NCBI RefSeq assembly: GCF_002894645.1
Contig: NZ_NCQY01000009.1
Location: forward strand, 128,433-192,432
DNA from: Salinibacter altiplanensis
GTDB lineage: Bacteria; Bacteroidota; Rhodothermia; Rhodothermales; Salinibacteraceae
Length of the DNA stretch: 64,000 bases
Reading direction: 5' to 3'
Part shown: one piece after another, positions 1 to 64,000 of the stretch
Position numbering within the stretch: position 1 is the stretch's first letter
How the letters are laid out: each line of letters opens with the position of its first letter
Notes under the pieces: generated by a model
Seen by the model: only the letters and a program-made list of their open reading frames with translations
Told to the model about the DNA's origin: nothing
Database searches by the model: none
Program-made: the position numbers and the translations under genes

Positions 1-857
1 GGATTCGCGACGTGCCGTGGGTCTTCGAGGTGCAGGACCTCTGGCCCGCATTTCCCATTCAGATGGGTGCGGTGCCGAACGTCGGCCTGCCGAGGCTGCT
101 ACGGTGGGGAGAAGCGGCGCTGTACCGGAGCGCAGCAGAGGTCGTGACCGTCTCGCCCGACATGGAGCAGCACGTCCGCGTCCAAGCCCCCTCCGCGTCG
201 GTGACAACGCTGCCGTATGGGGCCGATCCGGCAGTCCTGGACACTGTCGATGAGAACCGTGTCCTGACGGAGCCCCTGTCCCGCGATCGACGCTTCCTCG
301 TGCTCTACGCCGGCACGTTTGGCCGCGCGAACGCGATTCCGACGCTGCTCGACGCGGCCCGCCGTCTCGTCGACGGTCGGTCGGACGTGCTCGTGGCTCT
401 TGCCGGACGGGGCCACCATGCCCCTCTCGTGGAGCAGGCAGCCCGCCGACACGACGCTATTCGTCGGCTTTCGCCCCGTCCCTACCCCGATACCCTCGCG
501 CTGTTCGAGCACGCCGACCTGTCGCTCATCCCCTTCCGCGATCGTCCCGTGCTGGCCGCCAACGCGCCCAGCAAGTTTTTCGATAGCCTCGCCACGGGGA
601 CCCCCGTCGTGGTCACGAACCCTGGGTGGACCCGGCGGTTTGTGGAGCGGCACGGTTGCGGGTGGTCCGTGCCGCCCGAGTCGCCCGGCGCCCTCGCCGA
701 CCGCGTTCGGGCCGTCCTCGCCTCCCCCAAGGCCCGCCGCCAGGCCGGCCAGAACGCCCGCGCCGCGGCGCGGCGCTGCTTCAATCGGGACGCGATGCTC
801 AACCGGTACACGTCCCTCATAGAGACCGCCGCCGGTCTCGCCTCAAACCGGGGGTAG
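1..857 (+). CDS. Glycosyltransferase family 4 (5'-truncated by window edge)
   Basis: The reading frame is already open at base 3 and reaches a TAG at 857, so about 284 C-terminal residues are visible and the N-terminal acceptor-domain start is missing. The segment VFEVQDLWP near the left edge is typical of WbuB-like GT4 enzymes (the post-beta-strand 'D-x-WP' region). A GT-B donor domain follows, with 'VLYAGTFGRANAIPTLLDAA' and a C-terminal 'APSKFFDSLATGTPVVV' nucleotide-sugar binding stretch. It probably transfers a sugar from an NDP-sugar onto a lipid-linked or capsule/O-antigen intermediate on the cytoplasmic face. The CapD-like gene 46 bases downstream on the same strand supports a surface-polysaccharide locus. 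Donor and acceptor cannot be read from sequence. Confidence 0.85.
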   Translation, partial: IRDVPWVFEVQDLWPAFPIQMGAVPNVGLPRLLRWGEAALYRSAAEVVTVSPDMEQHVRVQAPSASVTTLPYGADPAVLDTVDENRVLTEPLSRDRRFLVLYAGTFGRANAIPTLLDAARRLVDGRSDVLVALAGRGHHAPLVEQAARRHDAIRRLSPRPYPDTLALFEHADLSLIPFRDRPVLAANAPSKFFDSLATGTPVVVTNPGWTRRFVERHGCGWSVPPESPGALADRVRAVLASPKARRQAGQNARAAARRCFNRDAMLNRYTSLIETAAGLASNRG

Positions 858-903
858 GATCGTTTCCACCAGGGGGCAGAGGGATTTTCGGAATCACCAG
901 TCC

Positions 904-2490
904 GTGTGTTGTCTTATGCCTGTCTCTCGTTCTGCCCCCGAGCACACCACCGCTGAGGCACGGCTGCGGGAGTGGGGCCCTCTTTTCTTGGCCCTCCCGG
1001 ACGCGCTGCTCGTGTACGGGAGCCTGCTTCTCGGGCGCATGCTTCACGCCGGGGACGAGAGCCTCTCGCACGGGACAGAAGGCGCAACGGCCTCCCTCCT
1101 CGTGCTGGGCGTGTACGGCGCCGCACTGGGCGCCAGCGGCATTTACCGCCTCTCGCCCCGACGGGTGCACCTGTCGGACCTATGGCGCGTAGGGATGTGG
1201 CTCGTTGGGGCATGGGGGGGCATGGCCCTCACCCACGTGGTCGCTCCGGCCACAGCCCCCCCGCCCAGCGTCCTCGCAGTGCCGGGCCTCCTGGCCCCGG
1301 TCGGGATTCTTGGGCTCCGGGTGGGGTGCCGCGGGCTTCTTGCCATGAGCTGCTCCACCCCCACCAGGTCGTCTCCCGACCCTCCCCCCTCCGGCTTGGA
1401 CCTGAGCGACCTCGTGCCCCGGGAGCCAGGAGCCGTAGACCGAACCGCCCTGGAGGCCGTGCTGTCCGGCCGCACTGTGCTCGTCACGGGCGCCGGCGGC
1501 TCCATCGGATCGGAGCTGAGCCGACAGCTGCTGGCCCTAGAGCCGTCCCGGGTCGTGCTCGTCGATGTGAGCGAGCGCACCCTCTACCGACTCGAACGCA
1601 CCCTCCAAGCCAACGGGGACCGCAACGGACTGGACCTGTGCATGGCCGACGTGCGAGATGCCCCTCGCATGGACGCCCTTCTTGCCCACCACCGGCCCGA
1701 CGTGGTAATCCACGCGGCGGCCTACAAGCACGTGCCCCTCATGGAGCGTCACCCCGTGGAGGCGTTCCACAACAACACCCAGGCCTCCGTCCAGCTTCTC
1801 CAGCTCTGCGAGCAGCACGCGGTCGACCGGTTCATCTTCGTGTCCACCGACAAGGCCGTCCACCCGTCGAGCGTACTCGGGACGACCAAGCGGCTGGCCG
1901 AGTGGTACGTGCGCACCGGTTCGGGGCCGATGCGGTGCACGACGGTGCGCTTCGGGAACGTGTTCGGGACGGAAGGGGGCGTGGTGCCCCGGTTCGAAGA
2001 AAAGCTTGCCGCGGGCGAACCGCTTCCCGTCACCCACCCGGACATGGAGCGTTACTTCATGAGCCGGACGGAGGCCTGCGGGCTCATCCTGCATACCCTT
2101 CTCCTCGACGCTGCGCCCACCTACAGCTTTCGGATGGGCGATCCCATTCGCATCGAGTGGCTAGCAAAACGGTTTGTCCGTCACTGGGCCCCACACGTCA
2201 ACCCCGAGACAATGATCGAGTACGTGGGGCGACGTCCCGGCGAGAAGCTCAGCGAACGGCTCGTGCGAGACGATGAGACGGTGCACGCCACCGAGCACCC
2301 GAACATCCTCGGGCTGGAGGGGCCGGTGCCGTACCGCCGCGCTGTGCTCAACGCCCACCTCCAGCGGCTGCGGTCGGCCGCAGTGACCCCACACACGCCT
2401 CACGCCCACCTGCGGCATCTGCTCCTCGAAGCCCGTCCTGACGACGGCCGGCGTCGGACGAACGGCGCACGGGCCTCCCTCAACCCGTAG
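904..2490 (+). CDS. CapD/WbpM-like nucleotide-sugar 4,6-dehydratase, short membrane form
   Basis: The protein has 528 residues. Residues about 25-145 carry three or four hydrophobic segments, followed by an SDR Rossmann domain with the NAD(P) motif TGAGGSIG near 195 and the STDKAV catalytic strand near 315. The family (WbpM, PglF, CapD) makes 4-keto-6-deoxy sugars from UDP-GlcNAc for capsule, O-antigen or protein glycans. Two oddities stand out. WbpM-type proteins are about 600-670 residues with an extra Rossmann-like domain between the membrane part and the SDR domain; that domain is nearly absent here. The Met that follows the T-D-K triad in WbpM (V-M-G-x-x-K) is Leu here (V-L-G-T-T-K). It lies just after a GT4 gene, probably in the same operon. 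The ATG at 904 could be replaced by the ATG at 916. Confidence 0.85.
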   Translation: MCCLMPVSRSAPEHTTAEARLREWGPLFLALPDALLVYGSLLLGRMLHAGDESLSHGTEGATASLLVLGVYGAALGASGIYRLSPRRVHLSDLWRVGMWLVGAWGGMALTHVVAPATAPPPSVLAVPGLLAPVGILGLRVGCRGLLAMSCSTPTRSSPDPPPSGLDLSDLVPREPGAVDRTALEAVLSGRTVLVTGAGGSIGSELSRQLLALEPSRVVLVDVSERTLYRLERTLQANGDRNGLDLCMADVRDAPRMDALLAHHRPDVVIHAAAYKHVPLMERHPVEAFHNNTQASVQLLQLCEQHAVDRFIFVSTDKAVHPSSVLGTTKRLAEWYVRTGSGPMRCTTVRFGNVFGTEGGVVPRFEEKLAAGEPLPVTHPDMERYFMSRTEACGLILHTLLLDAAPTYSFRMGDPIRIEWLAKRFVRHWAPHVNPETMIEYVGRRPGEKLSERLVRDDETVHATEHPNILGLEGPVPYRRAVLNAHLQRLRSAAVTPHTPHAHLRHLLLEARPDDGRRRTNGARASLNP

Positions 2491-2575
2491 TCGGGACGCA
2501 GGCTACACCACCGCCGTCTTCGAGGATGCCGGCCTCCCGGCCCACACAAGCAGAAACCGCGCCCACGTCCTCCCT

Positions 2576-2598
2576 TTCCTGGGCAACGTTCCCAGGAA
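2576..2598. terminator. Stem-loop after the CapD-like gene, possible terminator
   Basis: An 8-bp perfect stem (TTCCTGGG / CCCAGGAA) with a 7-base loop lies 86 bases past the stop codon of the CapD-like gene. It has no U-tract, so intrinsic termination is uncertain. The rest of 2491-2723 shows nothing else that I can name. Confidence 0.35.
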
Positions 2599-2723
2599 CC
2601 GCCCGGTCGGACAGCCCCCGGAAGAGGCAATAATTTCGCCTTCGTTGAGGTGCAGGACGCTGGTATCGGTTTGGTTACGATTTTTCAGAACCATGCCCTC
2701 GCGACGGTGGGTTTTCGGGGACG

Positions 2724-3326
2724 TTGCCGTCAACTCCAAAACATGTCCACGTCCCTGTGGTCCCTGACTTTCTGCTGCCCGAGTGGGTGCCCAACGCGCA
2801 CCCGCTCATCGTGCACTTTCCCATTGCCCTGATCTTCGTGTCCTTGGCCGCCGACGCACTCGCCCTGTGGCTGGGAGATCAGTGGGAAACGGGGCGGGAG
2901 GTCGCGACGGGGCTCTACGCGGCGACGGGGCTGAGCACGGTCGTCAGTTATTACAGCGGCACCTGGGCGATCGACACAGTGCCGATCGTCACGCCCGGGG
3001 CCGCCCAGACCCTGTCGACGCACTCGTTCTGGGCGTGGTATACGATGGCCTCCACGAGCGGATACGCCCTGCTCCGGACCGCCGGGCTGTTTGTGTCTCG
3101 GGTCCGCGCCCGACGATCCGCCCACCTCGTCCTGTTCGTTCTCGGACTGGGAACCCTGTACCCAATGTACGAAACCGGCGAGAACGGCGGCGCCATGGTG
3201 TACAAGCGGGGCGTGGGGGTCACCCGCATTCAGGAGGTGCCGCCCTCGTCTTCCCCTGCCCAGGACTCCACGCGGCGGGACACCGTACAGGCCGCCGAGC
3301 CGACGCCACGCACCGAGGCGCCGTAG
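2724..3326 (+). CDS. DUF2231-type integral membrane protein
   Basis: About 200 residues with four predicted membrane helices. The family-typical 'HPLIVHFPIAL' motif opens helix 1, and a conserved 'G-x-x-G-G-x-M-V-Y-x-x-G' stretch follows the last helix near residue 155. A polar Ser/Thr/Pro-rich tail of about 35 residues ends the protein. DUF2231 proteins are inner-membrane proteins of unknown function, often next to haem or redox genes; none is evident here. The start is unclear: no good ATG is in frame, a TTG at 2724 is used here, and a GTG at 2757 is equally possible. It converges on the E1 gene with only 15 bases between the two stop codons. Confidence 0.75.
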   Translation: MPSTPKHVHVPVVPDFLLPEWVPNAHPLIVHFPIALIFVSLAADALALWLGDQWETGREVATGLYAATGLSTVVSYYSGTWAIDTVPIVTPGAAQTLSTHSFWAWYTMASTSGYALLRTAGLFVSRVRARRSAHLVLFVLGLGTLYPMYETGENGGAMVYKRGVGVTRIQEVPPSSSPAQDSTRRDTVQAAEPTPRTEAP

Positions 3327-3341
3327 CGCCTCCGAAGAAGC

Positions 3342-5618
3342 CTAGAATGCGGCGAGGTCACGAGCCGCTTTCAGGATCCCTTCGTCGCTCGGCAGTACGG
3401 CCCGCTCCAGGTCGTGAGCGAACGGAATCGGCGTAAATTCGCCCGCCACGCGGCGGACAGGAGCGTCGAGGTGCGTGAACGCGTCGTCGGCGATCTGGGC
3501 GCAGAGCTCGGCGCCAAACCCGATGAATTCGTGGTCCTCGTAGACGACGAGCGCGCGGTTCGTCTTTCGGACCGACTCCAGGATCGTCTCCGAGTCGAGC
3601 GGCACGATGGTGCGCAGGTCGACGACCTCTACGTCCACGCCCTCCTGCTCCAGCTCCTGCGCCGCGTTGAGCGACTTCTGGGCCATCATGCCATAGGTGA
3701 TGATCGTCAGGTCCGATCCCTCGCGGGCGATGCGCGCCTCGCCGAAGGGAAGCGTGTAGTCTTCCGGGGGCCTGGGGGTGCGGGCCGACGCGGCGCGGTA
3801 GAGTGCCTTGTGCTCCAGAAACAGCACCGGGTCTTCCGAGCGAATGGCGGTGGCGAGAAGGCCCTTCGCGTCGGCGGCCGTGGAGGGGAGGGCCACCTTT
3901 AGGCCGGGCGTGTGGCCGAAGATCGATTCGACGTTCTGCGAGTGGCACAGGCCCCCGTGGATGTAGCCCCCACAGGGCACGCGGACGACCATCGGACAGC
4001 TCCACTGCCCGTCCGAGCGATAGCGAAAGGGCGCCACCTGATTGCGCAGCTGCTGCATCGCCGGCCAGATGTAGTCGGCAAACTGGATCTCGACGACCGG
4101 CGTGAACCCGCTCGCGGCGTAGCCCACCGCGGTGCCAATAATGGATCCCTCGGCCAGGGGCGAGTTGAAGCAGCGATCCTCACCAAACTCGTCGGTGAGA
4201 TCCTTGGTCGCAGTAAAGACCCCGCCCTTATCGCCCGCGACATCTTCGCCGTAGACAACAATCGACTCGTCACGCGCCATCTCCTCCTTGAGCGTACGGT
4301 TGATGGCGTCGACCATGACCGTCGGCTCGGCGTCTTCGTCGAGGTCGTCCTCAGAGTTGTATTCAAGATCGAGATCGCCCTCGAAGAAGACGTGGTCGGA
4401 GGCCGTCTCGGCAGCGGGATCGTCCTGTTGCTTGACCCATTCAGTGGCCTCGTTGACCTCTTCGTGGACCTCTTCCTGCAGGGCCTCCGCGTCTTCCCTC
4501 GTCAGGGTGCCCTCGTCGATGAGGGTTTCTTGTAGGCGATCGATGGGATCGATCTTGCGGTCGGCCTCCAGCTCGTCGGGCGTGCGGTACTTGGTGTGGT
4601 CGTCCGAAGAGGAGTGGGGCAGCAGGCGCACCACGTCGGCCACGAGACAGACCGGCCCGTTGCCCTCGCGGATGTGTCGGATGGCGGCCTGCGCGGCGGA
4701 GGCGCTGGCGAAGAAGTCGGTCCCGTCTACGCGCATCCGGCTGAGGCCTTCGTAGCCCGCGGTCAGCTTGTACGGGGTCCCGCCCGCCGTCTGCTCCTCA
4801 ATGGGAACGCTGATGGCGTACTTGTTGTCCTGAACCAAAAACAGGGCGGGCGCCTGCTCGCGGGCTGCCCAGTTGAGGGCCTCGTGGAAGTCGCCCTGCG
4901 AGGTGGCCCCGTCGCCGCACGAGATGTATACGTAGTTGTCCTCCCCGCGCTGCTGGATTCCAAACCCGAACCCAACCCCGGGGTTGAACTGCGCCCCGAC
5001 CGAGGAGGCCGTCGTCATTACATTGAGATGCTTCAGGCCGAAGTGCTCCGGCATTTGGCGTCCCCCCGAGTTCGGGTCGTCGGCCTTCGCAAGATGGGCA
5101 AGCAGGGCCTCTTTCGTCGTCATTCCGAGAGAGAGCGCCATGCACAGGTCCCGGTAGTAGAAACAGAACCAGTCGTGGCCGGGCCCCTCTCCGGGCCGTG
5201 AATAGCGGCCAATTGCCGACTGCACGGCCTCGTGCCCGGCACACCCGATGTGGAAGTGCCCCTTGCCCTGCTTGATCAGCGTCATCATCTTCTCGTCCAG
5301 CCGCCGCGAGAGCATCATCGTCCGAAGCCGCCGCCGCAAATCATCGGGCTCAAAATCTGCGGGCGACAGTTCGTCGATCGCGATCGACCCGTCCGACCTG
5401 ATGGACGGAATCTGAGGAATGGCCGCGTGGCCGTCTCCATGCATGCTCTCGGCCGGACGTTCCTCTGCGACGGCCTCCACGGCCTCTTTCCCGTCGGGGG
5501 ACGAGGGAGGATCCGGCAGCTCCGGCTCCGTCGATTCAGCCTCCGGGACGCCCGACGACGCATTCGTCTGAGGATCGAGGTCCGAGTCGTTTGTGTCTTG
5601 CATCTCGGGTGTAGCCAT
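3342..5618 (-). CDS. Fused E1alpha-E1beta branched-chain 2-oxoacid dehydrogenase
   Basis: A 758-residue thiamine-diphosphate enzyme with both E1 chains on one polypeptide. An acidic low-complexity leader (about 75 residues) precedes the alpha part. The alpha part has the ThDP motif GDGATSQGDFHEALNWAA, GRQMPEH near the active site and the loop HSSSDDHTKYR, which resembles 2-oxoisovalerate rather than pyruvate dehydrogenases. A Glu/Asp-rich linker leads to the beta part, with GEDVAGDKGGVF, 'SPLAEGSIIGTAVGYA' and 'VPCGGYIHGGLCHSQ'. The reaction is oxidative decarboxylation of branched-chain 2-oxoacids onto lipoyl-E2. No E2 or E3 gene is in the window. The ATG at 5618 was chosen because upstream residues match nothing; the ATG at 5603 is an alternative. 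Pyruvate specificity cannot be excluded. Confidence 0.88.
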   Translation of the reverse strand: MATPEMQDTNDSDLDPQTNASSGVPEAESTEPELPDPPSSPDGKEAVEAVAEERPAESMHGDGHAAIPQIPSIRSDGSIAIDELSPADFEPDDLRRRLRTMMLSRRLDEKMMTLIKQGKGHFHIGCAGHEAVQSAIGRYSRPGEGPGHDWFCFYYRDLCMALSLGMTTKEALLAHLAKADDPNSGGRQMPEHFGLKHLNVMTTASSVGAQFNPGVGFGFGIQQRGEDNYVYISCGDGATSQGDFHEALNWAAREQAPALFLVQDNKYAISVPIEEQTAGGTPYKLTAGYEGLSRMRVDGTDFFASASAAQAAIRHIREGNGPVCLVADVVRLLPHSSSDDHTKYRTPDELEADRKIDPIDRLQETLIDEGTLTREDAEALQEEVHEEVNEATEWVKQQDDPAAETASDHVFFEGDLDLEYNSEDDLDEDAEPTVMVDAINRTLKEEMARDESIVVYGEDVAGDKGGVFTATKDLTDEFGEDRCFNSPLAEGSIIGTAVGYAASGFTPVVEIQFADYIWPAMQQLRNQVAPFRYRSDGQWSCPMVVRVPCGGYIHGGLCHSQNVESIFGHTPGLKVALPSTAADAKGLLATAIRSEDPVLFLEHKALYRAASARTPRPPEDYTLPFGEARIAREGSDLTIITYGMMAQKSLNAAQELEQEGVDVEVVDLRTIVPLDSETILESVRKTNRALVVYEDHEFIGFGAELCAQIADDAFTHLDAPVRRVAGEFTPIPFAHDLERAVLPSDEGILKAARDLAAF

Positions 5619-5767
5619 TGGTCGAAGCCAGCTAGATGAGTCGACACGGCATCGAGCGCCAAAGGATCCTCCATCGCCGCCCATCGCCCTCGAAGCCCCC
5701 CTGTGCACAGATCCCCGCCGCCCCGTCACGCCTGCACACGCAGGCACAATGATCGGTTGCACCCTGA

Positions 5768-6031
5768 GAAGCTGTTTGGCAGACGTTCTGTGGCCACCCC
5801 GACGAGTCCTTGGTCGCTGTGCTCCCAGCGCTGCGACTTCGTGGTTCTCGCGCAAAAAGTCTTCTGCACTCGCCTGGTAGCTCACCACGGGCATGACCTC
5901 GCTCCTGCTCGGCCCCCGCTACAAGGCTCGCTTGGGCACCCTTTTGCGACGTCGCCCACTGTGTTTATTCGGCTGGGCCTCGTCAGTCGCTACGCTCGTG
6001 TCGGCTGAGCATCAATCCACCAAACAGCTTT
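5768..6031 (+). repeat. Interspersed inverted-end repeat, copy A (long form)
   Basis: The 264-bp element is bounded by GAAGCTGTTTGG on the left and CCAAACAGCTTT on the right. It matches the reverse complement of 55316-55476 over nearly its whole length, with blocks such as GGCAGACGTTCTGTGGCC, TGCGACTT, 'CTTGGGCACC', 'CGCCCACTGTGT' and 'CATCAATCCACCAAACAGCTT' shared in the same order. Three extra segments are present only in this copy: 36 bp at 5796-5831, 33 bp at 5883-5915 and about 35 bp within 5965-6001. No transposase lies inside, so it looks like a MITE-like or REP-like non-autonomous repeat. Confidence 0.85.
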
Positions 6032-6054
6032 TGAAAGCGCTTCCGAACAAAGAG

Positions 6055-6094
6055 TACACTGAGGAGGAGCTGAGCGCTCAGCATGTTCAGTGTA
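6055..6094. terminator. Nested stem-loop downstream of the histidine kinase
   Basis: Outer arms TACACTGA and TCAGTGTA pair perfectly. They enclose the 14-bp perfect palindrome GCTGAGCGCTCAGC (6069-6082). It lies about 100 bases past the kinase stop codon on the minus strand and is followed there by a T-rich stretch (CTCTTTGTT). It may end the regulator-kinase transcript. A protein-binding palindrome is the alternative. Confidence 0.45.
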
Positions 6095-6190
6095 TGAAAT
6101 TCCTCAGTCTACAGAAAGATTCTTCTGCGAAGACCTGGCGAGGATCCAGGGGGTTGGGCACAGCCCCCAAAGGCCGAGCCCGGCCGTGGG

Positions 6191-7651
6191 CTACGCCTCT
6201 ACGGCCTCCGGCTCGGGCTCGTGGGGAAGCTCAAACCAGAACCGGGTCCCACGTCCCTTGGTGCTCTCGACGTGGATGTCCTCGCCGTGGGCCTGCAGAA
6301 TCTGCTTCACGATGCTAAGCCCGAGCCCCGTTCCGCCGCTTTCGCGGGAGCGATCCGGGTCCACTCGGTAGAAGCGTTCGAAGATGCGGTCGAGGTGATC
6401 TTCGTCGATGCCCTGTCCCGTGTCCACGATTTCCACGCGGACCTTGTCGAGGCGCCGCTGCACCCGACACCGGACGGATCCACTGCCGGTGTAGGCGATC
6501 CCATTCTCGATGAGGTTGGTCAGCACCTGGCGGACGCGGGAGCGATCGGCATGGACGAAGAAGCGGGACACATCGGCCTCGAAGCCCAGGTCCTTTTCTT
6601 CGGCCTTCGGCCGCAGCATCTCGGCCACCTCGTCGATCAGGTCCTTCAGGTCAAACACCGACCGGTTGATGAGGTCTTCCCGGTACTCAAGCCGGGCGAT
6701 GTCGATGAGGTCGTTGAAGAGGTTCTGGAGGCGATTCAGGTTGGTCAGCGCCTTCTCGGAGTACATTTTTCGCTGCTCATTGTCGAGCCCGGGCGTTCCG
6801 AGGGCCTCCAGGTACCCGCTGATGGAGAAGATCGGGTTGCGGACCTCGTGGGAGACGTTGCCAATGAACTCGCTCTGCAGCCGGGTCATGCGCTCCAGCT
6901 CTTCGATCTTCTCCCGGAACGTGTCGGAGGCCCGGTTGAGGCTCTCGGCGAGGTCTTGAAACTCCGCCGCGCGGGACTCAACCCGAATTTTGCCGGTCAG
7001 CTCCCCCTCGGCCACCCGACGGGCCGTTTTGCTGATGTGCGTGAGGGGGGTCGTCACCTGGTAGGCCGCGATGAAGCTGCCGACGAGCGCCAGTATGAGC
7101 GCCAGAATCATGCCCAGCACGAGCACGACCTGAGAGCGCTGGGCAAGCCCGTACAGCGGCGGGGGGGACTGGCCCACCCGCACGATCAGGTTTGAGGAGG
7201 GGCGGTAGAGGGCCGCCAGGAAGAACCGCTCCCCGTCCTCGGGCTGCAGTCGTGCAAACCGGACCGTCGTCTCCATCTTGTTCTCGAGGGCCGACACATC
7301 AATCAGCGTGTCGGCCGGGACGGACCGGCCCGCCCGAGACGAAGGGTGGTAGGTCGTGTCGGAGGTCACGAGCGCAATGTCCAGGCCTCGCAGCTCCGTC
7401 AGGTTGTCCACGATGCGTCCCCGCCGAACCGGATCCGGCTCCTGCTCCACCTGGACCGCAATCCGGTTGGCCTGGTTGCGGAGCGTTTCCTGCATGGCCG
7501 TCCGCATCTCGCCCCGCAGGACCAGCATCACGTAGAGCCCCACCCCCACGACGGCCGTGCCCACGAACAGGGCAAACGTCAAGACCATCCAGGTCTGTGT
7601 TGAGGCCCGACGGGGCAGAAGCGCATCCTGAATTGACCGAGCAAGAGACAT
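6191..7651 (-). CDS. Membrane sensor histidine kinase
   Basis: About 486 residues. TM1 lies near 22-45, followed by a periplasmic sensing region of about 125 residues, TM2 near 174-197, a HAMP linker at 198-250, and a HisKA box with phospho-acceptor His268 in 'NVSHEVRNP'. The HATPase domain has N-box 'LTNLIENGIAY', G1 'DTGQGID', F-box 'FERFYRVD' and G2 'GGTGLGLS'. It should autophosphorylate and pass phosphate to the response regulator encoded 53 bases upstream on the same strand, in a PhoR/ResE-like arrangement. The ATG at 7651 is used; a GTG at 7678 would add nine residues. The signal sensed cannot be read from the sequence. Confidence 0.92.
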   Translation of the reverse strand: MSLARSIQDALLPRRASTQTWMVLTFALFVGTAVVGVGLYVMLVLRGEMRTAMQETLRNQANRIAVQVEQEPDPVRRGRIVDNLTELRGLDIALVTSDTTYHPSSRAGRSVPADTLIDVSALENKMETTVRFARLQPEDGERFFLAALYRPSSNLIVRVGQSPPPLYGLAQRSQVVLVLGMILALILALVGSFIAAYQVTTPLTHISKTARRVAEGELTGKIRVESRAAEFQDLAESLNRASDTFREKIEELERMTRLQSEFIGNVSHEVRNPIFSISGYLEALGTPGLDNEQRKMYSEKALTNLNRLQNLFNDLIDIARLEYREDLINRSVFDLKDLIDEVAEMLRPKAEEKDLGFEADVSRFFVHADRSRVRQVLTNLIENGIAYTGSGSVRCRVQRRLDKVRVEIVDTGQGIDEDHLDRIFERFYRVDPDRSRESGGTGLGLSIVKQILQAHGEDIHVESTKGRGTRFWFELPHEPEPEAVEA

Positions 7652-7704
7652 GCGGCGCAGCCAGAAGCCAACTCCCACAAATTAAATGCGCAACGCGGCA
7701 GGGG

Positions 7705-8418
7705 CTACGCTTCGGCCGACTCTTCCTCCTGCACGAACCGGTACCCGACGCCCCGAACCGTCTGGATGTGCTTGGCAAAGTCGCCCAGCTTCTCGCGCAG
7801 GTTCTTAATGTGGGCGTCGACAGTCCGCTCGGTTACCATCATGGCGTCTTTCCAGATGGTCTCCAGCAGCTGCTGGCGGGTGAAGGCCTTGCGGGGGTGG
7901 CGCACCAGGTAGCGAAGGAGCTCGAACTCCGTGAGCGTCAGGCCGAGGTCCTCCTCGTTCAATTCCGCACGATACTCGTCCTCATAAATCTTGAGGCCGT
8001 CGACCTCAAGAATGCTGCTTTCCTCCACACCGGAGCGCCGCAGTACGGCCTTCACGTGCGCCACGAGAACCTGCGGCGAGACCGGCTTCGTGAGATAGTC
8101 ATCGCCCCCCAGCATCAAGCCCTCGATCTGGTCTTCCTCTTCGGTCTTTGCGCTCAGGAAGACGATGGGAATTTCCTCGGTCTCGACGCGATCTCGGAGC
8201 TCTCTACAGACTTCGTAGCCGTCCACGCCGGGAAGCATGATGTCCAGCACAATCAAGTCGATTTTCCCCGAGGCCGTTTCGAGGGCCTCCTCGCCGTCGA
8301 AGGCCGTATGGACCGTGTATCCTTCTTCTTCAAGAAAGTGACCAACAACCTCAACAACATCTTTCTCATCGTCAACAACGAGAACATCAATGTCGCTAGG
8401 ATCGGCAGTAATAGGCAT
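7705..8418 (-). CDS. OmpR/PhoB-family response regulator
   Basis: 237 residues. The N-terminal receiver domain has the acidic pair 'VVDDEKD' near 15-19, phospho-acceptor Asp59 in 'LIVLDIMLPG', the switch Ser in 'FLSAKT' and Lys in 'YLTKP'. The C-terminal winged-helix DNA-binding domain (about 140-230) has the typical 'LTLTEFELLRYLVRHP' and 'TVDAHIKNLREKL' segments. It is the partner of the histidine kinase immediately downstream and probably acts as a transcription regulator of envelope or nutrient genes. No target sites are identifiable here. ATG start; the upstream sequence has no clear Shine-Dalgarno on this strand. Confidence 0.93.
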   Translation of the reverse strand: MPITADPSDIDVLVVDDEKDVVEVVGHFLEEEGYTVHTAFDGEEALETASGKIDLIVLDIMLPGVDGYEVCRELRDRVETEEIPIVFLSAKTEEEDQIEGLMLGGDDYLTKPVSPQVLVAHVKAVLRRSGVEESSILEVDGLKIYEDEYRAELNEEDLGLTLTEFELLRYLVRHPRKAFTRQQLLETIWKDAMMVTERTVDAHIKNLREKLGDFAKHIQTVRGVGYRFVQEEESAEA

Positions 8419-8507
8419 TGGTTATAAGGAGATTTATGAGTGGAAACAAAACTTTGTAAGTCGTTCTGGCTTCGGATCCGGAGAGAACATGTCATTCACC
8501 GCCGTGC

Positions 8508-8531
8508 ATCCTATGCGACAGCCGTAGGATG
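8508..8531. terminator. Stem-loop between alr and the response regulator
   Basis: CATCCTA and TAGGATG form a 7-bp perfect stem with a 10-base loop about 57 bases past the alr stop codon. There is no U-tract. It could be a weak terminator or a processing site between the two minus-strand genes. Confidence 0.35.
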
Positions 8532-8587
8532 GGATGCAGTCTCCGCATCGTGACTCCCGACTTAAATGTAACAATGGTGTGTATCGT

Positions 8588-9745
8588 TCAGACCCTCGGT
8601 GCGGCAGACTGTGCCGCACGAGACAGGGCCCCGTCGGCGCAATTCACATGCCGTCGGGGCACACGCGGGGACACCCCACACAGAATTTCGTACGGGATGG
8701 TGTCGGCCCACTGGGCTACGTCGTAGACGGTGGGGCCAGCAGGGCCAAACAAGACGGCCTCGTCGCCCCGGTCGACGCGGGTGGCCGGGGCCTTGTCCGG
8801 AGGCCCAAGGTTTACCATACACATGTCCATACAGATGGTGCCCACGATGGGGCACAAGGCACCTCCAACTCGCACAGAGGCGCGGCCACAGCACCGGCGC
8901 GGGTATCCGTCGCCGTATCCAACCCCCAGTGTTGCGATGCGAGTCCGGCGCGGGGCCTGCCACTCCGCCCCGTACGAGACCGGCGTACCGGCCGACACCG
9001 TCTTCAGATGGGTGACGCGGGCCGTAAGCCGCATGGCAGGACGCAGGTCAAGCCGGGCGCTCAGTTCCGGGGTCGCCGCCAGGCCGTACAGGGCAATTCC
9101 GCTCCGCACGAGGGATGCCTCAAACTCGTGGGCGGGCTCTCCAAGGGTAAGAAGGGCCCCTGTGTTGGCCGCATGCACGTGCTCCACATCCACGTCTACC
9201 GCGTCTACCACCGCCCGGAAGCGATCGAGCTGCGTCTTTGCAAACGAGCTTCCGGGGGCATCGGCGGTCGCGAAATGGGTCCACAGCCCAGCGAGGCGGA
9301 CGCCGGGGGCATCGGCCAGGCGCGCCATTACCGCCGGCACGTCGTCGGGGGCCAGCCCAAGGCGCCCCATGCCGGTGTCGACCGTAACGTGGACCCGAAG
9401 CGGCGCGTTCGGGGAGGCGTGCCGCACGACCGCAGCCGCAACCTCGGCCGAGGGAACGGTCAGGTCAAGGTCGTATTCGGCGTACCGCGGCAGCTGCGCG
9501 GCAGCCGGGGCCCCGAGGACGAGGATGCGACCGCGGTGTCCGTCTTCTCGGAGGTGAATGCCCTCGGGCAGCCGGGCCACTCCGTAGTGACGAATCCCCG
9601 CCTCGTGCGCCGCCCGGGCCACGGGGCGCACGCCATGCCCGTACGCATCGGCCTTGATGATGGCCATCACGTCGGCCCCGCCGGCCCGCTCCCGCAAGAC
9701 GCCTGCGTTGTGCCGAATGGCCGCCAGGTCCACGGTGGCGGTCAC
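8588..9745 (-). CDS. alr: Alanine racemase
   Basis: A 385-residue fold-type III PLP enzyme that interconverts L- and D-alanine for peptidoglycan. PLP-binding Lys31 sits in 'AIIKADAYGHG' and the second catalytic base is Tyr258 in 'PVSYGAEW'. The substrate-pocket motifs 'DTGMGRLG' and 'GTICMDMCMVNLG' are present. Length is normal for the family. The frame has no ATG before the conserved region, so GTG at 9745 is the best start and gives an N-terminus a few residues shorter than usual. It is oriented the same way as the downstream regulator genes. It can work with the D-amino-acid aminotransferase at 56.1 kb to supply wall D-amino acids. Confidence 0.95.
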   Translation of the reverse strand: MTATVDLAAIRHNAGVLRERAGGADVMAIIKADAYGHGVRPVARAAHEAGIRHYGVARLPEGIHLREDGHRGRILVLGAPAAAQLPRYAEYDLDLTVPSAEVAAAVVRHASPNAPLRVHVTVDTGMGRLGLAPDDVPAVMARLADAPGVRLAGLWTHFATADAPGSSFAKTQLDRFRAVVDAVDVDVEHVHAANTGALLTLGEPAHEFEASLVRSGIALYGLAATPELSARLDLRPAMRLTARVTHLKTVSAGTPVSYGAEWQAPRRTRIATLGVGYGDGYPRRCCGRASVRVGGALCPIVGTICMDMCMVNLGPPDKAPATRVDRGDEAVLFGPAGPTVYDVAQWADTIPYEILCGVSPRVPRRHVNCADGALSRAAQSAAPRV

Positions 9746-10314
9746 CGGCGCATCTTCGACGTTATTGGTCGGCTGATCGATGGCGAGACGCTGGGGATAC
9801 GCGCAAAAAGCAAACGAGCAACCGCTTCATAGGGGTCTGCCCGCACAATGGTTCCCGGACGGACACTTCGAGCCGGACAATTGCCTTCCCAACCAACGGC
9901 TACAGACCAGTGCCCGGCCATCTACTCCCGGTCAGCGGGGACTGGTGCAGTGTCACGCAATCCTCTCTGCAATGAAGTCATTTTGAGCAAAGCGAAGCGG
10001 AATCGAAAGATCTCCCCAAATGCGGCGAAACCGCCGGACTCGAAGCGGTTCGTCGGTCGCTTGTCAGCTTCTTCAGAGTGACGAGTCCCTCGGTCGTACC
10101 CCAAAAAGGATCTTTTGAACGCACACCAGGGAGTGCCTCTGGGGGTCGTCCCGAACGGGATTGCCCCCGGCCAGACGCGGAGGCGTCTTCATTCGTCATA
10201 CACAGGTGGGGGACCAACCGGTTGAGGCAGACGGCATTGCAAAAGCCCCGAAAGACGAATATGTTCTCGCTACCCATACCCGTCTTTTTTCTCCTCACCC
10301 CGCCGCGTCCCCTG
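9746..10314. other. Divergent intergenic region between alr and the DPP-IV gene
   Basis: A 569-bp gap between divergent genes. It contains the inverted-repeat-like segment at 9977-10084 and otherwise no recognisable gene. The frame upstream of the DPP-IV signal peptide stays open to 10078, but the extra N-terminal residues are Arg/Pro-rich and precede a clear signal sequence, so they are not treated as coding. An alternative DPP-IV start is the ATG at 10261. Confidence 0.6.
9977..10084. repeat. REP-like segment with TGAGC(A/G)AAGCG ends
   Basis: The left end 'GTCATTTTGAGCAAAGCGAAG' region and the right end 'CTTCTTCAGAGTGAC' resemble the two arms of the widespread GTCATTCTGAGCGAAGCGAAG-type bacterial intergenic repeat. 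The arms are imperfect. The TGAGC-AAGCG core also recurs in the 35-bp tandem array at 55.1 kb. It is probably a decayed extragenic repeat; transcription termination is an alternative role. Confidence 0.45.
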
Positions 10315-12642
10315 ATGACCCGCCGCCTCGCCCTTTCGCTTGTCGCCCTTCTGGTGCTCTCTGTTCCCAGGGCTCCTGCCCAGGGGCAGGACGATCCCGC
10401 ATTCACCCTCGAGAGCATCCACGCCTCGTCCACGTTTCGTGCCAGCACCTTTCAGGGAGGACGGTGGACGGAGCAGGGCCCGGTCATCACGTACATCGAG
10501 TCCGCCGACACGGCCGACGCGACGCACCTCCTGCGCTACAACCTGCGGACGGACGAACAGACACGGGTGATCGACGGCACGAACCTGCACGCGGGCGATG
10601 TGGATCGGCTCGTGCCGATCGAGGACTACGCCTTTAGCGAATCCGGCGAGAAGGTGCTCATCTACACGGACTCGAAAGAGGTGTGGCGCGCCAACACGAA
10701 AGGCTATTACTACGTCTACGATCTCGGTACACAGACGCTCACTCCGGTCTCCAATCGCGACGACGGGTACCAGATGTTTGCGAAGTTCAACCCGTCGGCC
10801 ACGAAGGTAGCGTTCGTCCGGAAGCGAAACCTGCACGTCGTGGACCTCACAACGGGCACGGAGACGGCCCTCACCACAGACGGCAGCGACGGGACGATTA
10901 TCAACGGCACATTCGACTGGGTGTACGAGGAGGAGTTTGGGCTGCGCGACGGCTGGCAGTGGAGCCCGGACGGCCGGCGCATCGCGTTCTTCAAGCTTGA
11001 CGAGTCCGAGACCCGCTCGTTTCCGTTGATGAACAACACCACGCGCTATCCGGAACGTACGGAGTTTCGCTATCCGAAGGCCGGAGAACAGAACAGCGAG
11101 ATCAAGATCGGGGTGATCGACCTTTCCGCGGTCGACTCCACCGCGAAGGGCCAGCCGCAGGCGATCCAGTATTTCGACACCGACACGTGGAACGCCGGCG
11201 GACGAACGCACGAGTACCTGGCCCGCATGGGCTGGACTCCTAAGGTTGACGGCACGCACCGGGTCTGGATGTACCGCCTCAATCGGAATCAGAACGTGCT
11301 GGACCTCTTGTACGGCCACCCCGAGACCGGAGACACGAAGCAGGTGCTCCAGGACACGCAAGACACGTACATCGACGTGACCAACGACAAGCTCACCTAC
11401 CTCGACAACGGGGAGCACTTCGTCTTTCTCTCGGAACGGAATGGGTACAACCACGCCTACCTGTACCGCACTGACGGCACAGAGGTGGGCCCTCTCACCA
11501 AGGGACCGTGGGAGGTGACGCAATTCCACGGCGTGAACGAGGACGCCTCGACGGCCTATGTCACCGGCACCCGCGACACGTCATTGGAGCGGCACCTCTA
11601 CGCGGCGGACGTTTCGTTTGCCCCGCACGAGACGGCTCCGTCCGTCCGCAAAGTGACGTCGCGCCCGGGCTGGCACACCCTCGACCTGTCGGCGGACCAT
11701 GCTTACTACATCGACCGGCACTCGACGGCGGACACCCCCCCCACCTGGTCCCTCCACGACGTGTCGGGCGAGCGTCTCACCACCCTTCAAGCCAACGACA
11801 CGCTCGACAAGCGGTTGGACAGTCTTGACCTTCCCAAGAAACAGTTCACGAGCCTTCCCGGGGCCGACGACACCTCTCTGAATGCGTACGTCATCAAGCC
11901 CCGGGACTTCGACCCGTCACGGTCGTACCCGGTGCTGATGTACGTCTACGGCGGGCCCGGCGTGCAGACGGTCACCAACCAGTGGGGCGGCACCCGACAG
12001 CTGTGGCACCAGTACCTGGCCCGCGCACACGACATGGTCGTCGTCAGCGTCGACAATCGCGGGACCGGGGGACGCGGCAAGGCCTTCCAGGACGTGCCCT
12101 ACCAGCGCCTCGGCCAGCCGGAGTCGGCCGACCACATCCGCGCGGCGCAGGCCCTCGCCGACTCCGCGTGGGTGGATGCGGACCACATCGGCGTCTGGGG
12201 CTGGAGCTACGGCGGCTACATGACCCTCATGTCTATGCTCACGGGCGAGGGGCCGTCCACGTTCGACACGGGCGTCTCGGTGGCCCCCGTCACCGACTGG
12301 CGGCTCTACGACACTATCTACACCGAGCGCTACATGTCGACGCCCGACCGGAATGCGGACGGCTACGAGAACGGTGCCCCCCAGACCTACGCCAGTCGCC
12401 TGCGCGATGACCAGAACCTGTTGATCGTGCACGGCGACGACGACGACAACGTCCACGTCCAGAACAGCGTGCAGATGGTGAATCAACTGCAGTCGGCCAA
12501 CAAGCAGTTCCGATTCATGATGTACCCGACCCACGAGCACGGCCTTGCCGGCGGCAACACCCGACTGCACCTGTTCACCATGATCACGAACCATATCGCC
12601 GAACACCTGTCGCCGGCCCCAGCCACACAGCACGCGGAGTAA
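10315..12642 (+). CDS. Secreted dipeptidyl peptidase IV (S9B family)
   Basis: About 775 residues. An N-terminal signal peptide (TRR, then a hydrophobic core, ending near APAQ) is followed by a beta-propeller domain and an alpha/beta-hydrolase domain. The S9B double-Glu motif 'YEEEFG' near 205 binds the substrate N-terminus. The catalytic triad is Ser631 in GWSYGG, an Asp near 710 in 'HGDDDDN' and His742 in 'EHG'. It removes Xaa-Pro or similar dipeptides from peptides in the periplasm or outside the cell. The ATG at 10315 was chosen because it directly precedes the signal peptide; the ATG at 10261 would add 18 residues. The GDPD gene starts 14 bases after its stop, so they are probably co-transcribed. 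Confidence 0.93.
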   Translation: MTRRLALSLVALLVLSVPRAPAQGQDDPAFTLESIHASSTFRASTFQGGRWTEQGPVITYIESADTADATHLLRYNLRTDEQTRVIDGTNLHAGDVDRLVPIEDYAFSESGEKVLIYTDSKEVWRANTKGYYYVYDLGTQTLTPVSNRDDGYQMFAKFNPSATKVAFVRKRNLHVVDLTTGTETALTTDGSDGTIINGTFDWVYEEEFGLRDGWQWSPDGRRIAFFKLDESETRSFPLMNNTTRYPERTEFRYPKAGEQNSEIKIGVIDLSAVDSTAKGQPQAIQYFDTDTWNAGGRTHEYLARMGWTPKVDGTHRVWMYRLNRNQNVLDLLYGHPETGDTKQVLQDTQDTYIDVTNDKLTYLDNGEHFVFLSERNGYNHAYLYRTDGTEVGPLTKGPWEVTQFHGVNEDASTAYVTGTRDTSLERHLYAADVSFAPHETAPSVRKVTSRPGWHTLDLSADHAYYIDRHSTADTPPTWSLHDVSGERLTTLQANDTLDKRLDSLDLPKKQFTSLPGADDTSLNAYVIKPRDFDPSRSYPVLMYVYGGPGVQTVTNQWGGTRQLWHQYLARAHDMVVVSVDNRGTGGRGKAFQDVPYQRLGQPESADHIRAAQALADSAWVDADHIGVWGWSYGGYMTLMSMLTGEGPSTFDTGVSVAPVTDWRLYDTIYTERYMSTPDRNADGYENGAPQTYASRLRDDQNLLIVHGDDDDNVHVQNSVQMVNQLQSANKQFRFMMYPTHEHGLAGGNTRLHLFTMITNHIAEHLSPAPATQHAE

Positions 12643-12656
12643 CGCGTCCCCTCAGC

Positions 12657-13604
12657 ATGATACCCACTGTACTGCTCTCCCTCCTCGTCACGATCGGGAT
12701 CGGAATGCCGGCCACGACGCCCCCCGACTCGACCGTCCCGCCGGCCTTCGACCTGCAGGGCCATCGGGGCGCCCGCGGCCTCGCCCCAGAAAACACGTTG
12801 CCGGCGTTCCGGCGCGCCCTCCGGATCGGCGTGACGACGCTGGAGATGGACGTTGTGATCAGCGCCGACGGGCAGGTCGTCGTGTCGCACGAGCCCTGGA
12901 TGAACCCCGATATCTGCGCGCTCCCGGCCGGGGATCCGGTGCCCGAGGACAACGCCCGCGAGCACAATCTCTACCAGATGCCGTACGCCGACATCAGGCA
13001 GTACGACTGCGGTCAACGGCAGCATCCCGACTTTCCCCGGCAGACGTCTCGGCCGGCCGCCAAACCGCGCCTCCGCAACGTGATCGAAAGGGCGGAGGCC
13101 TATGGGACCGACCATGACCGGTCACCCATATTTTACAACATCGAGATCAAGGCACGGCCCGAGTGGGACGGGACGTTTCACCCTGCGCCGGAGACCTTCA
13201 CGCGTCGCGTCCTCAACGTGATACACGAGCACGGGGTCGCGGGCCGGACCACGATCCAGTCGTTCGACGAGCGAGCCCTCCGGGCCACCCGACGCCTGCG
13301 TGGGAACCGGAACACGGGCACGACCGTGCAGCTTGCTCTCCTAGTGACCGACGCCACGCCGGATGCCCTTCGCCAGCAGCTGGACGCCCTGGGCTTCGTC
13401 CCGTCCGTCTACAGCCCCGCCCATTCCGTCGTCGACGAGGCACTGCTCCGGGCCGCCCACGACCGAGGCCTCCGCGTGGTGCCCTGGACCGTCAACGAGC
13501 GCGACACGATGCGCCAACTGATTCGGCTGGGGGTCGACGGGCTCATTACCGACTACCCGGACGTCGGGGCGAACGTCGTGGAGGCCCTGGCCGCTTCAGA
13601 TTGA
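12657..13604 (+). CDS. Secreted glycerophosphodiester phosphodiesterase
   Basis: 315 residues with a short signal peptide and a GDPD TIM-barrel. 'GHRGARGLAPENT' supplies the His-Arg and Glu metal/substrate residues, 'LEMDVVISADG' the metal-binding Glu and Asp, and 'VSHEP' the second catalytic His. The C-terminal 'WTVNERDTMRQLIRLGVDGLITDYPD' is typical of the family. The family hydrolyses glycerophosphodiesters to glycerol-3-phosphate plus an alcohol using Ca2+ or Mg2+. The size and signal peptide resemble periplasmic GlpQ-like enzymes. It follows the DPP-IV gene by 14 bases. No glycerol-3-phosphate transporter is nearby. Confidence 0.9.
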   Translation: MIPTVLLSLLVTIGIGMPATTPPDSTVPPAFDLQGHRGARGLAPENTLPAFRRALRIGVTTLEMDVVISADGQVVVSHEPWMNPDICALPAGDPVPEDNAREHNLYQMPYADIRQYDCGQRQHPDFPRQTSRPAAKPRLRNVIERAEAYGTDHDRSPIFYNIEIKARPEWDGTFHPAPETFTRRVLNVIHEHGVAGRTTIQSFDERALRATRRLRGNRNTGTTVQLALLVTDATPDALRQQLDALGFVPSVYSPAHSVVDEALLRAAHDRGLRVVPWTVNERDTMRQLIRLGVDGLITDYPDVGANVVEALAASD

Positions 13605-13661
13605 TCGTGCCCGGTCGTCTCGGCCCCTTTCTCACCAGGTCCATTTTTCCCCTCCGTCCTC

Positions 13662-13964
13662 ATGACATCCCGTTCCCCGAGTACAGACGCCCCCGCGGAC
13701 CGACACTATCAAACCTGGAAAGCGCTTGCCCCGCTCGGCCTCTTGGCCACGGGCCTTGGCGCCAGCGGTGTCGGGCAGTCGGCCCTCCTGAAGGGCCGCG
13801 GCGAACCGACCTGGAAGTGGGTGGCCGCCGGCACGGCCAGCCTCGTGGCGCTCAACGCCGGGCTGTGTCTCTTCGGCGACGCCATCAAGCACCGCGCGCT
13901 CTACGAATGGGCCCGGCGGCGCGAGGAGGAGGTAGAAGACCCTGAACGCCCCGACTCCCGGTAG
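13662..13964 (+). CDS. Small two-helix membrane protein, unknown function
   Basis: 100 residues. A polar N-terminus of about 20 residues is followed by two hydrophobic segments (about 25-43 and 54-72) and a charged tail with Arg/Glu-rich 'WARRREEEVED'. The composition and lack of frame competition support a real gene. I do not recognise a family. It sits between the GDPD gene and otsA on the same strand, 57 bases after the GDPD stop. Co-transcription is plausible, but its role cannot be deduced from context. Confidence 0.6.
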   Translation: MTSRSPSTDAPADRHYQTWKALAPLGLLATGLGASGVGQSALLKGRGEPTWKWVAAGTASLVALNAGLCLFGDAIKHRALYEWARRREEEVEDPERPDSR

Positions 13965-14160
13965 CGAGACGACCGGCAAAGGGCCCGCCCCAGGATCCCG
14001 TACGAACGACCAGGCGCGGCACAGCCTTGCCATCGTTCGGCCGCACCGGTATGCTGGTAGCGACTCGTCACCGTGTGAAGCGCCCGTGGGCGCACCGACA
14101 GTCGCCAGGGCGGTCCCCGCACCCACTCACTGCTTCTCTGACCACGCACTTCTCGTCGCC

Positions 14161-15549
14161 TTGAGCCTGACTGTAGTTGCGAACCGTGTTCCCGTTCGAC
14201 AGGCCGACGACGGCTGGGAAACGTCGGTGGGCGGCCTCACCACCGCCCTTCTCCCCGTGCTCGAAGAGAAGGGAGGCACCTGGGTGGGCATGGGCGAGGA
14301 CCCGGAGCTGCCCAAACGCCAAGCGTATCCGGCCGACAACCCCGACTTTCTCGTGCGGCGCGTGCCCCTGAGCTCGCAGGAGCTCGACGGGTACTACTAC
14401 GGCATGGCCAATCAGATCCTCTGGCCCCTCTCGCACTACCTGATCCAACACCTCAACCTGGACGACACGTTCATTGAGACGTACCGCCAGGTCAACGAGC
14501 GCTTCGCCGAGGCCGTCCTCTCGGAAACCGAAAAGGGCGACGGGGATGTCATCTGGATCCAGGACTACCACCAGATGCTGTCCCCGGGACTCATTCGACA
14601 GGAGCGCCCGGAGGCCACCATCGGGCACTTCTGGCACATTCCGTGGCCGGCCATGGAGATCTTTCGCATCCTGCCGTGGTCGCGCGAGCTGCTGCGCGGC
14701 ATGCTCGGCTGCGACCTGATCGGGTTCCACGTGCAGGAGTACGTCGACAACTTCATCGAGAGCGCCGATGTGCTGCTCGGCGCGGAGGTCGACGGCCACC
14801 GCGTCCGGTACGACGGACAGGAGACCCGGGTGGAGGCCCACCCGATCGGAATCGACGTGAACCGGTTCAAGGAGATGTCTCGGGACGCGTCGATCATACA
14901 GGAGGCTCAGAAATTCCGTGAGCGTCTCGGCTCCGACCACATTGTCATCGGCATCGACCGGCTCGACTACACAAAAGGCATCCGGGCCCGCATGCTGGCG
15001 TTCGAGGCGTTTTTGGAGGAGAACCCCGAGTACCACGGCAACGTGAGCTTCTTCCAAATTGCCACGCCGAGCCGCACGGAGCTGGAATCGTATCAGCAGA
15101 TCCGTCGCGAGGTGGACGAGGTGGTGGGCCGCATCAACGGCCGCTTCGCCCGGGACAGTTGGGTGCCCGTGAACTACCGCTACCGGACCTACACCCAGTA
15201 CGAGCTGTGTGCCTTCTACCGGGCCGCCGACGCGGCACTGATCACGCCCCTCCGCGACGGGATGAATGTGGTGACCCAGGAGTTCGTCACCGCCTCACAG
15301 GACGGTGTGCTCGTCCTCTCAGAACTGACCGGCGCGGCCTACCTCCTCCCCGAAGCCGTGCAGGTCAACCCCTACGACCACGGCGGCGTGGCCGACGCCA
15401 TCCGCACTGCCCTCGAGATGCCGACGGGCGAGCGCGAGGAGCGACTCGCCGGGCTCAAGGACACCATCGAAACCCTTGACGTACACAACTGGGCCGGCAA
15501 CTTTCTGGACTCGATCCGTGAGGACGGACGCGTGAAGAGGGATGCGTGA
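14161..15549 (+). CDS. otsA: Trehalose-6-phosphate synthase (GT20)
   Basis: About 462 residues. It transfers glucose from a nucleotide donor to glucose-6-phosphate. GT20 features in order are N-terminal 'VVANRVPV', the donor loop 'SVGGLTTAL', 'WIQDYH', 'GHFWHIPWP', 'GIDRLDYTKGI' and the C-terminal 'PLRDGMNVVTQEFV'. The start is placed at TTG 14161 because homologues begin right at this strand; the frame stays open to GTG 14086. The phosphatase gene otsB follows 90 bases later on the same strand, so the pair makes trehalose, a compatible solute useful in salt. A glucosylglycerol-phosphate synthase is a less likely relative. The stop codon lies in the motif GATGCGTGA. Confidence 0.9.
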   Translation: MSLTVVANRVPVRQADDGWETSVGGLTTALLPVLEEKGGTWVGMGEDPELPKRQAYPADNPDFLVRRVPLSSQELDGYYYGMANQILWPLSHYLIQHLNLDDTFIETYRQVNERFAEAVLSETEKGDGDVIWIQDYHQMLSPGLIRQERPEATIGHFWHIPWPAMEIFRILPWSRELLRGMLGCDLIGFHVQEYVDNFIESADVLLGAEVDGHRVRYDGQETRVEAHPIGIDVNRFKEMSRDASIIQEAQKFRERLGSDHIVIGIDRLDYTKGIRARMLAFEAFLEENPEYHGNVSFFQIATPSRTELESYQQIRREVDEVVGRINGRFARDSWVPVNYRYRTYTQYELCAFYRAADAALITPLRDGMNVVTQEFVTASQDGVLVLSELTGAAYLLPEAVQVNPYDHGGVADAIRTALEMPTGEREERLAGLKDTIETLDVHNWAGNFLDSIREDGRVKRDA

Positions 15550-15639
15550 GGGGCGACAAAGGAAGCGTAGGGCGCAGACAAGGGACTTCACACACCATGC
15601 GCCCCGGTTTACGATGTAGAAAGAGGACAGGCAAAACGG

Positions 15640-16359
15640 ATGTCTCCCCCCTGCGGTCCGATGCTTCCGGTGGTCGAAAATCCGCTTTTCTTCCTCGACT
15701 ACGACGGCACCCTTGCCCCCATCGTGGACGACCCGGACGCGGCTGTGCCCCATCCCGAGGCCCCTGCCCTGCTCCGCCTCCTCGACGCTCGGTTTCCTCT
15801 CTGGATCGTGACGGGGCGCGACCTGCAAGCCCTCTCTTCGTTTCTCAACCAGTCCCTGCATGCAATCGGGCTACACGGGGCCCAAGAGGGAATCGTGGGG
15901 CGTGACGCCCACAGTCTCATGCCGGATGCCGCCGCCGAGGCCCTCCGGCGCCTCCGTGAAGCCGTGCCGGACGTCGAGGGCCTTCGGGTAGAAGACAAAG
16001 ACCAGTCCTTCGCGGTGCACTACCGCACGGCGGCGGACACAGACACGGCCCAAGCCCAACTCAAAGACTGGCTTGCCGACCTGCCGGATGGGCTCGACGC
16101 CATCTGGGGCAAGCAGGTGGTGGAGCTCCGCCCGGATGGACTGACGAAGGGCACCGCCGTGCGTCGCATTGCGGGCCAGCACCCCGACCGCGTGCCCGTC
16201 TACTTGGGGGACGACGTGACGGACGAGGACGCCTTTGCGGCCCTTCAGGAGATGGACCGGGACGTCTGTACGATCAAGGTCGGCGGCGGCGACACGCAGG
16301 CCGATGCACGGCTCGACGGCCCTGATGCCGTGATGGCATACCTGCGCCGGTACGGGTGA
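15640..16359 (+). CDS. otsB: Trehalose-6-phosphate phosphatase (HAD superfamily)
   Basis: 239 residues. HAD motif I 'FLDYDGTLAP' carries the nucleophile Asp and general acid Asp. Motif II is 'WIVTGRD', motif III is around the Lys in 'GLTKGTAVRRI', and motif IV is 'YLGDDVTDEDAF', which holds the Mg2+-binding acidic residues. It dephosphorylates trehalose-6-phosphate made by the preceding otsA product. The ATG at 15640 has an AGAGGA purine stretch upstream; ATG 15661 is an alternative that would start nearer the conserved domain. It converges on manC with a 152-bp gap. Confidence 0.92.
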   Translation: MSPPCGPMLPVVENPLFFLDYDGTLAPIVDDPDAAVPHPEAPALLRLLDARFPLWIVTGRDLQALSSFLNQSLHAIGLHGAQEGIVGRDAHSLMPDAAAEALRRLREAVPDVEGLRVEDKDQSFAVHYRTAADTDTAQAQLKDWLADLPDGLDAIWGKQVVELRPDGLTKGTAVRRIAGQHPDRVPVYLGDDVTDEDAFAALQEMDRDVCTIKVGGGDTQADARLDGPDAVMAYLRRYG

Positions 16360-16511
16360 TGCCCAGGGCAGTACCGGGGGCACGTGTCCGAGGGGACCCG
16401 CCGGGGCCGCAAGGACGACCGGCCGCAGGCCGTCGCCGTGCGGGCAGCGTCGGACGGGTTCCGCTCAGCCGGGGGCCTTCTTCCGCGGGCTCCGTCTTCG
16501 GACCGCCGCCC

Positions 16512-17582
16512 TCAAACGTACTCCTCAAACTGGTGAGCGTGCAGGTATTCCACGACCTGCTTCACCTGTTGGGCACTCTCGCGGTCACACACCAGCACCG
16601 CGTCGTCGGTATCGACAACGACCTTGTCGTGGAGGCCCACGAGCACCACCAGTCGCTCTTCAGTCTGGACGTAGCACCGGCTGGAATCCTGCATGATCAC
16701 CTCTCCCTCAATCACGTTGCCGTGCTCGTCCTTCTCGCTCAGGTCGTAGACGGCCCGCCAGTCGCCAACGTCGTTCCAGTCGAACGTCCCCGGCACCACG
16801 TAGACCGTATCGGCTTGCTCCATCACCCCGTAGTCGATGGAGATGCGCGGGCTCTCCCGAAAGGCGTTCGTGAGCGTCTCGGGGTCGGCGGCACCGTCGG
16901 CCTCACGGACTGGGGCAAACGCCTCGTGGGCCTCGGGGAGGTGCGTTTCGACCTGGTCCAGGATCGTGTCCGCCCGCCAGATGAACATGCCGCTGTTCCA
17001 CAGAAAGTCACCGGCGTCGATGAACCGCTCGGCCGTGGACTGGTCTGGTTTCTCGGCGAAGGTGCGCACGGGGCGAGCGGCAAGGCTCGGCGCCTCCGCG
17101 CCGGAACCGTCGTATTGGATGTAGCCGTAGCCGGTGGCCGGATAGGTGGGATCGATGCCGATGGTGACGAGGGCCTCCTGCTCCTGGGCGGCGTCGAACG
17201 CCACGTCCAGCGTGTCGTGAAACTGCGCCACGTCCCCAATGACATGATCGGCCGGAAGGACCGCCATCGTTGCGTCCGGGTCCCGCTTCGCAAGCGTCGT
17301 GGCCGCGTAGGCGATGCAGGGCGCCGTGTTGCGACTAATCGGCTCCGCGAGGATGTTTTCCTCCGGGACGGCCGGGAGCTGCTTCTTCGTCTTCTCCGTG
17401 TACCGTTCGTGGGTCACCACGAGACAGCGTTCCGGCGGGATCAAGCCCTGCAGCCGCGCCACGGTGTTTTGGATGAGCGTGCCATCGCCGAAGATGTCCA
17501 GAAACTGCTTGGGGTGCTCCTTGCGGCTGACGGGCCAGAAGCGGGTGCCGATGCCCCCGGCCATAATGACGGCGTACTTCAT
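16512..17582 (-). CDS. manC: Mannose-1-phosphate guanylyltransferase
   Basis: 356 residues. The N-terminal nucleotide-binding motif is 'MAGGIGTRFWPVSRKEHPKQF', followed by the mannose-1-P family signatures 'NTAPC' and 'FAEKPD', and 'NSGMFIWRA' for sugar-phosphate binding. It makes GDP-mannose from GTP and mannose-1-phosphate, feeding mannosyl and GDP-fucose-dependent glycans. A GT11 fucosyltransferase two genes upstream on this strand fits such use. The protein is the short form without the C-terminal phosphomannose isomerase domain. The ATG at 17582 directly precedes the conserved KYAVIMAGG. Confidence 0.93.
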   Translation of the reverse strand: MKYAVIMAGGIGTRFWPVSRKEHPKQFLDIFGDGTLIQNTVARLQGLIPPERCLVVTHERYTEKTKKQLPAVPEENILAEPISRNTAPCIAYAATTLAKRDPDATMAVLPADHVIGDVAQFHDTLDVAFDAAQEQEALVTIGIDPTYPATGYGYIQYDGSGAEAPSLAARPVRTFAEKPDQSTAERFIDAGDFLWNSGMFIWRADTILDQVETHLPEAHEAFAPVREADGAADPETLTNAFRESPRISIDYGVMEQADTVYVVPGTFDWNDVGDWRAVYDLSEKDEHGNVIEGEVIMQDSSRCYVQTEERLVVLVGLHDKVVVDTDDAVLVCDRESAQQVKQVVEYLHAHQFEEYV

Positions 17583-17713
17583 CGATGTGCAGGGTCTAGT
17601 TGAAAAGCAAAGAGGGGGTGCCTCGGTGGGCAGGGCTCCAGACAAGCCTGCGGATACGACGACACCGAACGGCTAAAACATAGGCCTCGACGCCGGAAGT
17701 TGCACACGCCCAC

Positions 17714-18724
17714 TCAGGCCTCCGTCGGCTCTTCGTGGAGAAGCGGATGCGCCCGGGTCCAAACCTGCCGAAGCCCCTGCAGGTGGCCCCGGAGCGCCGC
17801 GCTGCGGTCCGGATGTGAGGACGCCACGAGCGCAACGAGTTGGCCCACGACGCTCCACCAGAAAGCGAGACGGTTCTCCAGGCGGTCCATGTTCTTCCGG
17901 ACGAACCAGTACCGCCGTACAAGCCGCTCCCGCGTGGTGGCAGCCGTGCCGCGACGGTTGTGGGGCGACACGCGATGTACGCACTGGGCATCAGGCACTA
18001 CGGCAAGCGGCCCATCCTCGGCCACGCGAGCCGAAAAGTCGAGGTCCTCGAGACGGGGCGACGGCCCTTCGACCGCAGGGTCGAACCGATGGGTATCGAA
18101 GACGGAGGCCCGGTAGCTCGACGCGCAGGTGCTGAGCCACTCGGCCGGCTGTAGGTCCTCGGTCCCGATTGCCCAGGCGGGCGTCGTCTGGCCAGAGGGA
18201 AGCACGCGACTCGGCTGATCCACCCGGAGCAAGAAGAGGCGATGCCCCCAGTGGACCCGCGGACGCGGAGACGCCGGGTCGGATTTCAGGATAATGCCTC
18301 CCGCCCCGAGGAGGCGAGGGATCCGCTGTAGTGCTCCACGGAGTGCCGCGAAATACCTAGACCGGAGCATCACGTCGTCGTCGAGAAAATGAATGACCTC
18401 GACCGAGTCTGGCAGCTGGTCGACACCCGCGTTGCGCTGCCGCGTGCCCGCCGGGGTTCCGGAATATCGGTGGTATCGGACAGGCAATCCTTCGCCGCGC
18501 CAGTTCTGAACAATCTCAGTCGTGCGCTCCGCGTCACCGCAGTCGCTTCCGTCCACCACGATCACCAGTCGCCGAGCCGCAGCAGACTGTGACGCCACAC
18601 TTTGAAGGGTTTCTCTCAATGCATCCGGACGGTTCCGGGTGCAAATTACGACTGCCTCGGACGCGGGGGCAAGGTCTTCGGGCATTGTGGTTTGAGAGGG
18701 TCTGTGACGCAATACCTGGGACAT
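17714..18724 (-). CDS. Glycosyltransferase family 2
   Basis: 336 residues with a GT-A fold. The first strand 'AVVICTRNRPDALRETLQSV' and the nucleotide Asp in 'VIVVDGSD' lead to the metal-binding 'FLDDDV' near residue 115. A C-terminal region rich in Arg and Trp could be a membrane-proximal helix. The start at 18724 lies 3 bases after the TAA of the fucosyltransferase gene, which implies translational coupling; ATG 18685 is a shorter alternative. It probably adds a sugar to a surface glycan, but the donor is not determinable. Confidence 0.88.
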   Translation of the reverse strand: MSQVLRHRPSQTTMPEDLAPASEAVVICTRNRPDALRETLQSVASQSAAARRLVIVVDGSDCGDAERTTEIVQNWRGEGLPVRYHRYSGTPAGTRQRNAGVDQLPDSVEVIHFLDDDVMLRSRYFAALRGALQRIPRLLGAGGIILKSDPASPRPRVHWGHRLFLLRVDQPSRVLPSGQTTPAWAIGTEDLQPAEWLSTCASSYRASVFDTHRFDPAVEGPSPRLEDLDFSARVAEDGPLAVVPDAQCVHRVSPHNRRGTAATTRERLVRRYWFVRKNMDRLENRLAFWWSVVGQLVALVASSHPDRSAALRGHLQGLRQVWTRAHPLLHEEPTEA

Positions 18725-18727
18725 CGC

Positions 18728-19630
18728 TTACCAGTCGACGGGCTCCCACCGGTTCGGGACGATGTCCAAACGCTCAACACGGTCTCGAATCCAGTAGGCC
18801 GGGGCGAGGACCGTCTTGTCCTCATTCTGATTCAGCCAGGCACCCCACCAACTCAGCGTACTATTGGCGATGATGTTGTGATCGCACCTCCTCATCAATC
18901 GAAGGTCTTCGTAGGGCTCGCTGCCATCATTACAATCAATACATCTCACATTTTCCAAGGGAAACTCCTCGGGAGTTACCCGTCCCACGTTGTCCTTTAC
19001 CCATCCAATATCGTCCGAAAAGAAAAACAGATGCATCTCTTTCTCTCGTTTCAACAGCCTTCGTACTGAGCACCGATAGTACTGGGCCGGCACTCTCCAT
19101 CCCTGGTCAACGTAGTCGCCGCGTCGGACGTGTATCCCCACCGAGTTTGTCTCCTCAATCTGCTCTTTCCAGCGCCAGTTGGGCCCGCTTGCTTCTCTGT
19201 GTAGTGTAAGCTCTTCTCGTAGCATCCCCCGGATCGAACGAAAGTACTTCTCGGACTGGTAGTAGCCGTAGAGGCGCACGTCTCCGGGGGCACGAAGGAC
19301 CGCTGGATCGAAGCGATGTGGAGTGTGCAGGTCTTTGTGCACCTTGCAGACCCGGACCCCAAGCCCCGAACTCAGCTCTCGCAGAAGACCAAATAGTTTG
19401 AACCATCCTTCTAGAAGGAGATTTTTTTGAATCGGTCGCCGAACGACCGTTCCCTGGATGGCAAACTTTGGAAGATGTAGCTCTCGGGAAGCTCCCCCCA
19501 CATCCGACACGTCCGCGAAAGAGGAAGCATCCAAGTAAAGCGTAGCCCCTGTCTTGTGCGCGAGGGTCCTGCCGACCGCGTACTGGAAGAGCTGATTCCC
19601 CAGCCCTCCGTGCAGCGTCACTGTAGGCAT
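18728..19630 (-). CDS. Alpha-1,2-fucosyltransferase (GT11), low-GC gene
   Basis: 300 residues. N-terminal 'LHGGLGNQLFQYAVGR', the family hallmark 'HVRRGDYV' (GDP-fucose binding) and C-terminal 'NSTLSWWGAWLN' identify a GT11 enzyme that transfers fucose in alpha-1,2 linkage from GDP-fucose. The DNA is visibly richer in A and T than all neighbours, especially 18890-19460, and Lys and Ser codons ending in A or T are frequent, which suggests recent horizontal transfer. ATG 19630 was chosen because the conserved domain begins there. It is coupled to the GT2 gene downstream. GDP-mannose from manC is the precursor of GDP-fucose, but gmd/fcl are not in the window. Confidence 0.92.
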   Translation of the reverse strand: MPTVTLHGGLGNQLFQYAVGRTLAHKTGATLYLDASSFADVSDVGGASRELHLPKFAIQGTVVRRPIQKNLLLEGWFKLFGLLRELSSGLGVRVCKVHKDLHTPHRFDPAVLRAPGDVRLYGYYQSEKYFRSIRGMLREELTLHREASGPNWRWKEQIEETNSVGIHVRRGDYVDQGWRVPAQYYRCSVRRLLKREKEMHLFFFSDDIGWVKDNVGRVTPEEFPLENVRCIDCNDGSEPYEDLRLMRRCDHNIIANSTLSWWGAWLNQNEDKTVLAPAYWIRDRVERLDIVPNRWEPVDW

Positions 19631-19799
19631 GTGACACAAGAGATGTAGGGAACTGAACGTTTTGGGAGAGTCTGAAGCCTCGTCGAGGCCCTTCTCTTTC
19701 GCCTGGTAGAAACGAGAATAGACTGCGCGAACCGCCCGGCAGGGCTCTGGTTCGAACAATTCCATTTTCCGACTTACACCATCTACGACGGGATCTCGC

Positions 19800-20969
19800 A
19801 TGGAACAGGGGAATGCCCTCCATTCTCCAACCCGGGTCGCGCACCTCACCACGGTACACCATCCGTTCGACCCGCGCATCTTCCACAAACAGCTTGCGGC
19901 GCTCCGCAACGCCGGCTTCGACGCCCACCTCGTTGCCCCCCACGAACGCACCGAGCGCGTCCATGGCATCCCCGTTCACGCCCTGCCGCGGCCCCAGAAT
20001 CGGGCCCACCGGCTCGCCCTTCAGCCGCGGGTGTTCCGGACGGCCCGCGCGCTCGGCGCCGCGCTGTATCACGTCCACGACCCCGAACTGCTTCCCCTCG
20101 CCGGTCTTCTAAAAAAGACAACCGGGGCCCGGGTCGTTTATGACATGCACGAGAACTACCGGTCGAAGGGGGCACTGTTGGGCCGGTTTCTTCGGGCACT
20201 GGAGCGCTGGGCCTTCCGGTGGGTCGATCACGTGCTCATCGCCGAGCAAAGCTATCGGGCGATCATGGAGGACCACGCGAGGCCCCACACCTACATTCCC
20301 AACTACTTCCGCCCGATCGGGGAGGAGCCCCCGGCCGCCCCTGTGGACATCAGCTCTCCCCCGACACGCCTTCTCTACACCGGCACCCTGTCCGATGGCC
20401 GTGGCCTTCGCACGATGGTCCGCCTGGCCGCCCGCATCCGTGGTGCAGACCGTCCAGAAACCCTCTCCCTCGTCGGGATCTGTCGCTACCCGACCCAGCG
20501 GGCCCGGACCGAAGAACAGATTCGACGTGGAGGGCTCGGGGCGGTCGTCGACCGTGTGGGCTGGGACACGTACGTCCGTCCCTCGACCATGCCGCCGCAC
20601 TATCGCCAAGCCGACGTGGGGCTCGCCCTCTGCGAGCCGCGCCCCAACCACGTGGGCTCCATCCCCACGAAGTTCTACGAATATCTCCACTACGGCCTGC
20701 CCCTCATTTGCTCGGACATTCCGCTGTGGCGGCGGTTCGTAGACCGGCACGAGTGTGGCGCCGTCGTGCCTCCCAATGATCCAGCAGCGGTGCTCGACGT
20801 GCTCGACGAATGGCAGGCCCATCCGGAGCGATACCGGCAGTGCGCAGAGAACGCCCGCACTGCGGCCGGGCAGTACCGCTGGGGGCCGATCGGCAAGCGC
20901 CTCGCGGGACTCTACCGTCGTGTGCTTCCGGACAACGTGCCCGAACTCTCCACTACCGAATCACGCTGA
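19800..20969 (+). CDS. Glycosyltransferase family 4
   Basis: 389 residues with a GT-B fold. The N-terminal half has 'VAHLTTVHHPFDPRIFHKQ' and 'YDMHENY'. The donor domain has 'LLYTGTLSDGRGL', 'VGWDTYVRPSTMPPHYRQADVGLA' and 'PTKFYEYLHYGLPLI', where the E of the EX7E-type region contacts the nucleotide sugar. It is divergent from the fucosyltransferase gene with a 169-bp gap. Its 3' end overlaps the convergent C25 protease gene by 17 bp. It probably participates in the same surface glycan. Donor unknown. Confidence 0.88.
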   Translation: MEQGNALHSPTRVAHLTTVHHPFDPRIFHKQLAALRNAGFDAHLVAPHERTERVHGIPVHALPRPQNRAHRLALQPRVFRTARALGAALYHVHDPELLPLAGLLKKTTGARVVYDMHENYRSKGALLGRFLRALERWAFRWVDHVLIAEQSYRAIMEDHARPHTYIPNYFRPIGEEPPAAPVDISSPPTRLLYTGTLSDGRGLRTMVRLAARIRGADRPETLSLVGICRYPTQRARTEEQIRRGGLGAVVDRVGWDTYVRPSTMPPHYRQADVGLALCEPRPNHVGSIPTKFYEYLHYGLPLICSDIPLWRRFVDRHECGAVVPPNDPAAVLDVLDEWQAHPERYRQCAENARTAAGQYRWGPIGKRLAGLYRRVLPDNVPELSTTESR

Positions 20970-23900
20970 TTTTTTCGACGTCGCCCCGAAACGTCGTGTC
21001 GGTCCCTTCAATCTTGACGCGGTAGAGGTACACACCGGTCGCCACCCGGTCCCCGTCTTCGTCCCGCCCGTTCCAGCGCAGCGTATTCCACCCCACCCGC
21101 AGCGGCTGGTCGAGGTGGCGGTCCTCCAGCTGGCGCACGAGGCGGCCGGACAAGGTGTAGATGCGCAGGATAAAATCGCGCAGTGCCTCGTTGCGTCCCC
21201 CCTCCACACGGAAGGCAAACGTCGTGTGGGTGTTCATCGGGTTCGGGTACGGGTACACGTCCCGGATCACCTGTGCCCGCTGCACCCGAAAGCTGCCCTG
21301 ATACGGCTCCACCGCATTCCCCCGCGTGTCCTCGGCCTCCACCTTCAGGGTATACGTCGAGTCGCGCGTCCCAAGGTCGGGCTCGAACTGCAGTCGCAGT
21401 GGATCGGTGGTTCCCGAGTCGGGGGGGACGAGGGAGAGGCCGGGGTCCGAAAAGGGGACGCGCCGAAAGTCGGAACCGAGGCCCGGGCCCCGACTTGGGA
21501 GCCCGCCTTTCAGATACACGTCGACGTGGGTCGTGTCGTCGAGGAGGAGGTAGGGATTGTCGTCCTGCACGAGCACCTCAAGGGTCGGCTGCGTCGAGAC
21601 GAACGGAAGCTCAGGGGCCTGGAGGTTGGTCACGTCGTCGGAGGTCGGCGGAAGCTCACGGCCGTTGGCCAGCACGCGCAGAGAGGGGGGCTGGTCGTCC
21701 GCCTGCACGAAGAGGTTTCGGACCGCGGTATTGTTGCTTGGAAGGCGCTCCGGCGGTCCCTCCGTGCGCGCCTCCACCCGGAGTACATTGCCGTTCGGGA
21801 AGTCCGTGCTCGAAACAGAAAGCGTGCTCGTGTCGCGGCCCCCATCCGGAGACAGGGCCGCGAGGGTATCGGCAAGCAGGGTTGTGGTCGTGTTGGAGGC
21901 GTCCTGGAGGGTCGAACGCACACGAACCGGCCGGCTCGCCACCGGGCCCAGGTTCACGACCGCGGCTGGGGCCGAGGCCTGCTCTCCCTGCCGAAGCGTA
22001 TCGGGAAGCGACGCCAGCCCGGAAGGGTCCAGCACGAGTTCGGGAACGCCCGTGTGCGACACGCTCCACCGGTCGAGCTGCGGCGCGGTGCGGGCCGTCG
22101 AGTCCGTAAGGGTGGCGCGCAGATGCAGGTAGGGATGCGTTTCCGCATCGATGGAGCCGAGGGCCTGTGTGCCCGACGGGCCGCCGAGATCGTCGATGAG
22201 GACCGTCGAGTCCGCGCCAAGAACATCGAGCGTGACCGCATCCGACGCGTCCGGGGCAGTGCCCTCCCATTCCAGCATCCTCCAGTCGCTGGCCGGGCCG
22301 ATGCGCGACGAAATTGTGCGCCCGGCGGCGTGCGAGAACGGAGGCTCCGACACGAGGCTGACCTCCTTCACGTCCTCTGCCTCCGAGGGCGGAGAAACCT
22401 GCTCTACGGTTTCGTCTGGATGCCCTATGCGGGCTTTCAGGGCCCAGACGTGATTGTACGTGAGCGTATCGACGGCGGCCGAGCCCAGGGTTTGGAAAAG
22501 CGACGTTACCTCGTCGGGAATGGTGGCCCCTCCCTGGCGGGCGAGGTGACGGGTGCGGACGAAGACGTAGTCGCCCTGCTGCGGGACGGTGTCGAGGAAG
22601 GTGTCAAGGGCATCAATGGCGTCCTGCCCGTCGCCAATAAATTCCCCCCGGTCCCTGAGGTAGTCCTCCCACTGCGTCGGCAGGTCGTAGGTGGGAAACG
22701 ACTCGCTGGCCCGCACGTCCCCCGTGAGCCCATTCATGACGAGCACGCCAAACCCAAATTTTAGGTACTCGTAGTCGGAGGTTCCGTCGATGATGAAGCC
22801 ATCCGTGCGAGCCCCCTGTCCCCGCTCCGAGAAGGCCAAAACGTTCCGGGAGTACGTGTCGAACGTCCAGGAGCGCCCGGCACGGCGGAGCCGAGGGCTC
22901 TCGTTTTCCGCGAAGAGACGCCCCCGCTGAAGCCACGAGGCCTCCCCGTCGCCTTCTTCTCCGTCGACGGTAAAGCGGGCCGTGCGCCAGGTTTTCGTGC
23001 CTCCGTCGGCCAGCCGGGCACGCCAGTAGTAGGTCTGATTTGATGACAGTCTGGGCGGCTGCCACGTGCCGCGTAGACCGTCCACCTCGCGCCGCACCGC
23101 GCGGCGGGCCGGCGACGAGAAGTCGGGCACCGTGTCGAGCTGAAGCACGACTGGAATCGGCCCCGCTGCCTGACGGGAGACGACGACCTCCAGCGACGGC
23201 TCCGCGGCGGGGATCGTCCCGTAGTCGGGTGGAGCAAGGAGCGAGACGCCCGCGTCGAACACCACTTGGCCCCGCTCGGCCGTGTTGTTCGTTTCGTTGA
23301 CCTCTTCGTACCGGTTCGTCGGGTCGGCCGCGACGCGGAACGTGTTCGTCCCGATGGCCTGCTCGTCCAGGGAGTCCGAGAACGAGAGCGTCCGCTTGAG
23401 CGCAAACCGGTCGAGACGCCGCGTGCGTTGGGTCGTGCGCCCGTCTGGCCGCGCCCAGGTGAGCCGGGCGGTGACGCTGTCGGACGGAACGAGCCCGCGG
23501 TTTTGGACCTGGACCGTCGTGGTCAGTGCGTCGGACGGGACTGGGGCCGTCGGCTCCGTCGCGATGAGGTCCGACGACACGTGCAGGTCGGGCTTGGCCG
23601 GCAGGGCCACGTTCGTGGCGGGATCCCCGATCAGCCCGTACTGCAGGAGATGCTTTACGTAGAAGTCGCTGTTGCCAAAGTCGGCGGCAATGTCCGCCTT
23701 CGCCGAGCGAATGGCCTCCCCGAGCACGCGCATCGTATCGACGAAGACGCGCTGCACGAGGGCGTCGTTGAGCCGGGCCGAGGGCACCAGGTTGCCCAGG
23801 GCCGATTCGCCAAAATGGGCGATGCCGCCGTTCAGGGCCCCGTCGCGTGGGGTGCCATCGGGGCGCACGGCGCCGACGACGAGCTGCTCGCCCAGGGACG

Positions 23901-26013
23901 GAGCACTTTTTTCTTCGAACCGACCGCCCGCAAACGACCCGGTGCGGCAGCCGAGGGACACGACGACGGGCAGGCGCCCGGCGTTGTCGAACTCCGCGGG
24001 CGGGTCCGTCACGATCTCCCACGTCTGGGCGCCCGAGTGGCCAAAGTAGCTGAGCCATCCGGTTCCCCGTTGCAGGTCAACGGCCAGGGAGTCCTGAAAG
24101 CTGGCGTCGAGGGGATCATTGACTCTTTTGTAGTACCGAAGCGTGTCGGCCCCGGTGTGCACGGGCACCTCGGATCCGTCGATGGACGCCTCGGTGTCCG
24201 ACGCGATCTCCCCCCAGCGATTGGAGTAGAACTGGAGCTGGTTTTGTTCGCTCTCGGTCGTGCCCCCCGCAAGCAAAAGCATGCGCTTCTGCCACCGCTC
24301 CAGGGGCGCCGCCTCGTAGGTCTGGAGCTTGTCCACGAAGAGTTCGCCCTGCGCCACGGAGCGCACCGGAATGCGCCCCACGGCGAGGAGCTCGGACCAG
24401 TCGTCGGGCCCCTCGCTCTGCATCGCAAACCACCCGTCCGAGGGCGCATAGCCGAAGGAGGGCACACTCCACTCCGGGTGAAGCGTCTCGACCGAGCCGT
24501 CGCGGATGGGATACTGGGCGTCGGCGAAGATCGCGAGGTACTCGGGGGCTGAGGCCCAGTGCTGAGTGGACTGTACGAAGCGACGGATGGCAATCGGGGT
24601 GCGCCGCCCGTAGTCAAACTCGTCAAAAATGTTACTCACCAGGGCCACCTCCACGTCGTAGCCGTCGTGCGACCGGCGGTAGTCGGCCAGCTGCTCGGCG
24701 GCGGGGAGCAGTGCCTCGGTGGTGAGGAGGAGATAGTCGGCGCTGTGGGCGTCGGGGGCCGACCAGTTGCTCGGCGCGTCCGGCTGGATGGCAGCGGGCG
24801 TCTTGTACCCGTCCGCTCCTACGGCCCAGTGCGGCGCCGGGGCCGTCGACGGGGCGGCCTCCACGAACGCGGTGTCGCCCTCAATGGCCGCTTCGTACCG
24901 ACGAGCATCGGCGGGGCTGTACACGCGCACCGAGTCGCCCGTGTGGCCCGTCAGGGCGAAGGTTGTCGCGTCGGTCGTAGGCACGACGAAGCGCTGCGCG
25001 TCGTCGCCCTGAGCGGCGAGGACACGTGTGTAGGCCGCCTCCGCCCAGTCGAACAGGACGTAGTTCGGCGTGCTCGACGGGTCGGGGCAGTTGAGGTCGG
25101 CCGCGAAGCCGTCGTTGTAGGAGGTGAGGCGCAGCTCCAGCCCCCCCTCCGGAATGCGGTTCTGCGCGACGGACGCCTCGAGCGTCCGCCGGGCGAGGCC
25201 CTCCCACTCCGCAGTCGCGAGCGACTCGAAGGCAGGCGTCCCGCCCGGCTGCCGGAGCCTCCCTTCGACCTCGACGCGGTGGCACGAACTGCTCGCGGCG
25301 TCCACCCGAACCCGAAGGTCGAGCGACGCGCCCGTGTCCGCCCGACGCCCGACGGGAAGGGTATAGGTTTCCGAAAGGGGCGCCGTGTCGTTGTGCCGAA
25401 ACTGGCGCCAGTAGTAGCCCTCCGACTCGGTGTAGAGGGGATTCCCAGTACTGCTCGGGCGGCCAAAGTAGTAGGTCTCGTCCTGCTCGATGCGCACCGT
25501 GTCGCGAAGGGCCTTCGTCGGGGGGGACGCGCTCGGCGACACCTGCGCGTACCGACGCCCGCCGTTCCCGCCCCACGTCATCCAGTAGTGGGTCGTATCG
25601 CTGTAGAGACTGCGGTGGGTGCTGCTCTGCGCCGAGGCGTCTCCGTCGTAGGCCCAGCGCTCGTCGTCCCCTCGGTTCCGATGGCCCACGAACGTAACCG
25701 TGTCCGACGGATCGAGGACACCGTCCGCGGCTCCTTCAACGTGAACTGGGACCTCCGTTCCGTTCTCCAGAAGCCGAATGGTCGCCGGGGAAATGTCGGC
25801 GAGCGTCGTTCCGTCCGGCAGTGCGCTCGCAAACGCTCCCGCCGGGACGCGATACACCCCGTCGGCGGCAACGCTGATTTGGAGGTGCGGGGCCTCTGGG
25901 TCGTACCATCCGGGATCAAAGTCGTCGCCCGCCTGCCCCACGGCGGACACGGGCATCAGAAGCAGAAGCCCCCGGAGCGCCGCCCAACAGAAAACGTCAC
26001 GGAGGTCGATCAT
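20953..26013 (-). CDS. PorU-like C25 (gingipain-fold) protease with C-terminal sorting-type domain
   Basis: 1686 residues. An N-terminal signal-like segment (about 10-27) precedes a large beta-rich prodomain and a caspase-like C25 domain, about 425-830, with candidate catalytic His659 in 'SYFGHSG' and Cys689 in 'VSLGCRTG'. Ig/CARDB-like repeats ('VNETNNT', 'PSNNTAVRN') fill 830-1580. The last 95 residues ('YPYPNPMNTHTTFAF' and 'GVYLYRVKIEG') form a FlgD-Ig/type IX sorting-like domain. In the Bacteroidota model PorU is the cell-surface sortase that cleaves and attaches type IX secretion cargo; an alternative is a secreted cargo protease. No other por genes are nearby. Confidence 0.85.
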   Translation of the reverse strand: MIDLRDVFCWAALRGLLLLMPVSAVGQAGDDFDPGWYDPEAPHLQISVAADGVYRVPAGAFASALPDGTTLADISPATIRLLENGTEVPVHVEGAADGVLDPSDTVTFVGHRNRGDDERWAYDGDASAQSSTHRSLYSDTTHYWMTWGGNGGRRYAQVSPSASPPTKALRDTVRIEQDETYYFGRPSSTGNPLYTESEGYYWRQFRHNDTAPLSETYTLPVGRRADTGASLDLRVRVDAASSSCHRVEVEGRLRQPGGTPAFESLATAEWEGLARRTLEASVAQNRIPEGGLELRLTSYNDGFAADLNCPDPSSTPNYVLFDWAEAAYTRVLAAQGDDAQRFVVPTTDATTFALTGHTGDSVRVYSPADARRYEAAIEGDTAFVEAAPSTAPAPHWAVGADGYKTPAAIQPDAPSNWSAPDAHSADYLLLTTEALLPAAEQLADYRRSHDGYDVEVALVSNIFDEFDYGRRTPIAIRRFVQSTQHWASAPEYLAIFADAQYPIRDGSVETLHPEWSVPSFGYAPSDGWFAMQSEGPDDWSELLAVGRIPVRSVAQGELFVDKLQTYEAAPLERWQKRMLLLAGGTTESEQNQLQFYSNRWGEIASDTEASIDGSEVPVHTGADTLRYYKRVNDPLDASFQDSLAVDLQRGTGWLSYFGHSGAQTWEIVTDPPAEFDNAGRLPVVVSLGCRTGSFAGGRFEEKSAPSLGEQLVVGAVRPDGTPRDGALNGGIAHFGESALGNLVPSARLNDALVQRVFVDTMRVLGEAIRSAKADIAADFGNSDFYVKHLLQYGLIGDPATNVALPAKPDLHVSSDLIATEPTAPVPSDALTTTVQVQNRGLVPSDSVTARLTWARPDGRTTQRTRRLDRFALKRTLSFSDSLDEQAIGTNTFRVAADPTNRYEEVNETNNTAERGQVVFDAGVSLLAPPDYGTIPAAEPSLEVVVSRQAAGPIPVVLQLDTVPDFSSPARRAVRREVDGLRGTWQPPRLSSNQTYYWRARLADGGTKTWRTARFTVDGEEGDGEASWLQRGRLFAENESPRLRRAGRSWTFDTYSRNVLAFSERGQGARTDGFIIDGTSDYEYLKFGFGVLVMNGLTGDVRASESFPTYDLPTQWEDYLRDRGEFIGDGQDAIDALDTFLDTVPQQGDYVFVRTRHLARQGGATIPDEVTSLFQTLGSAAVDTLTYNHVWALKARIGHPDETVEQVSPPSEAEDVKEVSLVSEPPFSHAAGRTISSRIGPASDWRMLEWEGTAPDASDAVTLDVLGADSTVLIDDLGGPSGTQALGSIDAETHPYLHLRATLTDSTARTAPQLDRWSVSHTGVPELVLDPSGLASLPDTLRQGEQASAPAAVVNLGPVASRPVRVRSTLQDASNTTTTLLADTLAALSPDGGRDTSTLSVSSTDFPNGNVLRVEARTEGPPERLPSNNTAVRNLFVQADDQPPSLRVLANGRELPPTSDDVTNLQAPELPFVSTQPTLEVLVQDDNPYLLLDDTTHVDVYLKGGLPSRGPGLGSDFRRVPFSDPGLSLVPPDSGTTDPLRLQFEPDLGTRDSTYTLKVEAEDTRGNAVEPYQGSFRVQRAQVIRDVYPYPNPMNTHTTFAFRVEGGRNEALRDFILRIYTLSGRLVRQLEDRHLDQPLRVGWNTLRWNGRDEDGDRVATGVYLYRVKIEGTDTTFRGDVEKISVIR

Positions 26014-26046
26014 GATGAGAGGAGAACGGGAGCGAGATCGACCCGG

Positions 26047-27216
26047 TCAGGCAGCACGGGCGCAGCGGTAGAATGATTGCGTGCGCCGAACAAAAGGTTC
26101 CGGCCCGTAGCGATCCACGGCATGCGCCCGGATGCACTCGGCGTCGTACGCGCCCCACCGTGTCCGGATGGTGCAGAGGGCCTGGGCCAGCGCAGTCGGG
26201 GCCGCGGGCGGCACGAGCATCCCCGTTTCCTTCGTCACGATGTCCTCGGGGCCCCCGCACCGGGTCGCGACCACCGGCAGCCCCGTCGCCATCGCCTCCA
26301 CGAGCGCCACGCCGAACGTCTCGTGGCGGCTCGGGAGCACAAACGCATGGGCTTCCCGGAGCGCCGCCCGCACGCCGGCACGGCGTTGCCGCCCTCGGAA
26401 GTCCACCCGATCCGCAACGTTGAGCCGACGCGCCTGTGCCTCCAGCGCTGCCCGCTGGGGCCCATCGCCTACGACGGTGAGGACCACGTCGTTCGAGCCC
26501 TCGAAGGCCTGCGCGAGGGCCGCGATCAGGCCGCCGATGTTCTTTCGGGAGTTCAGCCTGGCGATCGTCACGAAGCGAAACGGGGGCCTCGACGGGCGTC
26601 CCTCGGGGGGCCGCGTGAAAAATGAGGCACGGACGGGGTTGGGATGAATCGCTACGTCCCCGGACGCAATGTCTTTGCGGGTTGCGAGCGCCTCTTTTAG
26701 CGCCACACTGACGGCCGCGAGGCCACTCGCGCGGCGGAGTCCCCGGTCGACGAGCGGCCGGCGCCACGGCCAGACCCCACCCCGCTGAAACCCGCTAAAG
26801 TGCTCGGTCAGCACGTAGGGCACCCCGAGCGCGTTGCTCATCCGGGCCGCGGCGGCCCCGGCCCAGCGGGCGCTCTGAGCATGGATGACGTCGGGGACAC
26901 CGCGGCGGTCCACGTACCGTCGCGCAAGGCGCACGGCGCTGCGGACCCGGCACCGCAGCCCTGGGGGAACGCGCCACCACACGTTCCATCCGTACCGGCG
27001 GAGGGTTGGGACTCCATGGTCCGTCGTCCACGCTGTCTGAAAGTGCTTGCGCCGGAGCGCCCCCACAGTGGCCCGACGCAGGCTCTGCTGCTCCGGATAC
27101 ACCACCCCCACCGTCATCCCGTCTGCCTGTAGGCATCGCGCCTGCTCCGCAAAGTAAATTCCGTTCAGGGGCACCTCCGTGGTGGGATACCAGGACGGGA
27201 CGACGAGGACGTGCAT
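26047..27216 (-). CDS. Glycosyltransferase family 4
   Basis: 389 residues with a GT-B fold. It begins 'HVLVVPSWYP' with an acceptor loop containing 'NGIYFAEQA'. The donor domain has 'FVTIARLNSRKNIGGLIAALA', 'VGDGPQRAALEAQA', and the EX7E-type motif in 'SRHETFGVALVEAMATGLPVVATRCGGPEDIV'. It sits 33 bases beyond the C25 gene start on the same strand, so it may share a transcript with it. ATG 27216 was chosen over ATG 27249 because homologues begin at the first beta strand. The frame stays open far upstream to 28155, antisense to the next genes; I treat that as chance. Sugar donor and acceptor are unknown. Confidence 0.9.
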   Translation of the reverse strand: MHVLVVPSWYPTTEVPLNGIYFAEQARCLQADGMTVGVVYPEQQSLRRATVGALRRKHFQTAWTTDHGVPTLRRYGWNVWWRVPPGLRCRVRSAVRLARRYVDRRGVPDVIHAQSARWAGAAAARMSNALGVPYVLTEHFSGFQRGGVWPWRRPLVDRGLRRASGLAAVSVALKEALATRKDIASGDVAIHPNPVRASFFTRPPEGRPSRPPFRFVTIARLNSRKNIGGLIAALAQAFEGSNDVVLTVVGDGPQRAALEAQARRLNVADRVDFRGRQRRAGVRAALREAHAFVLPSRHETFGVALVEAMATGLPVVATRCGGPEDIVTKETGMLVPPAAPTALAQALCTIRTRWGAYDAECIRAHAVDRYGPEPFVRRTQSFYRCARAA

Positions 27217-27459
27217 GACGGCCGGACGGTCCGTTCGCAATCTGACCATGGGACCCCGCGCTGAAGATACACCCCGGTCGGATTGGTGTTCGAACCAAGG
27301 CCCAGCCCCCAAACCGTTGCCGCAAGAGCACGGGGGCTCAGGGTGGGACGACGCGACGGGCACAACCGAACCTTCCCGAACGCTCGTATTTACAAGGAGG
27401 CACCGCCTGGGCAAGAGGCGGCCTCTTTGCCTCCTTCCCCCACGCCTCGGGCTTCGACT

Positions 27460-28032
27460 GTGCTTCCCGAACGGATCCCAATTCCCGAGTCGTTGTACTC
27501 CATCGAGACTGGAGACCCGATCGCCACGTGTCTCGCCTGTGACCGATCGCTGCTGGACGGCCCCACCGAGTACCTGATCGAAAAGGGCCACCGTCGCTAC
27601 GCGGACTACGACGTGCAGGAGACCATTTTCGGGTACGCCCTGTGCATGGAGTGCCACGCCACGATGCAGCAGTCCTTCTCTGCTCCCTCGAAGCACCGGT
27701 GCCAGGCGTATCTGTCCGAGCACGTGGACCTGGCCGGTCGGACCGGACGGCTTCTCGACGCCGACTCCTACGACCCGGCCGACTGGACGCGCCAGTGCGT
27801 GGTCCACGGCACGCCCCGGGAAGAGCTTGAGGAATATCAGGTCATTGCACACTGTCAGGGGGATACGTTGCTGCTCACCCACCTTCCTCTTCTGATGGGC
27901 GGCCCGGCCATCGATGCCCTCGTGCAGCGTCTCTCCAGCGAAACGCTCGACGACCTGGGCGGCTTTCGCGACGACCACCTCGGGCTCCCCCCCGATCTGA
28001 AGCGCGATCTTCAGGGCCCGATCCTGGCGTAG
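27460..28032 (+). CDS. Cys-cluster protein, unknown function
   Basis: About 190 residues. Two CxxC pairs (Cys24/27 in 'TCLACD' and Cys62/65 in 'CMECH') are 38 residues apart, with another Cys at 81 ('HRCQAY'). The pattern suggests a zinc-ribbon or treble-clef fold that binds one Zn2+. The rest is acidic and lacks membrane segments, so it is probably cytoplasmic. I do not recognise the family. The start is uncertain: GTG 27460 is given; a TTG at 27427 with AAGAGG upstream is an alternative, and a strong AAGGAGG at 27394-27400 has no start codon at proper spacing in this frame. It precedes the subtilase gene by 38 bases on the same strand. Confidence 0.6.
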   Translation: MLPERIPIPESLYSIETGDPIATCLACDRSLLDGPTEYLIEKGHRRYADYDVQETIFGYALCMECHATMQQSFSAPSKHRCQAYLSEHVDLAGRTGRLLDADSYDPADWTRQCVVHGTPREELEEYQVIAHCQGDTLLLTHLPLLMGGPAIDALVQRLSSETLDDLGGFRDDHLGLPPDLKRDLQGPILA

Positions 28033-28070
28033 TCGCCCCTGCCTGCCCTCTTCTCCCAATTCTCGACTCC

Positions 28071-29765
28071 ATGAAGAGCCTCCTCCCTCTCTCGACACTC
28101 GTTTTGGCCTTCTTGGTGGTTGGCTGCGCCGGAAGTCGCCCCCCCGCCACGCCAACGGCGTCCGACCCCGCCACCGGATCTCCCTCAGCGGCCCCGGACA
28201 CGACCACCGAGGCGAGTGGCACGTCGCTCCCGGCCCCCTCCCGCGCCCCGCGGGACTGGTACCACCTCGACCGCGTGCCCCGGAGCGGCCCCGGCCTCAA
28301 CACCCGAGCGGCCTACCAGGAGGTACTGCAGGACCGCCCTCCTCAGGACACAGTCCGGGTCGCCGTCATTGACTCCGGCCTCGACATCGACCACGAAGAC
28401 CTTTCGTCAGAGACCTGGACCAATGCCGACGAGATCCTTGGCAACGGCGTCGACGACGACGGCAACGGCTACATCGACGACGTGCATGGATGGAACTTCA
28501 TCGGGGGGCCCGACGGCGAGAACGTGAACCAGGACACGTACGAGCTTACCCGGATTTACGTGGACCTTCAGGAGCGTTTCGACGGGGTCGACTCGGCGGC
28601 CGTCGCCCCCGACGCCCGGGATCCATACCAGCGGTATCAGAAGATTCGGCGCACCTTTCGGGAGAAGCGCCGCGAAGCCCGCAACCGACTCGCACAGGTC
28701 GGAAAGGCCCAGAAGGCCGTCCAGGCGTCCGTGGATGTGCTAAAGACCCACCTCGACACCGACAGCCTCACCCCGTCGGCCGTCCGATCGGTAACGAGTC
28801 CCCGCCAGGACGTGCGCCGGGCCCAGCAGACCCTCCAGTACTTCTACGATCAGGACCTTTCGCCCACCGACCTCAACGACTACAAGGACCAGCTGGAGCG
28901 TCAGGTCGAGTACAACTACAACCCCGATTTCAATCCGCGTTCCGTCGTGGGGGATGACTACGCAGACAAGACCGGACACCAGTACGGGAACGCCGATGTG
29001 GAGGGCCCCGATCCCGGGCATGGCACGCACGTGGCGGGCATCATTGGTGCCGCCCGGGAGAACGCAATCGGCGTCGACGGCGTTGCGCGGGGCGTGCGCC
29101 TCATGTCCGTCCGGGCGGTGCCAAACGGGGATGAGCGCGACAAGGACGTGGCCAACGCCATCCGGTACGCGGCCGACAACGGGGCCGACGTCATCAACAT
29201 GAGCTTCGGTAAGGCCTACTCGCCCCACAAGAACGTGGTCGACGCCGCCGTGCAGTACGCCGACTCGATGGGGGTCCTCATGGTCCATGCCGCCGGGAAC
29301 GACGGCGCGAACGTGGACTCCACCGACAACTTCCCGTCGCCCTACTACGCGAACGGCAACCGGGCACAGCGGTGGATCGAGGTTGGCGCCTCGTCCTGGA
29401 AGGGCGGAGAGAAGCTGGCCGCCCCGTTCAGCAACTACGGCGCGGAGCGGGTGGACGTCTTTGCACCCGGGCAGTCCATCTACTCGACCGTCCCCGACGA
29501 CGCGTACGAGCGCAACGACGGAACGAGCATGGCCGCCCCCATGGTGAGCGGCCTTGCCGCCCTGATCATGGCCCACTATCCCTCCCTCTCCGCCACGGAC
29601 GTTCGCGCCGTCATCCTTGACACCGCGACGCCCCACCGGGACCAGAGGGTCGCACGTCCCGGCGACTCTGAATCCGTTCCGTTCGGGACCCTCTCTGACA
29701 CCGGCGCCATCGTGAACGCCCGGGCGGCCCTCCAGCGGGCCGCCGACCGAGCCGCCGCGCAGTAG
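28071..29765 (+). CDS. Lipoprotein subtilisin-like serine protease (S8)
   Basis: 564 residues. The signal peptide ends in a lipobox (LVVGC, lipidated Cys19), so the enzyme is membrane-anchored outside the cytoplasm. A Pro/Thr/Ser-rich spacer follows. Catalytic residues are Asp101 ('AVIDSGLD'), His317 ('GHGTHVAG') and Ser486 ('GTSMAAP'), with the oxyanion Asn in 'AAGNDG'. The distance from Asp to His, about 215 residues, is far longer than in subtilisin and contains a charged, probably coiled-coil insertion (about 165-275) plus 'NGVDDDGNGYIDD', a possible Ca2+-binding loop. Such insertions are known in Bacteroidota subtilases. It may act in envelope protein turnover or peptide use. Confidence 0.92.
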   Translation: MKSLLPLSTLVLAFLVVGCAGSRPPATPTASDPATGSPSAAPDTTTEASGTSLPAPSRAPRDWYHLDRVPRSGPGLNTRAAYQEVLQDRPPQDTVRVAVIDSGLDIDHEDLSSETWTNADEILGNGVDDDGNGYIDDVHGWNFIGGPDGENVNQDTYELTRIYVDLQERFDGVDSAAVAPDARDPYQRYQKIRRTFREKRREARNRLAQVGKAQKAVQASVDVLKTHLDTDSLTPSAVRSVTSPRQDVRRAQQTLQYFYDQDLSPTDLNDYKDQLERQVEYNYNPDFNPRSVVGDDYADKTGHQYGNADVEGPDPGHGTHVAGIIGAARENAIGVDGVARGVRLMSVRAVPNGDERDKDVANAIRYAADNGADVINMSFGKAYSPHKNVVDAAVQYADSMGVLMVHAAGNDGANVDSTDNFPSPYYANGNRAQRWIEVGASSWKGGEKLAAPFSNYGAERVDVFAPGQSIYSTVPDDAYERNDGTSMAAPMVSGLAALIMAHYPSLSATDVRAVILDTATPHRDQRVARPGDSESVPFGTLSDTGAIVNARAALQRAADRAAAQ

Positions 29766-30190
29766 GTCGCCCCTTCCCATCCGGGCAGAAGGCCCTTCCG
29801 CCGGGGCCCCGCACGACAGCGTCAGGGCTCCTCGCTGCCGCGTCCCCAAACACGAAGAGCCACGCGCCGGCTCAGGGCCGGGCGTGGCTCTCGCGTGTGA
29901 CACAGAAGCCCCCAGAAAACTCTCGGGGCCTCTCGTGTACGACCACAGCACCGCAACGCTGCTCAAACGTTGCAGTCAGGGGTCCGGGCAGCCGGCGGGA
30001 CGAGACCCGACAGGACCTGTGGTGCCCCAAACAAGGGCAGTGTCTCGCCGTCGCGCCGGACGACCTGTGGTGGGGCTGGAGGGCCCGCTTTCCGATGCGG
30101 TCGAGTGGTGAACGCTGGAGGGAACACGGATGGTCGCATCTTGTGCGCGGCGGGTCTTCACTCGGCACTCGACGTACACGTCGGCGCTCT
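29766..30190. other. Gap between convergent subtilase and ftsZ genes
   Basis: A 425-bp interval. It contains the strong hairpin at 29856-29891 and a CCCC/GGGG inverted pair just after it (around 29910-29930). I see no conserved gene. Small open frames here show no recognisable product. Confidence 0.55.
29856..29891. terminator. Strong hairpin between convergent genes, likely bidirectional terminator
   Basis: A 10-bp perfect stem (AGAGCCACGC / GCGTGGCTCT) encloses an inner CCGG/CCGG pairing. It is placed 90 bases after the subtilase stop and in the convergent gap before ftsZ. There is no U-tract on either strand, which is common for terminators in GC-rich genomes but leaves the role inferred. 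Confidence 0.5.
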
Positions 30191-31510
30191 CTAGTCCATC
30201 ATCTTGCGGAGGAACGCAGGGGTATCGGTGTCCTCCTCTTCCTCCTCGGAGCGGGAGCGCTCGTCGCGGTCCGTTCGCTCGCTTAGGTCATCGGCCTCCA
30301 GGCGGCGCACATTGGGATTGTCGTCTCCACTTTCGTCGTCCGCCTCGTCGGTCGGCTCGTCTTCCTCCGGCGGCTGAGACCGAAGGGGCGCGTTGCGGCG
30401 CTCATAGGCCGGCGTGTCGAGCTGTCGGAGATTGGTTTCGCCCTTGTAGTCCGCTGTCTCGTCGTCCGCGTCCTGGTCCTCCAGCGGCACCGTACGCCGC
30501 CCATCGTTGCCCTCGCCCTCCGGCTCCTCGTCGCGGTCGAAGCCGGTGGCGATAACGGTCACGCGGAGCTTGTCTTCGATGTCCTCCTCAATGACGGTGC
30601 CGAAGATGACCTCCACGTCCTCGCCGGCCTCTTTCTGGATGACACTCGTGGCCTGCGTGGCCTCGCGGATGCCGAGCGACGGGCCGCTCGTGATGTTGAC
30701 GAGCACGTTGGTGGCGCCGGCGATGGAGAGCCCATCGAGCAGCGGGCTGCTGATGGCCTGCACGGCGGCCTTCTCCGAGCGGTTCTCGCCGGTGGCCGTC
30801 GCCGAGCCCATGAGCGCCGTCCCGCCGTCTCTCATCGTCGTCTGCACGTCGGCAAAGTCGAGGTTGATCAGGCCGTGGACCGTGATCAGGTCACTGATGC
30901 CGCGGGTGGCGTTGTAGAGCACCTCGTCGGCCTTCTCGAACGCCTCGATCAGGCTCGTGTCCGGGTCGGCGATGTCGAGCAGCCGTTCGTTGGGGATGAC
31001 GATGAGCGTATCAACATTCTCGCGCAGCAGCTCAATCCCCTCGAGCGCCGTGTTCATGCGCCGCGACCCTTCACAGTCGAAGGGCTTGGTGACGATGGCC
31101 ACGGTGAGGATGTCGAGGCTCCGGGCAATGGCCGCCACCACCGGCGCGCCGCCGGTGCCGGTGCCCCCGCCCATTCCGGCCGTGATGAAGGCCATGTCGT
31201 AGCCTTCGAGGGCCTGCCGGATTTCCTCGCTGCTCTCCTCGATGGCCTCGGCACCAACGCTGGGCCGTGCCCCGGCCCCCAGGCCGCTCGTCAGGTCCTG
31301 TCCGGCCTGGATTTTTTGGGGCGCGCGGTTCTCGCTGAGTGCTTGGGAATCGGTGTTGACGGCGATAAACTCGACACTGCCGTGGATGCCTTTCTGCACC
31401 ATGTTGTTGATGGCGTTGCCGCCTCCGCCGCCGACGCCGACGACGCAGATCTTGGCCTCCTCATTCGCAGCGTCGTCGAACGAAAATTTGGAGCTAAAGT
31501 CTTGGTCCAT
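30191..31510 (-). CDS. ftsZ: Cell division GTPase FtsZ
   Basis: 439 residues. It polymerises into the Z-ring that organises division. The N-terminal Rossmann GTPase carries 'VGGGGGNAINNM', the tubulin signature 'GGGTGTGG' at about 114-121, 'NTDSQAL', and the T7 catalytic loop 'NLDFADVQTTM'. The linker is long and very acidic (about 335-425). It ends in the conserved C-terminal peptide 'TPAFLRKMMD', which docks FtsA. The ATG at 31510 has a good Shine-Dalgarno (GGAGGG, 3 bases before the ATG). It is the last gene of the dcw cluster, 212 bases after ftsA. Confidence 0.98.
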   Translation of the reverse strand: MDQDFSSKFSFDDAANEEAKICVVGVGGGGGNAINNMVQKGIHGSVEFIAVNTDSQALSENRAPQKIQAGQDLTSGLGAGARPSVGAEAIEESSEEIRQALEGYDMAFITAGMGGGTGTGGAPVVAAIARSLDILTVAIVTKPFDCEGSRRMNTALEGIELLRENVDTLIVIPNERLLDIADPDTSLIEAFEKADEVLYNATRGISDLITVHGLINLDFADVQTTMRDGGTALMGSATATGENRSEKAAVQAISSPLLDGLSIAGATNVLVNITSGPSLGIREATQATSVIQKEAGEDVEVIFGTVIEEDIEDKLRVTVIATGFDRDEEPEGEGNDGRRTVPLEDQDADDETADYKGETNLRQLDTPAYERRNAPLRSQPPEEDEPTDEADDESGDDNPNVRRLEADDLSERTDRDERSRSEEEEEDTDTPAFLRKMMD

Positions 31511-31722
31511 GGTCCCTCCAGTAAATCTGTGGGGTGAGAGTATGAGAACACAGCCCGGCGGGCCTGAAGTGAGCGGCTCCAAGCGCGTGCATGCCGGCCT
31601 GTTGACGTGTTTCTACGCTAAGTAGTTGAAGAGTGACGGTCTGTCCATTCGGGACTGGCAACGTGGACGGCGGTCGGCAAAAGGGAAGGACCGCTCAGCC
31701 CTCAGCCGCGCCTCCCAGCTCT

Positions 31723-32982
31723 CTATAATTCATCGAACCAGGCTTTCATGCGGTTGGAAATGCGGGCCATGAGGGTTTCCCCGTCGGCCCGGCCGTTCTG
31801 GTGGGCCCGTACCTCTTCGGAGAGCGTGGTGCCCCCAATGATGTCGGGGCGCATGCCATAGAGGACGAGGCCCACCCCGGTCGAAAACTTGGGATCGCTG
31901 ACCTCCTCCACGAGCCCACCGCTCAGGCCCATGGGGCGTCCCACGCGGGACTCCATGCCGAGCACCTCGGCGGCCAGCTCGTCGGTGTGAGGGACAAGCG
32001 ACCCGCCCCCCGTCAGCACAGAGCCGACGCCCAGGTGCCGGCCGTAGCCACTGCGCTTGATTTCCATCGCGGCAATTTCCAAAATCTCCTCCATGCGCGG
32101 CTGAATGATCTGGGCAAGGGCGTCACGCCCAATCGTTTTCTCGTCCCGCCCGCCGATGCCCGGAATCTCAATCTTCTCGTTCGAGTCGGCCTCGTCGGCC
32201 AGGGCCATGCCGAACTGGCGCTTCAGCTGCTCGGCCTGGTCCCGCATCACGCCGAGGCCTTTTCGGATGTCGTCGGTCACCTTGTCGCCGGCCACCGCGA
32301 TGACGGCCGTGTGGCGGATGGTGTGGTCTTCGAAAACGGCGATGTCGGTGGTGCCGCCCCCAATGTCGATGAGGGCAACCCCCACCTCCTTTTCGTCCTC
32401 GTGCAGCACGCTGAACGAGGAGGCGAGCGGCTCCAGCACCAGGTCGGACACCCGGAAGCCGGCCTTCTCGATGCAGCGGTAGATGTTCTTGGCCGCGGAG
32501 ACGAGCCCCGTGATGATGTGCACGTCCGCTTCTAGGCGCACCCCGCTCATGCCCACCGGATCGGCCACGCCGTCCTGCCCGTCTACGATGAACTCCTGCG
32601 GGATGACGTGCAGGATCTCGCGGTCGGCGGGCAGGGCCACGTGCGTCGTGTCCTCGAGGAGGCGCTGCACGTCGTTCTGTGTAATCTCGTTGGCGTTGAT
32701 CGTGACGACCCCGCGCGTCTGAAAGCTCTGCACGTGGTCCCCGGCGATGCCCACGACCACGTTTTGCACCTCCACCCCCGCGGCCCGCTCGGCCTCCTCC
32801 ACTGCCTCTCGGACAGCGGCCACGGTGCGGTCAATGTTGACCACCACCCCACGGTTGAGGCCGTCGGAGGGGGCCATGCCTACCCCGAGAATGTTCACGC
32901 GGTCAAGGTCATCCTTCCCGGCGACGACGGCACACACCTTGGTCGTGCCGATGTCGACTCCTACGACGATGTTTTCATTCAT
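31723..32982 (-). CDS. ftsA: Cell division protein FtsA
   Basis: A 419-residue actin-like ATPase that ties FtsZ filaments to the inner membrane. Phosphate-1 motif 'GVDIGTTKVCAVV', the SHS2/1C domain, phosphate-2 'LIDIGGGTTDIAVF' and the adenosine motif 'VLTGGGSLVPH' are present. The C-terminal 'RISNRMKAWFDEL' resembles the amphipathic membrane-targeting helix. It lies between ftsQ and ftsZ in the dcw cluster. The ATG at 32982 is supported by the conserved N-terminus. Confidence 0.97.
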   Translation of the reverse strand: MNENIVVGVDIGTTKVCAVVAGKDDLDRVNILGVGMAPSDGLNRGVVVNIDRTVAAVREAVEEAERAAGVEVQNVVVGIAGDHVQSFQTRGVVTINANEITQNDVQRLLEDTTHVALPADREILHVIPQEFIVDGQDGVADPVGMSGVRLEADVHIITGLVSAAKNIYRCIEKAGFRVSDLVLEPLASSFSVLHEDEKEVGVALIDIGGGTTDIAVFEDHTIRHTAVIAVAGDKVTDDIRKGLGVMRDQAEQLKRQFGMALADEADSNEKIEIPGIGGRDEKTIGRDALAQIIQPRMEEILEIAAMEIKRSGYGRHLGVGSVLTGGGSLVPHTDELAAEVLGMESRVGRPMGLSGGLVEEVSDPKFSTGVGLVLYGMRPDIIGGTTLSEEVRAHQNGRADGETLMARISNRMKAWFDEL

Positions 32983-33117
32983 GGCAATGTGGGGTCAATG
33001 TCAGGCTGAATCGTGATTCGTGACGCGTGACTGCGCGTGCTGCCTCACGACTCACGCACCACGCGTCTCCCATCACAGAGCAAAGGACGGCGCGGTGTGA
33101 GGAATGGATCGTGCATG

Positions 33118-33897
33118 CTATCCGTCGAGCGATTGTGTACGGGTCACCACCTGTTCGTCGAAACGGAGATCGATGTGCTCGATCGGCTCCTCCGGGGACG
33201 TTGTGAGAACCTGCCGGGCAAAGGCACGGAGGGTGCGCAATTTCTGAGGCACGTCGCCGTTCCCGAGGTGCACCGGCAACGCCTCGTGCGCCCCGATCGG
33301 GGTCGTCGTAAGTCGGATCGTGTCGTCGGACTGCACCTCGATTTCAGCCACGAGGTCGGCCACGCCCGTCTCGGGGAGGGCCCGCAGTACCCGGCGCAGC
33401 GACGACGGGCTCTGTACGGTGTCCGGCCGCGTCCAGGGGGCCTCGGCCCCAAGCCCCCGAACGAGCGGCACGTCGTACCCGGCGCTGTCGGGCAGGGGCA
33501 TTGCGTGGCCGCCCCGGTCGAGGTAGTAGGCCGGACGGCCTCGCGCATCCAGTGCGAGCGCCGCGGGGGTGCGCTCCGTCACCGTGAGCGCGAGGACGCC
33601 GTGCATCCACTTCGTCTCTACGGTCGCGCCCTTCACCCACGGATGGCGGGCCGCCCGGTCGGCCACGAGGGTCGGCTCCACCTCCATCATCGCCGTGCCG
33701 GAGTCCACCCGAGCGAGGCGGCGCACCGTGTCGGGCGCGGCGTGTTGCGTGCCGGCAACCGTCACGCGCGCCACAGTCACGTTCGCCCGCCACTGCCAGC
33801 CCAGTAGGCCCAGCGCGACCCCCCCTGCGAGGAGGAGCCCCACGCCTCCGAGGCGGAGGACCCGGCGTCCAAATGTAGAGGGCGAGTCTCGATTCAT
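33118..33897 (-). CDS. ftsQ: Cell division protein FtsQ (POTRA domain)
   Basis: 259 residues. One N-terminal membrane helix (about 15-35) is followed by a POTRA domain ('VARVTVAGTQHAAPDTVRRLARVDSGT' region) and an FtsQ/DivIB beta domain with 'HPWVKGATVETKW' and 'LTVTERTPAAL'. It belongs to the periplasmic FtsQ-FtsL-FtsB divisome subcomplex. Sequence conservation of FtsQ is always low, so identification rests also on the position between murC and ftsA. ATG 33897 was chosen as it precedes the basic N-tail and helix. Confidence 0.92.
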   Translation of the reverse strand: MNRDSPSTFGRRVLRLGGVGLLLAGGVALGLLGWQWRANVTVARVTVAGTQHAAPDTVRRLARVDSGTAMMEVEPTLVADRAARHPWVKGATVETKWMHGVLALTVTERTPAALALDARGRPAYYLDRGGHAMPLPDSAGYDVPLVRGLGAEAPWTRPDTVQSPSSLRRVLRALPETGVADLVAEIEVQSDDTIRLTTTPIGAHEALPVHLGNGDVPQKLRTLRAFARQVLTTSPEEPIEHIDLRFDEQVVTRTQSLDG

Positions 33898-34047
33898 GAG
33901 TACAGAAGCAGTAATTGGCGTATTCGCCGAGGCCAACCGTGAAGCGTGAGGCGCAAAACGCAAGGCGTGAGGCTCAGGCCGCACATCGCCGCTCACGTAT
34001 CACTCGCGTCACTCGTCACGCATCACACGTTCGAAAAGAGGTTGATC

Positions 34048-35469
34048 TCATTGGGCTACTTTCTGACCATTCTCGTTGAGCAGGTCCACGAACGTCTCGC
34101 TGGCCCGCCAGATGTCCCCCGCCCCCAGCATTAGGACGACATCGCCCGGCTCAGCAAGCTCTTGAAGACGACCCGGCAGGTCCGTTTTGTCCGACACGTA
34201 GTGCACGGCGCGGTGGCCAAACTGCTCGGCCCGCTCGGCCAGGCGCCCGCCGGTGACGCCCTCAATCGGGGCCTCGCGCGCCCCGTACACGTCGGTCAGC
34301 ACGAGGACGTCGGCGTTGAAGAAGGAGCGCGCGAACGCGTCCATGAAGTTCTGGGTGCGAGAGTACATGTGCGGCTGAAAGACGGCGACCACGCGGCGGT
34401 CGGGAAAGCCCTGATGCGCCGCGTCCAGGGTTGCCTCAATCTCGGTCGGGTGATGGGCGTAGTCGTCGAGCACCGTGACGCCTGCGGCTTCTCCCTTCTT
34501 CTCGAACCGGCGGCGGACGCCCGTGAAGGTGCCGAGTCCGTCGCGCACCCTTTCGAATGAAATATCGAGCTCCTGGCCCACCGCCACCGCGGCAAGCGCG
34601 TTCCGCACGTTGTGCAGGCCGGGCACGTGAAGCTCAATGGGGCCGAGGCGCTCGCCCCGCACCGCTACGTCAAACCGGGTCGTCATCTCGTCCCGTCGGA
34701 TGTTCTCGGCCCGCACCTCGGCCTGGCGCGTGGTGCCGTAGGTGACGACCCGGCGCTCCACGTCCCCCACGATGGCCTGCACGTTCGGGTCATCGAGGCA
34801 CAGGATGGCGGCCCCGAAGAACGGCACGCTGTTGGCGTACTGCGTGAAGGCGGCCTTGATGTCGTCCAGGTCCTCGTACACGTCGAGGTGATCCTCCTCG
34901 ATGCTCGTAATGACGGCCAACGACGGCGTGAGGCGCAGGAACGTGCGGTCGTATTCGTCGGCCTCAATTACGATGACGTCGCCCTCGCCCGTAATGGCGT
35001 TGGAGCCGAAGGCCGTTACCTTCCCCCCCACGATCACCGTCGGGTCAAAGCCGCCCTCCGCCACGACGAGTCCCGCCATGGAAGTCGTGGTTGTCTTGCC
35101 GTGGGTGCCGGCCACGCCAACCCCAAACTTCATCCGGATCAGCTCGCCCAGCATCTCGGCCCGCGGGATGAGCGAAATGCGGCGGCGTTCGGCCTCACGG
35201 GTTTCCGGGTTGTCGTCGGGGTCGACGGCACTGGAATACACCACCACGTCGGCCTTGCCCACCTGCTCGGCGGCGTGGCCCTCGTGGATGGTAGCCCCCT
35301 CCGCTTCGAGGCGTTCGGTCACGTCGCTACGCTCCAGGTCCGAGCCCGTCACGGTGTAGCCACGGTTGAGAAGCACCTCGGCGATGGAGCTCATGCCAAT
35401 GCCGCCGATGCCCACCATGTGGACCTGGCGGATGCGGCCCAGAGCCGGTTGCGTGCGGAGTTCAGCCAT
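34048..35469 (-). CDS. murC: UDP-N-acetylmuramate--L-alanine ligase
   Basis: 473 residues. It adds L-Ala to UDP-MurNAc. The N-terminal domain has 'HMVGIGGIGMSSIAEVL' for UDP binding, the central domain has the ATP P-loop 'GVAGTHGKTTTTSM', 'EADEYDRTFL' and 'NVRNALAAVAV', and the C-terminal domain has 'DDYAHHPTEIEATL' and 'FQPHMYSRTQ'. Cytoplasmic, first of the Mur ligases. It lies between murG and ftsQ. ATG 35469 directly precedes the conserved domain. Confidence 0.97.
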   Translation of the reverse strand: MAELRTQPALGRIRQVHMVGIGGIGMSSIAEVLLNRGYTVTGSDLERSDVTERLEAEGATIHEGHAAEQVGKADVVVYSSAVDPDDNPETREAERRRISLIPRAEMLGELIRMKFGVGVAGTHGKTTTTSMAGLVVAEGGFDPTVIVGGKVTAFGSNAITGEGDVIVIEADEYDRTFLRLTPSLAVITSIEEDHLDVYEDLDDIKAAFTQYANSVPFFGAAILCLDDPNVQAIVGDVERRVVTYGTTRQAEVRAENIRRDEMTTRFDVAVRGERLGPIELHVPGLHNVRNALAAVAVGQELDISFERVRDGLGTFTGVRRRFEKKGEAAGVTVLDDYAHHPTEIEATLDAAHQGFPDRRVVAVFQPHMYSRTQNFMDAFARSFFNADVLVLTDVYGAREAPIEGVTGGRLAERAEQFGHRAVHYVSDKTDLPGRLQELAEPGDVVLMLGAGDIWRASETFVDLLNENGQKVAQ

Positions 35470-35550
35470 CGTGTTCAGTTGGGGTCGGTTGGAGCGTCGT
35501 CTCCGAGGGGCCCGGGGCAAGGCCCGTGGGCCAGTGAGAAAGAATCTGAG

Positions 35551-36663
35551 TTAGGCTGTGCGGTAGCGATCCGCAAGGGCGAGCACGTCGCGGGCAATGG
35601 TCTCTGCGGCGTCGGGCCGGGCCCGCTCCCGAGCGGCCGTGGCCATCTGGGCCCGCCGCTCGGGGTCGCCAAGCACGTCCAGGAGCACCGTGTCCAGCCG
35701 GGCCTCGAGGTCCTCCTCGTCCAGCCGGATGGCAGCCCCGGCCTGTTCCAGGCTGCGCGCGTTCTTGGTCTGATGGTCGGCTGTCACGTTGGGCGAGGGC
35801 ACAAGCACGGCGGGCGTGCCGGTAACCGTCAGCTCGCTGCAGGTGAGCGCCCCGGCCCGGCACACCACGAGGTCGGCCGCGGCGTAGGCGTGCCCCATCT
35901 GGTCGATGTACTCGACGACGCGGAGCCGCGGGTGTGGGTCGACTTCTTCGATCAGGTCGTCGTGGTACCGGGGGCCGGTCTGCCACACCACGTGCACGTC
36001 GTCCTTGGCCAGCAAGGCATCGAGGTTGTCCTGGATCGCCCCGTTGATGGCCGCGCTGCCCAGCGACCCTCCCATTGCCAGCACCACACGCCCGTCCTTT
36101 GGAAAATCGAGGGCGGCCCGGGCCGCGGCCGGATCTGTGTTTTGCAGCGACTGGCGGGTCGGGTTGCCACTCACCACCGCGTGCTCGGCGGGCACCCAGT
36201 CTTTCGCCTCAGGAAAGGCGAGATGGGTGCGTACCGCGAGGCGCGAGAGCACCCGGTTGGTGAGGCCGGCGTAGGCGTTTTGCTCCTGTACCAGGAGGGG
36301 CCGTCCGCGGAGCCACGCCGCCATCAGCACCGGGGCGGCCACGTACCCCCCCGTGCCCACCGCGACGTGGGGCCCGATGGCCCCGACCAGGCGCCAGCTC
36401 TGCATCAGGCCCTGCGCCACACGGATCGGCAGCAGGAAGTTGGACGCCACGGCCCGGCGCTGAAGGCCCTGTGCCGTGATGGGGTGAAGGGCGTAGCCTG
36501 CCTCCGGAACCGCCCGCGCCTCGAGCCGATCCTGCGTCCCCGCAAACACGATTCGGGCGTCCGGACGGAGGGCCCGCACCGCATCGGCAATGGCAATGGC
36601 CGGGTACACGTGTCCCCCGGTGCCCCCCCCCACCATCAATATGTGTGGCGCACGTGCGCTCAT
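35551..36663 (-). CDS. murG: Undecaprenyl-PP-MurNAc-pentapeptide GlcNAc transferase
   Basis: 370 residues with a GT-B fold (GT28). It converts lipid I to lipid II on the inner face of the membrane. 'GGGTGGHVYPAIAIA' is the N-terminal glycine loop, 'GTGGYVAAPVLMAA' the second G-loop, 'GGSLGSAAIN' the UDP-GlcNAc-binding loop and 'CRAGALTCSELTVTGTPAVLVP' the C-terminal signature. Length is normal. It lies directly between ftsW and murC, as in most dcw clusters. Confidence 0.97.
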   Translation of the reverse strand: MSARAPHILMVGGGTGGHVYPAIAIADAVRALRPDARIVFAGTQDRLEARAVPEAGYALHPITAQGLQRRAVASNFLLPIRVAQGLMQSWRLVGAIGPHVAVGTGGYVAAPVLMAAWLRGRPLLVQEQNAYAGLTNRVLSRLAVRTHLAFPEAKDWVPAEHAVVSGNPTRQSLQNTDPAAARAALDFPKDGRVVLAMGGSLGSAAINGAIQDNLDALLAKDDVHVVWQTGPRYHDDLIEEVDPHPRLRVVEYIDQMGHAYAAADLVVCRAGALTCSELTVTGTPAVLVPSPNVTADHQTKNARSLEQAGAAIRLDEEDLEARLDTVLLDVLGDPERRAQMATAARERARPDAAETIARDVLALADRYRTA

Positions 36664-36724
36664 GGCAGTTCGAAAACGTCGTCAATGGGCCCGGAGGCCC
36701 GAACGAATGTTAAGATGGAGCCCC

Positions 36725-37894
36725 TCAAATCCGCTCAGCAGAGCTCGGTCCCGCGTGGCGGGAGATATTCAACAGGACTCCAATCATGATGCCGTTGGCC
36801 AGCAGCGACGTGCCGCCGTACGAGACAAACGGCATCGGGAGGCCCGTCACCGGCAACAGCCCACTGGCCACTCCGGCGTGCACGAACCCGTACGTCACGA
36901 CCAGCGTGGTGACCCCAACCGCCAGGAGAAGCCCGAGGGGGTCGGGGGCGTCCCGCGCAATGCGAAGGCACCCACGAAAGAGCAGCACGAAGAACCCGGC
37001 CAGCAGGACGAGGGCCCCGAAGATGCCGTACTCCTCCGCAATGATCGCGAAAATAAAGTCGTTGTAGGGCTCCGGAAGGAAGTCGCGCTGGACACTCTTT
37101 CCCGGTCCCACCCCGGTCAGTCCCCCGGCCGCAAACGCCATGCGGGCCTGCCGAGACTGATACTGCTCCCCCCTCGCACTCATGACCTGCTCCGTGTCGG
37201 TGTTCGGAAACAGGTTCATGCCGAGGTACGCCTCCAGGCGAGCAGCCCGGTCGGGGGAAGTCGACAGGACGCCAAACGCCAGCGCACCGCCCAGCACGAC
37301 GAGCCCTCCAATCTGGAGGAGGCTCACGCGCCCCACGAAGCTCATCAGCAGCACGCCGAGCAGCAGCATCAGGGCCGTTGAGAGGTCGTCCAGGCCAATC
37401 AGCCCCACCGTCAGCCCCACCCACACCAGCACCGGGAGGAACGTGCGGCTAAAGCTTTTCACGTAGTCCTGCTTCTTCACCAACAGCACCGCCACGTAAA
37501 AGATCAGCGCCACCCGCGCGAGCTCCGACGGCTGAAACCCGATCCCGGCAATCTGCAACCAGCGGTCGGCGCCCCCCGAGAAGAGCCCAACGACCTTCAC
37601 GGCAACCAACAGGAGCAGAGCCCCCACGAGCGCCACCCGGCTGTACCGGGCCAGCGTGCGGTAGTCGATGAGGCTCACCCCTCCCATCGCCCCCAGGGCA
37701 ATGCCCACCCGGACGAGGTGACGCAGCAGGAAGTGCACCGGCTCGGTCCCGGCCCGTACCTCTGCCAAATACGTGACGGCGCTGTACACCGCCACGACCC
37801 CGACCGCCGACAGCGCCAGCACGATCCACACCACGTACTTGTCCGCCGGCGCGCGGTCGGTGACCTTATGTCGAAGAGATTGAATAACGCTCAT
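36725..37894 (-). CDS. ftsW: Septal SEDS peptidoglycan polymerase FtsW
   Basis: 389 residues with ten predicted membrane helices. SEDS signatures include 'GADRWLQIAGIGFQPSELAR', the catalytic-type Asp in 'PEPYNDFIFAIIAEE', and 'GLPMPFVSYGGTSLLANGIMIGVLLNISRH' at the end. It polymerises lipid II glycan strands with its partner PBP, the product of ftsI in the same cluster. ATG 37894 start. A repeat-containing spacer of 130 bases separates it from murD. Confidence 0.96.
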   Translation of the reverse strand: MSVIQSLRHKVTDRAPADKYVVWIVLALSAVGVVAVYSAVTYLAEVRAGTEPVHFLLRHLVRVGIALGAMGGVSLIDYRTLARYSRVALVGALLLLVAVKVVGLFSGGADRWLQIAGIGFQPSELARVALIFYVAVLLVKKQDYVKSFSRTFLPVLVWVGLTVGLIGLDDLSTALMLLLGVLLMSFVGRVSLLQIGGLVVLGGALAFGVLSTSPDRAARLEAYLGMNLFPNTDTEQVMSARGEQYQSRQARMAFAAGGLTGVGPGKSVQRDFLPEPYNDFIFAIIAEEYGIFGALVLLAGFFVLLFRGCLRIARDAPDPLGLLLAVGVTTLVVTYGFVHAGVASGLLPVTGLPMPFVSYGGTSLLANGIMIGVLLNISRHAGPSSAERI

Positions 37895-37985
37895 GGGCAG
37901 TCGTCTACAATCGAGCGTCCCTACATGAAGGACGGAGTCGCGGGATGCGTGCGTCGTGACACGTGCCCTTCCTTCTCACACGTCA

Positions 37986-38027
37986 CGTCTCATGCATCTC
38001 TCTTCACGCATCACTCTTCACGCATCA
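37986..38027 (-). repeat. 14-bp tandem repeat starting on the murD stop codon
   Basis: Read on the minus strand, TGATGCGTGAAGAG occurs twice in tandem (38027-38014 and 38013-38000), followed by a degenerate third unit (37999-37986). The first TGA is the murD stop codon. It looks like a slippage-type tandem duplication of the gene end. Confidence 0.8.
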
Positions 38028-39407
38028 CAGCATCGTCTCCACGAGGCGGCGAAAGGTGTCGCCCCGATCCTCATAGTTCTCGTACATGTCGAAGGAGGAG
38101 CACGCCGGGCTCAGCAGCACCACGTCGGCCGGCTGCGCCGCGTGCCGGGCCTGGCGCACGGCCGCCTCCATGGTATCGGCCCGGTGGTGCACATCCGCCT
38201 CGGCTCCGAGCTCTCGAATTACCGTCTCGGCACTCTCTCCGAGCGCCACCACCGCCCGGACCTGATCGCGGACCAGCGGCTTGAGATCCGTGTAGTCGTT
38301 GCCTTTGTCCCGCCCCCCAGCAATCAGCACGATGGGCCGGTCGAAGCTCTCCAGGGCGTACCAGACGGCGTTCACGTTGGTGGCCTTCGAGTCGTTGACG
38401 TACAGCACGCCGTCGACCGTACACACCTCCTCCAGCCGATGCGGCACGCCTTCGAAGCCGGACAGGCTCTCGCGGATCACGTCGTTCTCCACCTCCATCA
38501 CACGGGCCGAGACGGCAGCCGCGAGCGAATTGTACACGTTGTGCCGCCCCCGAAGGGCAAGCTCATTTTGGGGCATAAGCGGGTCGTCCTCCTCGTCGGT
38601 TCGAAGCACGATGCGATCGTCTCGCAGACCGGCGCCGGCCGCCGGCACCTCTTGCCTCGTAATGGCCATCGGGCGGACGCCCTGCTCCGCAGCCGCCTGC
38701 TCCGCGGCGCCCCGCACGTCGCCATCGTCCCGGTTGTAGACCACCACGTCCCCCTCGCCCTGGTTGCAGAAAATGTTGTGTTTGGCCTGCGCGTAGGCCC
38801 CAAAGTCGTGGTCGTAGCGCCCCAGGTGGTCGGGCGTAATGTTGAGCACCACACTCACACGTGGGCGGAAGGTGTCCACGTGGTCGAGCTGAAAGCTGGA
38901 GACCTCCAGCACCACCACGTCCGTCGGCTCCGCGTCGAGCACACAGTCGGAAAACGGGTACCCGATGTTGCCGGCCACGATCACCTCGCGGTCTGGGGCG
39001 TCCGCAAATGCCGTTCGGAGGACGTGCCCGGTGAGGCTCGTCGTGGTCGTCTTCCCGTTGGTGCCAGTAATGGCCACGATGGGCGCATCGCAGAACCAGG
39101 ACGCCGCCTCGATCTCGGAGTACACGGCGAGCCCGGCCCGCAGCGCCCGCTGCACGATGGTCGCCTGCGTGGGGACCCCGGGGCTGAGCACGAGAAAGTC
39201 GGCGTCGAGGGCATCGGCCGTGTGCCCCCCGAACTCATACTCGATCCCGGCCGCATTGAGGGCCGCTGCGGTGCCGCCCGAGGGGGCGTCCTGCTCGGTC
39301 AGAAACACCTCGCCCCCGGCCTCGGCCAGCAGCCGCGCCACGGCACGCCCACTCCGGGCGCCGCCGACCACGGTGGCTCGCTTTGTGTGCACTTCCTCTG
39401 GGATCAT
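38025..39407 (-). CDS. murD: UDP-N-acetylmuramoyl-L-alanine--D-glutamate ligase
   Basis: 460 residues. It adds D-Glu to UDP-MurNAc-L-Ala. An N-terminal Rossmann-like UDP domain ('VVGGARSGRAVARLL') is followed by the ATP P-loop 'AITGTNGKTTTTSL', 'VLEVSSFQLDHV', the 'GRHNVYNSLAAAVSA' segment and the C-terminal 'VNDSKATNVNAVWYAL' domain. Cytoplasmic. ATG 39407 was chosen before the conserved domain; the frame stays open upstream to 39515 without similarity. It lies between mraY and ftsW. Its stop codon begins a tandem repeat. Confidence 0.96.
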   Translation of the reverse strand: MIPEEVHTKRATVVGGARSGRAVARLLAEAGGEVFLTEQDAPSGGTAAALNAAGIEYEFGGHTADALDADFLVLSPGVPTQATIVQRALRAGLAVYSEIEAASWFCDAPIVAITGTNGKTTTTSLTGHVLRTAFADAPDREVIVAGNIGYPFSDCVLDAEPTDVVVLEVSSFQLDHVDTFRPRVSVVLNITPDHLGRYDHDFGAYAQAKHNIFCNQGEGDVVVYNRDDGDVRGAAEQAAAEQGVRPMAITRQEVPAAGAGLRDDRIVLRTDEEDDPLMPQNELALRGRHNVYNSLAAAVSARVMEVENDVIRESLSGFEGVPHRLEEVCTVDGVLYVNDSKATNVNAVWYALESFDRPIVLIAGGRDKGNDYTDLKPLVRDQVRAVVALGESAETVIRELGAEADVHHRADTMEAAVRQARHAAQPADVVLLSPACSSFDMYENYEDRGDTFRRLVETML

Positions 39408-39605
39408 GAAGGAACCCGAACGTTTTTGCAGGGACGAATTTCTGAGTGCTGTTCCCTCTTCCGGGCTTGGTACGGGAGGAGGGACGCAGGAGAAAGCCTG
39501 GCGATGATCGATCACCGGTCACGCATCACGGGTCGTAGTCTGTAACGAGTCAGCGGTTCAACCGTCCAGCAGCCGAGTCTGGGGACCGGGCCCCCTCGGC
39601 CGGAA

Positions 39606-40763
39606 TCAACGGATGCGAAGGATGAGCAGAGCGGCGATCACGGTAATGGCGGTCACAATCCAAAAGCGCGTCACGATCTTCGCCTCGTGAAGGCCGAGGG
39701 CCTCGTAGTGGTGATGCAGCGGCGCCATCCGGAAGACCCGTTTCCCAGTGCCGGTGCGGCGCCGCGTGTACTTGAAGTAGCCCGTCTGCAGGATGACCGA
39801 GACGGCCTCGGCAAAGTACACGATGCCGAGCAGCGGCAGCAGCAGCTCCTTGCGCACCATGAGGACCGTGCTTCCCACCGCCCCCCCGAGCGCGAGTGCA
39901 CCGGTGTCGCCCATGAAGACCGTCGCCGGGTATCCATTGTACCAGAGAAACCCGAAACAGGCCGCCGTGACGGCCGCCATGAACACGGTCAGTTCTCCGG
40001 TGCCCGGCAGATACATTACGTTCAGAAACGTCGCAAACTCCGCATTGCCGGAGATGTACACCAGAGCGACGAGCCCGAGCGACACAAACGCCGTCACGCC
40101 CGTCGTGAGGCCGTCGAGGCCGTCGGTTAGGTTCACGGCGTTGGAGACCGCCGTTACGATAAACACGACCACCGGGAGGTAGACGACCCATCCGAGGTCG
40201 ACCCCCAGTGCCCAGAACCGGAACAGGTCATAATCGAGCACCCGATCTTTCAGAAAGGGAATGAACGTGAACGTATTGTACGCCGCAAAGTCGGGATGGA
40301 AGTACAGGACGCCCCCTACGAAAAGGCCAATCGTGACCTGTCCCGCCACCTTGTACCAGGCATTGAGGCCGTCTTTTTGCTTCTTCACCGTCTTCACGTA
40401 GTCGTCGGCAAAGCCGACCACACCGAGCCCGCCCATCGCTACGAGAGAGAGCCACACGTACGTATTGGCGACGGCCCCCCAGAGCAGCGTCGCCCCCCCC
40501 ACAGACAGCAGGATGATGATGCCGCCCATCGTGGGCGTGCCCGCTTTGTGGGCGTGGCTGATGGCCCCAGCCGCCTCGCCTTCCCGCACCTGCTCCCCCA
40601 ACTGCTGCCGCCCCAGCCACCGGATGATGCCCCGGCCCGCCCCCAGTGCGATGCCGAGTGCCGTGATGGAGGCCAGGGCCGCCCGCACAGTGATGAACCG
40701 AATCACCTGGAACCCCGGCGGGTGGTAGAGCCGCTCAATGTAATCGATGAGGTAGTAGAGCAT
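39606..40763 (-). CDS. mraY: Phospho-MurNAc-pentapeptide transferase
   Basis: 385 residues with ten predicted membrane helices. It attaches phospho-MurNAc-pentapeptide to undecaprenyl phosphate, giving lipid I. Signatures are 'KAGTPTMGGIII', the DDD/Mg2+ region 'GFADDYVKTVKKQKDGLNAWYK', 'NAVNLTDGLDGL', 'FMGDTGALALGG' and the cytoplasmic 'MAPLHHHYEALG'. In most clusters murF sits between murE and mraY; here murE is only 54 bases upstream, so murF is absent from this position. ATG 40763 start. Confidence 0.97.
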   Translation of the reverse strand: MLYYLIDYIERLYHPPGFQVIRFITVRAALASITALGIALGAGRGIIRWLGRQQLGEQVREGEAAGAISHAHKAGTPTMGGIIILLSVGGATLLWGAVANTYVWLSLVAMGGLGVVGFADDYVKTVKKQKDGLNAWYKVAGQVTIGLFVGGVLYFHPDFAAYNTFTFIPFLKDRVLDYDLFRFWALGVDLGWVVYLPVVVFIVTAVSNAVNLTDGLDGLTTGVTAFVSLGLVALVYISGNAEFATFLNVMYLPGTGELTVFMAAVTAACFGFLWYNGYPATVFMGDTGALALGGAVGSTVLMVRKELLLPLLGIVYFAEAVSVILQTGYFKYTRRRTGTGKRVFRMAPLHHHYEALGLHEAKIVTRFWIVTAITVIAALLILRIR

Positions 40764-40817
40764 TGCGTGTGAGCGTCGGGGGACACACCGAGGACGGGCC
40801 GTGCCCATCCCGACGCA

Positions 40818-42356
40818 TCACCCAAAATATTGGCGTGCCATCTCGCGATCGTCGAAGGGGCGTGTGTCCGTGCCGATGGTCTGTGTCGTCTCGTGGCCTT
40901 TGCCGGCAATCACGACCACGTCGCCCGGCCCCGCCGCATCGGCGACGGCCTGAATGGCCTCCTCCCGGTCCACAATCCAGCGCATCGATTCCGGCCGCTC
41001 CACCCCACCGCGAATGTCACGGAGGATGGTCACCGGCGCCTCGGTGCGCGGGTTGTCACTGGTTACGACGACGCGGTCGGCGAGCCGCTCGGCGATGCGG
41101 CCCATCGTCGGGCGCTTGCTCGGGTCCCGGTCCCCCCCGCAGCCAAATACGCACCAGAGCGCAGCGCCTTCGGGCATCGTGGCGCGCACAGCCTGCAGGA
41201 TGGTCTCCAGCGCGTCGGGCGTGTGGGCGTAGTCGACGATCACCGTCGTGCCATCCTCAAAACGCAACGGCTCGGAGCGACCCGGCACCGGCGGCGCTTC
41301 GGCAAGGGCGTCGGCCACGGCATCCGGCGCGTGGCCCAGGGCCGTGCCGGCCCCGTAGGCCGCCGTCAGGTTGGAGGCGTTGAAGCGCCCCGCCAGCCGG
41401 ACATCGCGCTCCCGCCCATCGAGGCGCAGCCGCAGGCCGTCGATCCGGGCCCCCAGGACGGTCGTCTCAATGTCCGCAGTCTCATCGATCGCAAAGGACA
41501 CGAGGTCAGCGTCCGTATCGGCCACCATCGCGGGGCCGTCCCCATCGTCGGCGTTGTAGAGGGCCGTCGCGTCGGCCCCAAGCCCATCAAACAGCGTTTT
41601 CTTCGCCGCGCGGTAGGCCGCCGCCGTATCGTGGTAGTCGAGGTGGTCGACCGAGAGGTTGGTGAAGATTGCCACCTCGTAGTCGAGCCCGTGCACGCGG
41701 TCTTGATCGAGGGCGTGGGACGATGCCTCCATCACACAGGCCACGCATCCGCGGTCTACCATGCGTCGCAGCCGACGGTGCAGGACCAGCGGCCCCGGCG
41801 TCGTGAGCGCCGGGGAGGTCGCCTCGTCCCCCGCCCGAACCTCGATCGTGCTGAGCAGCCCGGTGGTCGTCCCGAGGGCCTCCAGAAGATGGTGGACGAG
41901 GACGGCGACCGTGGTCTTTCCGTTGGTGCCCGTCACGCCCACGAGGCGCAGCTCGTCGGCCGGGTCGCCGTACAGGGCCGCTGCCCCCTCGGCCAGGGCC
42001 GTTCGCGTATCCGCGACGCGGGCAAACATGACCTTGGGGAAGCGCCTGCGCGCCTGCTCGGGCAGCGCCTCGCACACGACAAGACGTGCCCCGTTTTCTA
42101 CCGCCATGTCAATGAACGAGTGGCCGTCGGCGTCTACGCCGCGAATCGCGACGAAGCCATCGCCCGGCGTCACCGCCCGACTGTCGTCTGTCAGGCCGTC
42201 GAGGACAAGGGAGTCCGGGGCCGGGGCCTTCGCTCCCGCGGTCGTCCCGGCCAACAGGCCTGCCTTTTGCAACCGACGCCGCAGCGTCGGCCACGGGAGG
42301 GGGGCAGGCACCGCCTCTTCGGCGTGCTCAGTCTGTGTTGATGTAGGGCCCGGCAT
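40818..42356 (-). CDS. murE: UDP-MurNAc-tripeptide synthetase (meso-DAP-adding type)
   Basis: 512 residues. It adds the third amino acid of the stem peptide. The ATP P-loop is 'GVTGTNGKTTVAVL', with 'MEASSHALDQDRV' and the substrate signature 'SDNPRTEAP'. DNPR is the motif of meso-diaminopimelate-specific MurE, which predicts a Gram-negative type peptidoglycan. ATG 42356 lies 4 bases after the ftsI stop, so the two are translationally coupled. The stop codon lies in TGATGCGTC, like the murD stop region. Confidence 0.96.
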   Translation of the reverse strand: MPGPTSTQTEHAEEAVPAPLPWPTLRRRLQKAGLLAGTTAGAKAPAPDSLVLDGLTDDSRAVTPGDGFVAIRGVDADGHSFIDMAVENGARLVVCEALPEQARRRFPKVMFARVADTRTALAEGAAALYGDPADELRLVGVTGTNGKTTVAVLVHHLLEALGTTTGLLSTIEVRAGDEATSPALTTPGPLVLHRRLRRMVDRGCVACVMEASSHALDQDRVHGLDYEVAIFTNLSVDHLDYHDTAAAYRAAKKTLFDGLGADATALYNADDGDGPAMVADTDADLVSFAIDETADIETTVLGARIDGLRLRLDGRERDVRLAGRFNASNLTAAYGAGTALGHAPDAVADALAEAPPVPGRSEPLRFEDGTTVIVDYAHTPDALETILQAVRATMPEGAALWCVFGCGGDRDPSKRPTMGRIAERLADRVVVTSDNPRTEAPVTILRDIRGGVERPESMRWIVDREEAIQAVADAAGPGDVVVIAGKGHETTQTIGTDTRPFDDREMARQYFG

Positions 42357-42360
42357 CGGC

Positions 42361-44307
42361 TCACTCAGCGGCCGTGAGAAGAACACGAGTCGTCGGGAGG
42401 GCAGCGCCGGGACGGGGCCGCTGCTGCACCACCGTTCCCATCCCCTGAAGCTGTGGCTCGATGTCTCGCTCGCGCAGCCACGTTACTGCCCGGCGCGTGC
42501 TGAGACCAGTCAGGTCGGGCATCACGTCCGGCCGGCCCGGCGGGAGCGTGTCCGTTGGGGAGCGGGCATCAACCGACGACGCGGCCGAGACGGACGACGG
42601 CTCCGGGGTCGTCCGGGCCACGACCGTTGGGAACGTACCGGCCCATCGGCGCGCCACCCGCCGAAACACCGGCGCAGCCACCTCACCGCCATGGGGCCCG
42701 CCGGTGGGCGACCCGAGCACCACGAGCAGCGCTACCTCCGGGGCGTCGGCAGGAAAGAAGCCGACGAAGGAGGCCCGGGTCTCGTCCGCCGAATACTCGC
42801 CCTCCGCCACCTGAAGGGCCGTGCCTGTTTTTCCGGCCACGCGGAGGCCCTCGACCTGGGCGTTGGTGCCCGTTCCACGTTCCACAACGCGCTTGAAGGC
42901 GGAGCGGAGCGTATCGGCCGTCTCTTGCCGAAAGGCCCGACGGATCGTCTCCGGCTCGTTCTTCCAGAGCGTTTTGCCCGTCACGTCCCGCCGTTCGGCA
43001 ACGACGTAGGGACGCTTGATGAGTCCACCGTTCGCCAGTGCGCTGTAGGCCGTGAGCAGCTGGAGCGGCGTGACCGACACCTCGTAGCCGATGGCCATCG
43101 AGGTCTGAGTCGTCGCGCTCCACTGAGGCGTCCGCTTCAGTACCCCGCCCACCTCGCCCGGGAGGTCAACCCACGTGGGCTGGCTGAAGCCCATGTTGCG
43201 GGCGTACTGGTAGAACGTGCCCCGGTCGAGCTTCGTCACCGTCTTGGCCATGCCTACGTTGCTCGACTTCGCAATGACATCGGCAAACGAGATCGTCCCG
43301 TGCGCCTGGACGTCCTTCATCGTGTAGCCGTGGAAGACGGCCCACCCGTCGCCGGTCTCGACCGAGTCGTCGAGCGACACGAGGTCCTGCTCGATGGCCG
43401 CGGTGGCCCCGACGAGTTTAAACGTAGATCCCGGCTCGAAGCGGTCCGTAAGGGCCCGGTTGCGCCGTGCCGCGGCGGAGGCCCGGCCGGGGCGGCTGGG
43501 ATCGTAGGTGGGCACGTTGGCCAGGGCGAGAATGCCCCCGGTGCTCGGGTCCATCGCCACGGCGGTGCCCCACTCCGCCCCACTTTCCCGCACGCCGCGA
43601 CGGAGCTCATTTTCGAGGGCGGCCTGCCGCGTTAGGTCAAGGGTAAGCAGGAGGTCGTCGCCCCGCTCGGGCTGGACCACCGTCCCCCCCACGTACGCCT
43701 CGATGCGACCGCTCCGGTCTCGCCGCACGATGCGGCGCCCGGGCGTGCCCGTCAGTGTGTCGTCGTACGCCAATTCCAGCCCGGCAAGGCCGTGCCCCCC
43801 GTCCCCCACATGTCCAATCACGTGGGCCGCCGTCGTGCCGTAGTTGTAGCGCCGGCCGAACTCCGGGGTAAGAATCACACCCGGCACGTCCCACTCCTGA
43901 ATGGTCTCGTGCTGGCCCGGCGTGAGCTCCTCGCGCAGCTTCACGTACTGCGGGCTGTGCCGGTTACGCACCTGCCGCCGGTACCGGGACGCCGAAACGC
44001 CAGTCAGGGTGCCCAACTTGTCAAAGAACGTTCCCGCCTGCTTCTGAAACCCCTCCACCGTAGGGTCCACGGACAGGTCGTACCGGGCCGTGTTGGTTGC
44101 GAGGCCCCGCCCGTTCCGGTCCAGAATGGCGCCGCGCATGGCCGGAATCGTCACCGAGGAGCGGGCCTGCGCCCGCACCTGATCGCGGAGCGTGTCGGTT
44201 TCGGTCAGCACAATCTGGCCCATCTGCACCGCAATGGCCAGTGGCGCGAGGCCCAACAGCGTCAGCGCCACGTACATCCGGGCCAAAATCTGATCTTTGG
44301 GCTTCAT
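42361..44307 (-). CDS. ftsI: Division-specific penicillin-binding protein with PASTA domain
   Basis: 648 residues. One N-terminal membrane anchor (about 10-32), then the PBP dimerisation domain ('RGAILDRNGRGLATN'), then the transpeptidase domain with Ser294-x-x-Lys297 (PGSTFK), Ser-Ser-Asn at about 348-350 and Lys-Thr-Gly at 493-495. A linker and a C-terminal PASTA domain (about 590-648, 'MPDLTGLSTRRAVTWL') follow. It crosslinks septal peptidoglycan with FtsW. A PASTA tail is more common in Gram-positive PBPs but is also known in some Bacteroidota. ATG 44307 precedes the basic tail and anchor. Confidence 0.96.
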   Translation of the reverse strand: MKPKDQILARMYVALTLLGLAPLAIAVQMGQIVLTETDTLRDQVRAQARSSVTIPAMRGAILDRNGRGLATNTARYDLSVDPTVEGFQKQAGTFFDKLGTLTGVSASRYRRQVRNRHSPQYVKLREELTPGQHETIQEWDVPGVILTPEFGRRYNYGTTAAHVIGHVGDGGHGLAGLELAYDDTLTGTPGRRIVRRDRSGRIEAYVGGTVVQPERGDDLLLTLDLTRQAALENELRRGVRESGAEWGTAVAMDPSTGGILALANVPTYDPSRPGRASAAARRNRALTDRFEPGSTFKLVGATAAIEQDLVSLDDSVETGDGWAVFHGYTMKDVQAHGTISFADVIAKSSNVGMAKTVTKLDRGTFYQYARNMGFSQPTWVDLPGEVGGVLKRTPQWSATTQTSMAIGYEVSVTPLQLLTAYSALANGGLIKRPYVVAERRDVTGKTLWKNEPETIRRAFRQETADTLRSAFKRVVERGTGTNAQVEGLRVAGKTGTALQVAEGEYSADETRASFVGFFPADAPEVALLVVLGSPTGGPHGGEVAAPVFRRVARRWAGTFPTVVARTTPEPSSVSAASSVDARSPTDTLPPGRPDVMPDLTGLSTRRAVTWLRERDIEPQLQGMGTVVQQRPRPGAALPTTRVLLTAAE

Positions 44308-44371
44308 GGTGGTTGAGGATTTAAGTAGTGAATCGTGGGGGACGCCAGGACGCCCCCGTATGTCCACGCTG

Positions 44372-44401
44372 TTATTTAGTGGGCGGCTATTTGGTGGGCG
44401 G
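44372..44401 (-). repeat. 15-bp tandem duplication of the ftsL 3' end with its stop codon
   Basis: On the minus strand CCGCCCACCAAATAG (the last codons and stop of ftsL) is followed at once by CCGCCCACTAAATAA, which differs at two positions and carries a second stop in the same frame. This is a two-unit tandem repeat centred on the stop codon. Confidence 0.8.
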
Positions 44402-44878
44402 CGATTCGACGGTGATCGGCGGTCCGTACGTGACGCTTTCCTGCAGCCCGAGTGCGCGGGCCCGCTCGTAGATGACCGACGGGCCGACGCGGCGACCGAA
44501 CTCGCCCTGCAGGCGGTTGTGCTTGAGGTGCAGGCGCTGGTTTTCGGTCCGGGCCTGCTGAAGCTGGTTGTACAGGTCGGTCGTGGCGTGAACGTGTCCT
44601 ACGTAGAGGGTAAACATCCCCGCAACGGCGAGAATGAAGAGTGAAAAGCGAAGGGTCGACACGTCTTCCAGAAACGCGTCACCGGACGCGTGTCGGCGCC
44701 GATTCTGCGATGGCTCGAGATCGGTCCAGCCCGGAAGTGCCGTGCCGTGCCGCACCCAGCCGTCGGACGCCGCGCTCGAGGCCGCAGGGTCCCCCGGAGC
44801 CCCGTCTCCGCGTCCGTGCCACAGGGAGGGCCCGGTCGGGGAGCGTCCTGTACGTGAAGAGTCGTTTCGTCTGCTCAT
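44387..44878 (-). CDS. ftsL: FtsL-like divisome protein
   Basis: 163 residues. A polar, Gly/Ser/Arg-rich cytoplasmic N-terminus of about 74 residues is followed by one membrane helix (about 75-95), then a coiled-coil with heptad pattern ('LYNQLQQARTENQRLHLKHNRLQGEFG'), ending in 'ALGLQESVTYGPP'. Sequence similarity is weak, as usual for FtsL; topology and position between rsmH and ftsI identify it. Periplasmic coiled coil would pair with FtsB and bind FtsQ. ATG 44878 was chosen; the long N-tail is unusual and a shorter start is possible. Confidence 0.82.
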   Translation of the reverse strand: MSRRNDSSRTGRSPTGPSLWHGRGDGAPGDPAASSAASDGWVRHGTALPGWTDLEPSQNRRRHASGDAFLEDVSTLRFSLFILAVAGMFTLYVGHVHATTDLYNQLQQARTENQRLHLKHNRLQGEFGRRVGPSVIYERARALGLQESVTYGPPITVESPPTK

Positions 44879-44912
44879 GGTGCGGTCTCGAATCGAATGT
44901 TTGAGCGCCCCC

Positions 44913-45926
44913 TCACGAGAGCGGCGGGACCGGGCGCCCGGCCTCGTCGTCGTCCCGGCGTTCGGCCACCCGAAGGTGTGCGCTTCGCGCCCGGGGGTTG
45001 GCCTCGATCTCCGCATCGCTGGCCTCAATGGGGCCACGGGGCGTCTCGGCCCAGGGCGCTACGAGGGTGCCGTACAGGTCGCGGCGGGGCTCGCCCTCAA
45101 AATTGCCGTAGCGGAGATACCGCTTCACCCGCCGGTCTTCCAACGAGTGGTAGCTAATCACGGCGATGCGCCCCCCCGTGCGGATCTCTTTCGTCGCCTG
45201 CTCCAGCACGTCCTCCAGCTCGTCCAGCTCCGCATTTACCGCGATGCGGAGCGCCTGAAAGACGCGCGTCAGGGTCTTGACCGTGTCGGGGGGCGGCACA
45301 CAGCCTTCCACCACCGCCGCCAGGTCACGCGTCGTGTCGAGCGGACGAGCGTCGCACAGAGCCCGAGCGACACGGCCCGCCCGCGACTCCTCCCCGTACT
45401 CGCGGAGCACATCGTGCAGGTCACGCTCCCCCCAGTCGTTCACGATCTGCCGTGCAGTGAGCCCCCGTTGCGGATCCATCCGCATGTCGAGCGGGCCCTC
45501 GTCCCGAAAACTGAAGCCTCGCTCGGGCGCATCGATCTGATGAGACGAGACGCCGAGGTCAAGCAACAGCCCATCGATGGGCGCGAGGGCCTCGGCCGTC
45601 AACACGTCTCGGAGGTTTCCGAAGGTGCCGTGCACGGCCCGGAAGCGCCCCGCCTCGCGCTCATCGGCGAGGCGATCGCGGGCCGCCGCCAGGGCCTGCG
45701 GGTCCCGGTCGATGCCGAGCACAACCCCGTCGGGGCCGAGTTCATCGAGCAGGGCTCGGGCGTGCCCCCCACCGCCGAGGGTTGCATCCACGTAGCATCC
45801 GGACGGGTCCGTGACGAGCCGGGCCTGTACGTCGTGTGAAAGAACAGGGGCGTGGAAGTCGGTGGCGTACCGGAGAGGCTTTTCGTCGTCCGGTGCAGGA
45901 TCGTTCTGGGAATCGTCGGCTGACAT
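44913..45926 (-). CDS. rsmH: 16S rRNA (cytosine(1402)-N4)-methyltransferase
   Basis: 337 residues. It methylates N4 of C1402 in 16S rRNA using S-adenosylmethionine. 'HAPVLSHDV', the SAM-binding '[15 protein letters not shown]', '[13 protein letters not shown]', and the C-terminal '[16 protein letters not shown]' are hallmark motifs. It is the second gene of the dcw operon (mraW in older naming), 47 bases after mraZ. ATG 45926 precedes a short acidic lead and the conserved region. Confidence 0.96.
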
Positions 45927-45973
45927 CAGCTCTTGTCCACATCGCTGCGGGAAGTTGTCTCTACCTGTTGTCT

Positions 45974-46411
45974 CTACCTCATGACACTCTCGGCGAGCGT
46001 CTCGTAGTCGTCGGGCTGCTCGTTGAGGTATCCGTCGAACTGTTCCGGGTCCCAAATCTCAATGTGGTCGAACGCCCCCAAGATGAGCGCCGACCCGTCG
46101 AGCTCCACGAAATCGATTAGCGAGTTTGGAATGCTGATGCGCCCCTGCCCGTCGAGGGAGACCTCACTGGCCCACCGCATGATGAGGCGGACGAAGTTGC
46201 GGACCTCTCGATCGTACATGTTTAACGCATCGATCTCCTCTTCAATGTCGGTCCACTCGTCCATCGGGTAGAGAAAAATGCAATCCTCGAACCCCCGCGT
46301 GATGGTAAATGTCTCGTTCGCGGCGGGCGCCAGGGACTTCCGCATCTTGGCCGGAATGGCCACCCGCCCCTTGCTATCGACGGAATATTCGGCCTGTCCT
46401 TTGAACGCCAT
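45974..46411 (-). CDS. mraZ: Transcriptional regulator MraZ
   Basis: 145 residues with two SpoVT-AbrB-like swapped-hairpin halves, each with the family signature: '[12 protein letters not shown]' (about 11-22) and '[14 protein letters not shown]' (about 88-101). MraZ forms ring-shaped oligomers and represses its own operon by binding repeated TGGGN boxes. Such boxes lie just upstream (46488-46511), so autoregulation is likely. It is the first gene of the dcw cluster. ATG 46411 has no Shine-Dalgarno on this strand. Confidence 0.95.
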
Positions 46412-46487
46412 GACGGAGGAGGCCCCACCGGGGGCACGGCAGAGCGGCACACGAGGGCAGAGAAGCGAAGTCCATCCTGGGACGATT

Positions 46488-46511
46488 CCCCACATTTCCC
46501 CACGCGCCCCA
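46488..46511 (-). promoter_or_regulatory. MraZ-box array
   Basis: On the minus strand three direct TGGGG repeats occur at 46511-46507, 46502-46498 and 46492-46488, with spacings of 9 and 10 bases. Established MraZ operators are three or four TGGGN repeats with 10-bp periodicity downstream of the mra promoter. These sit immediately after the -10 hexamer of the candidate promoter, so MraZ binding would cover the transcription start. Confidence 0.75.
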
Positions 46512-46512
46512 C

Positions 46513-46540
46513 AATGTACGCGGTTCCCGGCCAATGTCAA
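46513..46540 (-). promoter_or_regulatory. Candidate dcw operon promoter
   Basis: A perfect TTGACA (46540-46535) and TACATT (46518-46513) are separated by 16 bases, reading toward mraZ. The predicted start lies about 7 bases further, inside the MraZ-box array, leaving a 5' UTR of roughly 95 bases. Confidence 0.6.
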
Positions 46541-46642
46541 GGCTCAGCGTCCACATACGCCGATCATCCTCCGTCTTTCTCTGGAACGAGCCACGCACAC
46601 ATGTAAAATTGCAAGCCACTTCCGTCGATTTTAGAACCTTCA

Positions 46643-46676
46643 GAAAATGTTTTCACCCCTTGAAGAAAATATTTTC
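46643..46676. promoter_or_regulatory. Paired palindromic operator candidate
   Basis: GAAAATGTTTTC (46643-46654) and GAAAATATTTTC (46665-46676) are both palindromic (the first with a G at the centre), are both followed by ACCC, and have centres 22 bp apart, about two helical turns. The arrangement suits two dimers of a winged-helix repressor on one face of DNA. The nearest candidate regulator is the LexA-like protein encoded 135 bases to the right. Confidence 0.6.
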
Positions 46677-46811
46677 ACCCTTTTTCCTTGCCCGACTGGG
46701 GCGGGTGCACATATGTTTGTGGGAACCAGGGATTGGGATGTTCGGCGACGACATTCCGCCCCTCCATCGCGCCTTCGTAGTCCAATCGCCCCCGTCCTCC
46801 ACGTCTTCCTT

Positions 46812-47462
46812 ATGGCCAAGGCCCCCCTCACCCAACGCCAGAACCAGGCGTACGATTTTATCGAGCAGTACCTCGATCGTCATCGGAAGCCCCCCACTCT
46901 GCAGGAGATTGGGGATGCCCTGGGGATCGCGTCGACAAACGGGGTCTACAAGCTTCTCCAGAAGCTTGAGGAGAAGGGCTGGATCGAGCGTGAGAAACAC
47001 AAGGCCCGAAGCATCCAGCTTGCCGAGCCGGAACGGGCTCCGCTCGGACAAGGCGGAGGCCCTCCGAATCTTCCGATCGTGAGCCGCACGCCCAGTGACC
47101 ATCCCGAGCGGCTGCGCGAGCGGCCAGCCGGAACCCTGTCCGTCGATCCCCAACTCTTGCGCGATGTCCGGACCCCCGACGATTGTCTCCTCGGGCGAGC
47201 CGGCGACGACGGGATGACCCGGACGGGCATCCAGAAGGGAGACCTCCTCCTGATCGAGGAACGGGAGTGGGACGACCTGGACAACAAGACCCTCGTGGCA
47301 GTACTCCTCGAGGACCAGTTGTTGGCGCGGGAGTTCGAGTTCGCCAACCGCAAGATTCACTTGCGGCCGGCCGCCCCCCACTACGCGAAGGAAACGTTCT
47401 CCCCGACGGAGTCCGACTACTACGTCGTCGGTCGCGTGCTGGGCCTCATCCGGACGCTGTAG
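46812..47462 (+). CDS. LexA-like repressor lacking self-cleavage residues
   Basis: 216 residues. The N-terminal winged helix-turn-helix (4-70; 'LTQRQNQAYDF', 'PPTLQEIGDALGI', 'LLQKLEEKGWIERE') is clearly LexA. The C-terminal domain follows the S24/LexA pattern (Pro/Ile strand, 'LSVDPQLL', 'GIQKGDLLLI', 'VGRVLGLIRTL'), but compared with E. coli LexA the cleaved Ala84-Gly85 is Ser95-Asp96, the nucleophile Ser119 is Gly134 and the base Lys156 is Arg173 or the adjacent Ala. RecA-stimulated self-cleavage should therefore be impossible. It may be a constitutive or otherwise controlled regulator, as for some cyanobacterial LexA proteins that lack these residues. ATG 46812 start. Confidence 0.88.
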   Translation: MAKAPLTQRQNQAYDFIEQYLDRHRKPPTLQEIGDALGIASTNGVYKLLQKLEEKGWIEREKHKARSIQLAEPERAPLGQGGGPPNLPIVSRTPSDHPERLRERPAGTLSVDPQLLRDVRTPDDCLLGRAGDDGMTRTGIQKGDLLLIEEREWDDLDNKTLVAVLLEDQLLAREFEFANRKIHLRPAAPHYAKETFSPTESDYYVVGRVLGLIRTL

Positions 47463-47534
47463 TTCTCTTCGCGGGGCTCTACCGAATTCTCCGCGAGCCG
47501 CGTGCGCTCGGTCTGCCCGTCTGCAAACCGGGGG

Positions 47535-49229
47535 CTACATGTCGACCGACGCGAGGGGGACTGCCTTCCGCTCGGGCGGTTGGGGAGAGGTCGCCAGGCC
47601 CTCCTCGTGGGCGTAGGACGTGCACGCCCGCACGAACGACCGAAACAGCGGATGGGGATTCCCCACGGTGGTCCGGTACTCCGGGTGGAACTGCACGCCC
47701 AGGAACCAGCGCTTGTCGGGCAGCTCCATGATCTCGACCAGGTCCGTGTCGGGGTTCACACCGCTAAAGCACATGCCTTCCTCCAGCAGCTTGTAGCGGA
47801 GGACATTGTTGACCTCGTACCGATGCCGGTGCCGTTCCTGTACCCTCTCGGCCCCATACACCCCGTGGGCGTGAGAGTCCTCCTGAAGGCGACAGTCGTA
47901 CTGTCCGAGACGCATGGTGCCCCCTTTGTCGGAGATCTCTTTCTGCTCCTCCATGAGGTCGATCACCGGGTAGGCGGTCTCTTCGTCGAACTCGGTGGAG
48001 TGGGCCCCGTCCCATCCGCACACGTGCCGCGCAAACTCGATGATGGCGCACTGCAGGCCCAGGCAGATGCCGAAGAAGGGAACGTCCTGCTCGCGGGCAT
48101 GCTGGGCCGCGAGAATCTTGCCCTCCACCCCCCGATCCCCAAACCCGGGCGCCACGAGAATGCCCGCCACATCTCCGAGCTGCGACTCTACATTGTCCGG
48201 CGACAGGGCCTCCGAGGGCACGTACTTGACCTTCACCTGAACCTCGTCGGGCACGCCCGCAAGGATGAAGCTTTCAGTGATGGATTTGTAGGCGTCTTGG
48301 TGCTCCACATATTTTCCCACGAGGGCAATGGGAATCGTTTCCTCTGGGTTTTTCAGGCGCTTCAGAAATCCGATCCAGTTGCTCAGGTCGGGCGTGTCGC
48401 TGCATCGCCCATCGTCTCCACGCTCGGGATAGAAGCGGTCGACGACGAGCTCGCCTATGCCCTCGTCGCGGAGCAGAAGGGGCACCTCGTAGATCGACTC
48501 CGCGTCGAGCATCTGGATGACGGCCTCCTCCTCCACGTTGCAAAAGAGGGAAATCTTGCGCCGTACCTCCGCGGTGATGGACCGCTCCGACCGACAGACG
48601 ATGGTGTCCGGCTGGAGGCCGTGGGCAAGCAGCTCCTTCACGGAGTGCTGTGTGGGCTTCGTCTTCAGCTCGCCCGCCGCGCGGAGGTAGGGAATGAGCG
48701 TGAGGTGGGCGATCATGGTGTTGCGGGGCCCCAGCTCGTTGCGCAGCTGGCGGATGGCCTCCAGGTAGGGCTGGCCCTCGATGTCGCCCACGGTGCCGCC
48801 GATCTCGGTGATCACGACGTCGTAGTCTTCCGTCTCCCCCAGCTTCAACATCCAGTGCTTGATCTCGTCGATGATGTGGGGCACCACCTGCACAGTCTTG
48901 CCCAAGTACGCCCCTTCCCGCTCTTTGCTAATGACCTCCATGTACACCCGCCCGGTGGTCACGTTGTTGGCCTGGCTGGTGGGCTGGTCGAGGAAGCGCT
49001 CGTAGTGCCCCAGATCAAGGTCCGTCTCGGCACCATCGTTGGTGACGTACACCTCGCCGTGCTCGTACGGGTTCATCGTCCCCGGGTCGACGTTGATGTA
49101 AGGATCGAACTTTTGAATTGTCACGTCGAGCCCGCGGTCGGAAAGCAGGCGCCCCAGGGAGGCACTGAAGATGCCCTTGCCGAGCGAGGACGTGACGCCG
49201 CCGGTGACGAAGATGTACTTGGTTTGCAC
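47535..49229 (-). CDS. pyrG: CTP synthase
   Basis: 564 residues. It aminates UTP to CTP with glutamine and ATP. The N-terminal synthetase domain starts 'KYIFVTGGVTSSLGKGI' (P-loop) and has 'DPYINVDPGTMNP' and 'EIGGTVGDIE'. The C-terminal class I glutamine amidotransferase domain has the nucleophile Cys in 'FFGICLGLQCA' and the His-Glu pair in 'FHPEYRT'. The length is normal. It converges on the lexA-like gene with a 72-bp gap. The last 20 residues are a Pro/Ala tail without similarity. Confidence 0.98.
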   Translation of the reverse strand: MQTKYIFVTGGVTSSLGKGIFSASLGRLLSDRGLDVTIQKFDPYINVDPGTMNPYEHGEVYVTNDGAETDLDLGHYERFLDQPTSQANNVTTGRVYMEVISKEREGAYLGKTVQVVPHIIDEIKHWMLKLGETEDYDVVITEIGGTVGDIEGQPYLEAIRQLRNELGPRNTMIAHLTLIPYLRAAGELKTKPTQHSVKELLAHGLQPDTIVCRSERSITAEVRRKISLFCNVEEEAVIQMLDAESIYEVPLLLRDEGIGELVVDRFYPERGDDGRCSDTPDLSNWIGFLKRLKNPEETIPIALVGKYVEHQDAYKSITESFILAGVPDEVQVKVKYVPSEALSPDNVESQLGDVAGILVAPGFGDRGVEGKILAAQHAREQDVPFFGICLGLQCAIIEFARHVCGWDGAHSTEFDEETAYPVIDLMEEQKEISDKGGTMRLGQYDCRLQEDSHAHGVYGAERVQERHRHRYEVNNVLRYKLLEEGMCFSGVNPDTDLVEIMELPDKRWFLGVQFHPEYRTTVGNPHPLFRSFVRACTSYAHEEGLATSPQPPERKAVPLASVDM

Positions 49230-49612
49230 AGTACGGGAGAGGATTGGAAGGAGAAACGACGACGGGCCCCTGACGTGCGGACTCTACTTTCAAGATAGGG
49301 CCCCCTACGGGGCTTTATCAATTCAGGCCGCTCGGTGTGGCCGTTCGCTGTCCGCGGCGGCGGCTCGCCTGCGGTCCTCAGGGAAACTGAGCAATGCGAG
49401 GTCGAGGAAGAGCACGCGTGCCGTGAAGACAGCGGCGGGAAGCAACAGGTCTCATCAGTGCCGTTGCCGCACCGCCCAGGAAAATCCGGGGAGAATCACT
49501 GTTGCCTTGTGCCGGTCCACCAAGGGAGTCCGTCGAGGATCAAGCCCTCCTCTTGACGAGCAACAGATCCCGACCGGCATTCGCATCTTCCCTCGAACGG
49601 CGCCTCTTTCAA
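49230..49612. other. Leader region upstream of pyrG
   Basis: This 383-bp gap carries a GCCCC-CTAC-GGGGC hairpin at 49300-49313, followed on the plus strand by TTTAT. On the minus strand it would lie in the pyrG 5' UTR, about 70 bases before the start codon. I see no gene and no recognisable riboswitch. Whether the hairpin affects pyrG expression is open. Confidence 0.4.
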
Positions 49613-50017
49613 TCACACCTCCTCTGAGACATAATACTCCAACATGTCCTTCCCAGTGACGATGCCGAGGAGATCCCCCTCGTCCACCACCGGCAGCGAC
49701 GATGCCCGGTTGTCGAGCAGCGTCTGGGAGGCCTCCTCAATGGAGGTGTTGGGGGCGACCGTGATGGGGTCCCCCTGCATGATTTCCGACGCCGATCGGC
49801 TGAGCGCCTCCATGTCATGGTGCTTCTCGCTGTAGGCGTCCAGAAAGGGACTGATCGCTTTCAGGACGTCCCGATCCGAGATCACTCCGCGAAGCGCCCC
49901 CTCCTCGACGACGAGCATGTGGTTGCCGCCCTCCTGAAGGCGCTCGCGAATGTCTATGAGGGCCGCATCCGGCGAGACCGTCACGACGTCGCAGCGCATG
50001 ATGCTGTTCACAGTCAT
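49613..50017 (-). CDS. Two-CBS-domain protein
   Basis: 134 residues consisting of a tandem pair of CBS motifs (a Bateman module). CBS1 has 'MRCDVVTVSPDAALIDIRERL' and 'GVISDRDVLKAI'. CBS2 has 'MQGDPITVAPNTSIEEASQTLL' and 'LPVVDEGDLLGIVTGKDML'. Such stand-alone modules bind adenosine nucleotides and regulate partner proteins; the partner is not evident here. ATG 50017 was chosen since the upstream frame (to 50119) does not match the fold. It lies between pyrG and the methyltransferase gene. Confidence 0.9.
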   Translation of the reverse strand: MTVNSIMRCDVVTVSPDAALIDIRERLQEGGNHMLVVEEGALRGVISDRDVLKAISPFLDAYSEKHHDMEALSRSASEIMQGDPITVAPNTSIEEASQTLLDNRASSLPVVDEGDLLGIVTGKDMLEYYVSEEV

Positions 50018-50276
50018 GGTCGGGGGAGCGTTCGTCGAGGTCAAGAGAGCGTGCGCAGAATGCCGTTTGGGAACGCGGGCAGGCATCACAAGCCTCCCGA
50101 CAGAAGAAACAGGAGGCACTGGACGACACTGAGCAGTTCACGGCGTCCGTCTGTGCCGCCGTCAGGAACCGCCCTATCGGGCCGGTGTTCGGCGGGAGCG
50201 GAGGCTACAAATTTATCGTCCGTAAAGGAAGTGTGAACACTCTATAAGACCACGCTCTTCCCCGGCGCCCGTTCCA

Positions 50277-51107
50277 CTACCCTGCCGTTGGCGGGCGACG
50301 GGCAACCATGAAGAGTCCCGTGCCCCGTGCGTTGTCACACTCCATGTCGGTCGCATTGAGCAGCAGGCCCAGGGGCAGCACCGCGGCGTAGTAGAACGGG
50401 AGCACCAGAAGCGACGCCCACGTTGTCCCGAGCATCTGCATGGGCCACTTGATGAGCCCCCGCCACGCCGCGGAGCCGTACGGCCCGTAGGTGTAGAGCC
50501 CCCGCACCGGCTCCAGCCCCGCCGCCCGGAGCTTCTCGGCAAGCTCGGCCCGCCCGTAGCCCTCCCGCACATGCTCCCCGATAAAGCTCTCGTCGTCCTC
50601 GTCCTGCACGTCCGAGCCCCCCTGATCCGAAGGGGTATTGATGATGACATGCCCACCCGGCCGCAGCACGCGCTCGAAGTGCTCGAACACCGCCTCGTCG
50701 TCGGGGATGTGCTCCATCACGTCCACCGCCAGGATCAGGTCGAACGGCCCCTCCGACTGCAGATCCGTCAGGTCGTCGATCGCCCAGTCGATCTGGTCGG
50801 CCTGCGGGGTTTGGTCGACAAAGGCGCGGGCCCGCTCCAGGTAGCCCTGCTTCACGTCGACCGCCCGCACCTGAGCCGTGGGAAACGTGCGGGCCACGAA
50901 ATAGGCGTACTGCCCGAACCCCGTGCCGGCGTCGAGCACCCGTGCCGGACGATCATTCGACAGGGCGCCGAGGAGCCGCCGCACCGCCCGCCGCACGTAC
51001 CACGCTCGCAGGAAGAGAAGGTTGAGAAGCCCGAAGAGCAGCCGTTGCAGCAGGGGATGGCGGCTCGCAAGATCACCAAGCCGGTCCTTGATCGGGTCGT
51101 ACTTCAT
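50277..51107 (-). CDS. SAM-dependent methyltransferase (class I)
   Basis: 276 residues. Residues about 60-180 form a Rossmann methyltransferase with motif I 'VLDAGTGFGQYAYFVA', the acidic ribose-binding Asp in 'VRAVDVKQGYLERA', motif II 'WAIDDL' and 'FDLILAVDVMEHIPDDEAVFEHFERVLRPGGHVIINTP', the usual methyltransferase 11 signature. A hydrophobic stretch near residue 235-255 suggests membrane association. The substrate is unknown; quinone, lipid or small-molecule targets are possible. ATG 51107 was chosen because the extra 16 upstream residues are not conserved in style. Confidence 0.82.
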   Translation of the reverse strand: MKYDPIKDRLGDLASRHPLLQRLLFGLLNLLFLRAWYVRRAVRRLLGALSNDRPARVLDAGTGFGQYAYFVARTFPTAQVRAVDVKQGYLERARAFVDQTPQADQIDWAIDDLTDLQSEGPFDLILAVDVMEHIPDDEAVFEHFERVLRPGGHVIINTPSDQGGSDVQDEDDESFIGEHVREGYGRAELAEKLRAAGLEPVRGLYTYGPYGSAAWRGLIKWPMQMLGTTWASLLVLPFYYAAVLPLGLLLNATDMECDNARGTGLFMVARRPPTAG

Positions 51108-51253
51108 GGGGCAAGGGGCGCGCCGGAACAGGAAGGCGAGGGCGCGGGCAGTCACGGGAGAACGAACACAATGGAGGCGTGAGACTACAGTCTGTACCCC
51201 GAAGCATCAACCCTGTTCATCGTCCTTCTCTTCAAATCCCATACGGACCCGCC

Positions 51254-51799
51254 ATGACGCACACGAAGGCCGGCCTCACGATCACACTGGCGAAGGGCAA
51301 CATCGTGGAACAGCCCGACGTGGAGGCCATCGTCAACGCGGCGAACGCACAGCTGCGGATCGGGGGCGGCGTGGCGGGCGCCATCCACTCGGCGGCCGGA
51401 CCAGAGCTCGCCGAAGAAACGCGGCCCATGGCTCCGATTGAGCCCGGCGAGGCCGTCGTCAGCGGGGGCCATGCGCTCCCCAACGATCACATTATTCATG
51501 TCCTCGGCCCGGTGTACGGGCGCGATGAGCCGTCCGATGCGCTGCTGCGGGCCGGCTACGAGAACGCCCTGTCACGCGCTGAGGAGAACGACCTTTCCTC
51601 CGTCGCCTTCCCCGCCGTCTCGACGGGCGCCTTTGGGTATCCCCTCGACGAGGCGGCCCGCATTGCCGTGGGCACCGTTCTCGACGTGGCCCCCACCCTC
51701 GACGCGGTCGCCCACGTCCGGTTCGTCCTCTTCGACGAGAACGCCCTGTCGGTCCACGAGCAGGCCTTGTCGGCCCTCCGCGACGAGGCCACCGCGTAG
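51254..51799 (+). CDS. Macro domain protein (ADP-ribose binding)
   Basis: 181 residues forming one macro domain: 'GNIVEQPDVEAIVNAANAQL' binds the ribose, 'GGGVAGAIHSAAG' the diphosphate, and 'VAFPAVSTGAFGYPLDEAA' the distal ribose. Family members hydrolyse O-acetyl-ADP-ribose, ADP-ribose-1''-phosphate or mono-ADP-ribosylated proteins. ATG 51254 was chosen at the domain edge. The thioesterase gene follows 19 bases after its stop codon, so they are likely co-transcribed; a functional link is not obvious. Confidence 0.9.
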   Translation: MTHTKAGLTITLAKGNIVEQPDVEAIVNAANAQLRIGGGVAGAIHSAAGPELAEETRPMAPIEPGEAVVSGGHALPNDHIIHVLGPVYGRDEPSDALLRAGYENALSRAEENDLSSVAFPAVSTGAFGYPLDEAARIAVGTVLDVAPTLDAVAHVRFVLFDENALSVHEQALSALRDEATA

Positions 51800-51818
51800 C
51801 GCCACATTCTTCCCCGTC

Positions 51819-52574
51819 ATGTCCTTGCCCCTCGCCTGGACCGAGACCGTTTCGGTCCGCACGTCCGACCTCACCCCGCACGGGACCGCGTCGACACCTG
51901 CCCTGTGCGTATACCTGCAGGAGGCGGCGGGCCATCATGCCGACGCGTTGGGCGTGTCGATGCGGCATCTGCGGGGGCAGAACCAGGCCTGGGTGCTCTC
52001 TCACATGCACCTCGACCTCGACCGGTTGCCGGGCGGGGACGAGGCCGTCACCGTGGAGACGTGGCCGTCGGGCCTGAACGGCCTCTACGCCACGCGCGAG
52101 TTCCTCCTCTCCGTCGACGATACCGAGATGGGCCGCGCCACGAGCCGGTGGTTCGTTATCGACACCGAGCGGCGACGCCCCGTGCGCCCGCCCCGACTGC
52201 TCTACGACCTGGAGATGCCCCGCCGGCCGCCGCCGCTGCCCCACGCGTTTGAGGACCTCTCCACCCCCAACCGCGTCGACCACGAAACGGCCTGGACGGC
52301 CCGCTACCACGACCTCGACCTCAACCGGCACGTCAACAGCGTCCGCTACCTGGAGTGGGCCCTGGGCGCCCTTCCCAACGCGCTGCTCGATGTCCACCGG
52401 TGCACCGGCCTCGCCCTGCAGTTTCGGGCCGAGGCCACCGCCGGAACGCCCGTCCGCACCACGGCCCAGGCCGTGCCCTCCGACGAGGGCAAGAGGATCC
52501 GGCACGCCCTTCACCATGCCCAAACCGATGCCCTCCTGGCGGCGGCCCGTACCACGTGGGCCCCACACGACTGA
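51819..52574 (+). CDS. Acyl-ACP thioesterase (FatA/FatB-type double hotdog)
   Basis: 251 residues with two hotdog folds. The N-terminal one has 'TPALCVYLQEAAGHHADALGVS' (helix), and the C-terminal one has the FatA/FatB signature 'RYHDLDLNRHVNSVRYLEWAL', with Asp, Asn and His expected to be catalytic. It hydrolyses acyl-ACP to free fatty acid and ACP in the cytoplasm. In bacteria such enzymes are found in Bacteroidota and Firmicutes. Placed 19 bases after the macro gene. The stop codon reads TGATGC. Confidence 0.88.
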   Translation: MSLPLAWTETVSVRTSDLTPHGTASTPALCVYLQEAAGHHADALGVSMRHLRGQNQAWVLSHMHLDLDRLPGGDEAVTVETWPSGLNGLYATREFLLSVDDTEMGRATSRWFVIDTERRRPVRPPRLLYDLEMPRRPPPLPHAFEDLSTPNRVDHETAWTARYHDLDLNRHVNSVRYLEWALGALPNALLDVHRCTGLALQFRAEATAGTPVRTTAQAVPSDEGKRIRHALHHAQTDALLAAARTTWAPHD

Positions 52575-52583
52575 TGCATTACC

Positions 52584-53444
52584 CTACCCCTGAAAGAGAC
52601 TGCGCAGGACGAACCAAACGTTTTCTTTCTTCTCGCGGAGGCGGCGGGAGAAGTACGGAAACCACTCGGTGCCGTAGGGCACGTAGACGAGCATGTTGTA
52701 CCCCTCCTGGGACATTTCCCGCTGCGTGGTGCGCCGCAGGCCGTAGAGCATCTGAAACTCAAAGTCGTCCCGGTCAATGCCGTGGCGGTCGACAAAGGAC
52801 TTGGTCGCCTCGATGAGCTGATCGTCGTGCGTGGCGATGCCGGAGTAGTCGGTGTGCTGAAGGAGCCGCTCTGTATAGTCGAGGTACCGCTCCCGGATTT
52901 GGCTCATGTCCTGGTACGCGACCGAGGCCGACTCGGCGTAGGCCCCCTTGCAGAGGCGCACGCTCACGCCCAGCTCGCACATCCGGTCGATGTCACGGTC
53001 CGTGCGCTTCAGCATGGCCTGCAGGACCGGCCCCACGTGATCGGGGAAGTCAGGGTACACGGCCTCGAAGAGGTCAAGCGTCGACTGGGTAAGCGCACTG
53101 CCCTCCATGTCCAGCCGCACAAACAGGTCGTGCTTCGCCGCTACCTCCAGGAGCCGCCGCAGGTTGTCCTCGCAGAAGTCCTCATCGAGGAGCTGCCCCA
53201 TCATTGAGAGCTTAATCGAGATGCGATTGCGCTGCCCGTGGTCGTCCCGCTCGGCCATCGTGCGGACGAGGTCGATGTAGGCGTCTCGGGCCGCGATTGC
53301 CTCCCGCCGGTCCTCGACGTGCTCCCCAAGCTTGTCGAGGGCCACGTGAAGCCCGTCCTGATTGAGGGTGTCCACGACCGGAAGAGAGGCCTCAAGCGTC
53401 TCGCCCGCTACGAAACGGCTTGCGAGGAAGAAGGGCAGGGTCAT
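52584..53444 (-). CDS. Proline dehydrogenase (monofunctional)
   Basis: 286 residues with a (beta/alpha)8 FAD barrel. Conserved motifs are 'FVRLDMEGSALTQST', 'RLCKGAYAESASVAY' (Lys-Gly-Ala-Tyr), 'GIATHDD', 'FEFQMLYG' and the flavin/substrate-binding 'VYVPYGTEWFPYFSRRLRE' at the C-terminus. It oxidises proline to pyrroline-5-carboxylate and passes electrons to quinone. It is of the short Bacillus/Thermus type without the P5C dehydrogenase domain. The partner dehydrogenase is not in the window. It ends convergently 10 bases after the thioesterase gene. Confidence 0.92.
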   Translation of the reverse strand: MTLPFFLASRFVAGETLEASLPVVDTLNQDGLHVALDKLGEHVEDRREAIAARDAYIDLVRTMAERDDHGQRNRISIKLSMMGQLLDEDFCEDNLRRLLEVAAKHDLFVRLDMEGSALTQSTLDLFEAVYPDFPDHVGPVLQAMLKRTDRDIDRMCELGVSVRLCKGAYAESASVAYQDMSQIRERYLDYTERLLQHTDYSGIATHDDQLIEATKSFVDRHGIDRDDFEFQMLYGLRRTTQREMSQEGYNMLVYVPYGTEWFPYFSRRLREKKENVWFVLRSLFQG

Positions 53445-53531
53445 ACAGCATGCAGTGAAGGTCTAGGGTGAAAGCGCTATCATTCTCAACACCCCACAGT
53501 CAGAGATGTTGGAGGAAGGACGTAAAACGGA

Positions 53532-54299
53532 ATGCAAATTCGCAACCGTTCCCCGATGTCTTCTTCTACCGAGACCGATGCCTGGGTGGCCGGCACAGAC
53601 GGCTTCCGGGGCGGCTGGGTCGTCGTTCTCCACCGCCCCCGTACCGGCACGACGCGGTGCCGCATCGTTGACGGCACCGACGCCCTGTTCGCCCTGCCGG
53701 AGGCCCCGGCCGTGCTTGGCGTCGACATGGTCATTGGACTGCCGGACCGGGCCCGGCCCGGCGGACGCACCTGTGACCGGGCCGCCCGGCAACTGCTGGG
53801 CCACCCGCGGGGCACCAGCGTCTTTTCGCCCCCCGCACACGCGGTCCTCGGGGCCAAGACCTACGACGAGGCCCAGCGCCGCAATCGCGCCAGCGGCCCT
53901 GACGCCCCCGGACTCACGAAACAAGCCTTCCACCTGCTCCCCAAGATACGGGCCCTGGCCGAGCGCATGGCCCCCGCCCGGCAGGACCGCGTCTACGAGG
54001 TACACCCGGAGCTCGCCTTCTACGCGATGAACGGCAACGCCCCGATCGAGGAGAGCAAGCACACCGACACGGGCCGGGCCGTCCGCACGGCCCTCCTTTC
54101 CGCCCACGGGTTTCCATCGGTTGAGACGGTCGCCGCGGGCCTGTCGGACGGCCCCGTCGGGACCGACGACGTGCTGGACGCCCACGCGGCCTGCTGGACG
54201 GCCCGCCGCCTCCACGCGGACACGGCCGAGCGGTGCCCGTCCCGAGATGACTCTGCCCCCCGCAACGACCGCGGCCTGCGGATGGAGATCTGGCGATGA
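53532..54299 (+). CDS. DUF429 family protein
   Basis: 255 residues. The N-terminal 'VAGTDGFRGGWVVVL' and 'LGVDMVIGLPD' strands resemble an RNase H-like fold with conserved Asp residues, and 'CDRAARQLLG', 'VFSPPAH' and 'VYEVHPELAFYAMNG' are typical of DUF429. The family is predicted to be nuclease-like but its function is unknown. The ATG at 53532 has GGAGGAAGGA 11 bases upstream; ATG 53556 is an alternative. It is divergent from the proline dehydrogenase gene and precedes pdxH. Confidence 0.82.
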   Translation: MQIRNRSPMSSSTETDAWVAGTDGFRGGWVVVLHRPRTGTTRCRIVDGTDALFALPEAPAVLGVDMVIGLPDRARPGGRTCDRAARQLLGHPRGTSVFSPPAHAVLGAKTYDEAQRRNRASGPDAPGLTKQAFHLLPKIRALAERMAPARQDRVYEVHPELAFYAMNGNAPIEESKHTDTGRAVRTALLSAHGFPSVETVAAGLSDGPVGTDDVLDAHAACWTARRLHADTAERCPSRDDSAPRNDRGLRMEIWR

Positions 54300-54318
54300 G
54301 TGCATGGGGACGGTTGGG

Positions 54319-54347
54319 CGTTCGACGGAGAACGTTCCAACGCGTAA
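54319..54347 (+). repeat. Short intergenic repeat with GAACGTTC palindrome, copy 1
   Basis: This stretch shares CGTTC-ACG--GAACGTTCCAACG with 59538-59565. It lies between the DUF429 gene and pdxH. The GAACGTTC core is a perfect palindrome, so it could be a small extragenic repeat or a regulator site. Confidence 0.45.
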
Positions 54348-54439
54348 CCCCTCCGCAACAGACATCCACGGCGCGAAACGAGGGCGTCGCACCGGTCGTT
54401 GCGATCCTGTCGTGCCCTTGTCACAATCCATGTCGTTGC

Positions 54440-55087
54440 ATGTCCACCCTTGCCGACCTACGCCAAGAGTACGCCCGGGCCAAGCTCTCCCGCGACCACG
54501 TGACCGACGACCCGATCGAGCAGTTTCGGGACTGGTTCGACGAGGCCGAAGACGCGGAGTTGGAGGAGCCGAACGCCATGACGCTTGCCACCGCCGCCAC
54601 GGACGGCACACCCTCCGCCCGCATCGTGCTACTGAAGGGCCTCGACGATCGGGGCTTCCACTTCTACACGAACTACGAGAGCCGCAAGGGAACGGACCTG
54701 AGCCAGAACCCGCACGCGGCGCTCGTTTTTCTGTGGAAGCCGCTCGAGCGACAGGTGCGCATCGGGGGGCCGGTCCAGCGCCTGCCCGGAGAGGAGTCGA
54801 CCGAGTATTTTCACCGCCGCCCCCGCGGGGCCCAGATGGGCGCGTGGGCCTCTCCCCAGAGCCGCGTCGTGGATGACCGGGCCGACCTGGAGGAGAACCT
54901 GGACACCGTGAAGGCCGAATACGGAGACGAAGGCGAGATTCCTCGGCCCTCCCACTGGGGCGGCTACGTGGTGCGCCCCACAGAGATCGAGTTCTGGCAG
55001 GGCCGCCCCAACCGCCTCCACGACCGCCTTCGCTATCGCCGCGACGACACGGACGCCAGCTGGACCCTCGAACGCCTTGCGCCCTGA
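54440..55087 (+). CDS. pdxH: Pyridoxamine 5'-phosphate oxidase
   Basis: 215 residues with the split-barrel FMN fold. 'DLRQEYARAKL' opens the protein, 'NAMTLATAATDGTPSARIVLLKG' binds FMN, 'FYTNYESRKGTDL' follows, and the C-terminal 'WGGYVVRPTEIEFWQGRPNRLHDR' is the family signature with the substrate-binding Arg-x-His. It oxidises pyridoxine or pyridoxamine phosphate to PLP, the cofactor used by the alanine racemase and D-aminotransferase in this window. ATG 54440 start. The final codons and stop (GCGCCCTGA) form the first unit of the tandem array that follows. Confidence 0.96.
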   Translation: MSTLADLRQEYARAKLSRDHVTDDPIEQFRDWFDEAEDAELEEPNAMTLATAATDGTPSARIVLLKGLDDRGFHFYTNYESRKGTDLSQNPHAALVFLWKPLERQVRIGGPVQRLPGEESTEYFHRRPRGAQMGAWASPQSRVVDDRADLEENLDTVKAEYGDEGEIPRPSHWGGYVVRPTEIEFWQGRPNRLHDRLRYRRDDTDASWTLERLAP

Positions 55088-55218
55088 GCGAAGCGAGGAA
55101 GTAGTCTTGGGCTGCGCCCTGAGCGAAGCGAGGAAGTGCTTTCAGAGTGCGCCCTGAGCAGAGCGAGGAAGTGCTTTCAGAGTGCGCCCTGAGCAGAGCG
55201 GGAAAGTGCGAATCGGGC
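55079..55218 (+). repeat. 35-bp tandem repeat, four units
   Basis: Units at 55079-55113, 55114-55148, 55149-55183 and 55184-55218 each begin GCGCCCTGAGC(G/A)(A/G)AGCG. Units 2 and 3 differ at two positions; unit 4 diverges after the first 19 bases. Unit 1 contains the last codons and stop of pdxH. The repeats are head to tail without spacers, so this is not a CRISPR array. Confidence 0.9.
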
Positions 55219-55516
55219 CGATGTCGTTTGTCAATTGCTCCGGGGACGCTCGGAGCCGAAGGGCAGGGCCCCCTGAAGGAGGTGCCCAACCCAGGACCTC
55301 CCCCGTGCAGCTTCAGAAGCTGTTTGGTGGATTGATGTTCAGCCGAGACACAGTGGGCGAAGCTGCAAAATGGTGCCCAAGTGAGTCTCTGTAGCGGAGC
55401 TACCGGGCGAATGCAGAAGCCCTTTTGCACGAGATCCACAAAGTCGCAGGCCACAGAGCGTCTGCCAAACAGCTTCTCAAGGTTCAAGGAAGGCCGACCG
55501 GGCCCCGCCTCGGCCG
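55219..55516. other. Repeat-rich interval between pdxH and the DUF2007 gene
   Basis: With the tandem array, the gene-free stretch is 55088-55516 (429 bp). After the array it holds about 100 bases of nondescript sequence and then copy B of the inverted-end repeat. A long antisense frame runs across this whole region and pdxH, but it has no recognisable domain. Confidence 0.6.
55316..55476 (-). repeat. Interspersed inverted-end repeat, copy B (short form)
   Basis: This 161-bp copy is the reverse complement of the element at 5768-6031, without its three internal segments of 33-36 bp. The ends GAAGCTGTTTGG (55316-55327) and CCAAACAGCTTC (55465-55476) are perfect inverted repeats, and the pairing extends outward to about 17 bp with one mismatch. 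Confidence 0.88.
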
Positions 55517-55888
55517 CTACGCAAGGAGGAAGTAGAGAAGAATGAGCAGGAGCGCAGCGGCCCCGAGCCCCCCCGCCACGCCGCCCGTCGTCATCGTGAG
55601 GTCCGCCGGATCGGTCGCCGCATCGAGTTCACCCCGCCGCTCCACCGGCTGCGGCAAGAGGTCGGCCGCGTCGAGAGCCTCGTAGGCGTCTTGGGCCGAG
55701 CTGCTCATTCCAACCAGCTTTACCCCGTGCGGGCGCTGCATCTGCGGGTGCATTCCGCCCGCGTCGTCGGCCTGCACGAACGCTTCGATGTTCGACTCCT
55801 GCAGGTATTCCCGGGCCATCTCCGCGTCGCGGCGCGTCGAGTAGATGGCAAACACCGTCGTCTCTTCAGCGGATCGATCGCGGGACAC
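55517..55888 (-). CDS. DUF2007-like signal protein with C-terminal membrane helix
   Basis: About 123 residues. The first 65 resemble DUF2007: 'VFAIYSTRRDAEMAREYLQESNIEAFVQADDAGG' gives the characteristic ferredoxin-like alpha/beta pattern, ending in 'GVKLVGMSSSAQDAYEAL'. A polar linker and a single hydrophobic helix (about 103-122, 'GAAALLLILLYFLLA') at the extreme C-terminus anchor it in the membrane. The family is thought to bind or sense small ligands, and its role is unknown. GTG 55888 is the best start; no ATG lies near. Confidence 0.72.
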   Translation of the reverse strand: MSRDRSAEETTVFAIYSTRRDAEMAREYLQESNIEAFVQADDAGGMHPQMQRPHGVKLVGMSSSAQDAYEALDAADLLPQPVERRGELDAATDPADLTMTTGGVAGGLGAAALLLILLYFLLA

Positions 55889-56120
55889 GGCACTTGCGGG
55901 AGCTAAGGAACGAGGACCATTGCAGAGTTGGGTTGCCCCAAACCCTACGTCATGGTTAACTATTTCTTTCCACAACGTCAACTCTAGCGGCGGAGACCCT
56001 GGGGGTGCGCACACGACGGGCCGCCGGGGCATGCTACTGCGTTTCTCTCCTGAACTCCTTACCTTGGGCTCGCCCCTGGCGGGAAACTCGTGCTCGACTT
56101 GGTCAGACGCATCCACTGCA

Positions 56121-56960
56121 ATGACGGTCTACTTCAACGGCAGCTACATGGACCGGGCCGACGTGTCCATCTCCCCCGACGACCGGGGCTTTGTATTCGG
56201 GGATGGCGTCTACGAGGTGGCCCGCGCCGAAGACGGGGCCCTGTTCCAGCTCGACGCTCATCGGCGGCGCCTCGCCCGCAGCCTGGCGGCCATCCAAATC
56301 ACCGGCCTCGACACCGACACCCTTTGGACCCGCGTCCGCGGGCTGCTGCCCCGCAACGGCCTGGACGAGGGCCCGGCCAAAGTGTATCTTCAGATTACCC
56401 GCGGCGCCGCCCCGCGCCAGCACGCGTTCCCCGACGCGCCCGTGGAGCCGACCGTCTATGCCCGGGCCAGCGCCCACGCGCCCCCGCTCGACAAGTGGGC
56501 GAATGGCGTGAAAGTGATCCTGCGGCCCGACCAGCGCTGGGACCGCTGCGACATCAAGTCCCTCAACTACCTTCCCAACGTGCTCGCCAACCAGGCCGCC
56601 CAGGAGGCCGGGGCCTACGAGGCGCTCCTGGTGCGCGACGGGTTCGTGACGGAGGGCTCCCACTCCAGCGTGGCGGCCGTCTTCGACGGCACGGTGACCC
56701 TGCACCCGTTCACGAACCGCACCCTCCCCGGAATCACGCGAGAGGTCGTGCTGGAGCTCTGCGAGGACCGTGGCCTTCCCGTCGAGAAGTTTCCGGTGGC
56801 CGTCGATGATCTGCCCGACGCCGAAGAGCTCTTTTTGATGGGCACCACAACGGGCGTCATGCCAATCGTGCAGGTGGACGACTGGACGGTGGGCGACGGC
56901 ACGCCCGGGCCGGTGGCACAGGAACTGCTAGAAGCCTTTCGGGCACTGACGCCGGTCTGA
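56121..56960 (+). CDS. D-amino-acid aminotransferase (PLP class IV)
   Basis: 279 residues. N-terminal 'ISPDDRGFVFGDGVYEV' is the fold-type IV hallmark. PLP-binding Lys146 is in 'DIKSLNYLPNVLANQ', and 'VTEGSHSSVAAVFDG' and 'LPGITREVVLELC' hold the cofactor phosphate. The close resemblance to Bacillus D-alanine aminotransferase suggests D-Ala + 2-oxoglutarate to pyruvate + D-Glu, giving D-Glu for MurD. A branched-chain aminotransferase (same fold) is the main alternative, less likely from the N-terminal motif. ATG 56121 start. It may act with the alanine racemase at 8.6 kb. Confidence 0.9.
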   Translation: MTVYFNGSYMDRADVSISPDDRGFVFGDGVYEVARAEDGALFQLDAHRRRLARSLAAIQITGLDTDTLWTRVRGLLPRNGLDEGPAKVYLQITRGAAPRQHAFPDAPVEPTVYARASAHAPPLDKWANGVKVILRPDQRWDRCDIKSLNYLPNVLANQAAQEAGAYEALLVRDGFVTEGSHSSVAAVFDGTVTLHPFTNRTLPGITREVVLELCEDRGLPVEKFPVAVDDLPDAEELFLMGTTTGVMPIVQVDDWTVGDGTPGPVAQELLEAFRALTPV

Positions 56961-56980
56961 CTCTTCTTCGGCCCCAACGG

Positions 56981-57976
56981 TCAGTCGCGAATGAGCTCGA
57001 CCATCCCGAAGAACTGGTGCGCCTCGCCCTGGAGGAGGCCGCGCCCCTCCACACCCGCCTGCACGTAGACCGGGCGCGTGCCATCGTCCCGGGGCGATCC
57101 GTGCCCGCGGTGTTCGCCCTGCCGCTGGAGCCGGACGCGCATCCTCCACGCCGGCACGTCGACGAGCCACGCCGTGGGGCGGTGCTGTTGGGCCCTTTTG
57201 TCGTAGGCCGTCGCCGTCCAGCGCACGAGCACGTCGCGGGTCTGCCCGGGGAGCGCTCCGGTGGCCTGCTGGTAGGCAAAATCGGCGGTCAGGGTACCTT
57301 GCGACACGTGCCAGAGGCGGCCTTCGTCGTCGCAGAGCACGATCCAGTCGTACAGGCCGAACGACGCACCCGCGTCGAGTTTTCGCTCCCGCTCCGCGGC
57401 GGCCTCGGGGGACGTGGCCGCACCGCCGGGCCGGATGCGCTCGTAGACGCCCGCCCCCCGGTACGTCTCTCCGTTCCACCGGACGACAAACTCGGGATGA
57501 CCCGTCCGGTTTGTACCGTTCTCGTCGTCCTTCGGAAACGGAAACGCCGAGGGCTCCGGGCGCACTTCCAGGGCAAGGTCCGGCAGATCGGCGGTAACCT
57601 GGAGGATGCCGTCGTCCGTCAGCGTGGGATCCAGGCCGCCTCGGGCCGGGAAGCGTGGCACCTCGGCGTCTGGGGCCGTCGTCCACGTTTCGTAGACCGG
57701 CATCGACCAGTCTGCCCCGCGCCCGACGAAGAGCTTGTACTCGTAGGCGACGCGTCCGTCGTCGTGCTCGGTCCGGTTGAAATCCAGCGCAAGCATGCGG
57801 GGCGTGCCCGACGCGTCGCGCGTCCCAAAGACGAGGTAGTGGGACACGTAGGCGGGTTGGGCCGTCGCGGCGTGGTCCGCGGCAGGCCCAGGCGCGGGGG
57901 CGAGCCCACCGACTGCAAGGGCGGTGCCGCCGAGAAGCACAAGGAGGAGGCCTGTCCACAGGCTGACGCGGTTCAT
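56981..57976 (-). CDS. Secreted protein, AttH/CrtC lipocalin-like (tentative)
   Basis: 331 residues. The N-terminal signal peptide (hydrophobic 7-25) precedes a beta-rich, acidic protein. Features include 'YVSHYLVFGTRDASGTPRMLALDFNR', 'GLYDWIVLCDDEGRLWHVSQGTL' and a C-terminal 'GRGLLQGEAHQFFGMVELI', reminiscent of AttH/CrtC-type lipocalin proteins, whose last strand ends in a G-x-x-E-L motif. I cannot confirm the family by eye. It is exported, probably periplasmic. It converges on the aminotransferase gene with a 20-bp gap. ATG 57976 was chosen at the signal peptide. Confidence 0.6.
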   Translation of the reverse strand: MNRVSLWTGLLLVLLGGTALAVGGLAPAPGPAADHAATAQPAYVSHYLVFGTRDASGTPRMLALDFNRTEHDDGRVAYEYKLFVGRGADWSMPVYETWTTAPDAEVPRFPARGGLDPTLTDDGILQVTADLPDLALEVRPEPSAFPFPKDDENGTNRTGHPEFVVRWNGETYRGAGVYERIRPGGAATSPEAAAERERKLDAGASFGLYDWIVLCDDEGRLWHVSQGTLTADFAYQQATGALPGQTRDVLVRWTATAYDKRAQQHRPTAWLVDVPAWRMRVRLQRQGEHRGHGSPRDDGTRPVYVQAGVEGRGLLQGEAHQFFGMVELIRD

Positions 57977-58439
57977 GTCGGTCTGGGATCTTGGTGGGGA
58001 GCCGTTCCAGCGTCGCGGGTGAGGTCTCCCCGCAGCCTTCACGGTGCGGTGTACCTGCAAATGGCTTTTGTTTGTCGCGAGCGTTGCCCGACAGTTACGG
58101 CCCGGGATCGTCGTGCATCCGCGATTCTAATTCGCCTCCCGATGGAACGGAGCACAATGGGCCCGACGGAGACCGCGGCCGGGACCTATAGGAAGCACCG
58201 GGCGGCGGAGCCGCCTCGTCGATTTGCTCCTCCTCGTTGACGCAGCCCACGCCGATACGGATGCTGCCGTGAGCGCCACCGATCCGGGAAAAGCTCGCCT
58301 TGCAAAGCTCGGTTCCAGGAGAGTCTCGAAACCGCGATTCGGCCTGCTGTATTGCGCTCTGAAGAAGAGCTCGCTTGTGTACCGCTATCCCAGAGATGTA
58401 ATACCCAAGTCTACGCATCATTTCTATTCCCCCCTGTGT
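57977..58439. other. Gap upstream of the Fic remnant
   Basis: This 463-bp interval contains no gene I can recognise. An antisense frame at 58095-58523 has some protein-like composition but no identifiable domain. The sequence is less GC-rich than the flanks, and the decayed Fic fragment begins at its right edge, so it is probably eroded accessory DNA. Confidence 0.5.
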
Positions 58440-58915
58440 GCACGACTCCTGATTCCCCTCTTCCTGGACGACAAGGACCTGCTTTCCGCTCCGACCTTGT
58501 ACGCCAGTGCGCATCTGGAACAAACGCGAGAGGGGTACTACGAGCGTCTGTCCAGGATCTCCGAAGACGGCGACCGGGATGGATCCGCGATTTTCTCACG
58601 GCCGTGAAGGAGCAAGCGGACACCAGTAGCAAGAAGATCAGCAGGATCGTGGATCGCTACGGGACCACAAAGGACCAGGTTGTCGAACTCATCGGCTCGA
58701 AATGTACCATCCAGGCAATCGACACCCTCGTCGAAAGGCCGATTGTCACGAGCCCCCGCTTTCGGAAACATTCTGACATTGCGAAGCAGACGGCGTGCCG
58801 GATTCTGCGGGAATTAGAGGGCGACGTGACAATCTGTATGCGAGAATCCAGCGGCCGAAAACCTGCGCTCTACGTGTTTGAGCCCCTCATGGACATCGTT
58901 GGAACGCACAAGTAA
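58440..58915 (+). pseudogene. Fic-family protein remnant (truncated and frameshifted)
   Basis: The frame starting at 58440 encodes 'ARLLIPLFLDDKDLLSAPTLYASAHL' and 'YYERLSRISEDGD', which match the part of Fic proteins that follows the HPFxxGNGR active site. At 58578-58582 the frame shifts: the continuation 'WIRDFLTAVKEQA' is found one frame over. It runs to 58915 with the usual C-terminal winged-helix ('LVERPIVTS', 'RILRELEGDV', 'YVFEPLMDIV'). The catalytic motif and all N-terminal residues are absent. The shift lies in a GATGGA stretch, consistent with loss of 4 bases. Function is lost unless another copy exists elsewhere. Confidence 0.75.
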
Positions 58916-59104
58916 AGCGCAGCTCAGAAGCTCCCCGTCCATCATGTAAACCCAAAGGCAACTTGTTCACTGCGTTCACAGCGCAAACACCCGACGCTGC
59001 TTGTCGGCACCGGCCCACCTGTGGACCCCGTTTGGGGGATCTCGCCTCTCTCAACGTGTCGTCAGCCTCCTCCGAGGGGCAGGCGCGGTGCACCGCGCGC
59101 CTCG

Positions 59105-59467
59105 CTAAAACGTCATCGTCGTGTCGTGCGCGGCGGCCTGGCGCGCCAGGTCGTCGGCCCCGCCGAACGTGGCCCAGGGCGCGAGGTCGGCCTCTGTGAT
59201 GCCGCGCACCTCCGCGCACGGGGCGCAGACCACAAACTCGTCGAGCGCGTCGTGGGCCTGAAGGGCATCGAGCACCGCCTGCACGGGAGGCAGGCCCGGC
59301 GCCTTGAGCTCGGACAGGTCGGCCTGGCCGGGGGCGCCGAGGTAGGTGGCCTCCTGCATCGCAAACATTGCCACCGTCTCGTCGCGGGTCATGGCCCCCT
59401 TGCCAGCGATAAAGGGAAGGACGGCCTTCGTGGCGTTGTCGGGGCCGATGGTCGTGAGAATATGCAT
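59105..59467 (-). CDS. DsrE/DsrF-like family protein
   Basis: 120 residues with an alpha/beta fold of the DsrE type. 'HILTTIGPDNATKAVLPFIAGKGAM', 'EATYLGAPG' and 'LDEFVVCAPCAEVRGI' fit DsrE-like proteins that take part in sulfur transfer or bind small ligands. Two Cys residues (C-x-x-C, 'VCAPC') are in the region where sulfur-relay members carry active Cys, so redox or sulfane-sulfur activity is possible. ATG 59467 was chosen; the frame extends to 59584 without similarity. No other sulfur genes are nearby. Confidence 0.7.
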   Translation of the reverse strand: MHILTTIGPDNATKAVLPFIAGKGAMTRDETVAMFAMQEATYLGAPGQADLSELKAPGLPPVQAVLDALQAHDALDEFVVCAPCAEVRGITEADLAPWATFGGADDLARQAAAHDTTMTF

Positions 59468-59537
59468 AACGTTGTTTCTTGATTGGATGATATCTGCTTG
59501 AGCCGCGGCCAATCCGCAAGAGCCCAGTGTCACATAC

Positions 59538-59565
59538 CGTTCAACGCTGAACGTTCCAACGTTAA
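59538..59565 (+). repeat. Short intergenic repeat with GAACGTTC palindrome, copy 2
   Basis: Shares CGTTC-ACG--GAACGTTCCAACG with 54319-54347. It sits between the helicase gene and the DsrE-like gene. A left-hand CGTTCA/TGAACG pairing gives a small hairpin. Confidence 0.45.
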
Positions 59566-59623
59566 ACGGGGCGCAGGCAGACACGCGGGAAAAGCGGCTC
59601 TTCTCGAACTCATTGCCCGCCGG

Positions 59624-61990
59624 CTATCCGATGACGCGCAGGTTCGCGTATTTGAGCTTCAGCTTCTTGTTGCCCACGTCGGCGCCGAAGAAGACGACTG
59701 CGGCCGCCTTTTCGGCCTCCCCCTCTACGGACTGCACCTTGCCCTGCCCAAACGTTTGGTGCTCCACCCGGGCCCCCGGCACGATCTCGCCGTGCCCCTC
59801 GTCGTAGACCACACGCCGCCCACCGCCCCCGTCGGTCGACTCGATGCGACGGAGGCCCTCCGAGGATGAACCCTTTCCCCCGTCGCCGCTGAGGTCTTGG
59901 CGGTAGTAGTGCGGGTCCATCTCGTCGTACTCCTGGCCGCTGCTGACCCCACTTTCCGCGGAGAAGCGGTCCGTCTGCTGCTCCAGCTCGCCGCCCGCCT
60001 CCGTGCGCACGACGTCGGAGTCGACCTCCTCCAGGAAGCGGCTCCGCGTGTTGGAGGTCTGCTCGCCGTAGCGGTAGCGGCTGCGTGCCCAGCTGAGGTA
60101 GAGCCGCGCCTCCGCCCGCGTCACGCCAACGTAGAAGAGGCGCCGCTCCTCCTCCAGCTCGGCCTTCTCTTGGGTGGCCTGCTCCAGCGGAAAGAGGCCC
60201 TCCTCCAGCCCCGCGACGAAGACGACCGGATACTCGGTCCCCTTCGCAGCGTGGAGCGTCATGAGAGTCACCTTGTCGTCCTCGTCCCCCGCCTCGTCCT
60301 GGTCCGTCATGAGGGCCACCTCCTGCAGGAACGTGCTGATGGTGGCGTCCTCGGCGGACTCCACGTACTCGGCCAGCGCGCTGATCAGCTCCTGCACATT
60401 TTCCCAGCGCTGCAGGTTTTCGCGGGTGTGCTCCTTGCGCAGCTCGCTGAGGAGGCCCGCGTCCTGAATCAGGTCCCGTGCGAGCTCGTCGGGCGGCACG
60501 CTGCCGGTGCCCGCCTTCGAGGCGTAGCGGGCGATCAGGCGCCGAAACGTGCCCACGGCCCGCTCGGCGCGGGTGCCCAGCGTCTCGATCTCCTCCACCC
60601 GCTCCACCGCCTGCCACAGCGAGAGGCCCTGCTGCTGGGCGTAGCGCTGAAGGCGCTCCTGGGTCTTGTCCCCAATGCCCCGCGTGGGATAGTTGATGAT
60701 GCGCTGCAGGCTGGCCGTGTCGTTCGGGTTCACCAGCAGCTTCAGGTAGGCGAGCACGTCCTTGATCTCCTTCCGCTCGTAGAAGGAGGTGCCCCCGATC
60801 ACGCGGTACGGCACGTTCTCTGCGCGGAGCGCCTCCTCGATGGCACGGCTCTGCGCGTTGGTGCGGTAGAGGACCGCAAAGTCGCCGTACTCCATCCCCT
60901 CCCGCAGCTGAAGATCGCGGACCCGGCGCTCAATCTTCTGCGCCTCGTCCTTCTCGCTGAGCGCCTCCATGAGCGCCACGTACTCTCCCTCCGCGTTGTC
61001 CGTCCACAGGCTCTTCTCAATCTGGTCGTCATTCTCCTCGATGATCGAATCGGCCAGGCGGATGATGTTCTCGGTGGAGCGGTAGTTGCGCTCCAGCCGG
61101 ATCGTCGTGGCGTCCGGGTAGTCGTTGTCGAAGTTGAGAATGTTGGTAATGTCGGCCCCGCGGAAGGCATAGATGCTCTGCGCGTCGTCCCCCACCACGC
61201 AGAGGTTGTTGTGCCGGTCGGCGAGCCTGCGGGCGAGGACGTACTGCGCCTGGTTCGTGTCCTGGTACTCGTCGATGTGGACGTACTGCCAGCGCGTCTG
61301 GTATTTTTCCAAAACCTCCTCGTGCTGCTCGAACAGCTCGATCGGCTTGAGGAGCAGGTCGTCAAAATCGAGCGCATTGGCCTGCTTGAGGGCCCGCTCG
61401 TAGGCCGGGTAGACCTCCGCGACCATCTCCTGCTGGTCCCCCCGCGCCACGTCCGCGTACTCCTGCGGGCCAATCATCTCGTTTTTGGCACTGGAGATCA
61501 TGCGCTGGACCGACCGCGGCTTCACCACGTCGGTGTCGAGGGAGCGCCCCTTCATCTGCTGTCGGATGAGGCGCTTCGAGTCGGACGTGTCGTAGATCGA
61601 GAAGTCTTTCGAGTAGCCGATCTTGTCCCCTTCCCGCCGCAGCAGGCGGGCAAAGGCGGAGTGGAAGGTGCTCACCCACATCCCCTTTGCGTCGTCGCCC
61701 ACGAGGGCCTCCACCCGCTCCTGCATCTCGCCCGCCGCCTTGTTGGTAAACGTGAGCGCCAGGATGTCGCGGGGCTGCGCCCGGCCGGTGGCCAGCAGGT
61801 ACGCGATGCGATGGGTCAGCGCACGCGTCTTGCCGGAGCCCGGCCCGGCAATAATCATGACGGGCCCCTCGGTGGTCGTCACGGCCTCGCGCTGCTTCTC
61901 GTTGAGGCCGTCGAGGATGCGCTCCTCGGCCTCGGGATCGGGGTCGACCTGGGTCTGGGGCGTGGAGCGACGGATCGGAATGCGACGCAT
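59624..61990 (-). CDS. UvrD/PcrA-type superfamily 1 DNA helicase
   Basis: 788 residues. All SF1A motifs are in order: motif I 'AGPGSGKTRALTHRIAYLL' (P-loop about 49-56), Ia 'ALTFTNKAAGEMQERV', Ib, II 'HIDEYQDTNQAQYV', III 'VGDDAQSIYAFRGADI', IV 'LERNYRSTENI', V 'VTLMTLHAAKGTEYPVVFVAGLEEGLFP', VI 'EERRLFYVGVTRAE'. A C-terminal Tudor-like domain ('GARVEHQTFGQGKV' and 'LKYANLRVI') binds RNA polymerase in PcrA. It unwinds DNA 3' to 5' in nucleotide excision repair and replication-transcription conflicts. ATG 61990 was chosen; a TTG at 62032 would extend the protein by 14 residues. Confidence 0.95.
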   Translation of the reverse strand: MRRIPIRRSTPQTQVDPDPEAEERILDGLNEKQREAVTTTEGPVMIIAGPGSGKTRALTHRIAYLLATGRAQPRDILALTFTNKAAGEMQERVEALVGDDAKGMWVSTFHSAFARLLRREGDKIGYSKDFSIYDTSDSKRLIRQQMKGRSLDTDVVKPRSVQRMISSAKNEMIGPQEYADVARGDQQEMVAEVYPAYERALKQANALDFDDLLLKPIELFEQHEEVLEKYQTRWQYVHIDEYQDTNQAQYVLARRLADRHNNLCVVGDDAQSIYAFRGADITNILNFDNDYPDATTIRLERNYRSTENIIRLADSIIEENDDQIEKSLWTDNAEGEYVALMEALSEKDEAQKIERRVRDLQLREGMEYGDFAVLYRTNAQSRAIEEALRAENVPYRVIGGTSFYERKEIKDVLAYLKLLVNPNDTASLQRIINYPTRGIGDKTQERLQRYAQQQGLSLWQAVERVEEIETLGTRAERAVGTFRRLIARYASKAGTGSVPPDELARDLIQDAGLLSELRKEHTRENLQRWENVQELISALAEYVESAEDATISTFLQEVALMTDQDEAGDEDDKVTLMTLHAAKGTEYPVVFVAGLEEGLFPLEQATQEKAELEEERRLFYVGVTRAEARLYLSWARSRYRYGEQTSNTRSRFLEEVDSDVVRTEAGGELEQQTDRFSAESGVSSGQEYDEMDPHYYRQDLSGDGGKGSSSEGLRRIESTDGGGGRRVVYDEGHGEIVPGARVEHQTFGQGKVQSVEGEAEKAAAVVFFGADVGNKKLKLKYANLRVIG

Positions 61991-62212
61991 GCGGCGAAGC
62001 GGGGGTTGGTGCAGGGCATTGACGCGAGGCAACTGCAGTGACGCGGTTCTGTACGCTCCAGGCGCGGTCGCGTTCGCCCCTTGCCTTCCGGCCAGGGGCC
62101 GATCAGCGCTTCCGCCCTAATTGGGCTTTAACGTACTCGCCCTTCAAATTTGCCCGCGAGGGGACTATGTTGTGTCTGATTTGTCCTTCCGCCATCCCCT
62201 CCTTCCCCCGCC

Positions 62213-64000
62213 ATGCCTCTTCGCTTCCGCCTCCTCGCCGGCGTTCTGGTCGCGGCGCTCGCTCCTATGCTCGGCGGCTCGGCCCTTGCCCAGCAGAGTC
62301 CCGAGGACGTTCCGCCCCACAACCTCACGTCGTTCGCGCCGGTCGACTTCCCCACCCCGAATCGGTACCGGGACGCCGACGGAAGTCCCGGACGTGCCTA
62401 CTGGCAGAACGAGGCCGACTACCGGATCGACGTCGCGCTCGACACGGCCACCAACCGGGTCACCGGCACCGAGACGATCACCTACACGAACAATGCCCCG
62501 GAGGCCCTGGAGCGGCTCTGGGTACAGCTGGAGCAGAACTACTTCAAGACGGGCAGCCGCGGCAACGCCGCCGTGTCCGCCGACGCCCGCTTCGGGGGCT
62601 TCTTTGAGGAGGCCGGATACGACCTCTCCAACCTTCGCATCCAACGGGATGGGGAGACGGCGACCCCGGACACGCTCGTCGACGGCACCCGGATGCGCGT
62701 ATCGCTCGACGCACCGCTCGCGTCCGGCGACAGCCTGCAGCTCTCGTTCGACTTCGAGTACACGCTGCCGAAGGACGGCGCCGACCGCCACGGCTGGATG
62801 GACATGGAGGACGGCACGGTCTACCAGTTCGCCCAGTGGTACCCCCGGATGTACGTCTACGACGATGTCCACGGCTGGAACCCGCTTCCCTACCTAGGGC
62901 AGGGCGAGTACTACCTGGAGTACGGCACCTTCAACGTCAACATCACAGTGCCGCGCGACATGATCGTGGGTGGCACCGGACGTCTCCAGAACCCCGATGA
63001 GGTCTTGACCGACACGCAGCGGGATCGCCTGGCCGACGCCCGGGAGAGCCGTGAGTCGGTCATGATTATCGACAGCACCGAGGTGGGACGCCCCGACACT
63101 CGTCCCGACGGGGAGGGCCCCCTCACCTGGCGGTACGAGGCCGATCGGGTGCGCGACTTTGCGTGGGCGGCCTCCCAGGCCTTCATCTGGGACGCCGCGC
63201 GGGCCGACGCGGGGGACCGCACGGTGCTGGCCCAGTCGCTGTACCCGAAGGAGGGCCTCGGCACCGACCAGGAGCCCGGCTGGGAGCGGTCGACCGCGTA
63301 CACGCAGCACTCCATCGAGTTCTACTCCGACTTCGTGACGCCGTATCCCTACCCCAACGCGATCAACGTGGCCGGGCGGGCGCAGGGCATGGAGTACCCG
63401 CAGATCGTGTTCTGCGACGTCAACTCGCGGGGGCGCTCTCTCTTCCAGGTCACCGACCACGAGTTCGGCCACACCTGGTTTCCGATGGTCGTCGGGTCCG
63501 ACGAGCGCCGCTGGGTCTGGATGGACGAGGGCCTGAACACGTTCATAAACCAGTACTCGGCACTCGACTTCTACGGCCAGGGCCGGGTGCCTCCGGCAAA
63601 GGTCATGGGCGGCCTCTCAAACTACGTGACGAAGCAGATGGACTCGCCCTTCGGGGACCAGCCCATCATGACGTACGCCGATCGCATTCGGGACGACGCC
63701 CTCGGGTTTCTCGCCTACCTGAAGCCGGGCTACGGCCTCATGGTGCTGCGCGAGCACGTGCTGGGGCCCGAGCGTTTCGACTCGGCCTTCAAGGAATACG
63801 TCGACCGGTGGGCCTACAAGCACCCGAAGCCCGCCGACTTTTTCCGCACCATGGAGGACGTAAGCGGGGAGGACCTGGACTGGTTCTGGCGCAGCTGGTT
63901 CTACGAGACAGACGCGCTGGACCCGGCGGTCGACTCGGTGGCGACCGGCGACACCACGATGGTAACGATCTCGCAGAACAAGGAGCTGATGCTGCCGGTG
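62213..64000 (+). CDS. Secreted M1-family aminopeptidase (3'-truncated by window edge)
   Basis: 596 residues are visible and the frame is open at the right edge. A signal peptide (MPLRFRLLAG, hydrophobic core, ending near ALAQQ) targets the periplasm or outer membrane. A beta-domain precedes the gluzincin catalytic core, with the zinc motif HEFGH at 416-420 and the third zinc ligand Glu439 ('WMDEGLNTF'). The exopeptidase substrate motif GxMEN appears in the variant 'AQGMEYP', typical of bacterial M1 relatives in Bacteroidota. It removes N-terminal residues from peptides, perhaps together with the DPP-IV. Start ATG 62213. The C-terminal armadillo-like domain is not in view. Confidence 0.9.
   Translation, partial: MPLRFRLLAGVLVAALAPMLGGSALAQQSPEDVPPHNLTSFAPVDFPTPNRYRDADGSPGRAYWQNEADYRIDVALDTATNRVTGTETITYTNNAPEALERLWVQLEQNYFKTGSRGNAAVSADARFGGFFEEAGYDLSNLRIQRDGETATPDTLVDGTRMRVSLDAPLASGDSLQLSFDFEYTLPKDGADRHGWMDMEDGTVYQFAQWYPRMYVYDDVHGWNPLPYLGQGEYYLEYGTFNVNITVPRDMIVGGTGRLQNPDEVLTDTQRDRLADARESRESVMIIDSTEVGRPDTRPDGEGPLTWRYEADRVRDFAWAASQAFIWDAARADAGDRTVLAQSLYPKEGLGTDQEPGWERSTAYTQHSIEFYSDFVTPYPYPNAINVAGRAQGMEYPQIVFCDVNSRGRSLFQVTDHEFGHTWFPMVVGSDERRWVWMDEGLNTFINQYSALDFYGQGRVPPAKVMGGLSNYVTKQMDSPFGDQPIMTYADRIRDDALGFLAYLKPGYGLMVLREHVLGPERFDSAFKEYVDRWAYKHPKPADFFRTMEDVSGEDLDWFWRSWFYETDALDPAVDSVATGDTTMVTISQNKELMLPV

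Follow-up and report, generated by a model that had tools for sequence, protein, structure and literature searches.

The window analysed here is a 64,000-nucleotide stretch of the Salinibacter altiplanensis genome. It carries a gene for a LexA-fold regulator, which we call lexA2, that lies divergent from mraZ at the head of the dcw (cell-division and cell-wall) cluster and convergent with pyrG (Table 1). The intergenic region between lexA2 and mraZ contains two closely spaced palindromes, and a predicted promoter and a MraZ-box-like repeat lie nearer mraZ. Inside the dcw cluster, no NCBIfam match was found for two open reading frames, at 44387-45037 and 33118-33996.

Table 1. Features of the lexA2-mraZ locus, with positions counted along the window.
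Feature	Position	Strand	Basis
dcw cluster: mraZ, rsmH, FtsI-like transpeptidase, murE, mraY, murD, ftsW-like, murG, murC, ftsA, ftsZ	30191..46411	-	NCBIfam matches
mraZ	45974..46411	-	TIGR00242, 129.1 bits (cut-off 98.35)
MraZ-box-like repeat GTGGGGAAATGTGGG, upstream of mraZ	46489..46503	-	Motif scan
Predicted mraZ promoter, TTGACA-16-TACATT	46513..46540	-	Promoter scan, 10/12 matches
Palindrome 1, TCAGAAAATGTTTTCACC, mraZ-proximal candidate operator	46640..46657	.	GAAAATGTTTTC at 46643-46654
Palindrome 2, GAAGAAAATATTTTCACC, lexA2-proximal candidate operator, 22 bp from palindrome 1	46662..46679	.	GAAAATATTTTC at 46665-46676
lexA2, regulator of LexA fold that lacks the cleavage site and the Ser-Lys dyad	46812..47462	+	ORF, 216 aa; Pfam, alignments, AlphaFold model
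Ser95-Asp96 codons (replace LexA Ala84-Gly85)	47094..47099	+	phmmer and MAFFT alignments
Gly134 codon (replaces nucleophile Ser119)	47211..47213	+	Alignments, orthologue columns
Arg173 codon (replaces Lys156)	47328..47330	+	Alignments, orthologue columns
pyrG (CTP synthase), convergent neighbour of lexA2	47535..49229	-	NCBIfam match

The Pfam search assigned to LexA2 a LexA_DNA_bind domain (PF01726, 8.7e-18, 64.3 bits, cut-off 23.7), so that the winged helix is present, and a Peptidase_S24 domain (PF00717, 3.1e-10, above the cut-off), and the score against the NCBIfam lexA model TIGR00498 was 95.8 bits, below the equivalog cut-off of 110.95. The phmmer and MAFFT alignments agree that A84-G85 of E. 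coli LexA corresponds to S95-D96 of LexA2, S119 to G134, and K156 to R173, which is preceded by Ala172. LexA2 therefore has neither an Ala-Gly scissile bond nor a Ser-Lys catalytic dyad. The sequence-only reading had claimed both these substitutions and an intact winged helix, and the alignments and the Pfam match bear it out on each point. The Asp at the Gly85 position is the same change as in PDB 1jhf, titled 'LEXA G85D MUTANT', a classical uncleavable LexA allele. In the AlphaFold model (mean pLDDT 86.2, pTM 0.61), residues 5-216 are predicted to match LexA 3k2z_A (Z 16.7, rmsd 5.7, 189 aligned), and the modelled C-terminal domain matches LexA 7ocj_F (Z 15.2, rmsd 2.6, 126 aligned). LexA2 thus appears to be a new uncleavable variant of the LexA family.

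A profile built from 26 orthologues was searched against 244 genomes of the class, which gave 50 matches in 49 genomes, all of at least 149.5 bits, with the next score at 87.6. All 49 genomes belong to the order of the source organism, of which 114 genomes were searched, and the named relatives that carry lexA2 include Salinivenus, Roseithermus and Rhodothermus. Alignment with homologues, a check proposed along with the original claim, showed that Ser119 is absent from all 38 aligned orthologues (Gly in 37, Ala in one) and that Lys156 is Arg in 38/38, and the Gly85 position is Asp in 17 of the 38. Canonical paralogues keep the dyad, with Ser in 28/29 and Lys in 28/29 (L014, L016 and L080 were omitted from this set). 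Around the old active site, Arg173 is invariant, Asp132 is found in 38/38 orthologues and Asp133 in 35/38, and the canonical paralogues have Gly (29/29) followed by Gln (23/29) at the two Asp positions. In the recognition helix, Lys47 is kept in 37 of 38 orthologues.

The source genome (3.59 Mb, 99.75% complete) was also searched for a second, canonical LexA, and one was found at C29:511670-512260 that keeps all three features: the Ala-Gly bond (IISAGML), the Ser (SGQSM) and the Lys (SLKRV). Its score of 110.3 / 111.1 bits is borderline to the TIGR00498 cut-off of 110.95. One copy of recA was found in this genome. Since an intact LexA is encoded elsewhere, lexA2 is an extra paralogue. In a FastTree phylogeny of 76 sequences, the LexA2 proteins and a divergent version from the genus g13 form one clade (support 0.99), and the LexA2 proteins minus g13 are not monophyletic; of the four g13 homologues, three keep the Ser and all four have Arg for Lys156. 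A mobile origin of lexA2 was considered and rejected, as the best 10 of 18 phage records and the best 10 of 95 plasmid records were at most 30.2% identical, and all records were below 60%.

Several homologues deserve mention in their own right. The mraZ-adjacent homologue of g13 (L080, L175-L177) is evolving fast, and its sites resemble GGTGTA-N6-TACACC. In genome G016, the lexA2 gene (L069, 4891-5553; see also L180) has an in-frame TGA near the cleavage-site region, and the twin palindrome is intact; this is a pseudogene or a sequencing error. Genome G022, of the same genus, has mraZ and no strong lexA2 match. Genome G024 has two copies (L043 and L044): one is an orphan that is not near mraZ and has no palindromes, and the other is a neighbour of mraZ in which both the recognition helix and the sites have changed. 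A canonical-type paralogue (L082, G033:C5, 4601-5356) with Ser119 changed to Ala and Lys156 to Cys represents an independent loss. The LexA-like protein L234 from the planctomycete Schlesneria, with Ala for Ser119, Arg for Lys156 and no Ala-Gly, is perhaps another uncleavable LexA, and L235-L237 are similar matches. L232 (Zixiibacteriota, 30% identity) was rejected as an uncleavable relative, as it is an intact LexA. In the source genome, an open frame of 82 aa contains a short stretch that matches S24 (L076, G000:C3:455041-455169), perhaps a gene fragment.

The linkage to mraZ is conserved. In 48 of the 50 orthologues, lexA2 is divergent from mraZ at the head of the dcw cluster with 231-828 bp between them, and the two exceptions are G018, in which mraZ is on another contig, and the extra orphan copy of G024. 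Among 26 lexA2 loci, the neighbour on the mraZ side was kept in 24 and that on the pyrG side in 15. No MraZ match was obtained in 7 of 30 chosen genomes (G002, G006, G008, G014, G015, G021 and G057; 62-98% complete), and none of the seven had a strong lexA2 match.

Across relatives, the palindrome unit is GGTGAAAATATTTTCACC, that is GTGA-N8-TCAC, with the twin form GGTGA-N8-TCACC. The E. coli LexA box, CTGT-N8-ACAG, has the same half-site layout. When 18-mers were scored against GGTGAAAATATTTTCACC with a threshold for the pair of at least 26 of 36, the twin palindrome was found in 41 of the 48 lexA2-mraZ intergenic regions. The seven regions below threshold (G024b, G027, G052, G055, G098, G099 and G107) belong mostly to the most divergent orthologues and mostly have variant sites, for example GGTGTAATTTATTGCACC. 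A second set of 45 carrier regions, which overlaps the first, contained 38 that reached 26, and shuffled sequences scored as well in 0/100 cases for 37 of these and in 1/100 for one. In the mraZ upstream regions (600 bases) of genomes without lexA2, the twin palindrome was not found, since 0/18 reached 26 and the best scored 23; weak pairs (22-23 of 36) in 4 of these 18 ranked 0-5 of 100 in shuffles. This non-carrier set was drawn from 30 chosen genomes (including G018 and G028), and L195, L199 and L203 were excluded from the count because less than 250 bases were available upstream of their mraZ, which makes G005 uninformative. The g13 genomes (L080, L175-L177), in which two of the four pairs score 26, were placed in neither group because their mraZ-adjacent homologue is divergent.

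The centres of the two palindromes are 22 bp (7 regions), 31-33 bp (25), 41-43 bp (6) or 54 bp (3) apart in the 41 regions, or about 2, 3, 4 and 5 helical turns. Phase coherence in 38 carriers was 0.92 at a period of 10.5 bp and 0.90 at 11 bp, compared with 0.33-0.75 at 7, 8, 9 and 12 bp. Because spacings are shared among relatives, the independent information amounts to four classes, each near whole turns. Two dimers bound to the same side of the DNA would fit this spacing. A CACATAT/ATATGTG element also recurs on either side of the palindromes in many relatives (about 46710-46717 in the window); on the mraZ strand, ATATGTG was found in 24/45 carriers versus 2/18 non-carriers, and its complement CACATAT in 4/45 versus 6/18.

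The pair is almost confined to this locus. In the source genome, the core palindrome GAAAAYRTTTTC occurs at two places, both in the lexA2-mraZ region, and the reversed control at none. With up to two mismatches, GTGAAAAYRTTTTCAC was found at 17 sites in the nine carriers among 13 genomes of the genus, 15 of them in the lexA2-mraZ intergenic region; the four genomes of the genus without a strong lexA2 match had six sites, none of them on the contigs that carry the mraZ matches. A strict pair pattern searched in 29 genomes (16 carriers) matched 7 carriers, at one place each and always in the lexA2-mraZ region, and the control gave 0. A looser tandem pattern searched in 114 genomes matched at 14 places at mraZ/lexA2 and 17 elsewhere; as the reversed pattern itself matched at 11 places, the 17 appear to be background. 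These searches identify the twin palindrome as a lineage-specific, helically phased element. In the sets tested, the pair follows the presence of lexA2, and in L044, the sole orthologue of 38 that lacks Lys47, the palindrome sites are altered too. Judged from these sequence comparisons, LexA2 very probably binds the twin palindromes.

About 100 bp separate the palindromes from the predicted mraZ promoter, so direct steric repression is not evident there. Another promoter-like match, weaker than this one, spans 46656-46628 and overlaps palindrome 1, but few relatives have it at this site. On the lexA2 side of 41 regions, 22 -10-like hexamers fell within the six offsets 3-8 bp beyond the lexA2-proximal palindrome versus about 5 expected from the baseline (41 hexamers across the 50 offsets of 10-59). 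A weaker excess was found on the mraZ side, with 16 hexamers in six offsets versus about 7 expected (59 in 50 offsets). In the window, no -10-like hexamer was found 3-8 bp beyond the lexA2-proximal palindrome, and a lexA2 promoter read by hand, TTGCCC-18-TATGTT, starts 8 bp beyond palindrome 2 and is under the scan threshold. The clustering of hexamers favours autorepression of lexA2 in relatives, and LexA2 is likely to repress its own gene.

The same hexamers, together with the distance to the mraZ promoter, would also fit a LexA2 that regulates only itself, with the palindromes as part of the lexA2 promoter and mraZ as a bystander kept by shared intergenic DNA. However, in the draft assembly of G018, the unlinked mraZ has a pair upstream (scores 15 and 16 of 18) although no lexA2 lies beside it, and no pair was found in the 400 bases upstream of the lexA2 of that genome. 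The next long open frame upstream of this mraZ, alpha/beta-hydrolase-like by eye, reads towards mraZ. Draft assembly as it is, this arrangement favours mraZ as a real target, and the better conservation of the mraZ side than of the pyrG side also speaks against self-regulation alone, which we consider doubtful. Since the predicted promoter is distant, we infer control of mraZ from this conservation and from G018, and it seems somewhat more probable than not that LexA2 controls the dcw cluster. The mode could be repression, activation or looping.

Pure activation of mraZ and the dcw cluster from upstream palindromes, with no repression, is less plausible still. It would agree with the position of the palindromes upstream of the predicted mraZ promoter and with the hand-read lexA2 promoter of the window, which likewise starts beyond palindrome 2, but it does not account for the promoter overlap at lexA2 in relatives, and the precedent in the LexA family is repression. 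We therefore regard activation alone as unlikely.

Binding of the palindromes by another protein, such as MraZ or canonical LexA, appears very improbable. The palindromes do lie within the mraZ upstream region, and MraZ represses its own operon elsewhere, according to the available text of PMC8475190. However, TGGG-N6-TGGG repeats, which we take to be MraZ-box-like from their likeness to published MraZ boxes, lie nearer mraZ than the palindromes in 42/45 carrier regions and are found in 17/18 non-carrier regions. Because these repeats are kept with or without lexA2, the palindromes, which are missing from 18/18 non-carriers, must be something else, and we rejected them as MraZ boxes. The canonical LexA box of the order is likewise a different motif: the upstream regions of 28 lexA genes yield the direct repeat CTGTGTGGAATATATGTC. 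On the other strand this repeat resembles a LexA motif published for Balneolaeota, TTACACATATTTTWTACATA, as far as the available part of PMC7739468 describes it. A box of the CTGTGTGGAATATATGTC type at recA ranks at 2 or less of 100 shuffles in 8 of 12 upstream regions and does not in the other 4.

No canonical LexA box was found upstream of lexA2 in the window, where 46/100 shuffles scored as high, and in 4 of 13 relatives (L055, L058, L059 and L062) such a box ranked at 2 or less of 100 shuffles. SOS control of lexA2 is rejected for the window alone because of these four relatives. The sequence-only reading had held that this protein cannot be a classical SOS switch; the dyad absent from 38/38 orthologues, the separate intact LexA and the lack of a canonical box upstream of lexA2 in the window all support that view. 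Its suggestion of a link to division has become much firmer, with 48 of 50 orthologues divergent from mraZ and 41 regions having the lineage-specific twin palindrome, and control of mraZ itself is the inferred part. That LexA2 still self-cleaves through another nucleophile or is a decaying copy is hardly credible, since Cys125 kept in 36/38 orthologues and the in-frame stop of the G016 gene are outweighed by the 26 invariant columns in 26 orthologues, the conserved gene order and palindromes, and the missing Ser-Lys dyad in 38/38.

LexA2 has lost the cleavage machinery, a second, intact LexA exists in the source genome, and the linkage to mraZ is conserved. We propose that lexA2 arose by duplication of LexA, that self-cleavage was lost, and that the protein, presumably a dimeric winged-helix repressor, exchanged its SOS targets for a single locus. 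There, LexA2 would sit as two dimers on the twin palindromes of the lexA2-mraZ intergenic region, both facing the same side of the helix and probably binding cooperatively. In this position it would repress its own gene and tune expression of the mraZ/dcw operon, with no input from RecA or DNA damage. Relief might come from turnover, modification, competition with MraZ or a ligand bound where the active site used to be. This reading as a whole, a RecA-insensitive repressor duplicated from LexA and re-targeted to the lexA2/mraZ locus, is in our judgement moderately probable. Since its candidate sites lie between lexA2 and the dcw cluster, LexA2 likely controls those genes and not DNA repair, and it probably serves this one locus, at the start of the dcw cluster, as a dedicated regulator.

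Compared with the E. coli-type SOS repressor, LexA2 shares the winged helix and the S24 fold over the full length but lacks the scissile Ala-Gly, the Ser and the Lys, and differs in its half-site sequence, in a palindrome almost confined to one locus and in its co-existence with an intact LexA. Unlike an operator common to SOS genes, the putative LexA2 operator has its core palindrome at one locus, and the canonical lexA upstream regions have another motif. The Synechocystis PCC 6803 LexA, which also has the LexA fold without the Ala-Gly site and the dyad serine, works without self-cleavage; its various target genes serve several cellular processes, and phosphorylation may tune its activity, according to the available text of PMC7567884 (see also PMC13416735). 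In contrast, LexA2 is the second LexA of its genome, and sequence search points to a single target for it. The available part of PMC3998124 describes EMSA binding of B. subtilis LexA to a site upstream of a gut-metagenome mraZ homologue, so a LexA-mraZ link has precedent; that case involves an ordinary cleavable LexA and its SOS box, whereas here an uncleavable paralogue is associated with another motif. Judged by titles and abstract openings among open-licence papers that mention LexA together with mraZ, Rhodothermus or Salinibacter ruber, with the subscription literature largely outside this range, PMC3998124 is the only one that bears on LexA at mraZ. MraZ, which represses the dcw cluster as stated in the accessible text of PMC8475190, acts at the head of the same operon, but it is an unrelated protein with separate direct-repeat boxes, which occur also without LexA2. 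In the neighbouring Bacteroidetes, the non-canonical LexA proteins that the available text of PMC8565304 describes are S24-family repressors with a CI-like N-terminal domain and SOS control; LexA2 shares the S24 family and instead has a true LexA winged helix.

A wider reading, which we offer as speculative, is that the LexA duplicate took control of the dcw cluster over from the SOS repressor while losing cleavage, so that a damage checkpoint became a RecA-blind controller that reads another cue through a remodelled active site. Three hints point this way. Canonical-type LexA boxes were found upstream of mraZ in 6/18 non-carrier regions (L186, L188, L196, L182, L183 and L200) versus 6/46 carrier regions, each ranking at 6 or less of 300 shuffles, with L186, L188 and L196 from family f2; the B. 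subtilis LexA site at mraZ (PMC3998124, as available) is the second; and the Asp132, Asp133 and Arg173 residues conserved around the old active site are the third. The boxes make it possible that in some members of the order the dcw cluster is under SOS control. If the main reading is true, LexA would not be a damage sensor alone, and many members of one order would have converted a copy, which mostly stands beside a normal LexA, into a dedicated uncleavable controller at the dcw cluster. It would be a clean example of how a self-destructing switch can become a controller that acts steadily. For tests, the lexA2 system offers a defined candidate operator, genomes that have naturally lost the gene, and one genome in which it is unlinked from mraZ. 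It might reveal how a little-studied lineage sets its dcw cluster and what role the LexA C-terminal domain has after catalysis is lost.
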